Shown in pieces: positions 1 through 55,412 of a stretch of 55,412 nt of DNA. The notes beneath the pieces were generated by a model. The model made no database searches and was not told the origin of the DNA. It was given only the letters and a program-made list of their open reading frames with translations. The DNA is from Acidobacteriota bacterium. GTDB lineage: Bacteria; Actinomycetota; Acidimicrobiia; Acidimicrobiales; RAAP-2. The stretch covers positions 1-55,412 of the forward strand of contig JAGXAY010000005.1 of the NCBI GenBank assembly GCA_018971385.1, in the 5' to 3' direction. The position numbers and the translations under genes were made by a program. Position 1 is the stretch's first letter, and each line of letters opens with the position of its first letter.

Positions 1-229
1 TGCGCCGACTCTCGGAGGCGATGAGGGCCTCTCGCTCACCGGGTTCGTCCGCGAAGGGAATCACTCGGCCTTCGGACTTGGACACGATCTTCGAGGTCAC
101 GACGACCACGTCGCGGTCGACGAGTGTCTCGTCCGACTCCGCAAGAGCCCGCACTATCAGGTCGGCGACCGAGTCGCCGGCGGCGACATCGCCGATGCCG
201 TGCAGGGCCCTCACCCGTAGTTCGCTCAC
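1..229 (-). CDS. cofE: Coenzyme F420-0:L-glutamate ligase, N-terminal part (runs off the window)
   Basis: This is the first 76 codons of a protein whose 3' end lies outside the window. CofE (FbiB in mycobacteria) adds glutamate to F420-0 using GTP in the cytoplasm. The fragment carries the family's N-terminal core: a short strand, a helix with conserved acidic residues, then VVVVTSKIVSKSEGR, which is typical of the family. The GTG start at 229 overlaps the cofD stop in a GTGA arrangement, so the two are translationally coupled. Whether the missing part includes the C-terminal nitroreductase domain of actinobacterial FbiB cannot be seen. The family call is fairly secure because of the motif and the cofD neighbour. 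Confidence 0.85.
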   Translation of the reverse strand, partial: MSELRVRALHGIGDVAAGDSVADLIVRALAESDETLVDRDVVVVTSKIVSKSEGRVIPFADEPGEREALIASESRR

Positions 230-1131
230 GCGAGAACCTCGAGGAGCTCGTCGACCTGATCGGGGTGGTCGAGGAGGGTCCCCGCCACGCGGACGTCACA
301 TCCCGTTGCCTCGACGCGAGGTCGTTCAGCCTCGTCGAGACGGTCGATCACCATCGTTCCTAGCCAGGGGGCGTAGTGACGGGCGACGCCGGCGGGGCTG
401 ACGTCGTGGCCGAGCTCGCCCATGAGTCGGTCCGCGGGACCCTTCAGCGCTCGCCCCCCGACGAGGGGGGAGATGGCGACGGCGTCGCCTCGTTGTCGCA
501 AGACGTCGAGGACTCCGGGTACGGCGAGGACCGGATCGATGGAGAGGAGGGGGTTCGACGGGGCCACCACCACTCGTCGTGCACTGCGCAGCGCGTCGAG
601 AACACCGGGAGCGGGGCGGCTGTGCGACGCACCGGCGAACCAGATGTCGCGGACGACCACCGAGTGGCGGTGGCGAACGAAGTACTCCTGGAAACTGAGT
701 TCTCCCACCTCGGTCGCGAGTCGAGTTTCGAGGGGGTCGTCCGTGACTGGCAGAAGGGTGAGATTCACGCCGAGGCGTTCGGCAATCTCCCGGGCGACCT
801 CGCTCTTCGAGACTCCGGCCCGTAGGCGGGCCGTCCGGTAGAGGTGGGTGGCGAGATCGAGGTCGCCTAGTCGAAACCAGGTATCACCCCCGAGCTCGGC
901 CAGCCGGTCCATGGTGCGCCAGGACTCGTGACGCAGGCCCCACCCGAGTTCCTCGTTGTGGAGACCCGCGAGATGGTACGTAATGGAGTCGAGATCGGGG
1001 CAGATGGTCAAACCGTGCATCTCGGTGTCGTCACCCACGTTCACGATGGCGACCATCTCCTCGTCGGAACGTTCCCGCCACGCCCGGAGCAGGCGCGCCG
1101 CTCCCACACCACCACAGAGGACCACAATCAC
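226..1131 (-). CDS. cofD: 2-phospho-L-lactate (phosphoenolpyruvate) transferase of F420 synthesis
   Basis: The 301-residue protein is CofD/FbiA, which transfers an activated lactyl or enolpyruvyl phosphate to the deazaflavin Fo. It begins with the nucleotide-binding loop CGGVGAARLL (residues 6-15), followed by NVGDD and the family-typical DLDSITYHLAG segment. The late motif ISPLVGGRALKGPA is also characteristic. The frame is open further upstream, but I chose GTG at 1131 because it sits directly before the conserved strand and 7 nt after a TAGAGT -10 box, which fits a leaderless transcript. Its stop overlaps the cofE start. The pair implies that this organism makes F420. Confidence 0.93.
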   Translation of the reverse strand: MIVVLCGGVGAARLLRAWRERSDEEMVAIVNVGDDTEMHGLTICPDLDSITYHLAGLHNEELGWGLRHESWRTMDRLAELGGDTWFRLGDLDLATHLYRTARLRAGVSKSEVAREIAERLGVNLTLLPVTDDPLETRLATEVGELSFQEYFVRHRHSVVVRDIWFAGASHSRPAPGVLDALRSARRVVVAPSNPLLSIDPVLAVPGVLDVLRQRGDAVAISPLVGGRALKGPADRLMGELGHDVSPAGVARHYAPWLGTMVIDRLDEAERPRVEATGCDVRVAGTLLDHPDQVDELLEVLA

Positions 1132-1138
1132 CCCGACG

Positions 1139-1144
1139 ACTCTA
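1139..1144 (-). promoter_or_regulatory. Leaderless -10 box (TAGAGT) for cofD
   Basis: TAGAGT on the minus strand lies 7 nt before the cofD GTG. It is back to back with the plus-strand box at 1155-1160, making a compact divergent promoter. There is no Shine-Dalgarno sequence between box and start. Transcription would begin at or next to the start codon. Confidence 0.6.
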
Positions 1145-1154
1145 GGGCGCTCGG

Positions 1155-1160
1155 TAACAT
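1155..1160 (+). promoter_or_regulatory. Leaderless -10 box (TAACAT) for the serine hydrolase gene
   Basis: TAACAT lies 8 nt before the GTG at 1169, with no Shine-Dalgarno sequence between. The same spacing recurs at more than ten other starts in this window, which is why I treat it as a promoter and not as chance. Confidence 0.55.
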
Positions 1161-1168
1161 CGACGGTC

Positions 1169-1975
1169 GTGACTCTCGCCGATCTCACTCTCGGATGGCC
1201 GGGGGAGCCCAGTGTGGTTCTGCTCCAACGAGAAGGCGACGAGGTGGTTCGCCTCGCGAGCGCGGGTCCGGAAAGTGAACGGCGACCCTGGGCGTCGGTG
1301 TCCAAACTGGCCGTGGCCCTCGCCTGCGCCCGAGAGTGTGACGAGGGACGCGCTCGCGACGAGGATCCGGTCGGCGAGACCGGGGCGACCCTGGCCCAAC
1401 TGCTGTCCCACTGCGGGGGGTACGGTTTCGAGGAGAACGATCCGCGCTGCGCCCCCGGTACGCGACGGGTGTACTCCAACGTGGGCATCGATCGGGCGGT
1501 CGAGGCCGTGCGGGGGACCTTGAGTGTCGACGAGTGGTTGTCGCAGCGGGTCCTTCGACCCCTCGATATGACGGAAACGGAACTTAAAGGTCGTCCGAGC
1601 GCGGGACTCGTGGGCTCCACCGCCGATCTCACTCGCTTGGCGGCGGAGTGGCTGGCCCCCCGATTGCTGTCCGAGGAACGGGACCATCGAGTGACCAGTG
1701 TGTTCGGGGGTGACCTCGCGGGAGTGGTTCCGGGATTCGGTCGATTCGACCCTTGTCCGTGGGGACTCGGTCCGGAGATTCACGGGGAGAAGAACCACTG
1801 GATGCGGGGGTGGTCCCCCGCGGCGTTCGGCCACTTCGGACAAAGCGGAGCGCTCCTACTCGTCGATCGTGACGCGGGTCGCGCGCTCGTCGCCACCTCG
1901 AGCGTTCCCTTCGGGGCCTGGGCGAAGGAACTGTGGCCCGCGTGGTCGGCGCGACTGCGAGAATGGACTCCGTGA
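1169..1975 (+). CDS. Beta-lactamase-fold serine hydrolase (class C / PBP-like)
   Basis: The 268-residue protein belongs to the beta-lactamase-related serine hydrolases (class C, esterase EstB and D-aminopeptidase relatives). The catalytic SxxK is SVSK at residues 43-46, the YxN motif is YSN at 102-104, and HFGQSG near the C-terminus matches the third (HxG) motif. There is no signal peptide and the protein is shorter than most family members (about 350-400), so a cytoplasmic esterase or peptidase is more likely than a true beta-lactamase. The GTG start follows a TAACAT box by 8 nt. The stop overlaps the next gene's GTG by four bases. The substrate is unknown. Confidence 0.8.
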   Translation: MTLADLTLGWPGEPSVVLLQREGDEVVRLASAGPESERRPWASVSKLAVALACARECDEGRARDEDPVGETGATLAQLLSHCGGYGFEENDPRCAPGTRRVYSNVGIDRAVEAVRGTLSVDEWLSQRVLRPLDMTETELKGRPSAGLVGSTADLTRLAAEWLAPRLLSEERDHRVTSVFGGDLAGVVPGFGRFDPCPWGLGPEIHGEKNHWMRGWSPAAFGHFGQSGALLLVDRDAGRALVATSSVPFGAWAKELWPAWSARLREWTP

Positions 1976-2976
1976 GCACCCTGCGCGTCGCTCTCGATCT
2001 CGACGGATCTCTGGAGTACCTCGCCAATTCCATGGCCGACCTGGCCCAGGCCCTCGAGAGGCGGAGTGACCTCGACCTCGTACGGTACCGGAGTCGTAGT
2101 GCGCGTCAGAGTCCGAGTGAGGCGACGGTGCCCGGGCGTCGCCTCTACGAGCCCCTGTGGCGGCACAGTTGGGGACCACCACTCGACGGATTAATCGAGG
2201 GGCTGGAGGTCGTCCACGTCGCCGGGGTGGCGACGCCTCCCACCCGACGGGCCCCCCTCATTATCAGCGTGGATGACCTGCGTCCCCTGCGCCGTCGTCG
2301 CAGCGACACTCAACGCGTGGTCCAACTAGCGCGGGCTGTTCGCCGCGGGGCGACGTTGGTCGTGGCGAGCCACGCGGCCCGACACGAGGTCCAGTCCACA
2401 CTCGGACTCGAACGCTCGGAGGTCGTCGTGGTGAAACCCGTGGTGGGCCACGTATCACCTACTCGGGACGGGAGTCGTCTCGTGATCGCCGTGGCGGGTG
2501 AGACCGCGCGACTGGTCGAAATGCTCCCCGCGCTGACGACTCTGCATCGCGAACGTCACATGGAGATGGACGTCGTCGGGTCGTCCACTCTCCAGACCCT
2601 TCTCGCGGGAACGGTACTGGAAGGACGACTGATTCCTCGATCGCGCGCGTCGGACGTTCTCTCGCGCGCGCGGGTGGTGGTGAGCCTCACCGATGGTGCA
2701 CGCTTTCCCAGTTTCGCCGTCGCGGCGCTCGCGGCGGGGGTCCCCGTCGTCGCCCTCGCGTCGACGACGGTGCGAGAGGTTCTCAGTGGGTCGGCCGAAC
2801 TGGTGGACTCGCCCGGAGAGGCTGTCGAGGCCGTGGTGGAAGTCTGGGACGACACGCCCCGACGGCGTATCCTGACCGCGGCGGGCGTGGTGCGAGCCGG
2901 GGACTACTCCGCGACGTCGGTCGCCTCGGCCTACGCCCAGCTGTACCACTCCCTCGTGGAGCGGGTGGCCTCGTGA
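1972..2976 (+). CDS. Glycosyltransferase, GT4-like (GT-B fold)
   Basis: The 334-residue protein looks like a divergent GT-B glycosyltransferase. The second half resembles the donor-binding domain: a stretch around residues 245-265 (FPSFAVAALAAGVPVVALAS) fits the FG-hPhhEALAhGhPVhA pattern of GT4, but the usual acidic EGFG motif is replaced by a weaker GARFPSF. The N-terminal half contains VVHVAG and SVDDLRP, as in acceptor domains. GTG 1972 overlaps the preceding stop, and its own stop overlaps the following GT gene. Enzyme and sugar are not assignable, and activity is less certain than for its two neighbours. Confidence 0.65.
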   Translation: MSTLRVALDLDGSLEYLANSMADLAQALERRSDLDLVRYRSRSARQSPSEATVPGRRLYEPLWRHSWGPPLDGLIEGLEVVHVAGVATPPTRRAPLIISVDDLRPLRRRRSDTQRVVQLARAVRRGATLVVASHAARHEVQSTLGLERSEVVVVKPVVGHVSPTRDGSRLVIAVAGETARLVEMLPALTTLHRERHMEMDVVGSSTLQTLLAGTVLEGRLIPRSRASDVLSRARVVVSLTDGARFPSFAVAALAAGVPVVALASTTVREVLSGSAELVDSPGEAVEAVVEVWDDTPRRRILTAAGVVRAGDYSATSVASAYAQLYHSLVERVAS

Positions 2977-4037
2977 GGGTCCTCCTCGGAGTCGACCAAC
3001 TCTCACGCCCCCAACCGGGTGGGATTGGGTCGTACGTCACGGGTCTCCTTCGGGGGTTGGCGGAAGTTGGTGTGGCGTCGTCGATCACCACTCTCGGTCC
3101 GCGGGGCAGTCGGGCACCTCACCCCCTCATCGCTCATCGCACGACACCGGTGGGCCTCACGCTGCTGACGAAGACCTGGTCACGGTGGCCCTGGGGAGTC
3201 GGCGGTGAGCTCGACGTGCTTCACGCCACCTCCATGGCTGGACCGTTCGGGGGAGGGCCGCGCGGGGTTCGTCACACCGCTGCGCTTCACGACCTGCTCT
3301 GGCGCGACGCTCCGGAACTCTCGACACCCCGGGGAGTCGCCTTTCACGAGGCTCGCCTCCAGCGCATCATTCGCGATGAGTCCATTCGCATCATCGCGTC
3401 GTCGCCACTACTACCCGATCGGCTCCGGGAACTCGGCGTCGCGGAGGAGCGGATTGTTCTGACGCGCCTCGGAGTGGACGAGGCGGACGTCGCCGCGGCG
3501 ACTCGGGACGAGGTACGAGAGGTGCTGCACCAACGGGGCGTCGATGGTCCCTTCACGTTGTCGGTCGGAACCTTGGAGCCCCGTAAGAACATACCGACGT
3601 TGGTCGAAGCACATCGGCGGGCGCGCCGAGAGGTGCCGGACCTCGGGCCTCTCGTTCTCGTGGGTCCGACCGGATGGGGGGACGTCGAGGTCGGAGACGC
3701 CGTCGCGCTCGGTCGACAGTCTCGCGACTTACTCCTCGGACTCTTTCGCGAGGCCGCCGTGGTGGCGTACGTGCCGCTCTCGGAGGGTTTCGGACTGCCC
3801 CCGGTGGAGGCGCTGCACCAGGGAACGGCCGTGGTGGCCTCGACGACCGTGCCGTCGGTGGCTCGCAATGAACGCGCGGTGCGCGTCTCCCCCCACGACG
3901 TCGACGAGGTTGCCGACGGACTTCGTCGAGCCGTGGCGGAGGGTAATGACGCTTCGCTCCGGGAGTCGCGACGACTCTCGGTGGCCGACCTGACCTGGGC
4001 CAACTGCGCCCGTGACCACCTGGCGGCGTGGTCGTGA
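2973..4037 (+). CDS. Glycosyltransferase family 4 (mannosyl/rhamnosyl-transferase-like)
   Basis: The 354-residue GT-B enzyme has a GGIGSYV loop at the N-terminus for acceptor or nucleotide contact, the central VGTLEPRKN motif that begins the donor domain, and a C-terminal SEGFGLPPVEAL motif holding the retaining GT4 catalytic glutamates. No membrane segment is seen, so it acts at the inner face of the membrane. It is coupled to the genes on either side by GTGA overlaps, so it probably works on the same envelope polysaccharide as its neighbours. GDP-mannose or a derived 6-deoxy sugar is a plausible donor given the nearby reductase and manB. Confidence 0.88.
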   Translation: MRVLLGVDQLSRPQPGGIGSYVTGLLRGLAEVGVASSITTLGPRGSRAPHPLIAHRTTPVGLTLLTKTWSRWPWGVGGELDVLHATSMAGPFGGGPRGVRHTAALHDLLWRDAPELSTPRGVAFHEARLQRIIRDESIRIIASSPLLPDRLRELGVAEERIVLTRLGVDEADVAAATRDEVREVLHQRGVDGPFTLSVGTLEPRKNIPTLVEAHRRARREVPDLGPLVLVGPTGWGDVEVGDAVALGRQSRDLLLGLFREAAVVAYVPLSEGFGLPPVEALHQGTAVVASTTVPSVARNERAVRVSPHDVDEVADGLRRAVAEGNDASLRESRRLSVADLTWANCARDHLAAWS

Positions 4038-5128
4038 GAGTCGCGCTCGACGTTTCGGCCGCACCGGCCCGTCTCGCCGGGGCGGGGCGCTACATGGCGG
4101 AACTCGTGACCCACCTGACGGAGGTGGACCTCGAGATTGTGACTCGACGAAACGACGAGTCGCGTTGGATCCCCGTCCGGGGGTCGGTTCACGGCATCGT
4201 CGCGTCGCCACGCCCCGTGCGCCTACTCGAAGAAGCCCTCTGGCTCGGCTGGAGTAAACCGGCGCGACAATCTGATCTCTGGCACGGGCCCCACTACACC
4301 ATGCCCCTGGTGACTCGACGACCCGTGGTGGTGACGGTCCACGACATGACCTTCTTCTCACACCCGGAGTGGCACGAAGCGGCCAAGGTTGCGTTCTTTC
4401 GCTCGGCGATTTCTCGTGCGGCCCGTCGCGCCGCGGCCGTGGTGTGCGTAAGTGAGGCCACGGCCTCCGAGTTTGCTGACCTGGCCCCGCGAGCCCCCGT
4501 CGTCGTGGCGCCCCACGGGGTCGACGTGGTGCGTTTTCGCCCCGACGCTGACGGCGATGGGGACATCCTGACTCGGGCCGGACTCGACCGGGAGGTACCC
4601 GCCATCGTGTTCGTCGGCACTCTCGAACCGCGTAAGGGAGTGGACACGCTAGTCGACGCATTCGCGAGCGTCGCGCGGGCCCATCCCGAGGTGGAACTGT
4701 GGTTGGCGGGTCAGCCGGGATGGGGGCTCGACGTCGATACGCTGATCGCTTCCTCACCCGCCCGGGAACGTATCCGTCGTCTCGGGTTCGTGGACGACGA
4801 ACTCCTCGCTCCGCTCCTTCGTCGCGCGGCCGTGGTCGCCTATCCCTCCCGCGGAGAAGGCTTCGGCTTGCCGGTTCTCGAGGCACTGGCGTGTGGGTCT
4901 CCCGTTGTGACGACGAGAGGAACCGTGATGGAGGAGGTCGCGGGAGGCTGCGCCACTCTGGTCCATCCGGGCGACGCGCGGGAGTTAGCCGACGCCCTCT
5001 TGGCACTCCTCGAGGCGGGACGACACGACGTCCACCGGGCCGCCCGCGGAGTCGCTCGGGCCCGCGAGTTCACGTGGGAGCGTAGCGCCCGCGCCCACGT
5101 CACGGCGTACGAACGAGCCCTCTCGTGA
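4034..5128 (+). CDS. Glycosyltransferase family 4
   Basis: The 364-residue protein is a second clear GT4 enzyme. Seen are the N-terminal AGAGRYMAEL loop, HDMTFFSHPEWH in the acceptor domain, VGTLEPRKGVDT at about residue 195, and EGFGLPVLEALACGSPVV near 275, which contains the conserved EX7E pair. The GTG at 4034 gives a four-base overlap with the previous stop; an earlier GTG at 4028 in the same frame would make a larger overlap and is less likely. The next gene starts inside its stop codon. It is probably the second transferase in assembling one repeat unit. Confidence 0.88.
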   Translation: MRVALDVSAAPARLAGAGRYMAELVTHLTEVDLEIVTRRNDESRWIPVRGSVHGIVASPRPVRLLEEALWLGWSKPARQSDLWHGPHYTMPLVTRRPVVVTVHDMTFFSHPEWHEAAKVAFFRSAISRAARRAAAVVCVSEATASEFADLAPRAPVVVAPHGVDVVRFRPDADGDGDILTRAGLDREVPAIVFVGTLEPRKGVDTLVDAFASVARAHPEVELWLAGQPGWGLDVDTLIASSPARERIRRLGFVDDELLAPLLRRAAVVAYPSRGEGFGLPVLEALACGSPVVTTRGTVMEEVAGGCATLVHPGDARELADALLALLEAGRHDVHRAARGVARAREFTWERSARAHVTAYERALS

Positions 5129-6030
5129 GAACCTTTCTCGTCACCGGGGCGTCGGGCTTCGTGGGCTCCCACGTGCGGTCGGCTCTCGCGGCTCGCGGCG
5201 AGGTCTGCGTGGGTGTCGACCGAAGTACGGACGTCCGCTCGGTGGAGTTTCGCGAGTTGGTGGCCCGTACTCGTCCCGACGTCGTGGTGCACCTCGCCGC
5301 TCTCTCGAGCGTCGCCGAGTCGTGGTCTCGTTCTGACGAGTTTCACGACGTCAACGTGGGGGGAACGTCCGCGCTGCTCGAGGCGCTGCGAGTCGCTCGG
5401 CCCGGCGCGCGCGTGCTGGTGGTCTCGAGCGCCGAGGTCTACGGTGCGGTTAGCTCGGACGAGGTTCCGTTGCGTGAAGACGCCCCCCGGCGTCCCGCTA
5501 ACCCCTACGCCGACTCCAAGGCTCGGGCCGAGGACGTCGCCCTCGGGTTTAGTGACGACCTCGAGGTCATCATCCTGCGCCCCTTTCCCCACACCGGCCC
5601 CGGTCAGAGCGAGCGCTTCGTCGTTCCGGCCTTCGCCGCGCGACTGGTCCGGGCTCGAGAGGCGGGTCTGCAGGACATCGTGGTCGGGGACCTCGGAGCT
5701 CGTCGAGATTTCACCGACGTACGCGACGTGGCCGCGGCGTACCTCGCGGCGGCCGACCGGGGTCGCCCGGGGTCGACGTACAACGTCGCGAGTGGAGTCG
5801 GTCGAACCATCCGCGCCGTCGCCGAGGAGTTACGGGGCCTCATCTACCCGGAGGCGGCGTTTCGAGTGGACCCCGAACTGCTGCGTCCCCTCGATACGCC
5901 GATTCTCGTGGGTGACGCCAGTGCGCTGCGTCGAGACACTCAGTGGTCTCCGGACATTGAGTGGTCGACCACTCTTCGTGATGTCGTCGACGAGGTAACG
6001 GCCTCGGTGAGAGGAGCCGGGGAGGGCTGA
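5125..6030 (+). CDS. NAD(P)-dependent sugar epimerase/reductase, GDP-6-deoxy-4-keto-mannose reductase-like
   Basis: The 301-residue extended SDR starts with the Rossmann motif TGASGFVGSH (residues 7-16). It has the catalytic serine in SSAEVYG and the YADSK motif supplying Tyr and Lys. The stretch RPFPHTGPGQ followed by FVVPAFAA resembles the GDP-6-deoxy-D-lyxo-4-hexulose reductase (RMD) family, which makes GDP-D-rhamnose. NDP-sugar 4-epimerase or dTDP-4-dehydrorhamnose reductase functions cannot be ruled out. It is the last gene of the overlapped run and would supply the activated sugar used by the upstream glycosyltransferases. No matching 4,6-dehydratase gene is in the window. Confidence 0.8.
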   Translation: MRTFLVTGASGFVGSHVRSALAARGEVCVGVDRSTDVRSVEFRELVARTRPDVVVHLAALSSVAESWSRSDEFHDVNVGGTSALLEALRVARPGARVLVVSSAEVYGAVSSDEVPLREDAPRRPANPYADSKARAEDVALGFSDDLEVIILRPFPHTGPGQSERFVVPAFAARLVRAREAGLQDIVVGDLGARRDFTDVRDVAAAYLAAADRGRPGSTYNVASGVGRTIRAVAEELRGLIYPEAAFRVDPELLRPLDTPILVGDASALRRDTQWSPDIEWSTTLRDVVDEVTASVRGAGEG

Positions 6031-6042
6031 TCGGGGACACTC

Positions 6043-6064
6043 GCGCCCCCAAACTCAGGGGTGC
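6043..6064 (+). terminator. Weak stem-loop after the glycosyltransferase run
   Basis: GCGCCCC and GGGGTGC form a 7-bp stem with one G-T pair around an 8-nt loop, and CTC/GAG extends it with a bulge. No T-tract follows. It lies between the reductase stop and the -10 box of the next gene, so it may end or attenuate the upstream transcript. Confidence 0.35.
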
Positions 6065-6071
6065 TGAGAAC

Positions 6072-6077
6072 TAGCCT
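6072..6077 (+). promoter_or_regulatory. Leaderless -10 box (TAGCCT)
   Basis: TAGCCT lies 6 nt before the ATG at 6084, with no ribosome binding site between. The same TAGCCT-N6 arrangement occurs before the genes at 43138 and 55330. Confidence 0.6.
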
Positions 6078-6083
6078 GGTCCC

Positions 6084-9000
6084 ATGGAGTCTCGCGCCCC
6101 CGCTGTCGTCGCCGTCGTGGTGACGACGGGGGAGGGACCCGGCCTCGAGGTCACTCTCGCGTCCCTCGTCCAGCAGGACTACCCCGAAATGTCCATCTTG
6201 GTCGTGGGTAATGGCGGGGCCCACAACACGGTCGAACGAACGGGAGCGGTCGCCCCGGGAGCCTTCGTTAAGGTCCTCGAGGACAACCTCGGCTTCGCCG
6301 CCGCCGCCAACGAGGCCGCGGTCATGGTGGAGGGATCGGCGTTTTTTCTCATTTGTCACGACGACGTGCGTCTCGATCACGACGCCGTCGCCATCATGGT
6401 GGAAACGGCCTTTAGAACGAACGCCGGTATCGTCACGCCCAAAGTCGTCAGCTACCACGACCCGCTCGTACTGCTTCACGTGGGCCAAACCTGCGATCGG
6501 TTCGGCGTCGTGCGCGAACGCGTCGAACCGGGTGAGATTGACCACGGGCAACAGGACCTCGAACGTGACGTCTTCGTGGCCCCCGGGGGAGTCACCCTGG
6601 TGCGCGCGGATCTCTTTCGTACGTTGCGGGGGTTCGATCCGTCACTTCCGGTCCTCGGGGAGGACTTGGACCTCTGCTGGCGGGCTCAAGTGGCCGGAGC
6701 GCGCGTCGTCGTCGCCCCCCGCGCGCGCATTGCCCACCGCGAGACCTTGGCGACGGGCGAGCGACCCCTGAGCCTCCGAGCGGCGGGTCGCGTCGCCCCC
6801 CACGAACTTCAACGACGCCACCAACTCATGACCGTGGCGAGCGGGTGGCGATGGTGGCGCAGTCTCTGGACTCTGCTCGTTCTCGCGGTCATGGACGCTC
6901 TCGAGGCCCTCATCGCCCTCGCCGTGAGAGATCGTGATCGTCGGGTGGCCATCCTCGGATCGTGGCGCTGGTTCCTTCGCCAGTGGTCCCGGGTGCGCGC
7001 TCGTCGCCGCGACCTCGCCCGAATCAGAGTTCTGGCCGATCACGACCTCGCCCGTCTCCAGATCACCGGAACTAGTCGACTGCAGCAGATCGTCCTTTCC
7101 CTCATTCGTGAGGGCATTGACTCCACGTCGGGAATCTGGCCCGAGGTCGCTCCCGACCCCGCCCTCAGGGACGATCCCGACTCCGGCGTGGGCTTCGCCG
7201 CCGCCTTTTCCGACGACGAAGTCTTCGACGAGGGACTTTCGAGTGCACCGCGCTCGATGAGACCGTCCCGATTCCTGACCTCTTTTCGCGCCCAAGTCCT
7301 GGCGGTGGCCCTCCTCGCCCTCCTCTGGATGATCGGCTCACGCAACCTCGTGGCGACGCACCTTCCCCTCGTGGGTCGTCTGGCCCCTCTCGACTCCTGG
7401 TGGGGAAACTGGCGACACTTCTTCGCCTCCTGGAGCCCGGCGGGAGTGGGGACCGGGGCCCCGGGAATGCCCGGGTACGGAGTGCTCGCGGCGGCGGGCA
7501 CGCTGGTGCTCGGCCGAATGGGGATTCTGCCCCGCCTCGCGCTGGTCGGCGCGGTGCCCTTCGGGGCCATCGGAGTGGCCCGTCTCTTAAAGGGGCGAGT
7601 GTCGAATCGCGCCCGGGTGGTGGCGGTCGTGGCCTACCTCATTGCGCCGAGTGGGCTGAACATGATCGCCCAGGGGCGAACCGACGTACTCGTCACGGTG
7701 GCGCTCGCGCCCTTCATTACTCGTCGCGTTCTCGAAGTCCTCGCTGTTCCGGGATTTCGCGACGGGCCGTATCCGACGGCGATTTCCTTCGGGCACCGGG
7801 GGTGGCGTTCGACGGAGGCAGGCCAGCGACTCACCCTCTTCGTTCTGGTGGCGCTGAACTGCGCCCTCGCGCCGGCGACCCTCGTCGTCGTGATCATCTT
7901 GCTCGGCGCGCTCGGCGTGGCCCTACGGGGACACGTGCGGCCCCGTCGAGTGCGGCGACTGTCGCTCAGTCTGTTAACCAACGTCGCGATTCTTCTCGCC
8001 CCGCTCACCCTCGACAGCGTGCTCGCCGGGCGAAAGTTTTTCTCGGTGTTCGGTCTGCCCACGGGAAGCTGGGACGCACCCTCCGTGAGCAATTTGATTC
8101 GGGGGGTCAGCGGGACCTACGGGGCCACGTGGTGGGGCTGGGCCGCGCCCGTTCTCGCGCTCGTAGCGCTCGTCTTCTCTCGGGATCAGCGCCGCCCGGT
8201 CGTGGCGAGCCTCGGCGTCGCGTCGTCCATGACGCTGGTCCTCGTGGCGCTCTCGGCGCACCACTGGATGGGAACGTTCGCTCCCGATATCAACGTCCTC
8301 TTCGCCCTCTACGGACTATGTCTGGCCCTGCTCGCCGGTTACGCCGTCGCGGCCCTCGAGAACGACCTCGGTGGTGTGGGGCAGCGGTGGCGTCGAACGC
8401 TGGCTCCGGTGGCTGCAGTCGTCACCCTGGTACTGCCCCTCGGCTACGTCAACGCGGTCGCCAGTGGTCGCTTCGATCTCCCCACCACGTCGAGCGCGGC
8501 CTCACTCACCTCACTCGCCACCTCGCCCGGCAACCGAGTTCTCTGGCTCGGTTCGCCCGCGGTGCTGCCCTCGGCGGGCTGGAGTGTCGTCCCGGGGCTC
8601 GCCGCCGCCACCTCCGTCGGCGGGCTACCCGGAGGTGAGGATCTCTTCGTTCCGCCGACCTCGGCGACGTTCGACCCCCTTCTCGCGGCCCTGCGAGAGG
8701 CCCTGCGGGGTCAGACCGTCTACCTCGGGCAGTTGCTCGCCCCCGCCGGAATCTCCACCATCGTCGTAATGCAGTCGTCCGCCCCCCAGCTCGCGGGCGT
8801 GCAGAGTTCCCTCGTGAACTCGGTGCCGGGGAATTTGCTTCCCGCTCTCAATCAACAGGTCGACTTATCGCTCACCCTCACGAGTCCCGCCGTCGAGGTG
8901 TACTCCAACTCGGAGTTCAACGGAGTGGTGAGGGCTCGGGCCTCTACAAGTCAACCCTGGCACGCCGTGCTCGGTGCCCCCGGAGTGCCCGGAGCGGTCA

Positions 9001-9299
9001 GTCCGGGGACGACTATCGAGGCTGGTTACGCTCCAGCGAGCGCCTTCGCTCTCTCGGTGACGGGTGCGCGAGCCACGCGAACACAACTCGATGGATGGGC
9101 TCCCACCTTCAGTCTCTCCTCGGGCTCATCACACACGCGTGCCGTTCTCGTGATGAACAGCTTTCCCTGGAACGGTCTCCTCGCGGGAATCACGCTGATT
9201 CTCTGGATTGTGGTGACTCTGGGGTTCGGGTGGATTCAACGCTTGGAGTGGCTCTTTACTGGGCGTAGCACCGCCAAACGGGGGCGACGCCGTGCTTAA
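6084..9299 (+). CDS. Large GT2 glycosyltransferase fused to a polytopic membrane domain
   Basis: The 1071-residue protein has two parts. Residues 1 to about 250 are a GT2 (GT-A) domain, with HDDVRLDHDAV as the metal/donor motif and LGEDLDLCWRAQVAGARV as the acceptor ED motif. From about residue 260 onward there is a helix pair and then a long stretch with roughly ten to twelve hydrophobic segments (for example around 395-415 and 460-560), ending in a C-terminal TM near 1035. The part between about 790 and 1000 is a mostly soluble, Ser/Thr-rich exported region. This architecture is typical of actinobacterial envelope glycan enzymes. The acceptor is unknown. It is coupled to the downstream DUF5719 gene by an 8-base overlap. 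Confidence 0.8.
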   Translation: MESRAPAVVAVVVTTGEGPGLEVTLASLVQQDYPEMSILVVGNGGAHNTVERTGAVAPGAFVKVLEDNLGFAAAANEAAVMVEGSAFFLICHDDVRLDHDAVAIMVETAFRTNAGIVTPKVVSYHDPLVLLHVGQTCDRFGVVRERVEPGEIDHGQQDLERDVFVAPGGVTLVRADLFRTLRGFDPSLPVLGEDLDLCWRAQVAGARVVVAPRARIAHRETLATGERPLSLRAAGRVAPHELQRRHQLMTVASGWRWWRSLWTLLVLAVMDALEALIALAVRDRDRRVAILGSWRWFLRQWSRVRARRRDLARIRVLADHDLARLQITGTSRLQQIVLSLIREGIDSTSGIWPEVAPDPALRDDPDSGVGFAAAFSDDEVFDEGLSSAPRSMRPSRFLTSFRAQVLAVALLALLWMIGSRNLVATHLPLVGRLAPLDSWWGNWRHFFASWSPAGVGTGAPGMPGYGVLAAAGTLVLGRMGILPRLALVGAVPFGAIGVARLLKGRVSNRARVVAVVAYLIAPSGLNMIAQGRTDVLVTVALAPFITRRVLEVLAVPGFRDGPYPTAISFGHRGWRSTEAGQRLTLFVLVALNCALAPATLVVVIILLGALGVALRGHVRPRRVRRLSLSLLTNVAILLAPLTLDSVLAGRKFFSVFGLPTGSWDAPSVSNLIRGVSGTYGATWWGWAAPVLALVALVFSRDQRRPVVASLGVASSMTLVLVALSAHHWMGTFAPDINVLFALYGLCLALLAGYAVAALENDLGGVGQRWRRTLAPVAAVVTLVLPLGYVNAVASGRFDLPTTSSAASLTSLATSPGNRVLWLGSPAVLPSAGWSVVPGLAAATSVGGLPGGEDLFVPPTSATFDPLLAALREALRGQTVYLGQLLAPAGISTIVVMQSSAPQLAGVQSSLVNSVPGNLLPALNQQVDLSLTLTSPAVEVYSNSEFNGVVRARASTSQPWHAVLGAPGVPGAVSPGTTIEAGYAPASAFALSVTGARATRTQLDGWAPTFSLSSGSSHTRAVLVMNSFPWNGLLAGITLILWIVVTLGFGWIQRLEWLFTGRSTAKRGRRRA

Positions 9300-10644
9300 A
9301 GTTCGTCCAACTCTGGTGGGCTCGCTCACTGTCCTTGGTGTTCTCGCGAGTGTCGTTCTCACTCGCGTGAGTCACCCGGTGAATCCGGTGACGACGCCGG
9401 TCGCCGTTGGTCCCGACGTCCAGTCGAGCGCTCTCTACTGCACGGGGCTCACCAACGTCTCCGGTGGACTCCACGGGGTGGTGGCCTTCGTGAACACCAC
9501 GTCCCACCCGCGTCACGTCATCGCGCGAGTGACCGCGACGGCGGCGACGGCGGCGAACTCGACCTCATTTGTTCTCCCGCCCCACGGGCGCTACCTTCTC
9601 CAACCCGACGCCCTCGTTCATGGGAGTACCTACGCGGTGGCCGCCCAGATCCTCGGTGGTGGGGTGGACGCCGGAGAGGTGGTGACGACGGAGGGACTGA
9701 GCGCTCCCTGTAGCTCTGCCGGAACCAGTGCGTGGTACGGGAGTGGTTTTGACACCACCGTCGGTTCGCGGGCGACTCTCGCTATCTACAATCCGACCGC
9801 GACGGCGTCAGTGTTTAACATTCTCACTTTCTCCTCCGGTGGCTACCAGGCGCCGGGTCCACTGCAGGGCATTACCGTGGGCCCGCACGCGGTGACGTCG
9901 GTGAATCTCGGCACCTACGTGGTGGCGACCCCGAACGTCGGAGTGCAGGTCCAGGTCCTGCGGGGATCACTCGTTGTCGCTGGAGATCAACAGTCGGGAA
10001 CGGTTTCTTCCATCGTGGCCGGGTCCCTCCACCTCGATACTCGGGCGCCCTTCGGTCTCGTCTCCGTCGCTCGTGGCGCGGTGTCGCAGATTCGCGTGGC
10101 GAACCCGAGTGCCGGGGCGGTGAGTGTCGGGGTGACTCTGCACCAAACCGGTTTCTCCCACGCCCCACTCACGGTGTTGGTCCCAGCCTTCGGTACGGCG
10201 CACGTCGATCTCGCCCCGAGTACGGCCATCGCCCCGACGGGCCTTATCACGGTGGTGGGCAACTCCAGCGCACCGCTCGCGTGGTCGCTCTCCACCGGCA
10301 CCTCGAGCGGGCGAGAACTGTCCCCCCTCCCGACCCCGGGTAAGGAAGTGGTGCTCAGTGACGTTACGGGACGGGGTTACAGCGCGGCCTTCGTCCTTAA
10401 CGTGTCCTCGAGCCCGGAACGGGTCGGCTGGCGTCTCGTGCACTCCGCCCAGGTCGTGCGCTCGGGACACTGGACTCTGCCCGCGCGCAGCGCACAGTCT
10501 CTCGGACAACTCCTCGGATCGCGCTCTCTGCTCTCGAACGCCACCCTGGTCCTCGAGGCGTCACGCAGCGTGGTCGAGGTGACGGGAACTATTCCCTCCA
10601 CCCCCCTCGGGGTGTTGGTGGTGAACTCCCTACACCGCGGGTAG
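9292..10644 (+). CDS. DUF5719-family exported/membrane-anchored protein
   Basis: The 450-residue protein has an N-terminal hydrophobic segment (about residues 8-25) and then an all-beta-looking, Ala/Val/Ser/Thr-rich extracellular region with repeated short strands and no catalytic motif that I recognise. Position and composition match DUF5719 proteins, which follow the long GT2/membrane gene in many actinobacteria. The GTG start lies inside the end of the GT2 gene. The 3' end overlaps the convergent ftsH gene by 15 bp. A partner role for the GT2 enzyme, such as scaffold or glycan acceptor, is inference from context. Confidence 0.65.
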   Translation: MLKVRPTLVGSLTVLGVLASVVLTRVSHPVNPVTTPVAVGPDVQSSALYCTGLTNVSGGLHGVVAFVNTTSHPRHVIARVTATAATAANSTSFVLPPHGRYLLQPDALVHGSTYAVAAQILGGGVDAGEVVTTEGLSAPCSSAGTSAWYGSGFDTTVGSRATLAIYNPTATASVFNILTFSSGGYQAPGPLQGITVGPHAVTSVNLGTYVVATPNVGVQVQVLRGSLVVAGDQQSGTVSSIVAGSLHLDTRAPFGLVSVARGAVSQIRVANPSAGAVSVGVTLHQTGFSHAPLTVLVPAFGTAHVDLAPSTAIAPTGLITVVGNSSAPLAWSLSTGTSSGRELSPLPTPGKEVVLSDVTGRGYSAAFVLNVSSSPERVGWRLVHSAQVVRSGHWTLPARSAQSLGQLLGSRSLLSNATLVLEASRSVVEVTGTIPSTPLGVLVVNSLHRG

Positions 10645-12636
10645 AGTCGGCGGCTCCCAGGTCGGGGGAGTGGGCGGCTGAGCGGCCGAGATGGACTCAC
10701 GCGCCGCGTCAGATCCCGAGTGCCCGAGGTAGCCAATGGAGCTCACCGTACGGGTACCGGCCGGGTGCACCGGCTCGCCGAAGGCCTCGTCAATGAGGCG
10801 CGCCGCCTCTTCCCCGTCGATCGTCTCGTGCTCGAGAAGGGCCCGCGTGAGCGCTTCGAGACCACGACGGTGCAGAGTCAATACCTCAATCGCCCGCGAC
10901 TCCTGTTCGCGCAGGATGCGCTCCACTTCGTCGTCAATGACCTGGGAGGTGTGGTCGGAGTAGTCACGCTGGTGCATCAGGTCTTCACCGAGGAACACCT
11001 GGTTGTTCGAACCCCAGGCCATGGGGCCGATCTCCTTCGACATACCCCACTCGCGCACCATACGAATCGCCAGTTCGGTGTTGCGCTGGAGGTCGTCGGC
11101 CGCACCCGTGGAGAGATCTCCGTAGACGAGGAGTTCGGCGACGCGTCCCCCCATGCGCATGCAGAGAGAGTCCTCGAGGTGACCGCGAGACATGATGTGG
11201 CGGTCCTCTTCGGGCAGGGTCATCGTCACACCGAGGGCCATGCCGCGCGGAATGATGGTGATCTTGTGCAGTGGGTCGGTCTTGTCGAGAACGTAGGCCA
11301 AGAGGGCGTGGCCACTCTCGTGGTAGGCGATGCGCTCACGTTCGGGCGCGGTGAGCACCATGGTGTCGCGCTGCTGGCCCATCATGACGCGGTCGCGGGC
11401 ACTCTCGAAGTCGGCCATGGTGATGGTGGCGGATCGGCGGCGCACTGCGTGCAGGGCCGCTTCGTTCACCAGGTTGGAGAGGTCTGCTCCACTCATTCCG
11501 GGGGTGCCTCGAGCAACCATGGTGAGGTCCACACTCGGGTCGAGGGGCTTGTTCTTCGAGTGCACTTGAAGGATCGGGGTGCGCTCCTCGAGGTCGGGGA
11601 GGGGAACCACGATTTGGCGGTCGAAGCGACCGGGGCGAAGGAGGGCCGGGTCGAGTACGTCGGGACGGTTCGTCGCGGCGATGATGACGACCCCTTCGGA
11701 GGTTTCGAAACCATCCATTTCGGAGAGCATCTGGTTGAGGGTCTGTTCGCGCTCGTCGTGGCCACCACCGAGACCCGCGCCGCGCTTACGCCCGATGGAG
11801 TCGATTTCGTCAATGAAGACGATGGCCGGCGCTTGCTTGCGCGCCGTGGAGAAGAGATCCCGGACTCGACTGGCGCCGACTCCGACGAACATCTCCATGA
11901 AGTCAGAACCGGACACGGAGAAGAACGGCACTCCCGCCTCTCCCGCGACCGCTCGGGCGAGCAGGGTCTTACCGGTTCCCGGGGGGCCCACGAGGAGGAG
12001 ACCCTTAGGAATGACGGCACCGAGCGAGGTGAACTTGGCCGGACTCTTCAGGAACTCGACGACTTCGGTGATCTCCTGCTTCACGCCGAGGTAGCCGGCG
12101 ACGTCGGCGAAGGTGGTCTTCGGTCGGTCCTCGGAGAACTGCTTGGCGCGAGAGCGTCCGACGGACATCATGCCGTTCATCTGGCCCCGGGCCTGACGGT
12201 TGAGGAAGTACATGAATCCGGCAATCAGCAGAATCCAGATGAGGTAGGGCAAGAAGGTGGACGCGAAGTTAGACGGGTTCGCGAAGGTGACCGTCACGTT
12301 GTCCGCCCGGAGGGTCGCCACCTCGTCCGACAGGACGGGGTAGGGGCCGGTGGTGGTGAAGCTAGTGCCGTTCAGGAGTTGACCGGTGATGACTCCACTG
12401 GAGTTGCTAATCGAGGCCGACACCACTTGATTGTTTTTCGCTTGGCTGAGAAGTTGGGAGTAGTTCAGGGAGTTCGTGGTGTGAGAGCTCAGCACCGAAC
12501 TCAGGATGATGAATCCCACGACGAAGGCGAGAGCCAGGCCGAGAATGAGGCGCCCCCGGTTGGGAGGAGTAGACGGCTTGTCCGCGGAGGGCAGCCAGCG
12601 CTTTTGGGGAGACTTGGAGGGACCAGGAGATGTCAC
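10630..12636 (-). CDS. ftsH: ATP-dependent zinc metalloprotease FtsH
   Basis: The 668-residue membrane AAA+ protease degrades misfolded and regulatory membrane and cytosolic proteins. It has a first TM at about residues 29-50, a small exported domain, a second TM near 135, Walker A GPPGTGKT at 217-224, Walker B IVFIDEID, the second region of homology, and the zinc site HESGH at 439-443. Upstream codons are open, but GTG 12636 is preferred because TAGATT lies 7 nt before it and the extra N-terminus is not family-like. It is divergent from the CPBP gene and overlaps DUF5719 at its tail. Confidence 0.96.
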
Positions 12637-12643
12637 GTCCCCC

Positions 12644-12649
12644 AATCTA
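12644..12649 (-). promoter_or_regulatory. Leaderless -10 box (TAGATT) for ftsH
   Basis: TAGATT on the minus strand is 7 nt from the GTG start of ftsH, with only a G-rich spacer between. This placement decides the start codon of ftsH. Confidence 0.6.
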
Positions 12650-12701
12650 GAGGCGTGACGGCGCGGTGCTACCCACGGTCTCTCATGGTTTAACAAGTTG
12701 T

Positions 12702-12707
12702 TAGCGT
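12702..12707 (+). promoter_or_regulatory. Leaderless -10 box (TAGCGT) for the CPBP protease gene
   Basis: TAGCGT lies 5 nt before ATG 12713 and 8 nt before ATG 12716. Either ATG fits the spacing seen elsewhere in the window. Confidence 0.5.
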
Positions 12708-12712
12708 TGTCG

Positions 12713-13444
12713 ATGATGAGCCCCCCACGGGACCGAGAGGTTCGCCGCGTCGTTCAAGTACTGGTAGCGGTCGCCCTCGCCTTCCTCGCGGGCCAATTGG
12801 TGGCCGTTCTCTTCCAGGGAATTGGAGTAGCTCTTGCTCATCCCGCGCTGGGAACCGCCGTTCTGACGCTCCCCTCGCCACCGTGGTGGACGACCGCGCT
12901 GGGGCTCGTGGGACTCTGGGTGGGATTCGCCGGAGGAACATTTCTGGCGTATCGCAACGAGATTGTCGACGCGTGGCCGACCGCGTGGCGGCTTCGAGCG
13001 AGTGACTCGATCTACCTGCTGCTCGGGATCGCTCTCCAGGGACTCGTCGCCGTGATCTACGCACCGTTTCATCTGGCCCACCTGAGTCAGCCGGTGCACA
13101 AAATCTTCGATGGTTCGCGGGGCGTGACTTTTCTCCTCCTCGCCCTCATGACCGCCGTGGGGGCTCCGATGGTGGAGGAGTGGCTCTTTCGGGGCGTTCT
13201 CTTTCGGGGCCTCGCCGGATCCTCCCCCTCGAGGCGCCGTTTCTGGGTGGCCGCCGTCACTTCGGCCGTCTTGTTCGGACTGGCTCACGGGGAGTGGATT
13301 CAGTTGCCCGGACTCGTTCTCCTCGGCCTGGTACTCGCCGTCGTGGTGACCCGGACCGGCCGTCTCGTCCCCTCGATGATGACGCACGTCGGATTTAACG
13401 GGATCGCTCTGGTCGCCCTCGTCGCTCAGCGAGCCCACTCGTGA
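12713..13444 (+). CDS. CPBP-family intramembrane metalloprotease
   Basis: The 243-residue multi-pass protein belongs to the CAAX/bacteriocin-processing (CPBP, Abi) family of membrane glutamic/metallo-proteases. All three signature motifs are present: EEWLFR (EExxxR) with the following FRGLAGSS, FGLAHGEW (FxxxH), and HVGFNG (HxxxN) near the C-terminus. There are about seven hydrophobic segments. Two adjacent ATG codons could start it; 12713 is used here. Its stop overlaps the next gene by four bases. The substrate is unknown. Confidence 0.87.
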   Translation: MMSPPRDREVRRVVQVLVAVALAFLAGQLVAVLFQGIGVALAHPALGTAVLTLPSPPWWTTALGLVGLWVGFAGGTFLAYRNEIVDAWPTAWRLRASDSIYLLLGIALQGLVAVIYAPFHLAHLSQPVHKIFDGSRGVTFLLLALMTAVGAPMVEEWLFRGVLFRGLAGSSPSRRRFWVAAVTSAVLFGLAHGEWIQLPGLVLLGLVLAVVVTRTGRLVPSMMTHVGFNGIALVALVAQRAHS

Positions 13445-15804
13445 GACGGCGTCTCACACTCTTCGGCGTCATCGACGCTCTCGGAATCCTCTCCGTCGTC
13501 GTGGTGACTCTCTGGTCCTTACACCCTTCACTTCTCGTCTCGGGGTCACTCTTGACCGGTGGGGACACCGGCGCCCATGTTGCCCTTCCCGCGTTCCTGC
13601 GTTCTCAGGGTGACTGGTGGCACGTCACCCCGTGGTACCCGGGGTGGTTCGCGGGGATGCCGGCCTACAGCTACTACTTCGTGCTCCCCGACTACGTGGC
13701 CCTTCTCTTGAGCTACGTCGTCTCCTTCGCGGTCGCCTTTAAGTGGGCGACGATTCTCGGATCGGTGCTGATGCCGGTGGGGGCCTACGTGATGGGTCGC
13801 CTCTTTCGGGCACCTCGACCGGTGCCGCTGGCCCTCGCGATGGCCACTCTCCCGTTTCTCTTCGATACCACCTTCACGATTGACGGGGGTAACCTCTACT
13901 CCACCATGGCCGGGGAGTACGCCTTCTCCCTCTCCCTCGCCCTGGCGCTCGTCGCGCTCGGTCTCTTCGCGCGAGGCGTGAGAACGGGCCGGGGCTATTG
14001 GTTAGCGGCACTCGTCCTCGCCCTGACGCTCTTCGCCCACGTCCTGCCGTGGATGTTCGCTATCGCCATGGTGGTGTGGATCGTCCTCGTGGAGACCTAC
14101 CAGCGGTCCGGCCACGGCGCGAGAGACGAAATGCCGGTTCCCGGCGACCTCGCTCGACCGTGGCGATTCGCCATCGGTGCGGGATTGTTGTCGGTCGGGC
14201 TCTCGGCGTGGTGGCTGTGGCCCTTCGCCACCTCTCAGCAGTTGACGAACTCCATGGGCTACACCAATCTCGACGTGTCGAGCGTGCACGCCGTCTTCAC
14301 GACGCTCGGGTGGTGGACGACGACGGGTACCCCGGGCGGCGACCGGTGGGTCATCGTGCTCGCCGGACTCTCCCTCATCGTGGCCCTCGTGACTCGACGT
14401 CGACTGGGCCTCGTTCTCGCGGGTTGGGTCCTCGGTTCTCTCCTCGCCTTCGTGGTGGATCCCCAGAGCGTGATCTGGAACGAGCGACTGATTCCCTTCT
14501 GGTTTATCGGTATCCACTTGCTCGCCGGCTGGGGAGTCGCCACCGTGGCGCGCACCTGGGCCCTGCGACTGCCGCAGCGCTGGTGGCGGGCGGAGAGTGC
14601 CCTCGAGGGAGAAGAGGACGTTGAAGGTTGGCGAGGCGAGGAGCGGCGACTCGAACGACGCGCCCGTCTCGCGAACGCCTCCGCCGTGATCATGCTCTCC
14701 GGACTTCTCTCGACCGTTCCCGGACTCGTTCCCGTGACGGCGACCGCCCTCAACCTCAACACCTCCGGTAACGAGGTGACGAACTGGGCCTCGTGGAACT
14801 ACTCCGGGTATCAGGGCAAGGCGGCCTGGCCCGAGTACCACGATCTCATGACGACGATGGCCGCCGTCGGGCGCACCGACGGGTGCGGTCGGGCGATGTG
14901 GGAGTACTCCAGTTCGGAGAACCGCTTCGGCACGCCGATGGCCCTCATGTTGCTGCCCTACTGGACGAACAACTGCATCGACTCCATGGAGGGCCTCTAC
15001 TTCGAGTCCTCACCCACGGTGCCGTACCACTTCTTGAATCAGGCCGAACTGTCCGCCACGCCGAGCGAGGCCCAAGTGGGCCTACCCTACGGAACATTGA
15101 ACGTCACCGAAGGGGTGCAACACCTCCAGATGCTCGGGGTGCGCTACTTCATCGCGTTCTCGCCTTCTGTTCTCGCCCAGGCCGCCCACGACCCCTCCCT
15201 CGTGCCTCTCACGACGACGCGTCACTGGCCCTCGCCCGGAGTGACCTGGCACGTCTTTCTGGTGAAGTCGGCCCCTCTCGTCCAGGGTCTCACTCGTAAT
15301 CCGGTCGTTGTCTCCTCTCTGTCGACACGAGTGAGTTGGCAGAACGCCAACGTGGCGTGGTGGCTCAATCCCGCCCGTTGGTCGACCCTCCTCGCCGCGA
15401 GCGGCCCCGCCTCCTGGTCTCACCAGGCGAGTGTGCCCGTTCTCAATCCTCCCCAGGCCCCCTTCACCCCGACGACGGTGGCGAACGTGCGGGTCGGTAC
15501 GCAACAGGTCTCCTTCCACGTGGGGACACTTCGTAAACCGGTCCTCGTGAAGGTGTCGTACTACCCCCGCTGGCACGTGTCGGGCGCCCTCGGACCCTTC
15601 CGGGTCAGTCCCAACCTCATGGTCGTGATACCCACGTCCCACCAGGTGACCTTGACCTACGGGGCGGACACCGCGGTGCGCTTAGGGTCGCTCCTGAGTG
15701 GCGTTCTAGTCCTGGTCGGACTGGGGAATGTTGTCGTCTCGTTACGAAGGCGCCGAGGGGTGAGGGCTAACATGAGCGCCCATGGACACGCGGGCGATTT
15801 TTAA
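13441..15804 (+). CDS. Large polytopic membrane protein (6-pyruvoyl-tetrahydropterin-synthase-related / GT-C-like)
   Basis: The 787-residue protein begins with a TM, then a loop with GGDTGAHV followed by about ten TM segments to roughly residue 435. A large exported beta-rich domain (about 440-755) follows, then a last TM at about 758-778. The acidic residues in the first external loop and the overall layout resemble GT-C membrane glycosyltransferases and the membrane proteins annotated as PTPS-related (PF10131). I am unsure which applies. It overlaps the CPBP gene at its start, and its last 23 bases overlap manB, which has its own promoter inside this gene. A lipid-linked sugar transferase role is inference. 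Confidence 0.6.
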   Translation: MRRRLTLFGVIDALGILSVVVVTLWSLHPSLLVSGSLLTGGDTGAHVALPAFLRSQGDWWHVTPWYPGWFAGMPAYSYYFVLPDYVALLLSYVVSFAVAFKWATILGSVLMPVGAYVMGRLFRAPRPVPLALAMATLPFLFDTTFTIDGGNLYSTMAGEYAFSLSLALALVALGLFARGVRTGRGYWLAALVLALTLFAHVLPWMFAIAMVVWIVLVETYQRSGHGARDEMPVPGDLARPWRFAIGAGLLSVGLSAWWLWPFATSQQLTNSMGYTNLDVSSVHAVFTTLGWWTTTGTPGGDRWVIVLAGLSLIVALVTRRRLGLVLAGWVLGSLLAFVVDPQSVIWNERLIPFWFIGIHLLAGWGVATVARTWALRLPQRWWRAESALEGEEDVEGWRGEERRLERRARLANASAVIMLSGLLSTVPGLVPVTATALNLNTSGNEVTNWASWNYSGYQGKAAWPEYHDLMTTMAAVGRTDGCGRAMWEYSSSENRFGTPMALMLLPYWTNNCIDSMEGLYFESSPTVPYHFLNQAELSATPSEAQVGLPYGTLNVTEGVQHLQMLGVRYFIAFSPSVLAQAAHDPSLVPLTTTRHWPSPGVTWHVFLVKSAPLVQGLTRNPVVVSSLSTRVSWQNANVAWWLNPARWSTLLAASGPASWSHQASVPVLNPPQAPFTPTTVANVRVGTQQVSFHVGTLRKPVLVKVSYYPRWHVSGALGPFRVSPNLMVVIPTSHQVTLTYGADTAVRLGSLLSGVLVLVGLGNVVVSLRRRRGVRANMSAHGHAGDF
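15768..15773 (+). promoter_or_regulatory. Leaderless -10 box (TAACAT) for manB inside the upstream gene
   Basis: TAACAT lies 8 nt before the manB ATG, within the final codons of the preceding membrane-protein gene. It would allow manB to be expressed separately from that gene. Confidence 0.55.
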
Positions 15805-17125
15805 GGCGTACGACGTCCGGGGTACCTACCCCGACCAACTGAACGAAGAGATGTGTCGAGCGATCGGCTCGGCCTTCGCCGACTTCGCCAACTCCCCCCG
15901 CGTGGTGGTCGCTCGAGATATGCGACCCTCCGGACCCTCTCTCGTCGCCGCCTTCAGCGAGGGCGTCCGAGCGCGGGGGGTGGACGTCGTCGACATCGGA
16001 CTCGCCTCGACCGACCTGCTCTACTACGCCACCGGCTACCTCGACGCCCCCGGTGCGATGTTCACCGCGTCCCACAACCCCGCCGCCTACAACGGCATCA
16101 AGATGTGTCTCGCCGGAGCGAAGCCCATCGGGACGGAGAGTGGTCTCGCGGAGATCGAGGCGAACGCTCAGCGCTACTTCGCGGCCCCGGCCAGCGGCGA
16201 GCTCGCCGCTCTCACGACCGACGACGTGACGAGCGCGTGGGTGCACCACGTGCGCTCCTTCATCGACGTCACTCGACTGCGCCCCTTGCGCATCGTGGCG
16301 GACGCGGCGAACGGCATGGGGGGCTTCGTGGCGCCCCGGGTCTTCGCCGGTCTGCCCTTCGAGGTGGAGGTCATGTACCCCGAGCTCGACGGCACTTTTC
16401 CGAATCACCCGGCCGACCCGCTCAACCCGGACAACCTCGTCGATCTCCAACGCCGACTCGTCGAGACGGGCGCCGATATCGGACTCGCTTTTGACGGCGA
16501 CGCCGACCGCGTCTTCGTCATTGACGAGACGGGACGACCCATCTCGGGATCGACGACGACGGCCCTCGTGGCGGCGTCCCTACTCGAGAAGAACCCCGGG
16601 GCGACCATCCTCTACAACGTCATCTGCTCGAAGGCCGTGCCGGACATCATCGCCGAGCGCGGGGGAGTGGGCGTGCGCACGCGCGTCGGCCACTCTTTCA
16701 TCAAGCAGGTCATGGCGGAGACGAACGCCGTCTTCGGCGGTGAGCACTCCGGCCACTACTACTTCCGCGACAACTTCCGGGCCGACTCGGGCATTATCAC
16801 CGCGATGGTCATTCTCGAAATGCTGAGCGTGTTCAACGGGCCGCTCTCCCAAATGGTCGCCCCTTACGAGCGCTACGCCGCGTCGGGAGAGATCAACACC
16901 CGGGTGAACGATCCCCTCGCCACCGTCGTTGAGGTTCGCACCGCGATGCTCGCTCGGGGCGCGCGCATTGACGAGCTCGACGGTCTGACCGCCGAGTTTG
17001 ACGATTGGTGGTTCAACCTGCGCCCCTCCAACACCGAACCCCTTCTCCGACTGAACGTGGAGGCGGGTTCCGATGAGGCGTGTCGCCGCTACACCAGCGA
17101 TATTCTCGCGCTCTTCACGGCCTAG
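15782..17125 (+). CDS. manB: Phosphomannomutase/phosphoglucomutase
   Basis: The 447-residue cytoplasmic enzyme interconverts mannose-6-phosphate and mannose-1-phosphate and often the glucose forms too. It shows all four alpha-D-phosphohexomutase signatures: the phosphoserine loop TASHNP near residue 97, the metal loop DGDADR near 239, the sugar loop GGEHSGH near 319, and the phosphate loop RPSNTEP near 415. Length is normal for the family. ATG 15782 is chosen because of the TAACAT box 8 nt upstream. It feeds GDP-mannose synthesis and so the envelope glycosyltransferases upstream. Confidence 0.95.
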   Translation: MDTRAIFKAYDVRGTYPDQLNEEMCRAIGSAFADFANSPRVVVARDMRPSGPSLVAAFSEGVRARGVDVVDIGLASTDLLYYATGYLDAPGAMFTASHNPAAYNGIKMCLAGAKPIGTESGLAEIEANAQRYFAAPASGELAALTTDDVTSAWVHHVRSFIDVTRLRPLRIVADAANGMGGFVAPRVFAGLPFEVEVMYPELDGTFPNHPADPLNPDNLVDLQRRLVETGADIGLAFDGDADRVFVIDETGRPISGSTTTALVAASLLEKNPGATILYNVICSKAVPDIIAERGGVGVRTRVGHSFIKQVMAETNAVFGGEHSGHYYFRDNFRADSGIITAMVILEMLSVFNGPLSQMVAPYERYAASGEINTRVNDPLATVVEVRTAMLARGARIDELDGLTAEFDDWWFNLRPSNTEPLLRLNVEAGSDEACRRYTSDILALFTA

Positions 17126-17127
17126 TC

Positions 17128-17355
17128 GTGCTGGATGACCTCCTCCTCGCTCGACTGGTTGACCCCCTCGACCACGAGCCCCTGCTCTATCTGGCCTCCC
17201 GCGACGTTCTCTACAATCCCCGCCGTCGGCGCAGCTTCCCCGTGAATGAGGGCATCGCGGTTTTGCTCGAGTCCGAGGCGAGTGACGTACCGGAGGACTT
17301 GGGAAATGCGTACGAAGCGGACCCCGAAGGGCGCTGGAGCGGTAGCGCCAACTAG
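17128..17355 (+). CDS. Trm112-like (UPF0434) small protein
   Basis: The 75-residue protein follows manB after 2 nt. It has the Trm112p-like layout, LVDPLDHEPL then SFPVNEGIAVLLESEA, which matches the bacterial family consensus LxCPxxxxxL...YPIxDGIPVMLxxEA. It contains no cysteine, so it cannot form the zinc site of eukaryotic Trm112. Its role in bacteria is not established; in eukaryotes the family activates methyltransferases. The manB-Trm112-like pairing is, as far as I recall, common in actinobacteria. The stop codon shares a CTAG with the stop of the convergent thiolase. Confidence 0.75.
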   Translation: MLDDLLLARLVDPLDHEPLLYLASRDVLYNPRRRRSFPVNEGIAVLLESEASDVPEDLGNAYEADPEGRWSGSAN

Positions 17356-18539
17356 TCGAGTCGTTCGACGACCATGGCCATACCCTGGCCGCCCCCGACG
17401 CACATGGTCTCGAGGCCGTAGCGTCCACCAGACTCTTCGAGGGAGTGGAGCAGAGTCGTCATGATGCGAGCCCCCGTCATTCCGAAGGGGTGACCGAGGG
17501 CGATGGCCCCGCCACGAACGTTGACGCGTTCGAGGGGGATCTCGAGGTCCTCGATGCTCGGCAGGACTTGGGCGGCGAAGGCCTCGTTAATCTCCAGGGC
17601 GTCGATGTCGGAGGACCTCAGGTGGGCCCGGGCGAGGGCTCGCTGGGACGCCTCCACGGGACCGAGTCCCATGATTTCGGGGTTGAGAGCCGACACCGCG
17701 GAGGAGACGATCCGGGCGCGGGGACGTAGTCCCAACTCCTTGGCCTTCGCGTCACTCATCACGACGACGGCGGCCGCTCCGTCGTTTAGGGGGCAGGCGT
17801 TTCCGGCGGTGATGGTTCCGTCGGGGCGAAAGACGGGTCGCAGGGCGCTGAGGCGTTCGAGGGACGTGTCGGCGCGGGGTCCGTCGTCGGCGCGAGTGCC
17901 GTCGGGGAGGGGAATAATCTCGCGCTCGAAGAAGCCGTTTCGTTGGTGAGCAACGGCGAGTTCCTGGCTGCGAAGTGCGAACTCGTCCTGGGCCGCCCGA
18001 GAAACATTGCGCAGTTGGGCGACGTTCTCCGCGGTCTGGCCCATCGCGATGTAGACGTCCGCCAGACCCTCGCCCGGTGTCCAGACGGGCGCTGCCTCGC
18101 CGGATCGTTCGGCACTGCGCTCGCCCGCCGCGGCGAAGCGGGGGTTGCGGGCGGCGTCGACGTCGGCCATGCCCGAGCCGTAGCGTGACACGGTCTCCAC
18201 GCCTCCGGCGATCATGACGTCCGCTTCCTCGGACCAGATGGCGTGGGCGGCCATGCGAATGCTCTGGAGCGACGAGGCGCAGTAACGATTCACGGTGACC
18301 CCGGGACTGGAGAGCCCGGCGAGCAGGGACACCACCCGGGCCAGGTTGAAGCCGCCTTCGCCGGCGGGGTTGGCGCACCCGATGATGAGGTCCTCCACGA
18401 GAGCAGGGTCGAGGCCGAGGTCGGCGACGAGGGTGGTGACGACGTGGGACAGCAGGTCGTCCGGGCGCCACTCGGTGAGTGAACCCTTAAAGGCTCGCCC
18501 GACCGGAGTGCGACCGGCGGCGACGATGACGGCGTCCAC
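17352..18539 (-). CDS. Acetyl-CoA acetyltransferase / thiolase
   Basis: The 395-residue thiolase condenses or cleaves acyl-CoA. The nucleophilic cysteine lies in NRYCASSLQSIRMA near residue 90, the NEAFA motif is in EINEAFAAQ near 330, GGAIALGHPFGMTGAR holds the catalytic histidine, and CVGGGQGMA near the C-terminus holds the second cysteine. The start is GTG, 3 nt after the stop of the upstream riboflavin synthase gene, so the two form an operon. Chain-length preference (FadA-like or AtoB-like) cannot be read from the sequence alone. Confidence 0.93.
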   Translation of the reverse strand: MDAVIVAAGRTPVGRAFKGSLTEWRPDDLLSHVVTTLVADLGLDPALVEDLIIGCANPAGEGGFNLARVVSLLAGLSSPGVTVNRYCASSLQSIRMAAHAIWSEEADVMIAGGVETVSRYGSGMADVDAARNPRFAAAGERSAERSGEAAPVWTPGEGLADVYIAMGQTAENVAQLRNVSRAAQDEFALRSQELAVAHQRNGFFEREIIPLPDGTRADDGPRADTSLERLSALRPVFRPDGTITAGNACPLNDGAAAVVVMSDAKAKELGLRPRARIVSSAVSALNPEIMGLGPVEASQRALARAHLRSSDIDALEINEAFAAQVLPSIEDLEIPLERVNVRGGAIALGHPFGMTGARIMTTLLHSLEESGGRYGLETMCVGGGQGMAMVVERLD

Positions 18540-18542
18540 GAC

Positions 18543-19091
18543 CTAACGCAGAGTCAGGGGGCCGGCGTCCTCAAAACCCTGGCGCACGCCCTGGCCGGCC
18601 CGACGGCGCAACTGCTCGGGCTCGAAGAGCATCCAGTAGGCGTTTCGGGCGTGCTTGCGGGAGCGATTCTCGAAGACGCTGGCGAGAATCTTCGGGTCGT
18701 CCGCCTCGTCCTCGTGCACGAAGACTTCGAGAATGGGGGTGGAGGTGAGCAACTGGGCGAGCATCAGGCCCTGAGCCGCTTCGTGGGCGCACTGTTTGTC
18801 GATGGGCGCCTTGCCGGGCATGCCGAGGGCCACCACGATGGAGCAGCCGTCTCGTTCGATGAGATTCTTCGCCGCCACGGCCAGGTCCTTAAACCCGGGC
18901 ACCGTTCGGGCAATCACGGTGAAGGTGTCGCCGTAACCGGCGCAGGCGGCCAGTTCGTCACGAGCGGCCTGACCCATGTCGTAGCGAGCGAACATGGTGT
19001 CGACGACGCCGATGCGCACGAGAGGTGCGGAGTCGCGACGCTTCTTCGACTTGGCACCCTTCTTCGACTTCTTCTCGCTCTTCTTGCCCAC
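18543..19091 (-). CDS. ribC: Archaeal-type riboflavin synthase (RibC family, lumazine-synthase-like)
   Basis: The 182-residue protein matches the riboflavin synthase of methanogens, which is related to lumazine synthase and not to bacterial RibE. It makes riboflavin from two molecules of dimethyl-ribityl-lumazine. Diagnostic stretches are VVDTMFARYDMG, ARTVPGFKDLAVAAK, ALGMPGKAPIDKQCAHEA and ILEVFVHEDEADD. The first 22 residues are an added, very lysine-rich tail absent from archaeal homologs that I know. GTG 19091 is preferred because GGAGGT lies 4 nt before it; an in-frame ATG at 19103 would put the ribosome site inside the gene. It is unusual for an actinobacterium. Confidence 0.88.
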   Translation of the reverse strand: MGKKSEKKSKKGAKSKKRRDSAPLVRIGVVDTMFARYDMGQAARDELAACAGYGDTFTVIARTVPGFKDLAVAAKNLIERDGCSIVVALGMPGKAPIDKQCAHEAAQGLMLAQLLTSTPILEVFVHEDEADDPKILASVFENRSRKHARNAYWMLFEPEQLRRRAGQGVRQGFEDAGPLTLR

Positions 19092-19095
19092 GGGT

Positions 19096-19122
19096 ACCTC
19101 CATCAGGGTTTGTTCCAGTGTA
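19096..19122 (-). promoter_or_regulatory. -10 box (TACACT) and Shine-Dalgarno (GGAGGT) of the riboflavin synthase gene
   Basis: On the minus strand TACACT (19117-19122) is followed about 15 nt later by GGAGGT (19096-19101), then 4 nt, then GTG. This is one of the few genes in the window with a short leader and a strong ribosome binding site instead of a leaderless start. Confidence 0.5.
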
Positions 19123-19156
19123 GAGACCGACGGGCCCCGGGACCGCCATAGGGGTC

Positions 19157-19939
19157 TCAGGCGAGGTAGTTGTCTCCGTGGGAGGTCGGTACCACGAATC
19201 CGCGACGACGAAGGTCGCTCTCCCAACGCTCAATCAACGTTTCCAAGATAAATACCCGGGCGAAGCGCTTATTCTCGGCGCTGACGAGATTCCACGGGGC
19301 GTGGGGGGCGTGGGTGGCCTCCAGCATGTCGTCGATAGCACGCTCGTAGGCGGGACGCAGTGATCGGTTGCGCCAGTCGTCCTCGGTGAGCTTCCACTGC
19401 TTGAGCGGGTCGCTCGCCCGGTCGTTAAAGCGGCGTAGTTGTTCTTCGCTCGAGAGGTGGAGGAAGAACTTGACGATGGTCGCCCCGTCGTCCACGAGGG
19501 AACGCTCGAAGTCGAGAATCTCTCGCGCCGAACGAGCGACCGTATCGTCGTCAATGAGGGCCTCGACCCGTTCGACGAGGAGTCGTCCATACCAGGATCG
19601 GTCGTAGACGGTCATCTGGCCCTGGGCCGGGAGGGTGGCTTGAAATCGCCAGAGGAAGTGGTGGGCTAACTCCTCGGGCGTCGGAGGTCCCACCGGCACC
19701 ACGCGGACGTGGCGTGGATCGAGCCCACCGGCTAGTCGACGAATGGCACCTCCCTTGCCGGCGGCGTCAAACCCCTCGAAGAGCACGATGAGTCCGGGGG
19801 CGTGGGGGGCGGGGCCGAGTAGTCCGGCCGTGAAGAGGCGCAGGTGAACGAGGTGACGCTGGGCGCGCTGGACACGACTCTCCGACTCCTCCCGACTCAT
19901 GGTCAAGGAGAGGTCCACGTCGGCGAGGCGCAGGCTCAC
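19157..19939 (-). CDS. ppk2: Polyphosphate kinase 2 (PPK2) family protein
   Basis: The 260-residue enzyme has the PPK2 fold, which transfers phosphate between polyphosphate and nucleotides. Walker A is FEGFDAAGKGGAIRRL near residue 54, and the Walker B/lid region includes YDRSWYGRLLVERVE. The segment W-K-L-T-E-D-DW followed by R-x-x-Y and WNLVSAENKRFAR is typical of the family. GTG 19939 overlaps the stop of the glycosyltransferase gene upstream (GTGA), so translation is coupled. Whether it prefers NDP (class I), NMP (class II) or both cannot be decided here. It could recycle nucleotide for glycan synthesis, which is inference from context. Confidence 0.92.
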   Translation of the reverse strand: MSLRLADVDLSLTMSREESESRVQRAQRHLVHLRLFTAGLLGPAPHAPGLIVLFEGFDAAGKGGAIRRLAGGLDPRHVRVVPVGPPTPEELAHHFLWRFQATLPAQGQMTVYDRSWYGRLLVERVEALIDDDTVARSAREILDFERSLVDDGATIVKFFLHLSSEEQLRRFNDRASDPLKQWKLTEDDWRNRSLRPAYERAIDDMLEATHAPHAPWNLVSAENKRFARVFILETLIERWESDLRRRGFVVPTSHGDNYLA

Positions 19940-21576
19940 GTCTCCAGTGTGCCAGATGGCACCCACATCACGGAGTGTCCCGCGACGCTCATCGTGGGGG
20001 GAAAGAACGGGTCGCGCAACTCTCGAAATACCCCCCAGCGCCGTACGAATCGATTCCGATCCTCGAGGGGGTCGAGACGCCCCCGAGAAGAAGAAGGGGC
20101 GTGCGTCACTTCGACGTCGTTCAGAAAAACGACGTATCGCCCATCTCGCTGGGCGCGCAGGCAAAAATCCACGTCGTTCATGACGACGGGCAGGGACTCG
20201 TCCAGTCCGCCGAGTTCGTCGAAGGTGGTCCGAGAGAAGATTTGTGCCGCACCGGTCACCGCGGCGACGTCTCGGCGAGAGGAGATGAACTCATCCACCA
20301 CGGGGTAGTTAACACCTCGCCGCACATGCTGGGGGTAGGGGGCGATTGCGATTCCGTCGTGATCGTGAGTCCCGTTCTCTTCAACGAGGGCGCAGCCGAC
20401 AATGGCTACGTCGTCCAGTTGGGCGAGTGCCACCAGCTGTTCTAGCCAGTCGGGCTGCGTGATAACGGTGTCGTTATTGAGCGTGAGGATGAAGTCACCC
20501 TCGCCGTGGCGAGCGCCGGCGTTCACGATGGCGGCGTAGTTAAAGGGCCCCGGACAAGCCACCACCTCGTGGGTCGTCGTGGCGAAGAACTCCCGCGTGG
20601 CGGGTTCGATGGAGTCGTTGTCGCAAATAATCACGCGGTAGTGGGGGTAGCGAGTCAGTGAGGTGAGTGAGTCGAGACAGCGCCGTAGGAGATCGAGTCG
20701 ATCACGGGTGGGGATCACAATGTCGACGCGGGGAGAGTCCTGGGGGGTGAGTCGCCAGGCGACGACGGAGTCGAGTGCCCCGGCGGAGACCTCGGCGGCG
20801 AGGCTCCGTCGAGTGAGAGCCGCTCGCACCACTCGCTGGGTGTCGACCGAGAGAAGGGGGTCGACGTGAAGGGGGCGACCGGGGAGCACCTCGGGAACGT
20901 GAATGAAGCGGGCGCCCGCTTCGAGGAGTCGAAGGTAGAGATCGTGTTCGAGAGCGGCGCCAGCCTCGAGCCGGACGCCTCCTACCTCACGCACGAGCGA
21001 GGCGCGCAGGAGGGCGGGGCGACCCACAACGTTGTAGCTCCAGAGGGTGTGAGGGCCAACCGCGTCGGGTTTGAGGCGGGGCCGGTGGATGTTCTCACCT
21101 TGTTCGTCGGCGAAGACGACGTCTCCGTCGGCGGCGCTCTCGAGGAGTCGTCGAGCGACGGCGTGGTGCTCGGGCCATCCCCGGGAGTCGTCCACGACGA
21201 GGAGCCACGTGGAGGGAAGCTCGAGAGCTCGCTCGAGGGCCTCGACCACTTTGGCTGGTGAATCGCCCGGGGCGAGGGGCACGATAACCACGTCTTCCGG
21301 CGCGAGGGGTTCACCCCGGAGTGGCTGGTGAACGAAGCCCCCGGGAAAGGATTCGCTAGGGAGGATCTCCCGGGAGACCGGGGTCAGCGGTGTGGGGCGT
21401 ACCCGATTGAGGAGCTGGCGACGCCGAGTGTCGTCGCCGAGGAGGGGGGCGAGGGCGCGAGCAACGGGCCCGGACGAGGCGGTGCGAACGGTTCGGTGAA
21501 ACTCCCGCCAGCGCCGCTCGAGCTCTTGGTCGTCGAGGTTGTGGTCCAGCTCAACGAAACGGGGGGAGGTGCTCAC
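19936..21576 (-). CDS. Tandem-domain GT2 glycosyltransferase
   Basis: The 546-residue protein has an N-terminal extension of about 90 residues, a first, degenerate GT2-like domain (about 95-290, with DGDVVFADEQGE and RPRLKPDA) and a second canonical GT2 domain (about 300-500). The second domain has VDIVIPTRDRLDLLRRCLDSL, the NNDT metal motif, the VVMNDVDFCLRAQ acceptor motif and a terminal RRWG. This tandem arrangement is seen in rhamnan and O-antigen-type polymer synthases. The GTG at 21576 leaves only a short upstream AT-poor box (CAGAAT, 6 nt away), so the start is moderately certain. Its stop overlaps ppk2. Confidence 0.85.
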   Translation of the reverse strand: MSTSPRFVELDHNLDDQELERRWREFHRTVRTASSGPVARALAPLLGDDTRRRQLLNRVRPTPLTPVSREILPSESFPGGFVHQPLRGEPLAPEDVVIVPLAPGDSPAKVVEALERALELPSTWLLVVDDSRGWPEHHAVARRLLESAADGDVVFADEQGENIHRPRLKPDAVGPHTLWSYNVVGRPALLRASLVREVGGVRLEAGAALEHDLYLRLLEAGARFIHVPEVLPGRPLHVDPLLSVDTQRVVRAALTRRSLAAEVSAGALDSVVAWRLTPQDSPRVDIVIPTRDRLDLLRRCLDSLTSLTRYPHYRVIICDNDSIEPATREFFATTTHEVVACPGPFNYAAIVNAGARHGEGDFILTLNNDTVITQPDWLEQLVALAQLDDVAIVGCALVEENGTHDHDGIAIAPYPQHVRRGVNYPVVDEFISSRRDVAAVTGAAQIFSRTTFDELGGLDESLPVVMNDVDFCLRAQRDGRYVVFLNDVEVTHAPSSSRGRLDPLEDRNRFVRRWGVFRELRDPFFPPTMSVAGHSVMWVPSGTLET

Positions 21577-21674
21577 CCCTCCATTCTGACCGGGATGACG
21601 GGGGTTGATTTCGGCACTGTGAACTAGGCGGCCCCCGCACGCCTCCCATGCGCGGCGAACCCCCGGCGTGGGGC

Positions 21675-21680
21675 TATGGT
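21675..21680 (+). promoter_or_regulatory. Possible -10 box (TATGGT) for the APC transporter gene
   Basis: TATGGT sits about 60 nt before the APC start, inside the 165-nt gap between the divergent glycosyltransferase and transporter genes. The leader ends with GAGG, 5 nt before GTG 21742. I see no riboswitch fold in the leader. The assignment is tentative. Confidence 0.35.
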
Positions 21681-21741
21681 AAGGGCCGCTAATCCAGCAC
21701 ATCAATGAAGGTGATAACTCCGATACAGAAAAGAGGTGGAC

Positions 21742-23205
21742 GTGTCTGACGACACCGTCTCCGCGCCCTCGGGCGAAACCAACCACGAACTACGCTCCGG
21801 CGTCCTCGGACTCTTTGACTCCGTGGTCATGGGGGTCGCGGGTTCAGCGCCGGCCTATTCGATTGCCGGCACGACCGTCGCGCTCTTCGGGGCGGTGGTC
21901 TTCGGTGGTCCCGCGGCCCTGCTCTACTGCGGTATACCGATGTTCGGCATCGTGTTCGCGTTTAACTACCTTTCGAAGGATCAGTCGGCGGCCGGGGCTA
22001 GCTACTCCTGGGTGCGCCGTGCCCTGCACCCCATCCTTGGGTATCTTTCGGGATGGGCCCTGGTGGTTTCCGCACTCATCTTCATGGTGATCGCCACCTT
22101 TCCCGCCGGATCGACGGTTCTCAGCCTCTTTTCGTCCTCTCTGGCGTCGAATAAGGGGCTCGTCACCTTTCTCGGAGCTCTCTTCTTCCTGCTGATGGTG
22201 GGTGCCGTAGCGGCCGGAGTGACGGTGACCGTCAAGGTTCAAGTCATCATGTCGTCGATAGAAGTGGTACTTCTCCTCCTTTTTGCGGGCCTCGCTATCT
22301 TCCACGCGCACCACGTGACGGCGTTCAGTTGGCACTGGTTCTCCCTGAGCGTGTTTCACGACAAGGGATCAGGTGGGTTCTTCGCCGGAGCTCTCGTCGC
22401 GGCGTTCTACTACTGGGGTTGGGACGTCACGGCCAACCTGAACGAAGAGACGAAGAACGCCAAGTCGACCTCGGGAATGGGAGGACTTCTCGGAACTCTC
22501 GTGGTGTTCTTGTTGTTTGAAGTCTTCACAGTGGCGACGAACATGGTGTTGACGCAAGCGCAACTCACGAACGCCAACAACTCGGCGGACATTCTTTCCG
22601 TACTCGGACAAGCGGTCTGGCGTGGCACCGGCGGCAAACTCATCGTCGTGGCGGTGCTGCTCTCCACGGTGGCGACCCTCGAGACGACGCTGATCCAGGT
22701 CACCCGAACCCTCTTTTCCATGGGGCGCGAGCACACGTTGCCCCGCGCGTTCGGTCGAGTGCACCCGGTGCGCAAGACCCCGATGGTGGCGACCCTGGTG
22801 GTGGCCGTGGTGTCGGTCCTTCTCTTCGTGGGAAGTCAGTACGTCGGCTCGATCGGCACGATTCTGACGGACGGCATTAACTCGATTGGAATCCAGATCA
22901 CCTTCTACTACGGCCTGGCCGGTCTGAGTGTGGTCATCCTCTATCGCCGCCAGCTGTTCAAGTCCTTCGGGAACTTCCTCTTCATGGGCCTCTGGCCGCT
23001 CGCGGGCGCCATCTTCATGTTCGTCGTTCTCGACAAGGTGTTGCCAGGGCTCAACACCACGACCAAGGTGGTGGGGATCGGCGCGATGGTGCTCGGCCTC
23101 ATCCCGATGCTCTACTTCTGGCTCGTGGCGAAGTCGTCCTACTTCGAGATGCCCTCTAAGGAAGACCGTCACGCGGTCCTGATGGAGTTCGAGCAGAATC
23201 TTTAA
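21742..23205 (+). CDS. APC-superfamily amino acid permease
   Basis: The 487-residue protein has about twelve TM segments and starts with a short polar N-terminus. The first TM carries the APC substrate-site motif: GVAGSAPAYSI resembles the Gly-rich unwound helix 1 that binds the amino-acid backbone. Further conserved parts are YCGIPMFGIVFAFNYLS and the YYWGWDVTANLNEETKN loop in TM6, typical of the basic/polyamine-like APC branch. Helix 8 contains ATLETTLIQVTRTLFSMGR. The substrate is unknown. GTG 21742 is chosen over GTG 21736 because GAGG lies 5 nt before it. It ends in a long hairpin shared with the convergent MFS gene. Confidence 0.87.
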   Translation: MSDDTVSAPSGETNHELRSGVLGLFDSVVMGVAGSAPAYSIAGTTVALFGAVVFGGPAALLYCGIPMFGIVFAFNYLSKDQSAAGASYSWVRRALHPILGYLSGWALVVSALIFMVIATFPAGSTVLSLFSSSLASNKGLVTFLGALFFLLMVGAVAAGVTVTVKVQVIMSSIEVVLLLLFAGLAIFHAHHVTAFSWHWFSLSVFHDKGSGGFFAGALVAAFYYWGWDVTANLNEETKNAKSTSGMGGLLGTLVVFLLFEVFTVATNMVLTQAQLTNANNSADILSVLGQAVWRGTGGKLIVVAVLLSTVATLETTLIQVTRTLFSMGREHTLPRAFGRVHPVRKTPMVATLVVAVVSVLLFVGSQYVGSIGTILTDGINSIGIQITFYYGLAGLSVVILYRRQLFKSFGNFLFMGLWPLAGAIFMFVVLDKVLPGLNTTTKVVGIGAMVLGLIPMLYFWLVAKSSYFEMPSKEDRHAVLMEFEQNL

Positions 23206-23255
23206 CGACGCCCTCGCGGAGGGGCGCTCGCCCCTCCGCGAGGATCGTGTCGTTA
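23203..23255 (+). terminator. Bidirectional hairpin between APC and MFS genes
   Basis: A perfect 14-bp inverted repeat (arms 23212-23225 and 23230-23243, loop GCTC) sits between the two convergent genes. An outer repeat TAACGAC/GTCGTTA (23203-23209 and 23249-23255) adds a second layer and includes both TAA stop codons. There is no T-tract. The stem is GC-rich enough to stop polymerase from both sides. Confidence 0.8.
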
Positions 23256-24431
23256 CACGTGGGCCGGTTCTCGGAACCGCCGGGCGGACCAGAAGAGAGC
23301 GAGCGCGGTCACCCCGTAGAGGGCCAGAAGTGCCGGGACCACCTGGACGCTGATTCGGGAGACCGAGGCGCTCACCAGGGCCGGGCCGAGCGTTCCCCCC
23401 ACCATCGTGGCCAGCATCAAGCTACCGATGCCGTCGGCGTCGTGGGGGCTGAGTTCGGTGTACCAGATGATCCCCATGGGAAAGACGGAGCCGAGGAAAA
23501 TGCCGAGAATCGGATAGGTGACGAGGGCCAACGGGCGAACGGCCGAGAGGCCGATGTCGCCGAGGGCCCCCACGAGGCACCCGAGGAGCAGTGGGGCCGT
23601 TCCGAAGCGACGGTGGAGCCAGGTGCCCGACGCCCTCGATATGGTCATACCTGTCCAAAATCCGGCGGTCACCCACGACCCGACCGTCGTGGAGTAGTGC
23701 CAGCCCTCCACCTGGGCGGCCATCCACCCGGACGCGCTGGTTTCGAGGCAGACGTAGACGGCGAAGGCGAAGGTGAACGTCCACATGATGCGGCGTCGGT
23801 CCACGCGACTTTTCGCTTCGACCTGAAGGGGATCGTCCCCCTGAGCCGGGGCGTGAAGGCCGCGAAGTCCCACGGCGAAGGTCAGCGCCACGATTCCGAG
23901 ACCAACGAAGACACCCCCGAAGTTGTTCGGGTGAACGAGAATCAGAATCAGCGGCGCGAGAACGGAGCCGAGTCCGTAGCCCGCGTTACCGATACTGAGT
24001 CGTTTGGTTCTTCCCACGGGCGCCGAACGCGAGAGCAGCGAATTAAGTGAGATGTCGAGCACACCGAAGGCGAGCCCGATGAGCCCGACACCCGCGAGGA
24101 ACCACCACCAGGAGGTGGCGAAGGAACTGAGAAGCAGACCGAGGGCGAGCGTGATGAGAGCACTCGTCAAAACCCGTCGACCGGAGCTCTTACGCAGTCC
24201 CTGCCAACCGGGAACTACTCCGAGAACGGCGCCGAAGAAGTAGACCGACAGAGACTCGCCGGCGCTCGAGAGGGAGACGTGAAAGTGGTGGGAGAAGGGG
24301 ACGAGAAGGGGACCAAAGAGGGCTCCCACCAGGCCCGACAATGTGAAGACGCCGGCCGTCGCCCCGAAGGACCACCGCCGAAAATCTACCTCCGTACTCG
24401 AACGAACGGGCTCTCGCGGATTCAATTCCAT
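23253..24431 (-). CDS. Major facilitator superfamily transporter
   Basis: The 392-residue protein has about twelve TM helices. The sequence FGVLDISLNSLLSRSAPVGRTKRLSIGNAGYGLGSVLAPL in TM4-5 (residues about 130-170) matches the FucP/YbjJ-like sugar-transporter branch of MFS. A TM8-like segment GMTISRASGTWLHRRFG has the family's RxG pattern. The start ATG at 24431 has only a weak AAGAAG site. It is divergent from the ROK kinase gene, so a sugar substrate is plausible but not proven. An efflux role is the alternative. Confidence 0.8.
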   Translation of the reverse strand: MELNPREPVRSSTEVDFRRWSFGATAGVFTLSGLVGALFGPLLVPFSHHFHVSLSSAGESLSVYFFGAVLGVVPGWQGLRKSSGRRVLTSALITLALGLLLSSFATSWWWFLAGVGLIGLAFGVLDISLNSLLSRSAPVGRTKRLSIGNAGYGLGSVLAPLILILVHPNNFGGVFVGLGIVALTFAVGLRGLHAPAQGDDPLQVEAKSRVDRRRIMWTFTFAFAVYVCLETSASGWMAAQVEGWHYSTTVGSWVTAGFWTGMTISRASGTWLHRRFGTAPLLLGCLVGALGDIGLSAVRPLALVTYPILGIFLGSVFPMGIIWYTELSPHDADGIGSLMLATMVGGTLGPALVSASVSRISVQVVPALLALYGVTALALFWSARRFREPAHV

Positions 24432-24461
24432 CTCGTCTTCTTTCCCCCACTCGCCTCCGAG

Positions 24462-24486
24462 ACGTTAGCCAAGCCCTGACTACACT
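24462..24486. promoter_or_regulatory. Divergent promoter: TAACGT (minus, MFS) and TACACT (plus, ROK kinase)
   Basis: On the plus strand TACACT (24481-24486) is 7 nt before the GTG of the kinase gene and would give a leaderless message. On the minus strand TAACGT (24462-24467) could start a leader of about 25 nt for the MFS gene. The two boxes are only 13 nt apart. Confidence 0.5.
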
Positions 24487-24493
24487 CGCCGGA

Positions 24494-25258
24494 GTGAACG
24501 TGGGCGAGAACGAAGCCATCGCGTCGGTGGACATCGGAGCGACCTCCATCAAAGTGGCGCGCGTGACTCCCGAGGGAGTCCTTCTCGATGAGGTACGTCG
24601 AATCCCTACGCCCTATCCCTGCACTCCGGATCGACTGGTGGCGACGGTGACGGACGAGATACGCCGGAGCGGCTGCTCGCGGGCCGCCGTGGGCTTTCCG
24701 GGCGACATGGACTCCGGTCGCGTCCTCGAGCCCGGCAATCTGTCGAGACGGGGTGGCATCACTACTCCCATCGATCCCGAGATCGATCGGGCCTGGGTGG
24801 GCTTTGACGTGGAGTACGCGTTGCGTATGGCGACGCGAGTCGACGTCCGAGTCGTGAACGACGCCACCCTCGCCGCCTACGGGTACCACTCGGGGCGAGG
24901 TCGAGAGCTCGTCGTCACTCTCGGCACCGGTTTCGGCATCTCTCTCTTTGTCGAGGGGGAGTGGACGAAAATCCGTGACGTGGGGTCGGCCCCGTTCCAC
25001 GAGTGGGGTAGCTACGACGAAGTGGGAGGAGAACCCGCTCGCGCCGAGAACGAGACGCAGTGGCGAGAACGGGTACTCATCGCCATCGCCGAGTTCGTCG
25101 AGGAGTTCCGGGCGGACTCGGTGCACGTGGGTGGGGGTAACGCGCGATTCTTTGCGGGCGCCGACTTTGGTGAACTCGAGGTTCCCGTCGAGTTGAATGA
25201 CAATGAGGGAACGCTGAAGGGGGCGGCGAGATTATTTCACCCCACTCAGCACCTTTGA
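24494..25258 (+). CDS. ROK-family sugar kinase (polyphosphate glucokinase / N-acetylhexosamine kinase-like)
   Basis: The 254-residue protein has the ROK/ASKHA motifs: VDIGATSIKVARV (phosphate 1) at residues 11-23, VVNDATLAAYG with the catalytic aspartate, and LVVTLGTGFGISLF (phosphate 2). The C-terminus NDNEGTLKGAARLF replaces the usual adenosine motif and resembles polyphosphate glucokinases. The CxCGxxGC zinc site of many ROK kinases is absent. GTG 24494 lies 7 nt after TACACT. With the SIS gene and GH20 operon downstream, phosphorylation of glucose, GlcNAc or a related amino sugar is likely but unproven. Confidence 0.82.
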   Translation: MNVGENEAIASVDIGATSIKVARVTPEGVLLDEVRRIPTPYPCTPDRLVATVTDEIRRSGCSRAAVGFPGDMDSGRVLEPGNLSRRGGITTPIDPEIDRAWVGFDVEYALRMATRVDVRVVNDATLAAYGYHSGRGRELVVTLGTGFGISLFVEGEWTKIRDVGSAPFHEWGSYDEVGGEPARAENETQWRERVLIAIAEFVEEFRADSVHVGGGNARFFAGADFGELEVPVELNDNEGTLKGAARLFHPTQHL

Positions 25259-25265
25259 GCAGGAC

Positions 25266-25271
25266 TACGCT
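25266..25271 (+). promoter_or_regulatory. Possible -10 box (TACGCT) for the SIS gene
   Basis: TACGCT lies 39 nt before the ATG at 25311, and GAGGAG lies 4 nt before that ATG. The gene may have its own promoter or be read from the kinase transcript across the 52-nt gap. Confidence 0.35.
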
Positions 25272-25310
25272 ACGAACCTTCCACGGGTCGGCCCGAAAAC
25301 GAGGAGTGTC

Positions 25311-26333
25311 ATGACCACCATCTTTGAGTCGGAGATTCGTTCGCAGTCCGACGTCCTGGCGTCGCGGGCCCTCGAGAGCGCTCGGGTGGCGCGAGAAGCG
25401 GCGGCGAGTTTCGCGAGCTGCACCCACCTGGTGGTGGCAGCTCGGGGGTCCTCGGATAACGCCGCAGTCTTCTTCCAGTACCTCGCCGGTCAAGTCGCCG
25501 GGCGACTGGTCGCCCTCGCCGCGCCCTCGCTCTACGAGAGCCCCCTCGCTATGAATCTCGACGGCGCGGGCGTGGTCGCCATCTCTCAGTCCGGGCGATC
25601 CCCGGGCATCGCGGATGTCCTCGAGAGCGCGCGGGTTCAGGGCCGACCGAGCGTCGCCGTGACGAACAACCTCGAGTCACCACTGGGCCGAGGAGCCGAT
25701 CACGTGATGGGCTTGGGTGCGGGACCCGAGCGGGCCATCGCCTCGACGAAGACCTTCTCGAGCACCTGGCACGCCTTGGCCCAACTCGTGGAAGCGCTGA
25801 GCGGCCGTCCGCTGGAGGGTCTCGAGGAGACCCCGAGTTACGTGGGGGACCTCGTGAACTGGGCCCTCGACGCGGAGCTCCCTCTCGACTTGCTCGACGC
25901 CAACGGTCTGACCGTCGTAGGCCGAGGAGTAGGGTACGCCGCCGCCTCGGAGATTGCGCTCAAAGTTCGAGAAGTGACTGGGGTGCGCGCCGAGACCTAC
26001 GCCGCGCCCGACTACCTGCACGGTCCGATTGGGGCAGACGGGTTGGGGAGCACGCTCGTACTGCTCCTGAGCGACGAGTTGACCGACGACGTCGCCCGCG
26101 ACGTTCTCGGGGGGTGCGGCGAGGCGGGGATGCGGACCATCGTGGTGCGCACCCCGGAACGAGAAGGGACGGGGGCCGACGTCGAGATCGTTCTCCCTCG
26201 CCAGGCCCCCAACTGGCTCAGCACCCTCGGTATGGTCATTGTCGGTCAAGTGGTCGCCCTGCGACTGGGCGAGCGACGGGGGCGGCCCATCGACACTTCG
26301 CCCCGCCTGCACAAGGTCACGCTGTCGGCGTAG
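25311..26333 (+). CDS. SIS-domain sugar-phosphate isomerase/deaminase (GlmS-isomerase/AgaS/NagB-II-like)
   Basis: The 340-residue protein consists of two SIS domains and has no glutaminase domain. The first (residues about 35-160) has AARGSSDNAAVFFQYLAG and AISQSGRSPGIADVLESA, the phosphosugar-binding loop, followed by STKTFSSTWHALAQ. The second domain (about 200-320) has VVGRGVGYAAASEIALKVREVTG and the ETYAAPDYLHGPI motif common to GlmS isomerase domains. The lack of a glutaminase domain fits an aldose-ketose isomerase or deaminating enzyme that converts glucosamine-6-phosphate to fructose-6-phosphate. The gene is coregulated by position with the ROK kinase and GH20 operon. Confidence 0.84.
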   Translation: MTTIFESEIRSQSDVLASRALESARVAREAAASFASCTHLVVAARGSSDNAAVFFQYLAGQVAGRLVALAAPSLYESPLAMNLDGAGVVAISQSGRSPGIADVLESARVQGRPSVAVTNNLESPLGRGADHVMGLGAGPERAIASTKTFSSTWHALAQLVEALSGRPLEGLEETPSYVGDLVNWALDAELPLDLLDANGLTVVGRGVGYAAASEIALKVREVTGVRAETYAAPDYLHGPIGADGLGSTLVLLLSDELTDDVARDVLGGCGEAGMRTIVVRTPEREGTGADVEIVLPRQAPNWLSTLGMVIVGQVVALRLGERRGRPIDTSPRLHKVTLSA

Positions 26334-26363
26334 GTGTTTCCACGTCGTTAATTCTCGTCAATG

Positions 26364-26422
26364 TGTGAATATTTCTCATTTCTGCGGTTGCTTGATGTGA
26401 AAAATTCACATAGTGTGGCGAG
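26364..26422 (+). promoter_or_regulatory. Promoter with double operator upstream of the ABC/GH20 operon
   Basis: The proximal operator TGTGAAAAATTCACA (26396-26410) is a perfect 6-3-6 palindrome lying between TTGCTT (-35, 26388-26393) and TAGTGT (-10, 26411-26416). It exactly fills the 17-bp spacer. A distal imperfect copy TGTGAATATTTCTCA (26364-26378) lies 32 bp upstream, centre to centre. The 27 bp from 26396 to 26422 are identical to 34637-34663 in front of the deoR-like gene. A transcript from here would have a leader of about 100 nt. Binding by the nearby DeoR protein is inference. Confidence 0.8.
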
Positions 26423-26525
26423 CAGACTAGTTCCCACATCGTGAACTGACCGGGAGGTCGGGTCGCGGGAGGGGAGCCTGTACGTCATCGGGGAACACCC
26501 CCGAGACTTAGGGGAGGAGTTGTCA

Positions 26526-28193
26526 GTGAAGAAGAAGTTTCGGGCCGGACTCGTCACTTCGGCGCTCACACTCGTCGCCTCGACCGTTGCGGTCGCGGGC
26601 GGCGCGATGGGCACCGGCGTGGCGGGAGCTTCCGGTAGCCAGGTACTACACCTGGACAACGAGCAGGGCGTCCTGTGGGCCTGCGCGTTTAACCCGTTTA
26701 ACCCCTCGGACTTGCCGTACTCGGTGGGGCTCACCTACGAGACCCTCGACTTCGTGAACACCTTGCAGAACGCCAAGGTGACGCCGTGGCTGGCCTCGTC
26801 CTACGCGTGGAGCAACGCTAATAAGACGCTGACCTTCACCGTGCGATCGGGCGTTAAGTGGTCCGACGGAGTGCCGATGACGGCGGCCGACGTGGCCTAC
26901 ACCTTCAACCTGTTGAAGGCCCACCCGGCGCTCGACCTGAACGCGGTGTGGTCCGCTCTCTCGAGCGTGACGGCACCGAGCGCGACGAAGGTCGTCATGA
27001 ACTTTAAGAGTGCGGCCGTGCCGTACTTCTACTACGTGGCCGACCAAGTGCCGATCGTTCCCGAGCACCTCTGGAGCAAGGTGGCGAACCCGGTGACCTA
27101 CACCGACGCCAAGCCCGTCGGTACCGGTGGGTACCTCATGACGCGCTGCACCGGACAGGACATCGTGTGGGCCGCCAATCCGAACTACTGGCAGAAGGGA
27201 ATGGCTCAGGTGAAGAACGTCGACATGCCGGCGTTCCTCTCCAACAACACCGCGAACGAGTACCTGGCCCAGGGTCAGTCGGCGTACGGGTCGCAGTTCA
27301 TCCCGAACATTCAGACCTACTACGTCAACAAGAAGGCCGGTAACCACTACTGGTTCCCACCGGTGGCCAACGTGTCAATCTTCCCGAACCTGACGGTTCC
27401 TGGATTGAACGACCCGAAGGTTCGCCAGGCGATCAGCTACGCGCTCAACCGCTCGCTCGTCTCGAAGATCGGTGAGTACGGTTACGAGCCGCCGGCGTCC
27501 CAGACCGGAATCGTGGCCCCGACCTTCAGTTCCTGGTCATCCTCGGCGGCCGCGGCGAAGCTCGGTGCGGGCTACAACGTGGCGAAGGCCGTGAGCCTGC
27601 TCGAGTCGGACGGGTACAAGAAGGTCAACGGCGTCTTTACGAAGAACGGCAAGGCTCTCTCCTTCACCCTGATGACTAACGGTGGCTACTCCGACTGGAT
27701 CGCCTCGACGCAGGTGATGGCTCAGCAGTTGGCGGCGGCGGGTATCAAGATCACCCTGCTCGCCCCGGCGGCGAACACCTTCTACGCCGACCTCTACACC
27801 GGTAAGTACCAGTTGGCCTACAACGCCGAGACGGGCGGACCGACGCCGTACTACGAACTGCGTCAAATGCTCCTGTCGGCGAACTCGGCGCCCATCGGGA
27901 CCGCCGCCGCGTCCAACTGGGAGCGGTTCAAGAGCCCGGCCGTCGACGCGTTGTTGGCTCAGTACGGTGCGACGACCTCACCCGCCGTGCAGCACAACAT
28001 TGTCAACCAGCTGGAGAACGTCATGGTTACCCAGGCCCCGGTGATTCCGGTGCTGGAGGAAGTTGACTGGTTCGAGTACAACACGACCCAGTTCACTAAC
28101 TTCCCGACCGCGGCGAACCCCTACGCTCAGCCGGGCCTCTACAACCAGCCGGACTGGGGTTACGTCCTGGATCAGTTGAAGCCCAAGGCCTAA
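26526..28193 (+). CDS. ABC transporter substrate-binding protein, Opp/Dpp type (SBP_bac_5)
   Basis: The 555-residue exported protein delivers substrate to the permeases downstream. It starts with a Sec signal peptide (Lys-rich, then a hydrophobic core, Ala-rich end near residue 38) but has no lipobox cysteine. The mature part shows class-C binding protein motifs: YSVGLTYETLDFVN, TFTVRSGVKWSDGVPMTAADVAYTFN near residue 105, and GYEPPASQTGIVAP in the C-terminal lobe. GTG 26526 follows GGGAGGAG by 6 nt. Because the operon encodes a GH20 hexosaminidase, an oligosaccharide such as chitobiose is a likelier ligand than a peptide. This is inference, since the family binds both. Confidence 0.9.
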   Translation: MKKKFRAGLVTSALTLVASTVAVAGGAMGTGVAGASGSQVLHLDNEQGVLWACAFNPFNPSDLPYSVGLTYETLDFVNTLQNAKVTPWLASSYAWSNANKTLTFTVRSGVKWSDGVPMTAADVAYTFNLLKAHPALDLNAVWSALSSVTAPSATKVVMNFKSAAVPYFYYVADQVPIVPEHLWSKVANPVTYTDAKPVGTGGYLMTRCTGQDIVWAANPNYWQKGMAQVKNVDMPAFLSNNTANEYLAQGQSAYGSQFIPNIQTYYVNKKAGNHYWFPPVANVSIFPNLTVPGLNDPKVRQAISYALNRSLVSKIGEYGYEPPASQTGIVAPTFSSWSSSAAAAKLGAGYNVAKAVSLLESDGYKKVNGVFTKNGKALSFTLMTNGGYSDWIASTQVMAQQLAAAGIKITLLAPAANTFYADLYTGKYQLAYNAETGGPTPYYELRQMLLSANSAPIGTAAASNWERFKSPAVDALLAQYGATTSPAVQHNIVNQLENVMVTQAPVIPVLEEVDWFEYNTTQFTNFPTAANPYAQPGLYNQPDWGYVLDQLKPKA

Positions 28194-28232
28194 GCGCCTC
28201 GTTAGTGGATTGATCGGAGCAGAGTCGGGGAG

Positions 28233-29216
28233 ATGAAGTACCTACTTCGTAGAGTGGGGTTCCTCGTAATCACCCTGTGGGGTGCTCTTACGGTGAACTT
28301 CTTCATCCCCCGGCTCATGCCCGGCAGTCCCGCGCTCTCCATCATCGGGGCGTCGCGGGGACACGTAAACCCCGCGGCGCTCAAGGCCCTCGAAGCGGCC
28401 TTTGGTGGGGGTCAGCAAAATCTCTTCGTCGCGTACCTCGACTACCTAGGTAACGCTCTACGGGGTCAGTTCGGAGTCTCGCTGAGTAACTCCTTCGAGC
28501 CCGTGACCACGGTCATTATGAAGGGCTTGCCCTGGACTCTCGGCCTGGTGGGAGTGACCACCATTCTCGGCTTCCTGATCGGGACGGGAGTCGGGGCGAT
28601 TGCCGCGTGGCGCCGGGGCGGCAAGTTGGATAGCGTCCTGCCCCCGATGTTCATTGTGGTCTCGGCCTTTCCCTACTTCTGGATTGGCCTCCTCGTCATC
28701 TGGCTGTTTTCTCTGACCCTGGGGTGGTTCCCGACCATCTCTAACTACTCCGAGAATCTGATCCCGAACTGGACTTCGTGGGGGTTCATTCGAGACGTGC
28801 TCTGGCACGCGGTGCTCCCGGCGTTCACCATTCTCATCTCCTCGGTAGGGGGCTGGATTCTCACGATGCGCAACAACATGATCACCGTCGTCGCTGAGGA
28901 CTACGTGAAGATGGCTCGGGCGAAGGGTCTCCACCCTCGTCGGATTCTCTGGCAGTACGCCGGGAGAAACGCCGTTCTGCCGAGTTTGACCGGATTCGCC
29001 ATGTCGCTCGGATTCGTGATTTCCGGAGCCATCCTCGTCGAGTTCGTTTTTAATTATCCGGGCGTGGGCTTTATGTTGCTCACCGCCGTACAGAACAACG
29101 ACTACCCGCTGATGCAGGCGCTCTTTCTCCTTATTACGGTGGCCGTTCTCGTGTCCATATTTATTGCGGACGTCGCAACGACAATTCTCGACCCACGAAC
29201 CCGGGGTAGCCGATGA
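28233..29216 (+). CDS. ABC transporter permease, DppB/OppB type
   Basis: The 327-residue protein has six TM segments. The N-terminus RRVGFLVITLWGALTVNFFIPRLMPGSP is the classic OppB start, and the EAA coupling loop is present near residues 222-240 (DYVKMARAKGLHPRRILWQYAGRNA). The gene lies 39 nt after the binding-protein stop. Its ATGA stop-start overlap with the next permease indicates coupled synthesis. Together the two permeases form the membrane channel of the importer. Confidence 0.93.
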   Translation: MKYLLRRVGFLVITLWGALTVNFFIPRLMPGSPALSIIGASRGHVNPAALKALEAAFGGGQQNLFVAYLDYLGNALRGQFGVSLSNSFEPVTTVIMKGLPWTLGLVGVTTILGFLIGTGVGAIAAWRRGGKLDSVLPPMFIVVSAFPYFWIGLLVIWLFSLTLGWFPTISNYSENLIPNWTSWGFIRDVLWHAVLPAFTILISSVGGWILTMRNNMITVVAEDYVKMARAKGLHPRRILWQYAGRNAVLPSLTGFAMSLGFVISGAILVEFVFNYPGVGFMLLTAVQNNDYPLMQALFLLITVAVLVSIFIADVATTILDPRTRGSR

Positions 29217-30121
29217 ACCCCCTCGCTCTGCTTCGTCGCTCGGCCTCTTCTACGTGGGCATTCCTTCGTCGCGACCGCAAGGCCCTGGCTGGATCCATCA
29301 TCCTCCTCGTCCTCTTCATCATCGCGGCTTTTCCGACCTGGTTCTCCCCGGACAATCCCTCAGCCGAGATCTACTCTCCGGGCCTCGGACCGTCCTCCGC
29401 GCACCTCCTCGGTACCACCTCACTCGGTCAGGACGTGTTCTCCCAGTTGATGTCGGGCACTCGCCAGTCGGTCCTCATTGCGCTGCTGGTGGGATTCTTT
29501 TCCACGGTGGCCTCGGTCGTGATTGGAGTGACGGCCGCCTACTTCGGGGGCATCGTCGACGACTTACTTTCCCTCTTCACCGACGTTGTTCTCGTGATTC
29601 CGACCTTTCCCTTGATCATCGTGATTGCCGGGTATCTCCAAGGAACGGGTGGAGCCAGTTTCTGGGCCCTGGTCTTCGTGCTCACCATTACGGGCTGGTC
29701 CTACGGGGCTCGGCAACTTCGCGTGCAGGCTCTTTCACTACGTAATCGGGACTACCTCCTCGCGGCTCGAGCGCGCGGCGAGAGTGCCTGGTACGTCATC
29801 GGTGTCGAGATGTTGCCACCCATGACCTCGCTCATCGTCGCCAACTTTCTTTCCTCGGCCCTCTACGCCGTGCTCACGGCGGCGGGGCTGCTCTTCGTGG
29901 GGCTCGGTAACGTCAACTCCCAGTCCTGGGGCGCGATGCTCTACTGGGCCCAGAACAACGAGGCCCTGAACGCCGGATTGCCACTGTGGGCGCTCACCCC
30001 CGGCATCATGATCGCGCTTCTCGGAACGGCGTTCGCGTTACTGAACTACGCCTTTGACGAGGTTTCTAACCCGGCCCTTCGCTCCACGCGCCGCCGGTCG
30101 AGAAAGCAGGCTCTCGCGTGA
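29213..30121 (+). CDS. ABC transporter permease, DppC/OppC type
   Basis: The 302-residue protein is the second permease. It has an N-terminal cytoplasmic part and TM1 (about 22-42), then the GTTSLGQDVFSQLMSGTRQSVLIAL stretch that is nearly diagnostic for DppC/OppC. Five further TMs and the EAA loop (RNRDYLLAARARGESAWYVIGVEMLP) follow. ATG 29213 overlaps the previous stop, and its own stop overlaps the GTG of the first ATPase gene. Confidence 0.93.
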   Translation: MNPLALLRRSASSTWAFLRRDRKALAGSIILLVLFIIAAFPTWFSPDNPSAEIYSPGLGPSSAHLLGTTSLGQDVFSQLMSGTRQSVLIALLVGFFSTVASVVIGVTAAYFGGIVDDLLSLFTDVVLVIPTFPLIIVIAGYLQGTGGASFWALVFVLTITGWSYGARQLRVQALSLRNRDYLLAARARGESAWYVIGVEMLPPMTSLIVANFLSSALYAVLTAAGLLFVGLGNVNSQSWGAMLYWAQNNEALNAGLPLWALTPGIMIALLGTAFALLNYAFDEVSNPALRSTRRRSRKQALA

Positions 30122-31086
30122 ACGTACTGGAAGTTCGGGACCTCATGGTCGAGTACGACACCCCGGCCGGACCGGCTCAGGCGGTGCACGGCGTCTCCTT
30201 CGACCTCGCCGAGGGAGAGTTTCTCGCCATTGTGGGCGAGTCGGGCTGTGGCAAGTCCACGATGCTGTTCGCCATCGCTCGCCTCTTGAGTGCGCCGGCC
30301 CGCATGGTCGGGGGAGAGGTCCGCTTTAACGGAGTCGACCTCGCTCGCCTCGAGGGTGAGGATCTGCGACAAGTGCGGTGGCGTGATATCTCGGTGGTGA
30401 TGCAGAGTGCGATGAACGCGCTCAATCCCACTCTCTCGATCGGTGCCCAACTCGCCGACGTGTGTCGGGCGCACACCGATTGGGATGACGCCCGCATCGA
30501 AGCCCGTTCGGCCGAGGTTCTCGACATGGTTTCCATCGACCGTACCCACCTGAAGAGCTATCCGTTCCAGTTGTCGGGGGGCATGCGCCAACGGGCCATG
30601 ATTGCGATGGCCCTTCTGCTCGAGCCCAAACTCATCATCATGGATGAACCCACGTCCGCACTCGACGTCGTGGCCCAGCGCTCCCTGATGCGCCAGGTGG
30701 AGAATCTCCGCCAACGACTCGGCTTCGCGGTGCTCTTCGTCACTCACGACATGAGTGTCGTCTCCCACTTCTCCGACCGACTGGCCGTCATGTACGCCGG
30801 CGAGTTCGTGGAGTTGGGTCGTACCCGGGAGGTCTTTGACCAACCCCGTCACCCCTACTCCGTGGGCCTGATGGACGCGTTCCCCTCTCTCGTCGGAGAA
30901 CCGCGAGAACTGGTGGGCATTCCCGGTAACCCTCCCTCGCTGGTGAACCCTCCCGGCGGTTGTCTCTTTGCGGCGCGCTGTCCGTCAGTGACCGACGAGT
31001 GTCGTCAGTATCGCCCGGAGCTCGTTGACCGTGCGGGTCACGCGACGAGGTGTCACCTCGTGAATCCTCGGAGGAACGATGGCTGA
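30118..31086 (+). CDS. ABC transporter ATP-binding protein, DppD/OppD type
   Basis: The 322-residue ATPase has Walker A GESGCGKST near residue 41, the Q-loop VVMQSAMNALNPT, the signature LSGGMRQRAMIA, and Walker B LIIMDEPTSALD. The C-terminal oligopeptide-transporter extension ends with a Cys-rich stretch (GGCLFAARCPSVTDEC, plus a later Cys) typical of OppD/DppD. GTG 30118 overlaps the permease stop; its stop overlaps the next ATPase start by 8 bases. It acts as one half of the ATPase heterodimer. Confidence 0.94.
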   Translation: MNVLEVRDLMVEYDTPAGPAQAVHGVSFDLAEGEFLAIVGESGCGKSTMLFAIARLLSAPARMVGGEVRFNGVDLARLEGEDLRQVRWRDISVVMQSAMNALNPTLSIGAQLADVCRAHTDWDDARIEARSAEVLDMVSIDRTHLKSYPFQLSGGMRQRAMIAMALLLEPKLIIMDEPTSALDVVAQRSLMRQVENLRQRLGFAVLFVTHDMSVVSHFSDRLAVMYAGEFVELGRTREVFDQPRHPYSVGLMDAFPSLVGEPRELVGIPGNPPSLVNPPGGCLFAARCPSVTDECRQYRPELVDRAGHATRCHLVNPRRNDG

Positions 31087-32047
31087 GCCGATTCTTCACG
31101 TGGAGTCGATGAGTCGGCACTTCCAAGTGGGCGGACTGCGTTCGTCGGGGATCCTTCACGCCTCGGACGACATCACCTTCGACGTCTACCCCGGGGAGAT
31201 CGTCGCCCTGGTGGGTGAGTCCGGTTCCGGTAAGTCCACCATCGCTCGAGTTCTCGCCGGCCTCTACCCTCCGAGTTCGGGGCGCATCGTCTTTGAAGGT
31301 AAGGTCCTCGGAAAGACATCGAGTCGGGCCGTTCGAGGCAAAATGCCGATGGTTTTTCAGGATCCTTTCGGCTCCATTAACCCCGTGTTGCGAGTGGGTC
31401 ACGCTCTGCAGCGCTCCCTGCGCCTTCACCGTCGTGACCTCACCAGTGAAGCACGTCACTCTGAAGCCGTCGCCCTCGTGGAGAAGGTGGGTCTCCTGCC
31501 GGGCGAGGAGGTCCTCCGGCGTTTTCCTCACGAACTCTCCGGGGGCCAGCGCCAGCGTCTCGGTTTCGCCCAGGCTTTGGCGTCGCGTCCGTCGCTCATT
31601 TTGGCCGACGAACCCGTGTCCATGCTCGACGTCTCTATTCGCATTGGTCTCCTCAACGTGATGCGTGACTTACGAGACGACGGAGTCTCTCTCCTCTACA
31701 TCACCCACGATTTGGCGAGTGCCCGTTACGTGGCCGATCGCATGATGGTGCTCTACGCCGGACGCATTGTCGAAGAGGGGCGTACCGACGACGTTATTTC
31801 CCGGCCCGCCCACCCCTACACCCGACTCTTAATGGCGACGGCCCCCGACCCCCGGCTCCCACTCGACACGTCGAGCGACGTCGAGGACTTGGGCGAACCA
31901 CCGCGGGTGATCAACCCGGGACCGGGGTGTCGGTTCGCGCCGCGGTGTCCTCTCGCGACGGACCACTGTCGAGCCGCCACGCCGGAGTTTGTCGAGATTA
32001 CTCCTCACCAGCGAGCGGCCTGCTTCGCGGTGAACCCCGCTCCGTGA
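31079..32047 (+). CDS. ABC transporter ATP-binding protein, DppF/OppF type
   Basis: The 322-residue ATPase pairs with the preceding one. It shows Walker A GESGSGKST near residue 45, the Q-loop VFQDPFGSINP, the signature LSGGQRQRLGFAQ, Walker B LILADEPVSMLD, and a C-terminal Cys cluster (CRFAPRCPLATDHC). A serine-methionine replaces the usual T-S in the EPTSALD motif (EPVSMLD), common in OppF. The stop overlaps the GH20 GTG by four bases, so transporter and hydrolase are translationally linked. Confidence 0.94.
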   Translation: MAEPILHVESMSRHFQVGGLRSSGILHASDDITFDVYPGEIVALVGESGSGKSTIARVLAGLYPPSSGRIVFEGKVLGKTSSRAVRGKMPMVFQDPFGSINPVLRVGHALQRSLRLHRRDLTSEARHSEAVALVEKVGLLPGEEVLRRFPHELSGGQRQRLGFAQALASRPSLILADEPVSMLDVSIRIGLLNVMRDLRDDGVSLLYITHDLASARYVADRMMVLYAGRIVEEGRTDDVISRPAHPYTRLLMATAPDPRLPLDTSSDVEDLGEPPRVINPGPGCRFAPRCPLATDHCRAATPEFVEITPHQRAACFAVNPAP

Positions 32048-33564
32048 CCCTCATTCCTCGCCCCCAGTGTGTGACTCCGTCGGAGGGAACGCTCACGTGG
32101 ACGTCACCTCTCAGGGTGACGGCGGCCCCAGAGTTACGTGACGCCGTTCAGGTGTTCGCAAATGACCTGTCTCAGACAGTAGGTTGGTCGGTGGAGTTCG
32201 TCGACGACGACGCTCACCTGGTGCTCTCCGTGGACGCGGAACGGCGTCCGGAGGGGTTTAGTCTCGACGTGAGTGACGCTGTCGAGGTGCGGGCCGCTGA
32301 CCCCTCCGGCGCCTACTACGCCCTCCAGGTTCTTCGCAGTTTCACACCCGCGGCCAGCGTGACACCAGGTTCCGAGCTGACCGAATGGACCCTCCCACGG
32401 ATGCACGTCGTGGACTCGCCGGCCTTCGCCTGGCGGGGAGTCCACCTCGACGTGGCCCGCCACTTCTTCTCCGTCGACGACGTGATTCGGTTCATCGACC
32501 TCATCAGTCTTCATCGCCTCAACCATCTCCACCTCCACCTCAACGACGATCAGGGGTGGCGCGTGGAACTCCCGTCGTGGCCCCGACTGACCGAGGTCGG
32601 TGCTTGGCGACGCTCATCACCCGTCGGTCACGAGAGAGACGGGGTGGACGACGGAGTGCCCCACGGCGGCTTCTACACGGCAGCGGATATTGAACGACTC
32701 CGAACACACGCCACGTCTCGCTTCGTCACACTCGTTCCTGAGATCGATCTTCCGGGGCACGCTCAGGCCGTGATCGCGGCCTACCCCGAGCACGGGGTGA
32801 CGGACGAGCCCGTCGAGGTGTGGACGCGGTGGGGAATTTCCGACAACGTCCTGCAGGTGAGCGAAGGCACCGTGAGTTTCGCTGAGAACCTGGTTCGTGA
32901 GGTAGCGGCCCTCTTTCCCGGGTCTCCCTTCCACATCGGGGGAGACGAGTGTCCCACGACGCAGTGGGAGAGTTCCCCGATTGCTCGTGCGGTGATGGCC
33001 GAGCGGGGGATGCGTGAACCACGCGACCTCCAGGGACTCTTCACCGAGCGGCTCGCGTCGACTCTTCGCCGTCTCGGTCACGAGGTCATCGCCTGGGACG
33101 AGGTTCTCGACGCCTCGGTGCCTGAAGGGACCATCATCGCGGCGTGGCGAGACGCCGCCAAGGGCCGGGAAGCGGCTGAACGAGGTCTCGACGTGATCAT
33201 GGCTCCCATGCAGTGGGTGTACTTCGACTGGCTGAACTCCGCTGACCCTAATGAACCGGTGGCCATCGCGGCGCCCCCCGCCGTGACTACTCTCGAACGG
33301 GTGTACGAGTTCTCGGTCGTGCCCGACCAGTTGCCCGACGAGCTGCGAGCCCGCATTCGTGGGGCCCAGGCTCAGTTGTGGACCGAGTACATCGCGACGC
33401 GTGAGCACCTCGACTACATGGCCTTTCCCCGACTGTGCGCCTTCGCCGAAGTGGTCTGGGGAACGGCGGGATCCTTCGAGGAGTTTCGAGTCCGCCTCAC
33501 GTCCCACCTGGAGAGACTCCGCGCCCTCGGAGTGGGTTTTCGCCCCCTGGAGACGGAGGGGTAG
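32044..33564 (+). CDS. GH20 beta-N-acetylhexosaminidase, cytoplasmic
   Basis: The 506-residue enzyme releases terminal beta-linked GlcNAc or GalNAc by substrate-assisted catalysis. An N-terminal GH20b domain (about 1-125) precedes the TIM barrel, which opens with WRGVHLDVARHFFSVDDVIRFID and HLHLNDDQGWRVEL. The catalytic pair Asp301-Glu302 lies in HIGGDECPTTQW, and later WDEVLD and AQLWTEYI line the active site. No signal peptide is present, so it acts on imported oligosaccharide. GTG 32044 gives a GTGA overlap with the ATPase gene. The substrate is probably chitobiose, chitin oligomers or a glycoprotein-derived disaccharide. Confidence 0.93.
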   Translation: MTLIPRPQCVTPSEGTLTWTSPLRVTAAPELRDAVQVFANDLSQTVGWSVEFVDDDAHLVLSVDAERRPEGFSLDVSDAVEVRAADPSGAYYALQVLRSFTPAASVTPGSELTEWTLPRMHVVDSPAFAWRGVHLDVARHFFSVDDVIRFIDLISLHRLNHLHLHLNDDQGWRVELPSWPRLTEVGAWRRSSPVGHERDGVDDGVPHGGFYTAADIERLRTHATSRFVTLVPEIDLPGHAQAVIAAYPEHGVTDEPVEVWTRWGISDNVLQVSEGTVSFAENLVREVAALFPGSPFHIGGDECPTTQWESSPIARAVMAERGMREPRDLQGLFTERLASTLRRLGHEVIAWDEVLDASVPEGTIIAAWRDAAKGREAAERGLDVIMAPMQWVYFDWLNSADPNEPVAIAAPPAVTTLERVYEFSVVPDQLPDELRARIRGAQAQLWTEYIATREHLDYMAFPRLCAFAEVVWGTAGSFEEFRVRLTSHLERLRALGVGFRPLETEG

Positions 33565-34563
33565 ATGGAACCCCTTCGCGCGGCCGAAGAGTTTGTGTCG
33601 AGCGCTCGCGATGAAGGGCGGCGGTGGCTCGACACCTCGGAGGTGGATCTCTACTCCACTCTGCGATGGCTGGACCTGCCCGAATCACATCTCGACGAAG
33701 TCATGGCTCGCTACGGCGATCTCCGACGAGACCCGGTCTTTGGACCTCTGGTCGGAGGCATGGTCGAGCGTCTCGTGAACGACCGGGGCGACCTCGACCA
33801 GCCCCTCCCTATTTGGCCCGACTTCGACGAGTTCGGTGACCTCGGACGACTCTGGTGGATCTACGTCGTGGGCCTCGCCACACCCAGTCTGGTGGCGTAC
33901 CACGAGAGTCGGGGTCTACCCCCCGACGTGACCCGGCGCACCGTGAGCGTGCTCGCTCGACACGCTAACCTGCACGAACGAAAGTGGGGGACCCCGGGAG
34001 TCGACGCGGGCTGGTGGATGATTCCCGTCATTCGGGGAGAGCTCGTTCAGGTGGGGTCGCTCCAGTTCCATCGCTACCACCTCGGCGTCTCGGTGCTCAC
34101 CCCTCGCCCCTGGTTCACTCGGGACGAGGCGACGACTCTCGGGCCCGGCTTTCGAGACGGTGACGAGGCCTGGGGGGTGCATATTCCCGACGGCACCGAT
34201 CTCTCGGAGAGTGCGCTCGAGGAGACGTGGGAACGGGCCCGCGACGTTCTCCACCGCGCCTGGTCCCCGAGTACTCGTCGCCTGGCCACACTGCAGAGCT
34301 GGATGATGGACTCTCGCCTCGCGGAGTTTCTCGGGCCGGACTCGCGCATTGTTCGCTTCCAACGCCAATTTCACGCCGGGGCGCGGTGGGGCCACGACGT
34401 GGACAACGTGGTCGAGTTCGTTTTTCGCCAGCCGGCGAGCCACCTACCCGGACTCGTCGCGTGTACTCGGGTCCAGGCGGCGGTCCTCGAGGTCTTGCGC
34501 TCGGGAGACTCCTGGCGTGACGGAGTGGGGTGGCGTGATTTCGACCGACCCGACGTTCGCTAA
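33565..34563 (+). CDS. GNAT-like acyltransferase-domain protein (NAT_N / GNAT_C type)
   Basis: The 332-residue protein resembles a family whose two domains are named N-acyltransferase N-terminal and GNAT-like C-terminal (PF18082 and PF18164, from memory). Residues about 1-150 are helical. The C-terminal part has LVQVGSLQFHRYHLG, WGVHIPDGTDLSESAL and LQSWMMDSRLAEFLGPDSRIVRFQRQF, which are the family's most recognisable stretches. The exact reaction is not established as far as I know. It starts directly after the GH20 stop (TAG-ATG, no gap) and ends the operon, so it probably acts on the sugar released by GH20 or imported with it. Confidence 0.7.
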   Translation: MEPLRAAEEFVSSARDEGRRWLDTSEVDLYSTLRWLDLPESHLDEVMARYGDLRRDPVFGPLVGGMVERLVNDRGDLDQPLPIWPDFDEFGDLGRLWWIYVVGLATPSLVAYHESRGLPPDVTRRTVSVLARHANLHERKWGTPGVDAGWWMIPVIRGELVQVGSLQFHRYHLGVSVLTPRPWFTRDEATTLGPGFRDGDEAWGVHIPDGTDLSESALEETWERARDVLHRAWSPSTRRLATLQSWMMDSRLAEFLGPDSRIVRFQRQFHAGARWGHDVDNVVEFVFRQPASHLPGLVACTRVQAAVLEVLRSGDSWRDGVGWRDFDRPDVR

Positions 34564-34605
34564 GTCGTACTTTCACTCACTCAATGTGCGGCTATCGCTT
34601 CAATA

Positions 34606-34663
34606 TGTGAATAATTCTCATTTACTGCTTGATTTCTGTGAAAAATTCACATAGTGTGGCGAG
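34606..34663 (+). promoter_or_regulatory. Promoter with double operator upstream of the deoR-like gene
   Basis: The arrangement copies that at 26364-26422. The distal site TGTGAATAATTCTCA is at 34606-34620 and the perfect palindrome TGTGAAAAATTCACA at 34637-34651. TTGATT (-35) is at 34629-34634 and TAGTGT (-10) at 34652-34657. The operator centres are 31 bp apart. The -10 lies 7 nt from GTG 34665, so the regulator message is probably leaderless. Occupancy would block polymerase and close an autoregulatory loop. Confidence 0.82.
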
Positions 34664-34664
34664 T

Positions 34665-35441
34665 GTGGACTCCAAAGCGCGTCGTACAGTCATCGCGGAG
34701 CAACTCCGAGCCCAGGGGGAGGTCTCCATCGTGGAGTTGGCGGAGGCCTTCGGAACCTCGCAAATGACGATTCGACGGGACCTTGATCAGTTGGAGGACG
34801 AGGGTCTGGCTCGACGAACTCGGGGCGGGGCCATCTCCATCGTCTCGCGGTCCTTCGAGCCACCGATCCTCCAACGCGCCACCCACCGCAGCGAATCCAA
34901 GCAACTCATCGGTCGGGCGGCCGCGGATCTCGTTCGACCGAACGACACGATCTTTCTCGACGTGGGTTCGACCACCCACGAGATGGCGAAGGCCCTCCCC
35001 GATCAGATGGCCCTCACCGCGATCACGAGTTCCCTCCTCATCGCCACGGAACTCGCCACCAAGCCGAGTGTCAAAACCATCGTGACCGGGGGAGTCATTC
35101 GCCCGGGCGAACTCTCCCTCATCGGTACGAGAGCGCAGCACACTTTTCTCGATCTCAACTGTGACGCCGTTTTTATGGGGGTCGCCGGCATCTCGGACGT
35201 GAAGGGTCTCACCGAGTACAACTTGGACGACGCCGACGTGAAGCGTGCCGCGATGGCGACGGCTCGTCGGGTGGTGGTCCTGGCCGACCAGACCAAACTG
35301 GGACAGGTGGCCCTCGTGACCTTCGCCGGCCTCGACGCCGTTCACACCCTCATCACCGACGCCGCGCCCTCGCACCCCATTGTGCGCCGTATTCGCGAGC
35401 ACGACGTGGAGGTTATCCACGTCGAACACGCCACCCTCTGA
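34665..35441 (+). CDS. DeoR/GlpR-family transcriptional regulator
   Basis: The 258-residue regulator has an N-terminal winged helix: RRTVIAEQLRAQGEVSIVELAEAFGTSQMTIRRDLDQLEDEGLARRTRGG (residues about 5-55). A DeoR-type sugar-phosphate sensor domain of Rossmann type follows, with FLDVGSTTHEMAKALP and the later DLNCDAVFMGVAGISDVKGLTE and LADQTKLGQ. The start is GTG 34665, chosen by the TAGTGT box 7 nt upstream; earlier GTGs at 34638 and 34656 overlap the operator or promoter. It probably senses a phosphorylated sugar and represses both this operon and the ABC/GH20 operon. Confidence 0.9.
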   Translation: MDSKARRTVIAEQLRAQGEVSIVELAEAFGTSQMTIRRDLDQLEDEGLARRTRGGAISIVSRSFEPPILQRATHRSESKQLIGRAAADLVRPNDTIFLDVGSTTHEMAKALPDQMALTAITSSLLIATELATKPSVKTIVTGGVIRPGELSLIGTRAQHTFLDLNCDAVFMGVAGISDVKGLTEYNLDDADVKRAAMATARRVVVLADQTKLGQVALVTFAGLDAVHTLITDAAPSHPIVRRIREHDVEVIHVEHATL

Positions 35442-35462
35442 CGAACCGAGAAAGGCAGATCC

Positions 35463-36266
35463 ATGTCCCGATTCCGTAGCATCTTCCCCGGGGTTTCTAA
35501 GCCCCTCATCGCGATGGCTCACGTGCCACCGTTGCCGGGAACGCCCCTCTTCGACGCCGCCGCGGGGGTGGAGGGTCTGATCGATCACGTGAAGCGCGAC
35601 ACGGAGATTCTGCTCGAGGGGGGCTTCGACGCGGTGCTGTTCTGTAACGAGGGGGACCGTCCCTACCAGCTCGCCGCTGGTCTTGAGGCGTCCGCCGTTA
35701 TGACGAGAGTCGCGACGGAGTGCCGTCCGACGGATCGTCCCTTCGGGGTGGACTACCTCTGGGACGCCCAGTGCGCTCTGGCCATCGCCGTGGGTGCGGG
35801 AGCGTCCTTCATGCGCGAGGTCGTCAACGGCTCCTGGGAGTCCGACATGGGGCCCTGGCACCCCGACGCCGCCCAACTTCTCCGTAATCGTCGCGCCTTC
35901 GGCCGCGAGGACTTGGCGATCTTCGCCAATATCACTCCGGAGTTCGCGTCCCCCATCGGACAGCGCAGCGCCGCTCAGATGGCCCGCTCGACGGTCGTCT
36001 CCTCCCTCGCCGACGCCATCCTGGTCTCTGGTCCGATGGCGGGCGCCGAGCCGGACGTGTCCACGGTCGCGGACGTGCGAGAGTCGGTCGATCCGGCGGT
36101 ACCGGTGTTGCTGAATACCGGAGCGAAGGCCGCGACCATCGCTCAGTATCTGAAGTACGCCGACGGGTGCATCGTGGGATCGGACCTGAAGCGCGACGGC
36201 TACACCTGGAACGAGGTCGACCCGGAGAGGGTGAAGCGCTTCATCGACGCCGCGCGCAGTGTCTGA
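35463..36266 (+). CDS. BtpA/SgcQ-family protein (TIM-barrel)
   Basis: The 267-residue protein belongs to the BtpA family (SgcQ in enterobacteria). Typical parts are MAHVPPLPGTPLFDA at residues 18-32, LLEGGFDAVLFCNEGDRPY, and the C-terminal phosphate-site-like region VLLNTGAKAATIAQYLKYADGCIVGSDLKRDG. The family's enzymatic role is not settled; BtpA was named for photosystem I biogenesis, while SgcQ lies in a sugar operon. The gene begins 21 nt after the regulator. The next gene starts inside it, 8 bases before its end. An aldolase-like or isomerase-like function on a phosphorylated sugar is inference. Confidence 0.78.
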   Translation: MSRFRSIFPGVSKPLIAMAHVPPLPGTPLFDAAAGVEGLIDHVKRDTEILLEGGFDAVLFCNEGDRPYQLAAGLEASAVMTRVATECRPTDRPFGVDYLWDAQCALAIAVGAGASFMREVVNGSWESDMGPWHPDAAQLLRNRRAFGREDLAIFANITPEFASPIGQRSAAQMARSTVVSSLADAILVSGPMAGAEPDVSTVADVRESVDPAVPVLLNTGAKAATIAQYLKYADGCIVGSDLKRDGYTWNEVDPERVKRFIDAARSV

Positions 36267-37728
36267 GGAGGTCGTTCTCGGACTCGACCTCGGCTCCTCG
36301 GGGGTAAAGGGGGTCGCCCTCGACGTCGATCAGGGTCTCGTGGCGACGGCCACTCGACCCGTTCATCTCTCGACGCCCCGACCGGGCTGGGCCGAAGCGG
36401 ACCCCGAGGAGTGGTGGAACGCCACTCGGGAGGTCATCGCTACCGTGTCGCGCGGTCGACGAGTGCGGGCCATCGCGGTCTCGGGCATGGTCCCCGCGGT
36501 CGTCCTCGCGGACGAGTCGGGTCGAACCCTTCGTCCCGCGATTTTGCAGAACGACGCTCGAGCGGTCGTCGAGATTGAGGAGTTGCGTTCTCGCCTCGCC
36601 GACGTGGACCTCCTTCGACTGACCGGCTCCGCTCTCACTCAACAGTCGGTCGCCCCCACCCTGGTGTGGCTCGCTCGCCACGAACCCGACACGTGGCGCC
36701 GGGTGCACTCCGTCCTCGGTTCCTACGACTGGATCGCCCAACGCCTCGGGGCTCGTCCTCACGTGGAAGAGAACTGGGCCATCGAGAGCGGTCTCTACGA
36801 CCTCCACTCCCGTCCCCTCGAGGACGTGGCTCGCGCCGCGAACATTCGTTGGCCCGAGATGCTCGAGGTGGCGCGGCCCGGAGAACTCGTCGGGGTTCTC
36901 GACCCGGCGCTCGCCGCCGAGTGGGGGTGTCGGAACGACGTCGCGCTCGTCGTCGGGGGCGCCGATCACGTGCTCTCGGCGCTCGGCGCGGGACTCACCC
37001 AACCGGGGGACGTGCTCGTCAAGTTGGGGGGAGCCGGGGACATCCTCGCCGTCAGCGAGCAACCAGTCTTTGACCCCCGTCTCTACCTCGACGCTCATCC
37101 CCGGGAGGGGACCTGGCTCCCGAACGGCTGCATGGCGACCTCGGGGTCCCTCCTCGCCTGGGAGCGCGAGCTCTTCGGGGAGACCACCTTCGAGACCCTG
37201 GAAGAAGCGGCCCGACTCTCTCGGCCCGGGGAACTCCTGGCGCTGCCCTACTTTCTCGGCGAGAAGACCCCCCTCCACGACCCCGACCTGCGAGGAGCCC
37301 TCATCGGGCTCCACCTCGCGAGCACCAAGGGGGACATCCACCGAGCGTTTTTGGAGTCCATCGCCTACGCCTTTCGGGCTCACCTCGACGTGATGAGTGA
37401 ACACGGTCTCGAAGCGACGACGGTGCGGGTCACGAACGGTGGGTCCCGGTCGCGGCTCTGGCGAGAGATTGTGGCCGACGTGCTCGGTCGCCCCCTCCAC
37501 TCCATCATCAACCATCCCGGGGCCTCCTTCGGCGCGGCCGTGCTCGCCGCGCTCGGGGTGGGATTGGTGGATTCGCTCGACGTGGTGCGCCACTTCCTCG
37601 AGGCCGGGGAGATGATCGAGCCGCGCGCCGAGCTTCGCGACCTCTACGACGAGCGCTACCGCCTCTTTCAAGAGTGGGGCGCCGCTAGCACGCCGGTGGC
37701 TCACGCTCTCGCTCGGGGTCAGCGATGA
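36259..37728 (+). CDS. FGGY-family carbohydrate kinase (xylulokinase-like)
   Basis: The 489-residue kinase phosphorylates a sugar or polyol with ATP. It opens with GLDLGSSGVKGVALD (phosphate 1). The GWAEADPEEWW segment is shared with xylulokinases and relatives. The second domain has VVGGADHVLSALGAG, GGAGDILAVSEQP and the C-terminal VTNGGSRSRLWREIVADVLGRPLH (adenosine site). The FGGY signature is only approximate. The substrate cannot be read off: ketopentose, erythritol-type or hexulose are all open. Its GTG overlaps the BtpA gene, and the following SDR gene begins shortly after, so all three probably form one pathway. Confidence 0.88.
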   Translation: MSEEVVLGLDLGSSGVKGVALDVDQGLVATATRPVHLSTPRPGWAEADPEEWWNATREVIATVSRGRRVRAIAVSGMVPAVVLADESGRTLRPAILQNDARAVVEIEELRSRLADVDLLRLTGSALTQQSVAPTLVWLARHEPDTWRRVHSVLGSYDWIAQRLGARPHVEENWAIESGLYDLHSRPLEDVARAANIRWPEMLEVARPGELVGVLDPALAAEWGCRNDVALVVGGADHVLSALGAGLTQPGDVLVKLGGAGDILAVSEQPVFDPRLYLDAHPREGTWLPNGCMATSGSLLAWERELFGETTFETLEEAARLSRPGELLALPYFLGEKTPLHDPDLRGALIGLHLASTKGDIHRAFLESIAYAFRAHLDVMSEHGLEATTVRVTNGGSRSRLWREIVADVLGRPLHSIINHPGASFGAAVLAALGVGLVDSLDVVRHFLEAGEMIEPRAELRDLYDERYRLFQEWGAASTPVAHALARGQR

Positions 37729-37763
37729 CGACTCCACTTTCTACGTTGAACAAGGAGAACCCT

Positions 37764-38528
37764 ATGAATCGCCCCGTTGCCGTCGTCACTGGAGCCGGGT
37801 CCGGCATCGGTCGGGCCATCGCGAGAGAGTTGGCCCGACGGGGTCACCACGTGGTGGTGAGCGATATCGACCTCGCCGCCGCCGAGTCCGCCGCAAGTGA
37901 GATGGAGTCGGCTAGTGCCGTGCGCCTCGACGTCACGGTGCCCGCGGAGTCGAGCGCTCTCGCCACCCAGGTAGTCGAGGAGTACGGTCGACTGGACGTG
38001 TGGGTGTCGAACGCCGGGATTTCGAAGATGCAGCGCTTCGTCGAGGTCTCGGAGGAGGACCTGCGTCGAACTCTGCGGGTCAATACCGAAGGGGTCTTCT
38101 TTTGCGGTCAAGCGGCCGCGCGGGCGATGATCGCCCTCGATCGGGGTGGGGTCATCATCAACACCGCCTCGATGGCGGCGAAGCAGGGCCGAGTTCCCTT
38201 CCTCGCCGACTACGTCGCCTCGAAGTTCGCCGTGATGGGACTCACTCAAGCCATGGCGTTCGAACTCGCCCCGCACCGCATTCGGGTGAACGCCGTCTGC
38301 CCCGGCTTCGTCGCGACTCCGATGCAGACGCGCGAACTCGCGTGGGAGGCGGCGCTGCGGGGAGTAACCCCCGACGAAGTGGAGCGGCTCTGGGTGAACG
38401 ACACTCCGCTTGGTCGTCTAGAGACTCCGGAGGACGTCGCCACGGCGGTCGCCTTTCTCGCCTCCAGTGACGCCGCCTTCATCACCGGTGAATCCCTCTC
38501 GGTGAACGGCGGAGCCTTCATGGACTAG
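37764..38528 (+). CDS. Short-chain dehydrogenase/reductase (polyol/sugar dehydrogenase-like)
   Basis: The 254-residue classical SDR has the cofactor motif VVTGAGSGIGRA (residues 6-17), the NAGISK motif, the catalytic Ser in INTASMAAKQG, Tyr and Lys in DYVASKFAVMG, and PGFVATPM. The acidic residue after the second strand (SDIDLA) suggests NAD(H). ATG 37764 follows AAGGAG by 6 nt. An alternative ATG at 37725 overlaps the kinase stop and cannot be excluded. With the kinase it could oxidise a polyol to a ketose that is then phosphorylated; this is inference from the operon. Confidence 0.86.
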   Translation: MNRPVAVVTGAGSGIGRAIARELARRGHHVVVSDIDLAAAESAASEMESASAVRLDVTVPAESSALATQVVEEYGRLDVWVSNAGISKMQRFVEVSEEDLRRTLRVNTEGVFFCGQAAARAMIALDRGGVIINTASMAAKQGRVPFLADYVASKFAVMGLTQAMAFELAPHRIRVNAVCPGFVATPMQTRELAWEAALRGVTPDEVERLWVNDTPLGRLETPEDVATAVAFLASSDAAFITGESLSVNGGAFMD

Positions 38529-38885
38529 GTCGTCGCGAGCCCTGCAGTGGACCTACACATTGCAATGGCCATCGTCGGACTACTGCGCCCACCGATGTGA
38601 ACCGGCGCGAGAAGCGAGCCTTTTCGTTAGTCGAGGCGTCAACCAGTTTGGTAGCCGCCTTCTCGTTAGGGTGACGTGGACACCTGTCCACCATTCTCAC
38701 AGGTAAGGTTTCCGCTCCCTGGGTGCCACTGCCCACAGGTTTGTCGAGTTGACACCAAATCCTTCCGCTGCGGCGGAGCGGAAAGTGGCCCTCACGTGAA
38801 GGCTGTCACACTTAACGTTGCGTCTTGCACCAATGACACGATCTGCATCCAGAGAATGGCGGTCGAAGTTCGGGTCTGCGCAGAG
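38529..38885. other. Gap without a recognisable gene; short direct repeat and palindrome
   Basis: This stretch has no convincing coding frame and looks less GC-rich than its surroundings. It holds an imperfect direct repeat, GCCTTTTCGTTAG (38618-38630) and GCCTTCTCGTTAG (38657-38669), 39 bp apart. The short palindrome GGACACCTGTCC is near 38680-38695, followed by two more copies of ACAGGT. It may contain decayed 3' sequence of the hipA relic, but I cannot identify it. Confidence 0.4.
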
Positions 38886-39254
38886 CTAGGCGATCGTGCC
38901 TTGCTGTGTTGTGACCCGATCCATCTCGTCGGGAGGCGCGAATCACACAGCTTCGGCGCAGTCCTCACCAATCGGCGTCGACAGCATGGAGATCGGCAAC
39001 GACGCGGAGACTTGGGACTGGCGAACCCAGCGACTCTGTACGGCATCGTTGTCTGGCAACAGGCCTCAAGGCCGTGGAGTAGTCACTTGATCCGAGTGCG
39101 ATGCCACCTGGGTGGGCATGGACGCCGACGGTGGGGTGGCATCGGGGCTAGTCCGATATGACTCTTCGTCGCCGAATCGGAGGCGGCCCTGATCGAGGCG
39201 CAAGAGAGTGCCGACGACGCGGTCGCCCAGGGTGAAGTTTCGTTCCCGAGGCAT
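38886..39254 (-). pseudogene. hipA: HipA toxin kinase, 5' remnant with three nonsense codons
   Basis: Read from ATG 39254, the frame gives a HipA N-terminal domain: VVGTLLRLDQGRLRF, then TPPSASMPTQVASHSD, then GLLPDNDAVQSRWVRQ and PIGEDCAEAV. The frame is interrupted at codons 63 (TGA, 39066-39068), 104 (TGA, 38943-38945) and 123 (TAG, 38886-38888). Codons 63 and 123 fall where the family usually has tryptophan, so they fit TGG-to-stop changes. The Ser/Thr kinase domain that should follow (full length about 410 residues) is not recognisable. Its start overlaps the hipB stop (TGATG), as in intact hipBA operons. Confidence 0.82.
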
Positions 39255-39516
39255 CAGATGTCGTAGTCCTCGAGAATGGTGTCGAGATTGACGGTTCGGG
39301 ACTCGGTGTCTGCGAGTTCCAAGTTCAGTGTCAGTCCGGGGGCCTCCAGAAGCCCGATGATGAGACTGAACCGGCGGTGACCTTGCCTTGCTCCACCTTG
39401 CTGAGCCACGGGCGAGAGACTCCGGCACGGACGGCCACATCTGTCTGGGTGAGGCCGAGATGAGTGCGGCGGCCCCGGAGAGCCGCGGCGACGTCTCTTG
39501 GAGAGGTGATGTGCAT
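39254..39516 (-). pseudogene. hipB: HipB-like XRE antitoxin, frameshifted
   Basis: From ATG 39516 the frame encodes a helix-turn-helix of XRE type: RGRRTHLGLTQTDVAVRAG, then VSRPWLSKVEQGKVTAG. The normal continuation, FSLIIGLLEAPGLTLNLEL and the acidic tail ILEDYDI, lies in the next frame. A one-base deletion near 39373 has therefore split the gene; the first frame now ends at 39331 and the second at 39254. Repairing the shift gives about 87 residues, normal for HipB. The DNA-binding half could still be made as a truncated protein. Confidence 0.82.
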
Positions 39517-39561
39517 ACTCTTTACTCTTTCCCCACACACATTCGTTTACATCCCTATTCC

Positions 39562-39604
39562 GTATTCGTACGGCTACCACTACAGCGTGTAGCCGGACGA
39601 ATAC
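39562..39604. promoter_or_regulatory. Inverted repeat upstream of hipB, probable operator
   Basis: Arms GTATTCGTACGGCTAC (39562-39577) and GTAGCCGGACGAATAC (39589-39604) match at 15 of 16 positions around an 11-nt centre. The repeat lies 46 bp before the hipB start, where HipB-type antitoxins bind. Its survival while both genes decayed suggests recent inactivation or another use for the site. Confidence 0.6.
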
Positions 39605-39755
39605 AACCCCTGATTGATATCGAACGACTACAGGCTGGGGTTAGCCACCGCGCGAAAAGTTGGGCGATGTGCGGTACGTGAATTGCGAGCCGCCAGTGGT
39701 TTCAAACGTGACAGGCCCGTTACCAACGCGAAATACTCCCGACACATAGCGTTTC

Positions 39756-39761
39756 TAGGGT
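39756..39761 (+). promoter_or_regulatory. Leaderless -10 box (TAGGGT)
   Basis: TAGGGT is 7 nt before ATG 39769, which decides the start over the in-frame GTG at 39760 that lies inside the box. Confidence 0.6.
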
Positions 39762-39768
39762 GGGCTCA

Positions 39769-41313
39769 ATGAGCCTCCGCTTCGCGCCCGATCACTCGGG
39801 AGCCTGGAACGAGATGTTCTCGGCTCCTGGAGAACCCCGCTCGCTCTACGAGCGACTCGTGAGTGACCTACAGGGTTTCTCCCTGGGCGAGTTGCGCGAG
39901 CGCGCGGACTCCCTTCAGCGCACCTTTCTCGACCGGGGGGTGACCTTCGCTCACTCGGGCGAGGAGCGCCCCTTCCCTCTCGACCTCGTTCCCCGCATTA
40001 TCGGATCCCTCGAGTGGGAACGTCTCTCCCAGGGGGTGGCTCAACGAGTACGCGCCCTCGAGGCTTTCCTGGACGACGTCTACGGGGAGGGTCGAGCGTT
40101 TGGGGACGGGGTCATCCCCCGAGCCCTCGTGACGACGAGTCCCCACTTTCTGCGGGCCGCCGCCGGAGTGAGAGCCCCGAACGGAGTTCGCGTGGTCGTC
40201 TCCGGAATCGACCTTGTTCGGGACGAAGTTGGTAACTTTCGGGTACTCGAAGACAATCTGCGCACCCCCTCGGGAGTGAGCTACGTCATCGAGAACCGCC
40301 GGGCGATGACGCAACACTTCTCGGCCCTCTTCTCCGATCACCGGGTTCACCCCGTCGACTCCTACCCCTCCCGTCTTTACGCCGCCCTGCGGGCGGCGGC
40401 ACCCCCGCGCGTGAGCGACCCCACGGTGGTCGTTCTCACGCCGGGGGTACACAACCCGGCCTACTTCGAACACGTGGTGCTCGCCCGTCTGATGGGAGTC
40501 GAGCTCGTCGAGGGACGGGACCTCGTGGTGCGCAGCAACCGGGTGTATATGCGCACGACCGCCGGTGAGCGACCCGTGCACGTCATCTATCGCCGCCTTG
40601 ACGACGACTGGCTCGATCCCTTGCAGTGTCGACCGGACTCGATTATCGGGGTCGCCGGACTCGTCAACGCCGCCCGCGCCGGTCACGTCACTCTCGCCAA
40701 CGCCCTCGGGAACGGGGTTGCTGACGACAAGGTCGTCTACTCCTACGTGCCTGACTTCATTCGCTACTACCTCGGAGAGAAGCCGGTCCTCGATAACGTC
40801 GATACGTGGCGCCTGTTCGAACCAGGAGTCGTGGAGGAGGTCGCAGCCTCCCTCGAAGAGTTCGTGGTGAAGCCGGTCGACGGTTCGGGCGGTAAGGGAA
40901 TCGTCATTGGTCCCCGGGCGAGTCGGGAGGAGATTGAGGCGACCCGTCGACGGATTCTCGCGAACCCTCGGGGGTACATCGCCCAGCGCCCCGTCGCTCT
41001 CTCCACTCTTCCGACCCTCGTCGGCGAGGAGATCGCCCCTCGACACGTCGACCTGCGACCCTTCGCCATTAACGATGGTCGGGAGGTTTGGGTCCTTCCG
41101 GGGGGGTTGACGCGAGTTGCCCTCGGCGAGGGCGAGCTCATCGTGAACTCCTCGAGGGGTGGGGGCTCCAAGGACACCTGGGTACTCTCCGACGAGCCGG
41201 CCAGTTTCGGCCAGGCCCAGGTGCCCCGGTCGGTGCGCTCGCCGAAGGCGGCTCGGGTGGAGAGCGGACCTCGTCAAAACGACGAGATGGCGAGTGCGGC
41301 GGGGGAACAGTGA
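39769..41313 (+). CDS. Circularly permuted type 2 ATP-grasp protein
   Basis: The 514-residue protein belongs to the circularly permuted ATP-grasp family (DUF404/DUF407), predicted to form peptide or amide bonds from ATP and a carboxylate. Typical segments are GGxR-like RVVVSGIDLVRD, EDNLRTPSGVSYVIENRR, YRRLDDDWLDPL, the permuted nucleotide site EFVVKPVDGSGGKGIVIGP near residue 365, and YIAQRPVALSTLPT. The C-terminal 40 residues are low complexity. It begins a three-gene operon with an alpha-E protein and a transglutaminase. The substrate is unknown in all organisms as far as I know. Confidence 0.92.
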   Translation: MSLRFAPDHSGAWNEMFSAPGEPRSLYERLVSDLQGFSLGELRERADSLQRTFLDRGVTFAHSGEERPFPLDLVPRIIGSLEWERLSQGVAQRVRALEAFLDDVYGEGRAFGDGVIPRALVTTSPHFLRAAAGVRAPNGVRVVVSGIDLVRDEVGNFRVLEDNLRTPSGVSYVIENRRAMTQHFSALFSDHRVHPVDSYPSRLYAALRAAAPPRVSDPTVVVLTPGVHNPAYFEHVVLARLMGVELVEGRDLVVRSNRVYMRTTAGERPVHVIYRRLDDDWLDPLQCRPDSIIGVAGLVNAARAGHVTLANALGNGVADDKVVYSYVPDFIRYYLGEKPVLDNVDTWRLFEPGVVEEVAASLEEFVVKPVDGSGGKGIVIGPRASREEIEATRRRILANPRGYIAQRPVALSTLPTLVGEEIAPRHVDLRPFAINDGREVWVLPGGLTRVALGEGELIVNSSRGGGSKDTWVLSDEPASFGQAQVPRSVRSPKAARVESGPRQNDEMASAAGEQ

Positions 41314-42263
41314 GCGAGCGGGCCATGCTCTCCCGGTTGGCCGAGTCTCTCTTCTGGCTCGGTCGCTACATCGAGCGGGCCGACGATACCGCTCGTATGG
41401 TCGACACGTACGTCCACCGCATGGTGGAGGACCCTCGCAACGACGAGCGGGCCACGTGTCAGAGCCTGCTCGCGATTCTCGGTGTGGAGGTCCCGCCCTC
41501 CGCGGCCCGCCTCGAACCCACTCTCCAAAGTGTGGTCTTCGACCAGGAGAACCCGAACTCCATCGCCGGATCGCTCAACGCGGCCTACGACAACGCCCGA
41601 CGGTCTCGGGACGTCATCTCCTCCGAGGTGTGGGTCGCCCTCAACGCGACTCGCCTGGAGTTACCCGCGCGCGAAGGTGAAGCGCGAGCGAAGGGCCCGG
41701 CCACCTACCTCGCCTACGTCCGGGAACGCTGTGCTCTGCTCGCGGGAGTCGCCGACGCCACGATGAGCCACGACGAGGGGTGGCACTACCTCGTTCTCGG
41801 GCGAACCCTCGAGCGCATCGACATGGTCGCGCGGTTGCTACGGGGACGCGTGGTGAACGAGCGCGTCGCCCCCGACTGGGTCGCCTTCCTCCGGGCTGCC
41901 GGAGCGATGGAGGCCTTCATGCGTTCCGGGTTCGACGTGCACGACTCCACCGGGGTCGCCGGCTTTCTCCTTCTCGATCGCTCCTTTCCCCGCTCCGCTC
42001 TCTTCGGTCTCCTGCGGGCCGACGAGTGTCTGGTCGAGATCACGCCCGGGGGTCAGCGCGCGACGGCCGGGGACTCGGCGCGCCACGCTCTCCACCGGGC
42101 TCGCACGACGCTCGAGTACCTCACGCCCGAGGACGTCGGTGACCAACTAGGGGAGCTCCTCACCATGCTCGAAATCACCTGCACCCGAGTGACCGACGCC
42201 GTGACCGACCGGTACTTTCGCCACGACGATCCGGTCGCCTGGAACTGGGAGGGGGCGCTGTGA
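41310..42263 (+). CDS. Alpha-E domain protein (DUF403)
   Basis: The 317-residue all-helical protein has the family opening MLSRLAESLFWLGRYIERADDTARMVD and the repeated helical motifs DNARRSRDVISSEVW and LGRTLERIDMVARLL. The ARxRE-like arginine/glutamate pattern in the first helix is a hallmark. It almost always accompanies the permuted ATP-grasp and transglutaminase and is thought to be their partner, but its biochemistry is undefined. It is joined to both neighbours by GTGA overlaps. Confidence 0.92.
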   Translation: MSERAMLSRLAESLFWLGRYIERADDTARMVDTYVHRMVEDPRNDERATCQSLLAILGVEVPPSAARLEPTLQSVVFDQENPNSIAGSLNAAYDNARRSRDVISSEVWVALNATRLELPAREGEARAKGPATYLAYVRERCALLAGVADATMSHDEGWHYLVLGRTLERIDMVARLLRGRVVNERVAPDWVAFLRAAGAMEAFMRSGFDVHDSTGVAGFLLLDRSFPRSALFGLLRADECLVEITPGGQRATAGDSARHALHRARTTLEYLTPEDVGDQLGELLTMLEITCTRVTDAVTDRYFRHDDPVAWNWEGAL

Positions 42264-43099
42264 GCGAACGACTGGGCCTGCGGGTGCGCCACCACACTGG
42301 CTTCTCCTACGCCGGTTTCGCCAGTTCTAGTTACAACGAAGCCCGGGTGACGCCCCGCTCGGGTCCGGGACAGCGCGTCTCGAGTTCCCAGGTCTCTCTC
42401 ACCCCGGCGGTACCGCTCGCGACCTACGTCGACTACTTCGGCACCGTCGTCACCACCTTCGACGTACAGGAACCCCACGACCGGTTGGACGTGGAGGCGA
42501 CGACCGCGGTCGAGAGCTGGGCGCCCCCACGCCCCCTCGCCCTCGAGTGGAGCGCGCTGCGCGACCCCTCGGTGAAGGACCGCTACGCCGAGTACCTCGC
42601 CCCGACTCCGCGCACCTCCCTCGACTCGGTCGGAATTGATCCCCGGGACCTCGCCGGGGGAGGAGTTCACGATCTCGTCGACACTCTCTGTGAGTGGGTG
42701 CGGGGATGGATCGCCTACGAACCGGGGGCGACCAGCGTCTCGGCGACCGCCGCCGAGGTGTGGACGAGTCGGCGCGGGGTGTGTCAGGACATCACTCACG
42801 TCACTCTGGCGCTCCTTCGGCGTTTGGAGGTCCCGGCCCGTTACGTCTCGGGGTACCTCTACCCCGGGCGAGACCCCGCAGTGGGGGAGTGGATCGCTGG
42901 GGAGTCGCACGCCTGGGTCGAGTACTTCTGTGGTGAGTGGGTGGGTATCGATCCAACGAACGGTGTCGCCGAAACGGCCCGTCACGTGACCGTGGGTCAC
43001 GGTCGCGACTACGACGACGTCGCCCCCCTACGCGGTATCTACCAGGGTCCAGAGGCGAGCGGCCTAGGGGTGGTAGTGGAGATGTCGCGAACCCACTAG
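42260..43099 (+). CDS. Transglutaminase-like cysteine protease family protein
   Basis: The 279-residue protein has an N-terminal beta-rich domain with the usual HHTGFSYAGFASSSYNEARVTPRS start. A transglutaminase core follows: Cys175 in RRGVCQDITH, His in GESHAWVEYF, and Asp in WVGIDPTNG. The YVSGYLYPG strand between them is also typical. No signal peptide is visible, so it is cytoplasmic. In this operon it may cut or rearrange a peptide made by the ATP-grasp enzyme, which is inference. Confidence 0.92.
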   Translation: MSERLGLRVRHHTGFSYAGFASSSYNEARVTPRSGPGQRVSSSQVSLTPAVPLATYVDYFGTVVTTFDVQEPHDRLDVEATTAVESWAPPRPLALEWSALRDPSVKDRYAEYLAPTPRTSLDSVGIDPRDLAGGGVHDLVDTLCEWVRGWIAYEPGATSVSATAAEVWTSRRGVCQDITHVTLALLRRLEVPARYVSGYLYPGRDPAVGEWIAGESHAWVEYFCGEWVGIDPTNGVAETARHVTVGHGRDYDDVAPLRGIYQGPEASGLGVVVEMSRTH

Positions 43100-43125
43100 G
43101 CCGGGTCGAACGAAGGAGGGGCGAC

Positions 43126-43131
43126 TAGCCT
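43126..43131 (+). promoter_or_regulatory. Leaderless -10 box (TAGCCT)
   Basis: TAGCCT lies 6 nt before the GTG of the SDR gene at 43138, with the pyrimidine-rich TCCCCC between. Confidence 0.55.
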
Positions 43132-43137
43132 TCCCCC

Positions 43138-43905
43138 GTGGATCTCGAACTCACCGACCGCGTCGTCATCATCACCGGGGGAACGGACGGGGTCGGGCTG
43201 GCCCTCGCCGAGCGACTCCTCCAGGAGGGCGCGCACGTGACGGTGTGCGGGCGCGACCAAGCCCGGCTCGAAAATGCGGCCACTCGTCTCGGCCCGGGGG
43301 CTCTCGTGGTGCGCGCCGACGTGACCCTCGCGAGCGAGGCCGAGGACCTCGTTGCGGCGACGCGAGAGCGCTTCGGCAGAGTTAGTGGACTCGTCAACAA
43401 CGCCGGACGGGCCCTCGCGGTTCCCGTGGCGAGCGCGAGTGACGAGGAGTGGCGCGAGGACCTCGAGCTCAAAGTCGTCGCCGCCCAGCGCCTGGTGAGG
43501 CTCTGCTGGGAGGATCTGTGCTCGACCTCCGGGAGTGTGGTGAACGTGCTCGCCATCTCCGCGAGAACCCCCGGCGCGGGGTCCACTCCGACGGCCGCGT
43601 CGCGAGCGGCCGGTCTCGCGCTCACGAAAGCCCTCTCGCGCGAGGGCGCCCCTCACGGAGTTCGCGCGAACGCGGTACTCATCGGTCTGATCGAGTCCGG
43701 ACAGTGGGAACGTCGGGCGAGCGCGGCGGGCGTCGACCTCGAGGAGTACTACCGGGCCCGGGCGCGGGAGGACGGTGTGCCCCTCGGGCGCTTCGGTCGA
43801 CCCGAAGAGTTTGCCGACCTCGTGAGCTTCTTGCTCTCCGCGCGGGCGAGTTATCTCACCGGGGTCGGCGTCTCCCTCGACGGCGGACTCTCACCGAGTA
43901 TCTAA
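43138..43905 (+). CDS. SDR-family protein lacking the catalytic Tyr/Lys
   Basis: The 255-residue protein has the Rossmann glycine motif TGGTDGVGLA (residues 13-22), CGRDQ after the second strand, VNNAGRALA, and a C-terminus SYLTGVGVSLDGGL like FabG enzymes. Where the catalytic YxxxK should be, the sequence reads TAASR: Tyr is replaced by Thr and Lys by Arg. The serine of the triad is still present (AISARTPG). It may be an inactive paralogue, a cofactor-binding protein or an enzyme with altered chemistry. A leaderless GTG start is indicated. It stands alone between two operons. Confidence 0.82.
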   Translation: MDLELTDRVVIITGGTDGVGLALAERLLQEGAHVTVCGRDQARLENAATRLGPGALVVRADVTLASEAEDLVAATRERFGRVSGLVNNAGRALAVPVASASDEEWREDLELKVVAAQRLVRLCWEDLCSTSGSVVNVLAISARTPGAGSTPTAASRAAGLALTKALSREGAPHGVRANAVLIGLIESGQWERRASAAGVDLEEYYRARAREDGVPLGRFGRPEEFADLVSFLLSARASYLTGVGVSLDGGLSPSI

Positions 43906-43966
43906 GACGAGGTCCGAGACCGGTCCCGGTAAGGTCGGACGCATTCACAATTGCTAGGAGTCCCCG

Positions 43967-44599
43967 ATGAGTGGAACGCACGCCCTCTGGTCCCCCGCCC
44001 CCTCCGAGAACGCCCCCCTCGCCGTCTTGTTGCACGGTCGGGGCGCCGACGAACACTCCGGAGCGGCTCTCGCCGCCCACATCCCCGACACCTACCAGAC
44101 GGTCGCCCTACGCGGGCCGGTCTCCCTCGGGGCCGGGCGCTACACCTGGTTTGAGAATCAGGGAATCGGCCGACCCCAGCCGGAGTCCCTCGCCCACTCC
44201 CTCGCCTGGTTCCGGGACTGGCAGACCCGCGAGGCCGCCGACCGCCAGATCGTCGTCGTCGGTTTTTCCGGAGGCGCCGCCTTCGCTGGTGCGGTCGTTC
44301 TGGAGGACCCCACGAGTGTCGCCGGAGCGGCTCTCCTCTACGGGACGGTGCCCTTCGACGCGGGACTCTCCACCGAGCCCGGACGCCTTGAAGGGGCGCG
44401 AGTGTTTCACGCCCAGAGCGCCGACGACGAGGTCATGCCGAAGGACCTCATGGACCGGACCTGGCACTACCTGAGGCTCGAGTCGGGGGCGAACGTGGTG
44501 GCGATGCGCACCAGCGGACCCCACGACGTCTCTCACGAGGTGTCCGAGGGACTCCAGCGTTGGCTCACGGTGGTGGAGCCCCGCCTCGGAGAGGCCTAA
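43967..44599 (+). CDS. Phospholipase/carboxylesterase-family alpha/beta hydrolase
   Basis: The 210-residue hydrolase has LLHGRGADEHSG (oxyanion region, residues 21-32) and the nucleophile elbow GFSGGAAFAG, where the family usually has GFSQGG. The acid lies in SADDEVMP and the histidine in GPHDVSHEV, completing a Ser-Asp-His triad. There is no signal peptide. ATG 43967 is preceded by AGGAG at 6-7 nt. The substrate is probably a small ester and is not known. Confidence 0.85.
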   Translation: MSGTHALWSPAPSENAPLAVLLHGRGADEHSGAALAAHIPDTYQTVALRGPVSLGAGRYTWFENQGIGRPQPESLAHSLAWFRDWQTREAADRQIVVVGFSGGAAFAGAVVLEDPTSVAGAALLYGTVPFDAGLSTEPGRLEGARVFHAQSADDEVMPKDLMDRTWHYLRLESGANVVAMRTSGPHDVSHEVSEGLQRWLTVVEPRLGEA

Positions 44600-44609
44600 A
44601 TCACCTCAC

Positions 44610-44615
44610 TAAAGT
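44610..44615 (+). promoter_or_regulatory. Leaderless -10 box (TAAAGT)
   Basis: TAAAGT is 7 nt before GTG 44623, placing the start there and not at the in-frame upstream codons that overlap the esterase gene. Confidence 0.55.
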
Positions 44616-44622
44616 GGCGGAG

Positions 44623-45702
44623 GTGAGCACCACCCCCACCATCATCGTCGCCGAGGGTGACGAAACCGGTCAGGAACTCCTCGACGAGGCGCTACGCGCT
44701 CTCGCTCCGGACGTCCTCGGCGTCGACATTGACCTGCAGCGCTTCGACCTCTCCCTCGAGAACCGTCGGGCGACCGAGAACGGCGTGGTCCGCGACGCGG
44801 CCGCCGCGATGAGTGAGACGGGCCTCGGTTTGAAGGCCGCGACCATCACCCCCCCCGAGCGCGGGGGCGTGGGTTCGCCCAATCGACTCCTACGCGAGGG
44901 CATCGACGGGTCAGTCATCGTGCGCACGGGGCGCCGTATCCCCGGTGTCTCGCCGGCGGTGAGCGGAGTGCACTTCCCGATCATGGTCATTCGTATGGCC
45001 GTCGGCGACGCTTACGGCGCGGCCGAGGGTCGAGAGGGTGTCGAGGGCAGCCTCGAGGAGGTCTCCTGGCGCACCGAACGCATCGAGCGCTCCGTCTGTC
45101 GCAGCGTCGCGGAGTTCTCCTTCGTGGCCGCCGAAATGAATAACGGCCTCGTCTACGGCGGGCCGAAGTGGACGGTCTCTCCGACCTACGAGGGACTCCT
45201 GAAGGAGGAGATGGACGCCGCCGCCACGCGTCACCCCGGCGTCATCTACCGTCCGGTCCTCGTCGACGCCGCCTACGCCGGGCTCATGACGGAGAACTTC
45301 GACCGCACCGTGGTGATGCCCGCCCTCAACCGGGACGGAGACGTCCTCTCCGACCTCGTCCTGGCCATGTTCGGCTCGATCGCCGGAGCCGAGTCGGTCC
45401 TGCTCTCCCTCGACGACGAGTTGCGACCCCGGGTTGCGATGGCTGAAGCCCCCCACGGGACGGCTCCCTCCCTCATGGGAAAGAACGTGGCGAATCCCAT
45501 GGCGATGCTTCTCGCTGAGGCGGCCCTACTCGACTACGCCGGGGTGCAGCGCGCCAATCCCCTCCTCAGTGATGCGGGCCACCGCTTGCGCGAGGCCACC
45601 CTGGCCGGAGCGGCCGAGGGGGTTCGCACCTTCGATCTCGGCGGCGAGGCCCGAACGAGCGAGGTCGTCGACGACGTGATTGCTCGCCTGCGCGCCCGGT
45701 GA
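44623..45702 (+). CDS. Isocitrate/isopropylmalate dehydrogenase-family enzyme
   Basis: The 359-residue beta-decarboxylating dehydrogenase has GDETGQELLDEAL at the N-terminus and LKAATITPPERGGVGSPNRLLRE. The substrate site is VRTGRRIPGVSP, where the LRKxLxL of IPMDH is missing. The C-terminal core has YVD-like LVDAAYAGL, NRDGDVLSDLVLAMFGSIAGAES and the conserved APHGTAPSLMGKNVANP. It fits an isocitrate dehydrogenase-like branch better than IPMDH, though homoisocitrate or tartrate-type substrates cannot be excluded. It is coupled by GTGA to an orphan gene. Confidence 0.85.
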   Translation: MSTTPTIIVAEGDETGQELLDEALRALAPDVLGVDIDLQRFDLSLENRRATENGVVRDAAAAMSETGLGLKAATITPPERGGVGSPNRLLREGIDGSVIVRTGRRIPGVSPAVSGVHFPIMVIRMAVGDAYGAAEGREGVEGSLEEVSWRTERIERSVCRSVAEFSFVAAEMNNGLVYGGPKWTVSPTYEGLLKEEMDAAATRHPGVIYRPVLVDAAYAGLMTENFDRTVVMPALNRDGDVLSDLVLAMFGSIAGAESVLLSLDDELRPRVAMAEAPHGTAPSLMGKNVANPMAMLLAEAALLDYAGVQRANPLLSDAGHRLREATLAGAAEGVRTFDLGGEARTSEVVDDVIARLRAR

Positions 45703-46301
45703 GTAGTTGGACTCCGGAGAGTCTCTACGACTACTTCGACCAGTACGCCGGGGTGGCGCGGAGCCGAGCCGAGGACCTTCGTTCGCGGAGCGCGCGCGAA
45801 CAGATTGAGATTCTCACGAGAGTGCGCGAGACCTGGGCCGAACGCCTGCGGGGCCTCGAGGAGGATGCCTTCGTCAACCTGCTCGTCGCGCTCGTCGAGG
45901 ACCTGTACTTTCTCGGGGCTGACGTTCCCGAGATCACCCGGGAACTGCTCGGTTACGTCGTCGCCGTGTGGGGTACGGGACTCCACGTCGCGAGTGAGCG
46001 GGGTTGGCGAGTGCGCCACGTCATCGATAATCGTTGGAGTGACCCCAGTGCGGCGTCCGCGATCTTCTCGCTCCTGGCCCCCGCGGCCGAGATGACCTTC
46101 GTGCTCGCTCTCGACGACGACGCTCCGAGGCTTCTCGCCGAGCTGGAGGGTCACGCCCTCTACCTCGATCCACGAGCTGAACCCGACTGTCTCGACGAGG
46201 TCCTCACGGCACCCCGACGACCCGGGGACATCGTTATTGAACGACACGAAGCCCCCGAGCCCGGTTCGCCCGCCCACGCCTGGGTGACCCCGCGATCCTG
46301 A
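45699..46301 (+). CDS. Hypothetical protein coupled to the decarboxylating dehydrogenase gene
   Basis: I do not recognise this 200-residue protein. It is acidic and mostly helical in its first half (SLYDYFDQYAGVARSRAEDLRSR, then helices rich in Arg and Glu). The second half alternates strands and helices (VRHVIDNRWSD, FVLALDDDAPRLLAELEGH). No signal peptide, membrane segment or catalytic motif is visible. Its start overlaps the dehydrogenase stop by four bases, so the two are cotranslated and it may be an accessory or regulatory subunit. Codon use looks normal, so I take it as real. Confidence 0.6.
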   Translation: MSSWTPESLYDYFDQYAGVARSRAEDLRSRSAREQIEILTRVRETWAERLRGLEEDAFVNLLVALVEDLYFLGADVPEITRELLGYVVAVWGTGLHVASERGWRVRHVIDNRWSDPSAASAIFSLLAPAAEMTFVLALDDDAPRLLAELEGHALYLDPRAEPDCLDEVLTAPRRPGDIVIERHEAPEPGSPAHAWVTPRS

Positions 46302-46385
46302 AGTTGTTCAACAGAGTGGGCGGGGTTCGACGGTGATGTCGCGCGTGGTTCACCCGCCCGTCACCTCGCGTTAGGGGAGCCCTCC

Positions 46386-46391
46386 TAACCT
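46386..46391 (+). promoter_or_regulatory. Leaderless -10 box (TAACCT) for the phosphonate operon
   Basis: TAACCT is 8 nt before GTG 46400. The preceding gap (46302-46385) contains GGGCGGG and CCCGCCC about 26 bp apart, which may fold into a weak terminator for the upstream gene. Confidence 0.5.
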
Positions 46392-46399
46392 CGCCGAGC

Positions 46400-47515
46400 G
46401 TGCAGGACTGTTCGGGACAAAGGGTCGTCGTCGTGGGCGGGGGGGTCGTCGGGACTCTGCATGCCTATCTCGCGCTACGGGCGGGGGCGGAGGTGGAGCA
46501 TCTAGAACGTGACGCCGCGCCCCACGGAGCGACGGTGCGCAACTTCGGCCTGGTGTGGGTGAGCGGGCGTCGAGCCGGAGCGGAACTGGCCCTCGCCCAG
46601 CGCTCCCGCGACCTCTGGGAAGAGATTGCGGGGGAGGTCCCCGGCGTGGGTTTTCGCGCGAACGGATCTCTCACCGTCGTCGCCGACGGCCCCGAGGCGG
46701 ACCTCGCGCGGGCCGCCCTCCAACTGCCCGACGCGGCCGAGCGGGGCTTTGAGTGGCGGGACTGGTCCGAGGCGCGCCGGGTGAACCCGGTACTCGAAGG
46801 TGACTTCGCCGGAGCACTCTGGTGCTCGAGGGACGCCGCCGTCGAGTCTCGCCGCGCCCTCGGCGCCCTACGCGAGGCGATGTACGAGACCGGGCGCTAT
46901 CACTACTCTCCGCGCACCGACGTCGTCGGCGTCCACGACGGGGGAGTTCGGGACCACCGCGGAGAGTTCCACGGGGCTGATCGCACCTACCTCTGCGTCG
47001 GGGGACCAACCCACGGAGTCTTTCGGGAGATGCACGAGGGCGTGGGTCTGCGCGAAGTGCACCTCCACATGATCGAGACCGCGCCCCACGCGCGTGAGGT
47101 GCCGACGGCGGTGGCGAACGGGGACTCCTTTCGGTACTACCCGGCCTTTGAGAACCTCCGCCACCTCCTCTCTCCCCAGGAGTCGACCGCGGCGGAGTGG
47201 GCGAACCAACTCCTCGTCCAGCAACGTCTCGACGGCCGCCTGACGGTGGGGGACACCCACGAGGTGCCCTCGGAGACGGAGTTCTGGTCCTCCGAGGCGG
47301 CCTATCGCGTGATTGAGGAGGCCGCCGCGGCCGTCATCGGAGACCTACCGGCCATCGAACGTCGTTGGACCGGCATCTACGTTCAAATCGGCGAGCGCGA
47401 CGACCCCCGTCTCTACCACCGGGCCGAGGTCGCCCGCGACGTGTGGACGGTCACCGGTGTGGGTGGTCGGGGCATGACCTGTGCGCCCGCTATCGCGGAG
47501 GAGAGTTTCTCGTGA
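46400..47515 (+). CDS. FAD-dependent oxidoreductase of the phosphonate-associated DAO family
   Basis: The 371-residue flavoprotein has the dinucleotide motif VVVVGGGVVGTLHAY (GGGVVG at 13-18) and the DAO-family end GVGGRGMTCAPAIAEE. The RNFGLVWVSGRRAG stretch, about 30 residues after the glycine motif, is characteristic of the oxidoreductases that cluster with phosphonate genes (TIGR03364, from memory). Members are thought to oxidise 2-aminoethylphosphonate or its N-methyl form to phosphonoacetaldehyde. Its stop overlaps the phosphonatase-like gene. The role rests on family and context; the exact amine is uncertain. Confidence 0.82.
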   Translation: MQDCSGQRVVVVGGGVVGTLHAYLALRAGAEVEHLERDAAPHGATVRNFGLVWVSGRRAGAELALAQRSRDLWEEIAGEVPGVGFRANGSLTVVADGPEADLARAALQLPDAAERGFEWRDWSEARRVNPVLEGDFAGALWCSRDAAVESRRALGALREAMYETGRYHYSPRTDVVGVHDGGVRDHRGEFHGADRTYLCVGGPTHGVFREMHEGVGLREVHLHMIETAPHAREVPTAVANGDSFRYYPAFENLRHLLSPQESTAAEWANQLLVQQRLDGRLTVGDTHEVPSETEFWSSEAAYRVIEEAAAAVIGDLPAIERRWTGIYVQIGERDDPRLYHRAEVARDVWTVTGVGGRGMTCAPAIAEESFS

Positions 47516-48177
47516 TCGACGCGGTGTTCTTCGACATGGCCGGTACGACCGTCGACGACGGGGAGAGTGTCCTACGGGCCTTCGAGAGAGTGCTCGACCG
47601 GGCCGAACTCGAGGATGAGTCGCGCGAGCGAGCCCGGCACTACGTCGTGGAGACCATGGGCCAGAGCAAGATTGAGGTGTTCACCCACCTCTTCGCGAGT
47701 CGTGCGCCGCAGCTCAACCGGGACTTCGAAGAGTTCTTCCGCGACGAGGTGGACCGCCGCGGTGCGCGAGAGATTCCCGGAGTTCGCTCCCTCATCGAAG
47801 ATCTGACCTCATCCGGCGTGCGGGTCGCCCTCACCACCGGGTTCTCCCCGGAGACGAGAGAGCTTCTCGTGGAGCGCCTCGGGTGGGCAGACCTCGTCCC
47901 CGTGAGGGTCTCTCCCAGTGACGCCGGCCGGGGCCGACCCTATCCCGACATGATCTGGCGCGCGGCGACGGAACTCGGGGTGAGCGATATTCGCCGCACC
48001 GGGGCCGCCGGGGATACGCCCTCCGATATCTGGAGCGCCCGTCGAGCCGGCGTGGGACTCGTCGTCGGCGTGCTCTCGGGGACGGGGACGGTCGAGGATT
48101 TCGCCGCTCTCGAGGTGGAGCACGTACTCCCGAGCGTGGTCGACGCGAATGAACTTTTCGCGAACGAGGGAGCGTGA
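47512..48177 (+). CDS. Phosphonatase-like HAD hydrolase (PhnX-related)
   Basis: The 221-residue HAD enzyme starts with VFFDMAGTTVDDG; Asp8 is the expected nucleophile. The cap contains ETMGQSKIEVF, in which Lys53 sits exactly where phosphonoacetaldehyde hydrolase PhnX has the Schiff-base lysine (MGxxK). The conserved parts LTTGFSPETRELL and AAGDTPSDIWSARRAG complete the fold. It would cleave phosphonoacetaldehyde to acetaldehyde and phosphate. It is shorter than PhnX (about 260-270) and closer to the phosphonatase-like subgroup. GTG 47512 overlaps the oxidoreductase stop. Confidence 0.85.
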   Translation: MIDAVFFDMAGTTVDDGESVLRAFERVLDRAELEDESRERARHYVVETMGQSKIEVFTHLFASRAPQLNRDFEEFFRDEVDRRGAREIPGVRSLIEDLTSSGVRVALTTGFSPETRELLVERLGWADLVPVRVSPSDAGRGRPYPDMIWRAATELGVSDIRRTGAAGDTPSDIWSARRAGVGLVVGVLSGTGTVEDFAALEVEHVLPSVVDANELFANEGA

Positions 48178-48240
48178 AGATGTTGCGACAGGATTCGCTC
48201 ACCGTCACGCGCTCACCCCTCCGGGATTACCCGCTCTTTC

Positions 48241-48292
48241 TAGCCTGGCCCCGGTCGGACCACCGTGGTCCGACCAGCGTCAAGGAGACAAG
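48241..48292 (+). promoter_or_regulatory. Promoter, 23-bp palindrome and ribosome site before the phosphonate ABC operon
   Basis: TAGCCT (48241-48246) is followed 6 nt later by a perfect 11-bp inverted repeat, arms GGTCGGACCAC (48253-48263) and GTGGTCCGACC (48265-48275), with one base between. AAGGAG (48282-48287) then lies 5 nt before ATG 48293. The palindrome sits at the expected transcription start, so it is either an operator or a 5'-end RNA hairpin. Confidence 0.65.
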
Positions 48293-49429
48293 ATGCGATT
48301 GAAGAATCTGGCGGCGTCACTCATCGTGGCGACGACGGCGGCGAGCGGTTTTGCCGGAGTGGCCTCGGCGTCGGGCTCGAGCCACACCTCGGTGAACTAC
48401 GCGACCTGCACCGACCTTAAGTCCTGCGGGGGCATGAGTGCTCTCGTGGCGGCCGCGAAGAAGGAAGGGCAGCTGAACGTGATTGCGCTGCCTCGCAACT
48501 GGGCCAACTACGGCACCCTGATGGACGAGTTCTCGAAGATGTACGGAATTCACATCACCGACACCAACCCCAACGGTTCGAGCGCCAACGAGATCACCGC
48601 GGTGGAGGCTCCCTCCACGAAGCAGAGTCCCGACGCCGTCGACGTGGGCACCTCCCACGCCACCCAGAACCCCGGCCTGTGGGCGACCTACCGCGTCGCG
48701 ACCTGGAACATGATTCCCTCGAACGCCAAGTCGCCGACCGGCACCTGGGCGGACGACTACGGCGGCATCGTGGCCATCGGGTACAACTCGGCCGTAGTGA
48801 AGACCGCCCCGACCTCCTTCAAGTCCCTGCTCAACCCGATGTACAAGAACCAGGTAGCCATCAACGGTGACCCGAACCAGTCCGGTTCCGGTTTCGCCGC
48901 GGTGCTCGCCGCCTCGCTCGCGAACAAGGGCACGGCCGGGAACATCACCCCGGGAATCTCCTACTTCGCCGCGCTGAAGAAGGCCGGTAACTTCGTACCA
49001 GTCACGGCCGGCCCGAACACCGTCCAGAGCGGTCAGACCCCCATCGTCGTGTGGTGGGACTACCTGCAGGCCTCGGAGATCGGCTCGGTCGTGAAGACCT
49101 GGAAGATCGTCATCCCGAAGGACGCGGTCTACGCCGGTTACTACACCCAGGCCATTCCGAAGAACGCGCCGGACCCCGCCGCCGCCCGTCTCTGGGAGGA
49201 GTTCCTGTACTCCAAGCAGGGTCAGAACGGTTTCCTCGCGGGTCTCACCCGTCCGGTGGAGCTGGCCGCGATGATTGCCAACAAGACCGTCAACACCTCG
49301 TTGCTGAAGGCCCTGCCGGTCATCCCGAAGGGCGCCCCGAAGACGGTGGTCGCTTCTCCGGCCCAGCAGACGACGGACGCGTCCGTGCTCGCCTCCAAGT
49401 GGGCGAGTGAGGTCGGCACTGTCAAGTAA
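48293..49429 (+). CDS. ABC transporter substrate-binding protein, 2-aminoethylphosphonate-type
   Basis: The 378-residue exported protein has a Sec signal peptide (RLKNLAASLIVATTAASGFA, cleavage near residue 27) without a lipobox cysteine. The mature protein is a type-II periplasmic-binding fold: ALVAAAKKEGQLNVIALP, WADDYGGIVAIGYNSAVV, and PNTVQSGQTPIVVWWDYLQA with YSKQGQNGFLAG. This matches the iron/putrescine/AEP group. Two cysteines near the N-terminus (residues about 38 and 44) may form a disulfide. The following permeases and ATPase and the preceding phosphonate enzymes make AEP or a similar phosphonate the probable ligand. Confidence 0.85.
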   Translation: MRLKNLAASLIVATTAASGFAGVASASGSSHTSVNYATCTDLKSCGGMSALVAAAKKEGQLNVIALPRNWANYGTLMDEFSKMYGIHITDTNPNGSSANEITAVEAPSTKQSPDAVDVGTSHATQNPGLWATYRVATWNMIPSNAKSPTGTWADDYGGIVAIGYNSAVVKTAPTSFKSLLNPMYKNQVAINGDPNQSGSGFAAVLAASLANKGTAGNITPGISYFAALKKAGNFVPVTAGPNTVQSGQTPIVVWWDYLQASEIGSVVKTWKIVIPKDAVYAGYYTQAIPKNAPDPAAARLWEEFLYSKQGQNGFLAGLTRPVELAAMIANKTVNTSLLKALPVIPKGAPKTVVASPAQQTTDASVLASKWASEVGTVK

Positions 49430-49433
49430 CGAC

Positions 49434-50363
49434 GTGCTCGTCGTCGCTTCGAGCGACGCCTCGACCGGCCCCGGGGCTCCCCCTCCCGGGGCCGGTCTCC
49501 CCACGTCCCGCCGCCGTCGTCGTTGGTGGCTGGACGTGGTGGCCCTCGCCCCCTTCTTCGTCTACGTGGGGCTCGCACTTCTTCTCCCCATCGGGGCCAT
49601 CGTGGTCCTCGCGCTCCAGACGCGCTCCGGTCACTTCACCTGGCACAACATGAGCCTGCTCACGAGCGGGGTCTACCGGGCCGGATTCGTGAACTCTCTT
49701 GAGGTCTCTCTCGAGGCGTCGATTATCCCGGGCGTGATCGGACTGGTCGTGGCGTACGCCCTCGCCTCGGTGCGCCACCCCGTCGTCCAGCGCGTCGTGG
49801 CCTCGGCCTCGGCGGTGCTCGCCAACTTCGGTGGCGTGAACCTCGCCTTCATCTTCATCGCCGCCTACGGCACCACGGGGCTCACCACTCAGTGGCTCTC
49901 CGATCTCGGGTTTAACCCCTGGAACCACGGCTTTAGTCTCTTCAACTTCGCCGGCATCGTCTTCATCTACTGCTACTTCCAGATCCCCCTCATGGTTCTC
50001 GTCGTGACGCCGGCCCTCGCGGGACTCAAGTCCCAGTGGCGCGAAGCCGCCGAGGGTCTCGGGGCGGGCGCCTTCACGTACTGGCGCCGAGTGGGCCTAC
50101 CGGTTCTCGCCCCGGCGATCCTCGGAGCGGTACTCCTCCTCTTCGGCAGCGCCTTTTCGGCCTACGCCACCGCCGAGGCCCTCACCAGTGGTTCGGTCGC
50201 ACTCGCCCCGATTCTGATCGGAAACTTCCTCAACGGCAACGTGGTGGCCGGTCAAGAGCACGTGGGCTACGCCATCTCGGTCGGCATGATGATCATCCTC
50301 CTCGTCACGACGGTCTTCTACGTGCTCGCCCAACGACGGAGTCAAAAATGGTTACGGTCCTAG
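49434..50363 (+). CDS. ABC transporter permease, PhnU/PotB type
   Basis: The 309-residue permease has a polar N-terminus rich in Pro and Arg and six TM segments. The EAA-type coupling loop is KSQWREAAEGLGAGAFTYWRRVGLPVL (about residues 195-222). GTG 49434, 4 nt after the binding-protein stop, is used; GTG 49407 in the same frame would overlap that gene by 23 bases and has no better ribosome site, so the start is uncertain. It forms the channel together with the next permease. Confidence 0.87.
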   Translation: MLVVASSDASTGPGAPPPGAGLPTSRRRRRWWLDVVALAPFFVYVGLALLLPIGAIVVLALQTRSGHFTWHNMSLLTSGVYRAGFVNSLEVSLEASIIPGVIGLVVAYALASVRHPVVQRVVASASAVLANFGGVNLAFIFIAAYGTTGLTTQWLSDLGFNPWNHGFSLFNFAGIVFIYCYFQIPLMVLVVTPALAGLKSQWREAAEGLGAGAFTYWRRVGLPVLAPAILGAVLLLFGSAFSAYATAEALTSGSVALAPILIGNFLNGNVVAGQEHVGYAISVGMMIILLVTTVFYVLAQRRSQKWLRS

Positions 50364-51172
50364 ACACCGGCGGAGTTGCCGTCTCGGCCAGTCAACGACG
50401 CTGGCGAGCGAGAATCTCGCGGGGACTCATCCTCTGGATCTTCGGGTTCTACGTCCTCGCCCCCCTCTACGCCGGGGCTCGCTTCGCCCTCCAGAACGAC
50501 AACGGCAACTTCTCCTTCCACTCGGTCGCCGTGATCCCGGCCCAGGCCGGTTTCAGTGACGCCTTCTGGTACTCGACCCGTCTCGCCCTCGTGACGGTCA
50601 TCGGGGTGCTGGTGCTCGTGGTGCCGACCATCATCTACGCCCACCTGCGCGCCCCCGGGGTGCGCCCGGCCCTCGAGGTTATTTCTCTTCTGCCCATCGT
50701 GTTCCCCCCGATCGTGCTCATCCTCGGTTTCATGCACACCGCGCCGACGTGGCTGCTCATCTGGCCCTATCACCTGGCGATTCTCTACGTCGTAATCTCC
50801 CTCCCCTTCGTGTACCGCTCCCTCGACGCGGGCCTTCTCGCCCTCGATCTCTCTACGCTCGTCGAGGCGGGTCGCTCCCTCGGGGCGCGGGTGACGACCA
50901 TCGTGTGGCGAGTCATACTGCCCAACCTCACGTCGGCCCTCGTCTCCTCGGTGGCCCTCGTGGTCGCCCTCGTCTACTCGGAGTACACGATGGCGTCCTT
51001 TCAGGTGACCCCGACCCTGCCGGTCTGGATCGCCCAGTTCTCGATGTCGGACGGTCACATCACCACGGCGGCGGCCATGCTCTCCCTCGTGGGAGCCTGG
51101 GTGCTGCTCGCCGTAGTTCTCGTGGCCGACCTCGGCCGACTTCAGTGGCGCCAACGGAGGGCGCGAGCATGA
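50348..51172 (+). CDS. ABC transporter permease, PhnV/PotC type
   Basis: The 274-residue permease has six TM segments and the coupling loop LVEAGRSLGARVTTIVWRVILP (about residues 175-196). Its ATG lies 16 bases inside the previous gene, and its stop overlaps the ATPase start by four bases. The charged RRWRARISRG stretch before TM1 marks the cytoplasmic N-terminus. Confidence 0.88.
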   Translation: MVTVLDTGGVAVSASQRRWRARISRGLILWIFGFYVLAPLYAGARFALQNDNGNFSFHSVAVIPAQAGFSDAFWYSTRLALVTVIGVLVLVVPTIIYAHLRAPGVRPALEVISLLPIVFPPIVLILGFMHTAPTWLLIWPYHLAILYVVISLPFVYRSLDAGLLALDLSTLVEAGRSLGARVTTIVWRVILPNLTSALVSSVALVVALVYSEYTMASFQVTPTLPVWIAQFSMSDGHITTAAAMLSLVGAWVLLAVVLVADLGRLQWRQRRARA

Positions 51173-52266
51173 CTATGACCAACACCACCGGAACCTCGCG
51201 CGACGACCTGGCCCCGAGCGAACGCTCCGGAGCCCCCGTCGCGCTTCGCCACCTGCGTCGTCGCTTCGCCACGACCACGGCTCTCGACGGCTTCTCCCTC
51301 GACCTCCAACCGGGGGAGTTCGTCGCGCTCCTCGGTCCCTCGGGGTGCGGTAAGACGACGGCCCTCCGCGTCCTCGCCGGCTTTGAGACCCCCGACGAGG
51401 GCTCGGTGTGGGTCGACGGGGCCGACGTCACCGGGGTGCCGGCCCAGCGTCGGGACATGGGAATGGTCTTCCAGTCCTACTCCCTTTTCCCGAATCTCTC
51501 GGCCCACGACAACGTGGCCTTCGGGCTTCGCCTACGCAAGGTCTCGGGCAGTGAACGGCGGCGACGCGCGAACGAGCTCTTGGAGCTCGTGGGCCTCGCC
51601 GAGCACCGCTCGAAGTTCCCCCACCAACTCTCCGGCGGTCAGCAGCAGCGCGTGGCCCTCGCCCGGGCGCTCGCGATTGAACCCCGGGTCCTCCTCCTCG
51701 ACGAACCCCTCTCCGCCCTCGACGCCAAGGTGCGGGCCGAACTGCGCGATCAGATTCGCTTCCTCCAGCGCCGACTCTCCATCACGACGCTCTTTGTCAC
51801 TCACGACCAGGAGGAGGCCCTCTCCATGGCCGACCGGGTCGGCGTGATGTACCAGGGGCGCGCCGAGCAGATCGCCGCTCCGGCCGAACTCTACGCCCGG
51901 CCCGAAACCCCCTTCGTGGCGGAGTTCGTCGGCATTACGTCCCGGGTGCCGGCGACGCGTCGTGACGACACCCACGTGGAACTGCTCGGCCGAGTGGTCC
52001 CGGTGCGCGGGCACCTCGGCGTGAGCTCGCCCGAGCTCGAGGCTCTCCTGCGTCCCGAGGATCTCACCGTGCGGCTCGCCGTCGACGGTCCGGCCGTCAT
52101 CGTGAACCGGAGTTTTCTGGGATCGACCACCCGGCTCGAGGTGGCCCTCGGGTCGAGCATCGTCAAGGTGGACGTGGCCCACCGAACCTCCGAGGACCTA
52201 CCCCACCTCGCGCGCGTCGACCTCGAGGTCGTCGCGCCCGACGTCCTCGTCAGCGCGCGTCGATAA
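51169..52266 (+). CDS. ABC transporter ATP-binding protein, PhnT/PotA type
   Basis: The 365-residue ATPase has Walker A GPSGCGKTT near residue 57, the Q-loop MVFQSYSLFPN, the signature LSGGQQQRVALARAL, Walker B LLLDEPLSALD and the His-switch THDQEEAL. A TOBE-like beta domain follows from about residue 270. The last 17 bases overlap the convergent HD-protein gene. The four genes 48293-52266 form one importer operon. Confidence 0.92.
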   Translation: MTMTNTTGTSRDDLAPSERSGAPVALRHLRRRFATTTALDGFSLDLQPGEFVALLGPSGCGKTTALRVLAGFETPDEGSVWVDGADVTGVPAQRRDMGMVFQSYSLFPNLSAHDNVAFGLRLRKVSGSERRRRANELLELVGLAEHRSKFPHQLSGGQQQRVALARALAIEPRVLLLDEPLSALDAKVRAELRDQIRFLQRRLSITTLFVTHDQEEALSMADRVGVMYQGRAEQIAAPAELYARPETPFVAEFVGITSRVPATRRDDTHVELLGRVVPVRGHLGVSSPELEALLRPEDLTVRLAVDGPAVIVNRSFLGSTTRLEVALGSSIVKVDVAHRTSEDLPHLARVDLEVVAPDVLVSARR

Positions 52267-52795
52267 GGCGCGCGGCGAGTTCGAGGAAGTGCTCGAGGGG
52301 GCGAGGCGTCGCCCCGGGCTCCTTCGCGGCGTCGTCGAAGGTCCGTAGGAGCAGCGCTCGCTCGAAGTAGGGGTCGCCCTCGAAGGTGGCCCACTCGGCT
52401 GGCGGTAGTGGTCCGCCCTGCACCTCGAGGGACCGCGTGGACTCCGCCGAGAGTGCGTCTCGGTACTCCGGCTCCGTGGCGCAGCGGTAGCGCTTGGCGA
52501 GAACGTGCAGTCCGACGGGGCGAGAGACCTCGGGACCGAAGAGTCCCTCGAGGAGCCGCTCGCCCTGCACGTCGTGACCGAGCTGGAGAGCGGGCAGTCC
52601 GGTGAGACGCTCCTCCTCCTCGAGCGCGTGACCGAGATCGTGAAAGAGGGCGGCGACGACGAGAGAGTCCCCGGCGCTCGCGTCCTCGGCGTGGGTCGCC
52701 GCCTGGAGGGAGTGCTGGAGAAGGGTGACGTCCTCGCCGTAGCGGGACTCGCCCCGGGACCGGAGGAGCTGGACGAGGTCGTCCAGGCGGATCAC
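52250..52795 (-). CDS. PhnZ-like HD-domain oxygenase (phosphonate-operon HD protein)
   Basis: The 181-residue protein has the phosphonate-associated HD arrangement (TIGR03276-type, from memory). Metal ligands are His28 (LLQH), His52-Asp53 (FHDLGH), His74 (GHD), His97 (LHVLAKRY) and Asp153/154 (FDD). Tyr19 and Glu21 lie where PhnZ has its lid residues, and Lys101 in AKRY is conserved. PhnZ is a diiron oxygenase that splits the C-P bond of 1-hydroxyphosphonates. Its usual partner PhnY is not in the window. GTG 52795 overlaps the stop of the upstream sulfatase-like gene. Confidence 0.85.
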   Translation of the reverse strand: MIRLDDLVQLLRSRGESRYGEDVTLLQHSLQAATHAEDASAGDSLVVAALFHDLGHALEEEERLTGLPALQLGHDVQGERLLEGLFGPEVSRPVGLHVLAKRYRCATEPEYRDALSAESTRSLEVQGGPLPPAEWATFEGDPYFERALLLRTFDDAAKEPGATPRPLEHFLELAARLIDAR

Positions 52796-54234
52796 GAGCG
52801 CACCGGGATCTCGGGCCAGCGTCCCGGACGCTCGGGACGAAGGAGCATGTCGGTGTAGAGGCGAGTGAGGTGGGACTGGCGCCAGGTCAACATCTCGGAC
52901 CGGGCCTCGTCGAGTCGGTACCGGTCGCGCAGGGGGGTGCGCCAAGTCGGATCGGCGACGAGGTCGAAGGCGAGGTGATCACCGTCACCGAAGTGCACGT
53001 AGGCGATGTCGTCGCCGAGCGAGACCGCCAAGTTCTTCTCCGAGAGGCTCCGGTCGAAGGGCCACTGGGGAGTGTCATCGTTGATGAAGAGGAAGCGATA
53101 GTCCCACTCGTAGTGCACGTGGGTGCGCCAGGGGTGGCTGGGATTGTCCAGGATCTGCTGGATGACCCGGCCGTCGGCCTGCCGGGGTGGCTCCTCACCG
53201 AGCGCGAAGGCGAGAGAGGGGAGGAGGTCCACGTTCTCGGTGGGTCGCTCGAGTACGCGGCCGGCGTCGCTCCGTCGGGGGTCTCGCCAGAGTCCGAGGA
53301 TGTGGTAACTCTGGGGGAAGTAGCCGAGCTTCTCGATGAGACCGTGGTCCCCCAACTGGTCGGCGTGATCGGCGGTGACGACGACGAGGGTGTCGTCCCA
53401 CTCTCCGCGGTCTTCGATGGCCTCGACGACCCGGGAGAGTTGAAAGTCGACCTCCTCGATCATCCCGTAGTACTGAGCGCGCAGGGCGCGAATCTCCTCC
53501 TCAATCCGGGGGGCGCGGGCGTAGTCGGAGGCGAGGGCGATCTCGTGGAGGGGGTGGCGTTCCTCGGAGGGTTCGAGGGGCAGAGACACGGCGGCCGGAT
53601 CGACGCGTCGGGAGTACTCGCCGGCGGCGGCGTAGGGCGGGTGGGGGCGAAGATAGCTGAGGTGGGCGCACCAGCCCGACTCCTGGCGATCGAGCCAGCG
53701 CAGGAAGTGGGAGGTGAGAAATCCCGAGAGGGAGAACTCGGCCGGTCGCGCCGACTCGTCGCGCAGGGCGGAGGCCCAGCCGTAGGGGACGTCGAATCCC
53801 TGTTCCCTCAGCCACTCGACCCAGGGCGCCTGGCTCTCGGGCAGGTAGAGACCGACCGAAAAGCCCGGCAGGATGCCGTCGTAGTCGTCGAGGCGGGGGT
53901 CGTCGGGACCCTCGGCCTGGGTCGGGTCGAGTCCCTGGTCGGTGTATCCGAAGAGGGTGGGGTCGTAACCAGCCCGTCGACAGAGCCGGGCCAGATTATC
54001 GAAGCGGTCCTCTAAGGGTGAACCGTTGTAGACGACCCGGTTGTTCATCTGGTAGGTCCCGGTGTAGAGGGCGGCTCGACCCGGCGCGCAAGGTGCCGCC
54101 TGGGAGTAGTGGCGAGCAAGTCGGACGCCCTCGCGGGCGATGCGGTCGAGGGTCGGGGTGGCGACGAGTGAGTGGCCGGCGGCGCCGAAGGAGTCGGCCC
54201 GAAACTGGTCGAGGGTTACGAAGAGAACATTCAC
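52792..54234 (-). CDS. Phosphonate monoester hydrolase / sulfatase-family enzyme
   Basis: The 480-residue protein belongs to the alkaline phosphatase-like sulfatase superfamily. Cys49 in CAPGRAALYTG fits the CxPxR motif whose Cys becomes formylglycine, Asp9-Gln10 begin the metal site, and VVVTADHADQLGDHG supplies the later Asp-His pair. The EKLGYFPQSYHI segment is typical of phosphonate monoester hydrolases. It would release free phosphonate from esters, feeding the coupled HD oxygenase. Arylsulfatase or phosphodiesterase activity is the alternative. GTG 54234 lies 6 nt after TACCGT on the minus strand. Confidence 0.85.
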   Translation of the reverse strand: MNVLFVTLDQFRADSFGAAGHSLVATPTLDRIAREGVRLARHYSQAAPCAPGRAALYTGTYQMNNRVVYNGSPLEDRFDNLARLCRRAGYDPTLFGYTDQGLDPTQAEGPDDPRLDDYDGILPGFSVGLYLPESQAPWVEWLREQGFDVPYGWASALRDESARPAEFSLSGFLTSHFLRWLDRQESGWCAHLSYLRPHPPYAAAGEYSRRVDPAAVSLPLEPSEERHPLHEIALASDYARAPRIEEEIRALRAQYYGMIEEVDFQLSRVVEAIEDRGEWDDTLVVVTADHADQLGDHGLIEKLGYFPQSYHILGLWRDPRRSDAGRVLERPTENVDLLPSLAFALGEEPPRQADGRVIQQILDNPSHPWRTHVHYEWDYRFLFINDDTPQWPFDRSLSEKNLAVSLGDDIAYVHFGDGDHLAFDLVADPTWRTPLRDRYRLDEARSEMLTWRQSHLTRLYTDMLLRPERPGRWPEIPVRS

Positions 54235-54240
54235 ACCCCG

Positions 54241-54246
54241 ACGGTA
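54241..54246 (-). promoter_or_regulatory. Leaderless -10 box (TACCGT) for the sulfatase-like gene
   Basis: On the minus strand TACCGT is 6 nt before the GTG at 54234. No ribosome binding site is present. Confidence 0.5.
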
Positions 54247-54366
54247 GGTCGCGAACCTTACCCGTCCTCGTCGCGCGGGTTAACACTTAGACAACGAGGT
54301 CACGAGTCTTAGCCTTCCCTTACCTGTCCTGATTAGACAGTCTCGGTTGCTCGTCCGAGGAGTCGT

Positions 54367-55314
54367 GTGTCCCCCCGTTTGTCCCGCGTCGCGTTCACCC
54401 TGGCGCTCAGTGCGTCGCTCGTCCTGCCCCTGACTCGAGTGGCCTCGGCGTCCGCGCGACGTCTCGTCGCGCTGCCCGCGCCAACCAACTTGAAGCCCTT
54501 TGTTCTTCCGGGCACTGCCAGCGAGGGGGTCTATCACCCGGTGGGCCGAACGGTCCAGGGGCATCACGCGATCTACGTCACGTTGATTCGACCCCTCGAC
54601 AATCCGACGACGGTGGCCGGGGTCGCCTATATCGACACCCACCTGCTCACCGGGGAGCTCTACTCGGGGTCACTTAGTCCCGGGGGACTCTTCTGGAAGC
54701 GCACGGCTCCGGTGTCGCGGGCGGCCTCGAAGACCCTCGTCGCGGCCTTCTCTGGGGGCTTTCTCATGAAGGACTCTCACGGTGGTTACTTCTCTGAAGG
54801 CCACCTCGTGGCCCCGCTCGTCAACGGGGCGGCCTCTCTCGTCATCTTTAAGAACGGCACCATGACGGTCGGCCAGTGGGGTCGGGACGTGACGATGTCC
54901 CCGGCGGTCGCCGCGGTGCGCCAAAACCTCACTCTCCTCGTCGACCACGGGGCTCCCGTCGCGGGTCTTCAGCGCACCGACGTGGCGCGCTGGGGTTTTT
55001 CGCTCAACAACCAGATCGACACTCCGCGCTCGGCCCTCGGCATCACCCGTAACGGAGCCCTCGTCTACGTCGAGGGGGAGATGAATATCGTGGATCTCGC
55101 CCGCATCCTGGTGCGCGCGGGGGCCCTGCGGGCGATGGTGCTCGACATGAATCCGCTCTGGCCCATCTTCGCGTACTACACCCCCGCCTCACCCACGGGT
55201 TACGCCGTACCGTCGAACGGGCAGGACCTCACGCCGACGATGCAGCAAACTCCGGCCCGCTTCTTCCAGACCGCCTACGCCCGGGACTTCATCACCCTGT
55301 CGGCGGCGGCCTAG
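54367..55314 (+). CDS. Exported phosphodiester glycosidase-family (NAGPA domain) protein
   Basis: The 315-residue protein has a signal peptide (VAFTLALSASLVLPL core, Ala-rich end near residue 30). The following domain resembles the phosphodiester N-acetylglucosaminidase (NAGPA, PF09992) family: AAFSGGFLMKDSHGGYFSEG, VGQWGRDVTMSP and RSALGITRNGALVYVEG, with acidic residues in MVLDMNPLWP. The role in bacteria is commonly cell-wall or exopolysaccharide related, but the substrate is unknown. GTG 54367 follows GAGGAG by 4 nt. It is divergent from the sulfatase-like gene and not obviously part of phosphonate metabolism. Confidence 0.78.
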   Translation: MSPRLSRVAFTLALSASLVLPLTRVASASARRLVALPAPTNLKPFVLPGTASEGVYHPVGRTVQGHHAIYVTLIRPLDNPTTVAGVAYIDTHLLTGELYSGSLSPGGLFWKRTAPVSRAASKTLVAAFSGGFLMKDSHGGYFSEGHLVAPLVNGAASLVIFKNGTMTVGQWGRDVTMSPAVAAVRQNLTLLVDHGAPVAGLQRTDVARWGFSLNNQIDTPRSALGITRNGALVYVEGEMNIVDLARILVRAGALRAMVLDMNPLWPIFAYYTPASPTGYAVPSNGQDLTPTMQQTPARFFQTAYARDFITLSAAA

Positions 55315-55317
55315 ACC

Positions 55318-55323
55318 TAGCCT
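55318..55323 (+). promoter_or_regulatory. Leaderless -10 box (TAGCCT)
   Basis: TAGCCT is 6 nt before GTG 55330, identical in sequence and spacing to the boxes at 6072 and 43126. Confidence 0.6.
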
Positions 55324-55329
55324 GGCGCC

Positions 55330-55412
55330 GTGAGTACTTCGTCGTCGATGTTCGACCGCCTCGCCCCGCTCTACGACCGGGGTATGGCGCTCGTCGAGGC
55401 GACCCTGTTCTC
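55330..55412 (+). CDS. Probable SAM-dependent methyltransferase, N-terminal fragment
   Basis: Only the first 27 codons are in the window. FDRLAPLYDRGM at residues 8-19 is the usual opening of UbiE/class I methyltransferases, where the Y-D pair precedes the first helix. The SAM site itself is beyond the window, so the call is tentative. The GTG start follows a TAGCCT box by 6 nt. Confidence 0.5.
   Translation, partial: MSTSSSMFDRLAPLYDRGMALVEATLF

Follow-up and report, generated by a model that had tools for sequence, protein, structure and literature searches.

Organization of the locus

The window, i.e. the whole stretch of 55,412 nucleotides that was analysed, holds an operon on its forward strand in which a gene for a NAT_N/GNAT_C protein (NATN below) directly follows a GH20 hexosaminidase gene. 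The following features were identified:

24494..25258 (+): ROK-family sugar-kinase-like protein
25311..26333 (+): SIS-domain protein whose nearest match, below the equivalog cut-off, is the GlcN-6-P deaminase NagB-II
26520..28193 (+): DppA-type binding protein; closest by PDB sequence search to chitin-oligosaccharide-binding proteins of Vibrio
28233..32047 (+): DppB, DppC, DppD and DppF transporter genes (28233-29216, 29213-30121, 30118-31086 and 31079-32047)
32044..33564 (+): GH20 beta-N-acetylhexosaminidase with the HxGGDE catalytic motif; probable GTG start, open frame from 31927
33565..34563 (+): NATN, an N-acyltransferase of 332 aa by Pfam, PDB search and fold, with NAT_N (aa 28-158) and GNAT_C (aa 160-323)
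34629..35441 (+): DeoR-family regulator
35463..38528 (+): BtpA/SgcQ-like, FGGY kinase and SDR genes, which accompany the operon across the genus

The closest PDB relative of the SIS protein is the GlcN-6-P deaminase 8eol and that of GH20 is the beta-N-acetylhexosaminidase 3rcn. Among the PDB matches of the DppA-type receptor, 1zty is named chitin-oligosaccharide-binding and the related 5yqw and 6lzt are titled peptide-binding. The probable start of GH20, GTG at 32044, overlaps the DppF stop (GTGA), and no signal peptide is visible from there. The enzyme is therefore probably cytoplasmic, in agreement with an earlier note on this sequence, which took the hexosaminidase to be intracellular. As no GH18 chitinase was found in the genome, the oligosaccharides must come from outside. 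An ORF at 23247-24047 (+) was rejected as an operon gene, being antisense to an MFS-type gene at 23253-24431 (-); the relative at locus L031 is MFS_1.

The NATN frame is unbroken over its entire length and its ATG, the sole start codon in that frame, comes immediately after the GH20 TAG (33562-33564), with no nucleotide in between. The earlier note had described this direct succession correctly, but its wording that the protein is fused to the GH20 operon does not hold, since NATN and GH20 are two separate ORFs with ordinary translational-coupling spacing. In the loci of 17 relatives, the spacing from the GH20 stop to a start codon is -4, -1, 0, +2, +3 or +6. With the start staying near the GH20 stop in these relatives, the tight spacing is conserved and not due to chance. 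A seeming internal TGA in the L008/L009 matches was discarded, as the alignment looks to have overrun the natural stop by a few residues.

Family, fold and conserved residues

Both Pfam domains score above their cut-offs, with 70.0 bits for NAT_N (cut-off 27.8) and 85.8 bits for GNAT_C (cut-off 22.8), so the family assignment made from the sequence at first reading stands. A PDB sequence search with NATN gave only Dbv8 and Tcp24/Orf11* as significant matches, with E-values to 1e-80 when a profile was used. The AlphaFold model (pLDDT 92, pTM 0.90) was compared to the PDB with Foldseek, and only 4mfz, 4mfk, 4q36, 6iix and 4mfj were significant (E<=1e-17, TM about 0.75). The PDB entries of these solved relatives include complexes with octanoyl- and decanoyl-CoA, and the structure prediction that had been suggested as a check gives a fold matching acyl-CoA-bound crystal structures. 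Tei11 (= Tcp24/Orf11*) and Dbv8 put an acyl group onto the amino group of glucosamine in teicoplanin and A40926, respectively, once this sugar has been de-acetylated, and the GlcN accepted by known family members is glycosidically bound (PMC8987122). The NAT_N/GNAT_C reaction, which had been believed undefined, is therefore a defined one (PMC8987122, PDB 4q36).

Three stretches of the NATN gene are relevant for the comparison with these enzymes:

34012..34017 (+): codons of Trp150-Trp151; W150 aligns with W163 of Orf11*
34072..34164 (+): aa 170-200, which immediately precede the catalytic strand; 31 aa long versus 8 aa in Tcp24/Dbv8
34180..34182 (+): His206 codon, within the conserved HIP motif; counterpart in the alignment of the residue changed His->Ala in 4mfk/4mfl/4mfp/4mfq and 6iix

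Based on PDB entry titles and sequences, from which the mutant residues of Orf11* were read, the sequence common to 4mfk, 4mfl, 4mfp and 4mfq has Ala for the HIP/HVP histidine of 4mfj, and the entry 6iix, whose title names W163A, has Trp->Ala in addition. H206 is identical in all homologs compared (41/41). The window clade and Tcp24/Dbv8 retain the WW pair, which some homologs have lost, including the one at L072.

NATN thus resembles Tcp24/Orf11* (Tei11) and Dbv8 (4mfj, 4mfk, 4q36, 6iix, 4mfz) in its two-domain fold, its WW motif and the catalytic HIP/HVP histidine, and the chemistry of these enzymes is acyl transfer onto the glucosamine 2-amino group. However, the identity is about 25-28% and the tree places the window clade (21 rows, support 100/99) apart from Tcp24/Dbv8, which have LA or LR at the sites of F265-Q266 besides the shorter pre-strand segment. 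Furthermore, NATN is part of a sugar uptake/catabolism operon, unlike the Tei11/Dbv8 orthologs of the glycopeptide biosynthetic clusters. To our knowledge, as far as solved structures and the literature searched show, the NAT_N/GNAT_C fold has been characterised only from lipoglycopeptide antibiotic tailoring, and no mention of DUF5596 or NAT_N/GNAT_C together with hexosaminidases was found in that literature. NATN is a new member of this known fold, and its biological setting, sugar catabolism, is new as well.

Conservation of the NATN-GH20 pair

Members of the genus retain the gene order SIS-DppABCDF-GH20-NATN-DeoR-BtpA-FGGY-SDR. In a scan of the contig collection, which used genus-level alignment and so covers close relatives, GH20 lies immediately upstream of NATN in 17 of the 18 loci. 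Among 37 sampled genomes of the same genus, NATN and GH20 are present in exactly the same 12, including G027, in which the two genes are on different contigs. The GH20 of G027 (L081, G027:C44) is a different copy, 42% identical, in a Dpp/SIS/ROK cluster, and its NATN (L031, G027:C18) has as neighbours an MFS transporter and an OrfB/Cas12f-like transposase. In G289, a genus member sampled later, GH20 is present and NATN is absent. At this locus (L089), GH20 spans 7384-8958 and a single-domain GNAT of 143 aa is located about 2.3 kb away (11248-11676).

The survey of NATN neighbourhoods covered one phylum. In the order-level sample of 298 genomes, NATN occurs in 10, a strong GH20 (E below 1e-60) in 18, one being a contig-edge fragment, and both in 7 (Fisher p = 9e-8, not corrected for kinship). 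Outside the genus, NATN is adjacent to GH20 in families f16, f101 and f97, with the gene order reversed in two: f16 has NATN-GH20 plus a sugar ABC transporter (L072), f97 has NATN followed by a divergent GH20 (L075), and f101 has GH20-NATN (L073). With NATN either before or after GH20, the pairing has persisted or re-formed through rearrangement. Other f101 loci have the order ROK-Dpp-NATN-GH4 (L076 and L078) or show NATN adjoining NagA-SIS-tandem GNAT-NamZ (L074). The neighbourhoods are hence non-random, the outcome on which the earlier note had made its proposal depend, with NATN tied to GH20, to NamZ/NagA/SIS or to Dpp plus GH4 across families. On the other hand, no amino-sugar neighbours were seen at the unlinked NATN of G027 (L031), at L040 and L087 or at the Streptomyces-type L033, L034 and L036, and the phylum-sample loci L033-L038 lack an amino-sugar context as far as examined. 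The plasmid collection gave only four distant NATN relatives, none of them tied to amino-sugar genes where annotated. Homologs outside amino-sugar loci indicate further roles for the NATN family.

A GlmA-like acetyltransferase in the same position

Genome G471 lacks NATN. At its locus L095, the genes after GH20 encode a tandem GNAT, a BadF-type kinase, SIS and NagA, and a Dpp transporter is encoded close by. The best solved relatives of this tandem GNAT, both by sequence and by fold, are the C. acetobutylicum GlmA structures (5kf1 series; PMC10936415), and in the fold ranking the acetyltransferase region of RmNag (4zm6) comes next, ahead of mycothiol synthase. The tandem GNATs of L072 and L074 also match GlmA 5kf1. 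This subtype was found in 4 of the 298 genomes of the order (Acidimicrobiia), always in amino-sugar loci, where it is next to GH20, in the vicinity of NATN-GH20 or flanked by NamZ and SIS-NagA:

L095:6938-7870, L072:1633-2625, L074:6375-7385, L098:7287-8252 (-): GlmA-like tandem GNATs
L074:4071-8530, L098:4713-9511 (-): NagA-SIS-tandem GNAT-NamZ (exo-N-acetylmuramidase) clusters

The clusters of L074 and L098 resemble peptidoglycan-fragment recovery with a built-in glucosaminide acetyltransferase. NATN is predicted to share the role of GlmA, the acetylation of non-reducing GlcN in amino-sugar recovery, but GlmA is a tandem GNAT (Acetyltransf_1) without NAT_N/GNAT_C. NATN has neither this architecture nor a match to 5kf1, and GlmA was not found in the PDB sequence search with NATN.

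Proposed role of NATN

NATN is very likely an acyl-CoA N-acyltransferase that acts on an amino sugar in catabolism. More specifically, it is probably an N-acyltransferase, most plausibly an acetyltransferase, that turns non-reducing GlcN ends into GlcNAc for cleavage by GH20. The earlier note had suggested acetyl transfer to or from an amino sugar; acyl transfer onto the amino sugar is the most likely direction, and the opposite one found no support.

GH20 relies for catalysis on the substrate's 2-acetamido group and can therefore not act on a free-GlcN non-reducing end. In general, N-acetyl-dependent hexosaminidases cannot take off an unacetylated glucosamine at the end of chitosan or of a de-acetylated wall fragment. 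In the proposed pathway, the Dpp-type transporter would import GlcN-containing chito-oligosaccharides, after which cytoplasmic NATN, with its Tcp24/Dbv8 fold, would bind acyl-CoA and the non-reducing GlcN. H206, the probable base, would deprotonate the 2-amino group of GlcN, and NATN would move the acyl group, most likely acetyl, from acyl-CoA onto it. GH20 would then free GlcNAc from the N-acetylated end. As the known NAT_N/GNAT_C enzymes use long acyl chains, acetyl is what we infer for NATN, together with a glucosaminide as acceptor and acetylation before cleavage as the role.

This acetylate-then-cleave role is supported by the family, the fold, the conserved His, the operon coupling, the linkage to amino-sugar genes across families, the likeness of the DppA-type receptor to chitin-oligosaccharide-binding proteins and the GlmA-like enzyme in the same slot. 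Against it stand the long acyl chains used by known family members, the homologs without amino-sugar neighbours, the GH20 loci without any acyltransferase (L080, L091 and L094) and the loss of W150 in L072 despite its adjacency to GH20. In addition, acetylation of GlcN costs acetyl-CoA, and the genome has neither a NagA for the onward use of GlcNAc nor a GH18.

A similar coupling is known from RmNag (PDB 4zm6), a fungal protein that joins a GH3 N-acetylglucosaminidase and a glucosamine N-acetyltransferase. RmNag cleaves (GlcN)2 only with acetyl-CoA, so that acetylation followed by cleavage was shown by experiment (PMC4680927). In both systems an exo-hexosaminidase is coupled to a GlcN N-acetyltransferase (predicted for NATN), but RmNag is one polypeptide of GH3 and tandem GNAT, whereas here GH20 and NAT_N/GNAT_C are encoded by neighbouring genes. 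HGSNAT likewise acetylates terminal GlcN, a step needed in heparan breakdown (PMC11357348), and NagX has been proposed for bacterial glucosamine use (PMC9007349). These members of the heparan-alpha-glucosaminide N-acetyltransferase family are like the proposed NATN in that terminal GlcN is acetylated before or for catabolism; unlike NATN, they are membrane proteins of an unrelated fold that act across the membrane.

In this soil actinobacterium of the Acidimicrobiales type, a hexosaminidase is thus paired with a relative of the enzymes that fatty-acylate the glucosamine of teicoplanin. Judging from the tie of NATN to hexosaminidases, the enzymes of antibiotic tailoring may be one specialised offshoot of a larger glucosaminide-acting group, and bacteria may have more than one unrelated solution for bare GlcN ends. 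NATN could also give a new reagent for N-acylating chito-oligosaccharides.

Alternative functions and the question of NagA

NATN might instead acetylate free cytoplasmic GlcN or its phosphate, independently of GH20, with the resulting GlcNAc used for wall synthesis or detoxification. The operon linkage fits this equally well, GlmA reportedly also accepts free GlcN, and in a genome without NagA the GlcNAc could feed UDP-GlcNAc rather than glycolysis. Nevertheless, this route seems rather unlikely, as the SIS protein of the operon, nearest to GlcN-6-P deaminase, would compete for GlcN-6-P and the characterised family members take glycosidically bound GlcN (PMC8987122).

It is improbable that NATN fatty-acylates a glucosaminide to give an N-acyl amino-sugar product or signal, as in the lipoglycopeptides, even though all solved relatives are octanoyl/decanoyl-CoA enzymes. 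The NATN operon is catabolic, with an importer and an exo-hydrolase and with biosynthetic cluster genes absent from it in the window. The separate clade, the LA/LR at F265-Q266 and the lack of most of the 31-aa segment in Tcp24/Dbv8 also argue against a long chain, as does the GlmA-like acetyltransferase in the equivalent slot of L095.

If NATN acylated a protein or a non-sugar amine, its place in the operon being only historical, this would agree with the other roles indicated by homologs outside amino-sugar loci. The persistence of the NATN-GH20 pairing in several families despite rearrangement makes such a function quite improbable.

No nagA match was found in this genome (96% complete), so the earlier note was right that NagA is missing. 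Of the 14 genus genomes with GH20 and NATN, 3 have a NagA above cut-off and 11 do not. NagA is absent from every examined NATN locus with an adjacent GH20, compared to its presence in 6/9 GH20 loci without NATN. This alternation of NagA and NATN at GH20 loci is striking, but phylogenetically shallow. It could be explained by NATN working in reverse, with acetyl passing from GlcNAc or a chito-oligosaccharide onto CoA; if true, NATN would replace NagA where GH20 operons lack it, and the acetyl group would be retained as acetyl-CoA. However, NATN and NagA coexist in at least seven genomes (G009, G024, G030, G691, G456, G662 and G605), NATN lies beside NagA in L074, and in L095 GH20, the GlmA-like GNAT and NagA share one locus, so that substitution is not the likely meaning of the pattern and the suggestion that NATN could replace NagA is unlikely to hold. 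Since amide-to-thioester transfer is moreover uphill, we know of no precedent for the de-acetylating direction in the NAT_N/GNAT_C family, and other candidates exist, the reverse reaction is very improbable. These candidates are PIG-L deacetylase homologs, three of which were compared to NCBIfam, with best matches that are BshB1-like for one and MshB-like for two, none above cut-off. In total, this genome (G000) has four PIG-L homologs, two at C168, one at C194 and one at C83, all of them candidate NagA substitutes.
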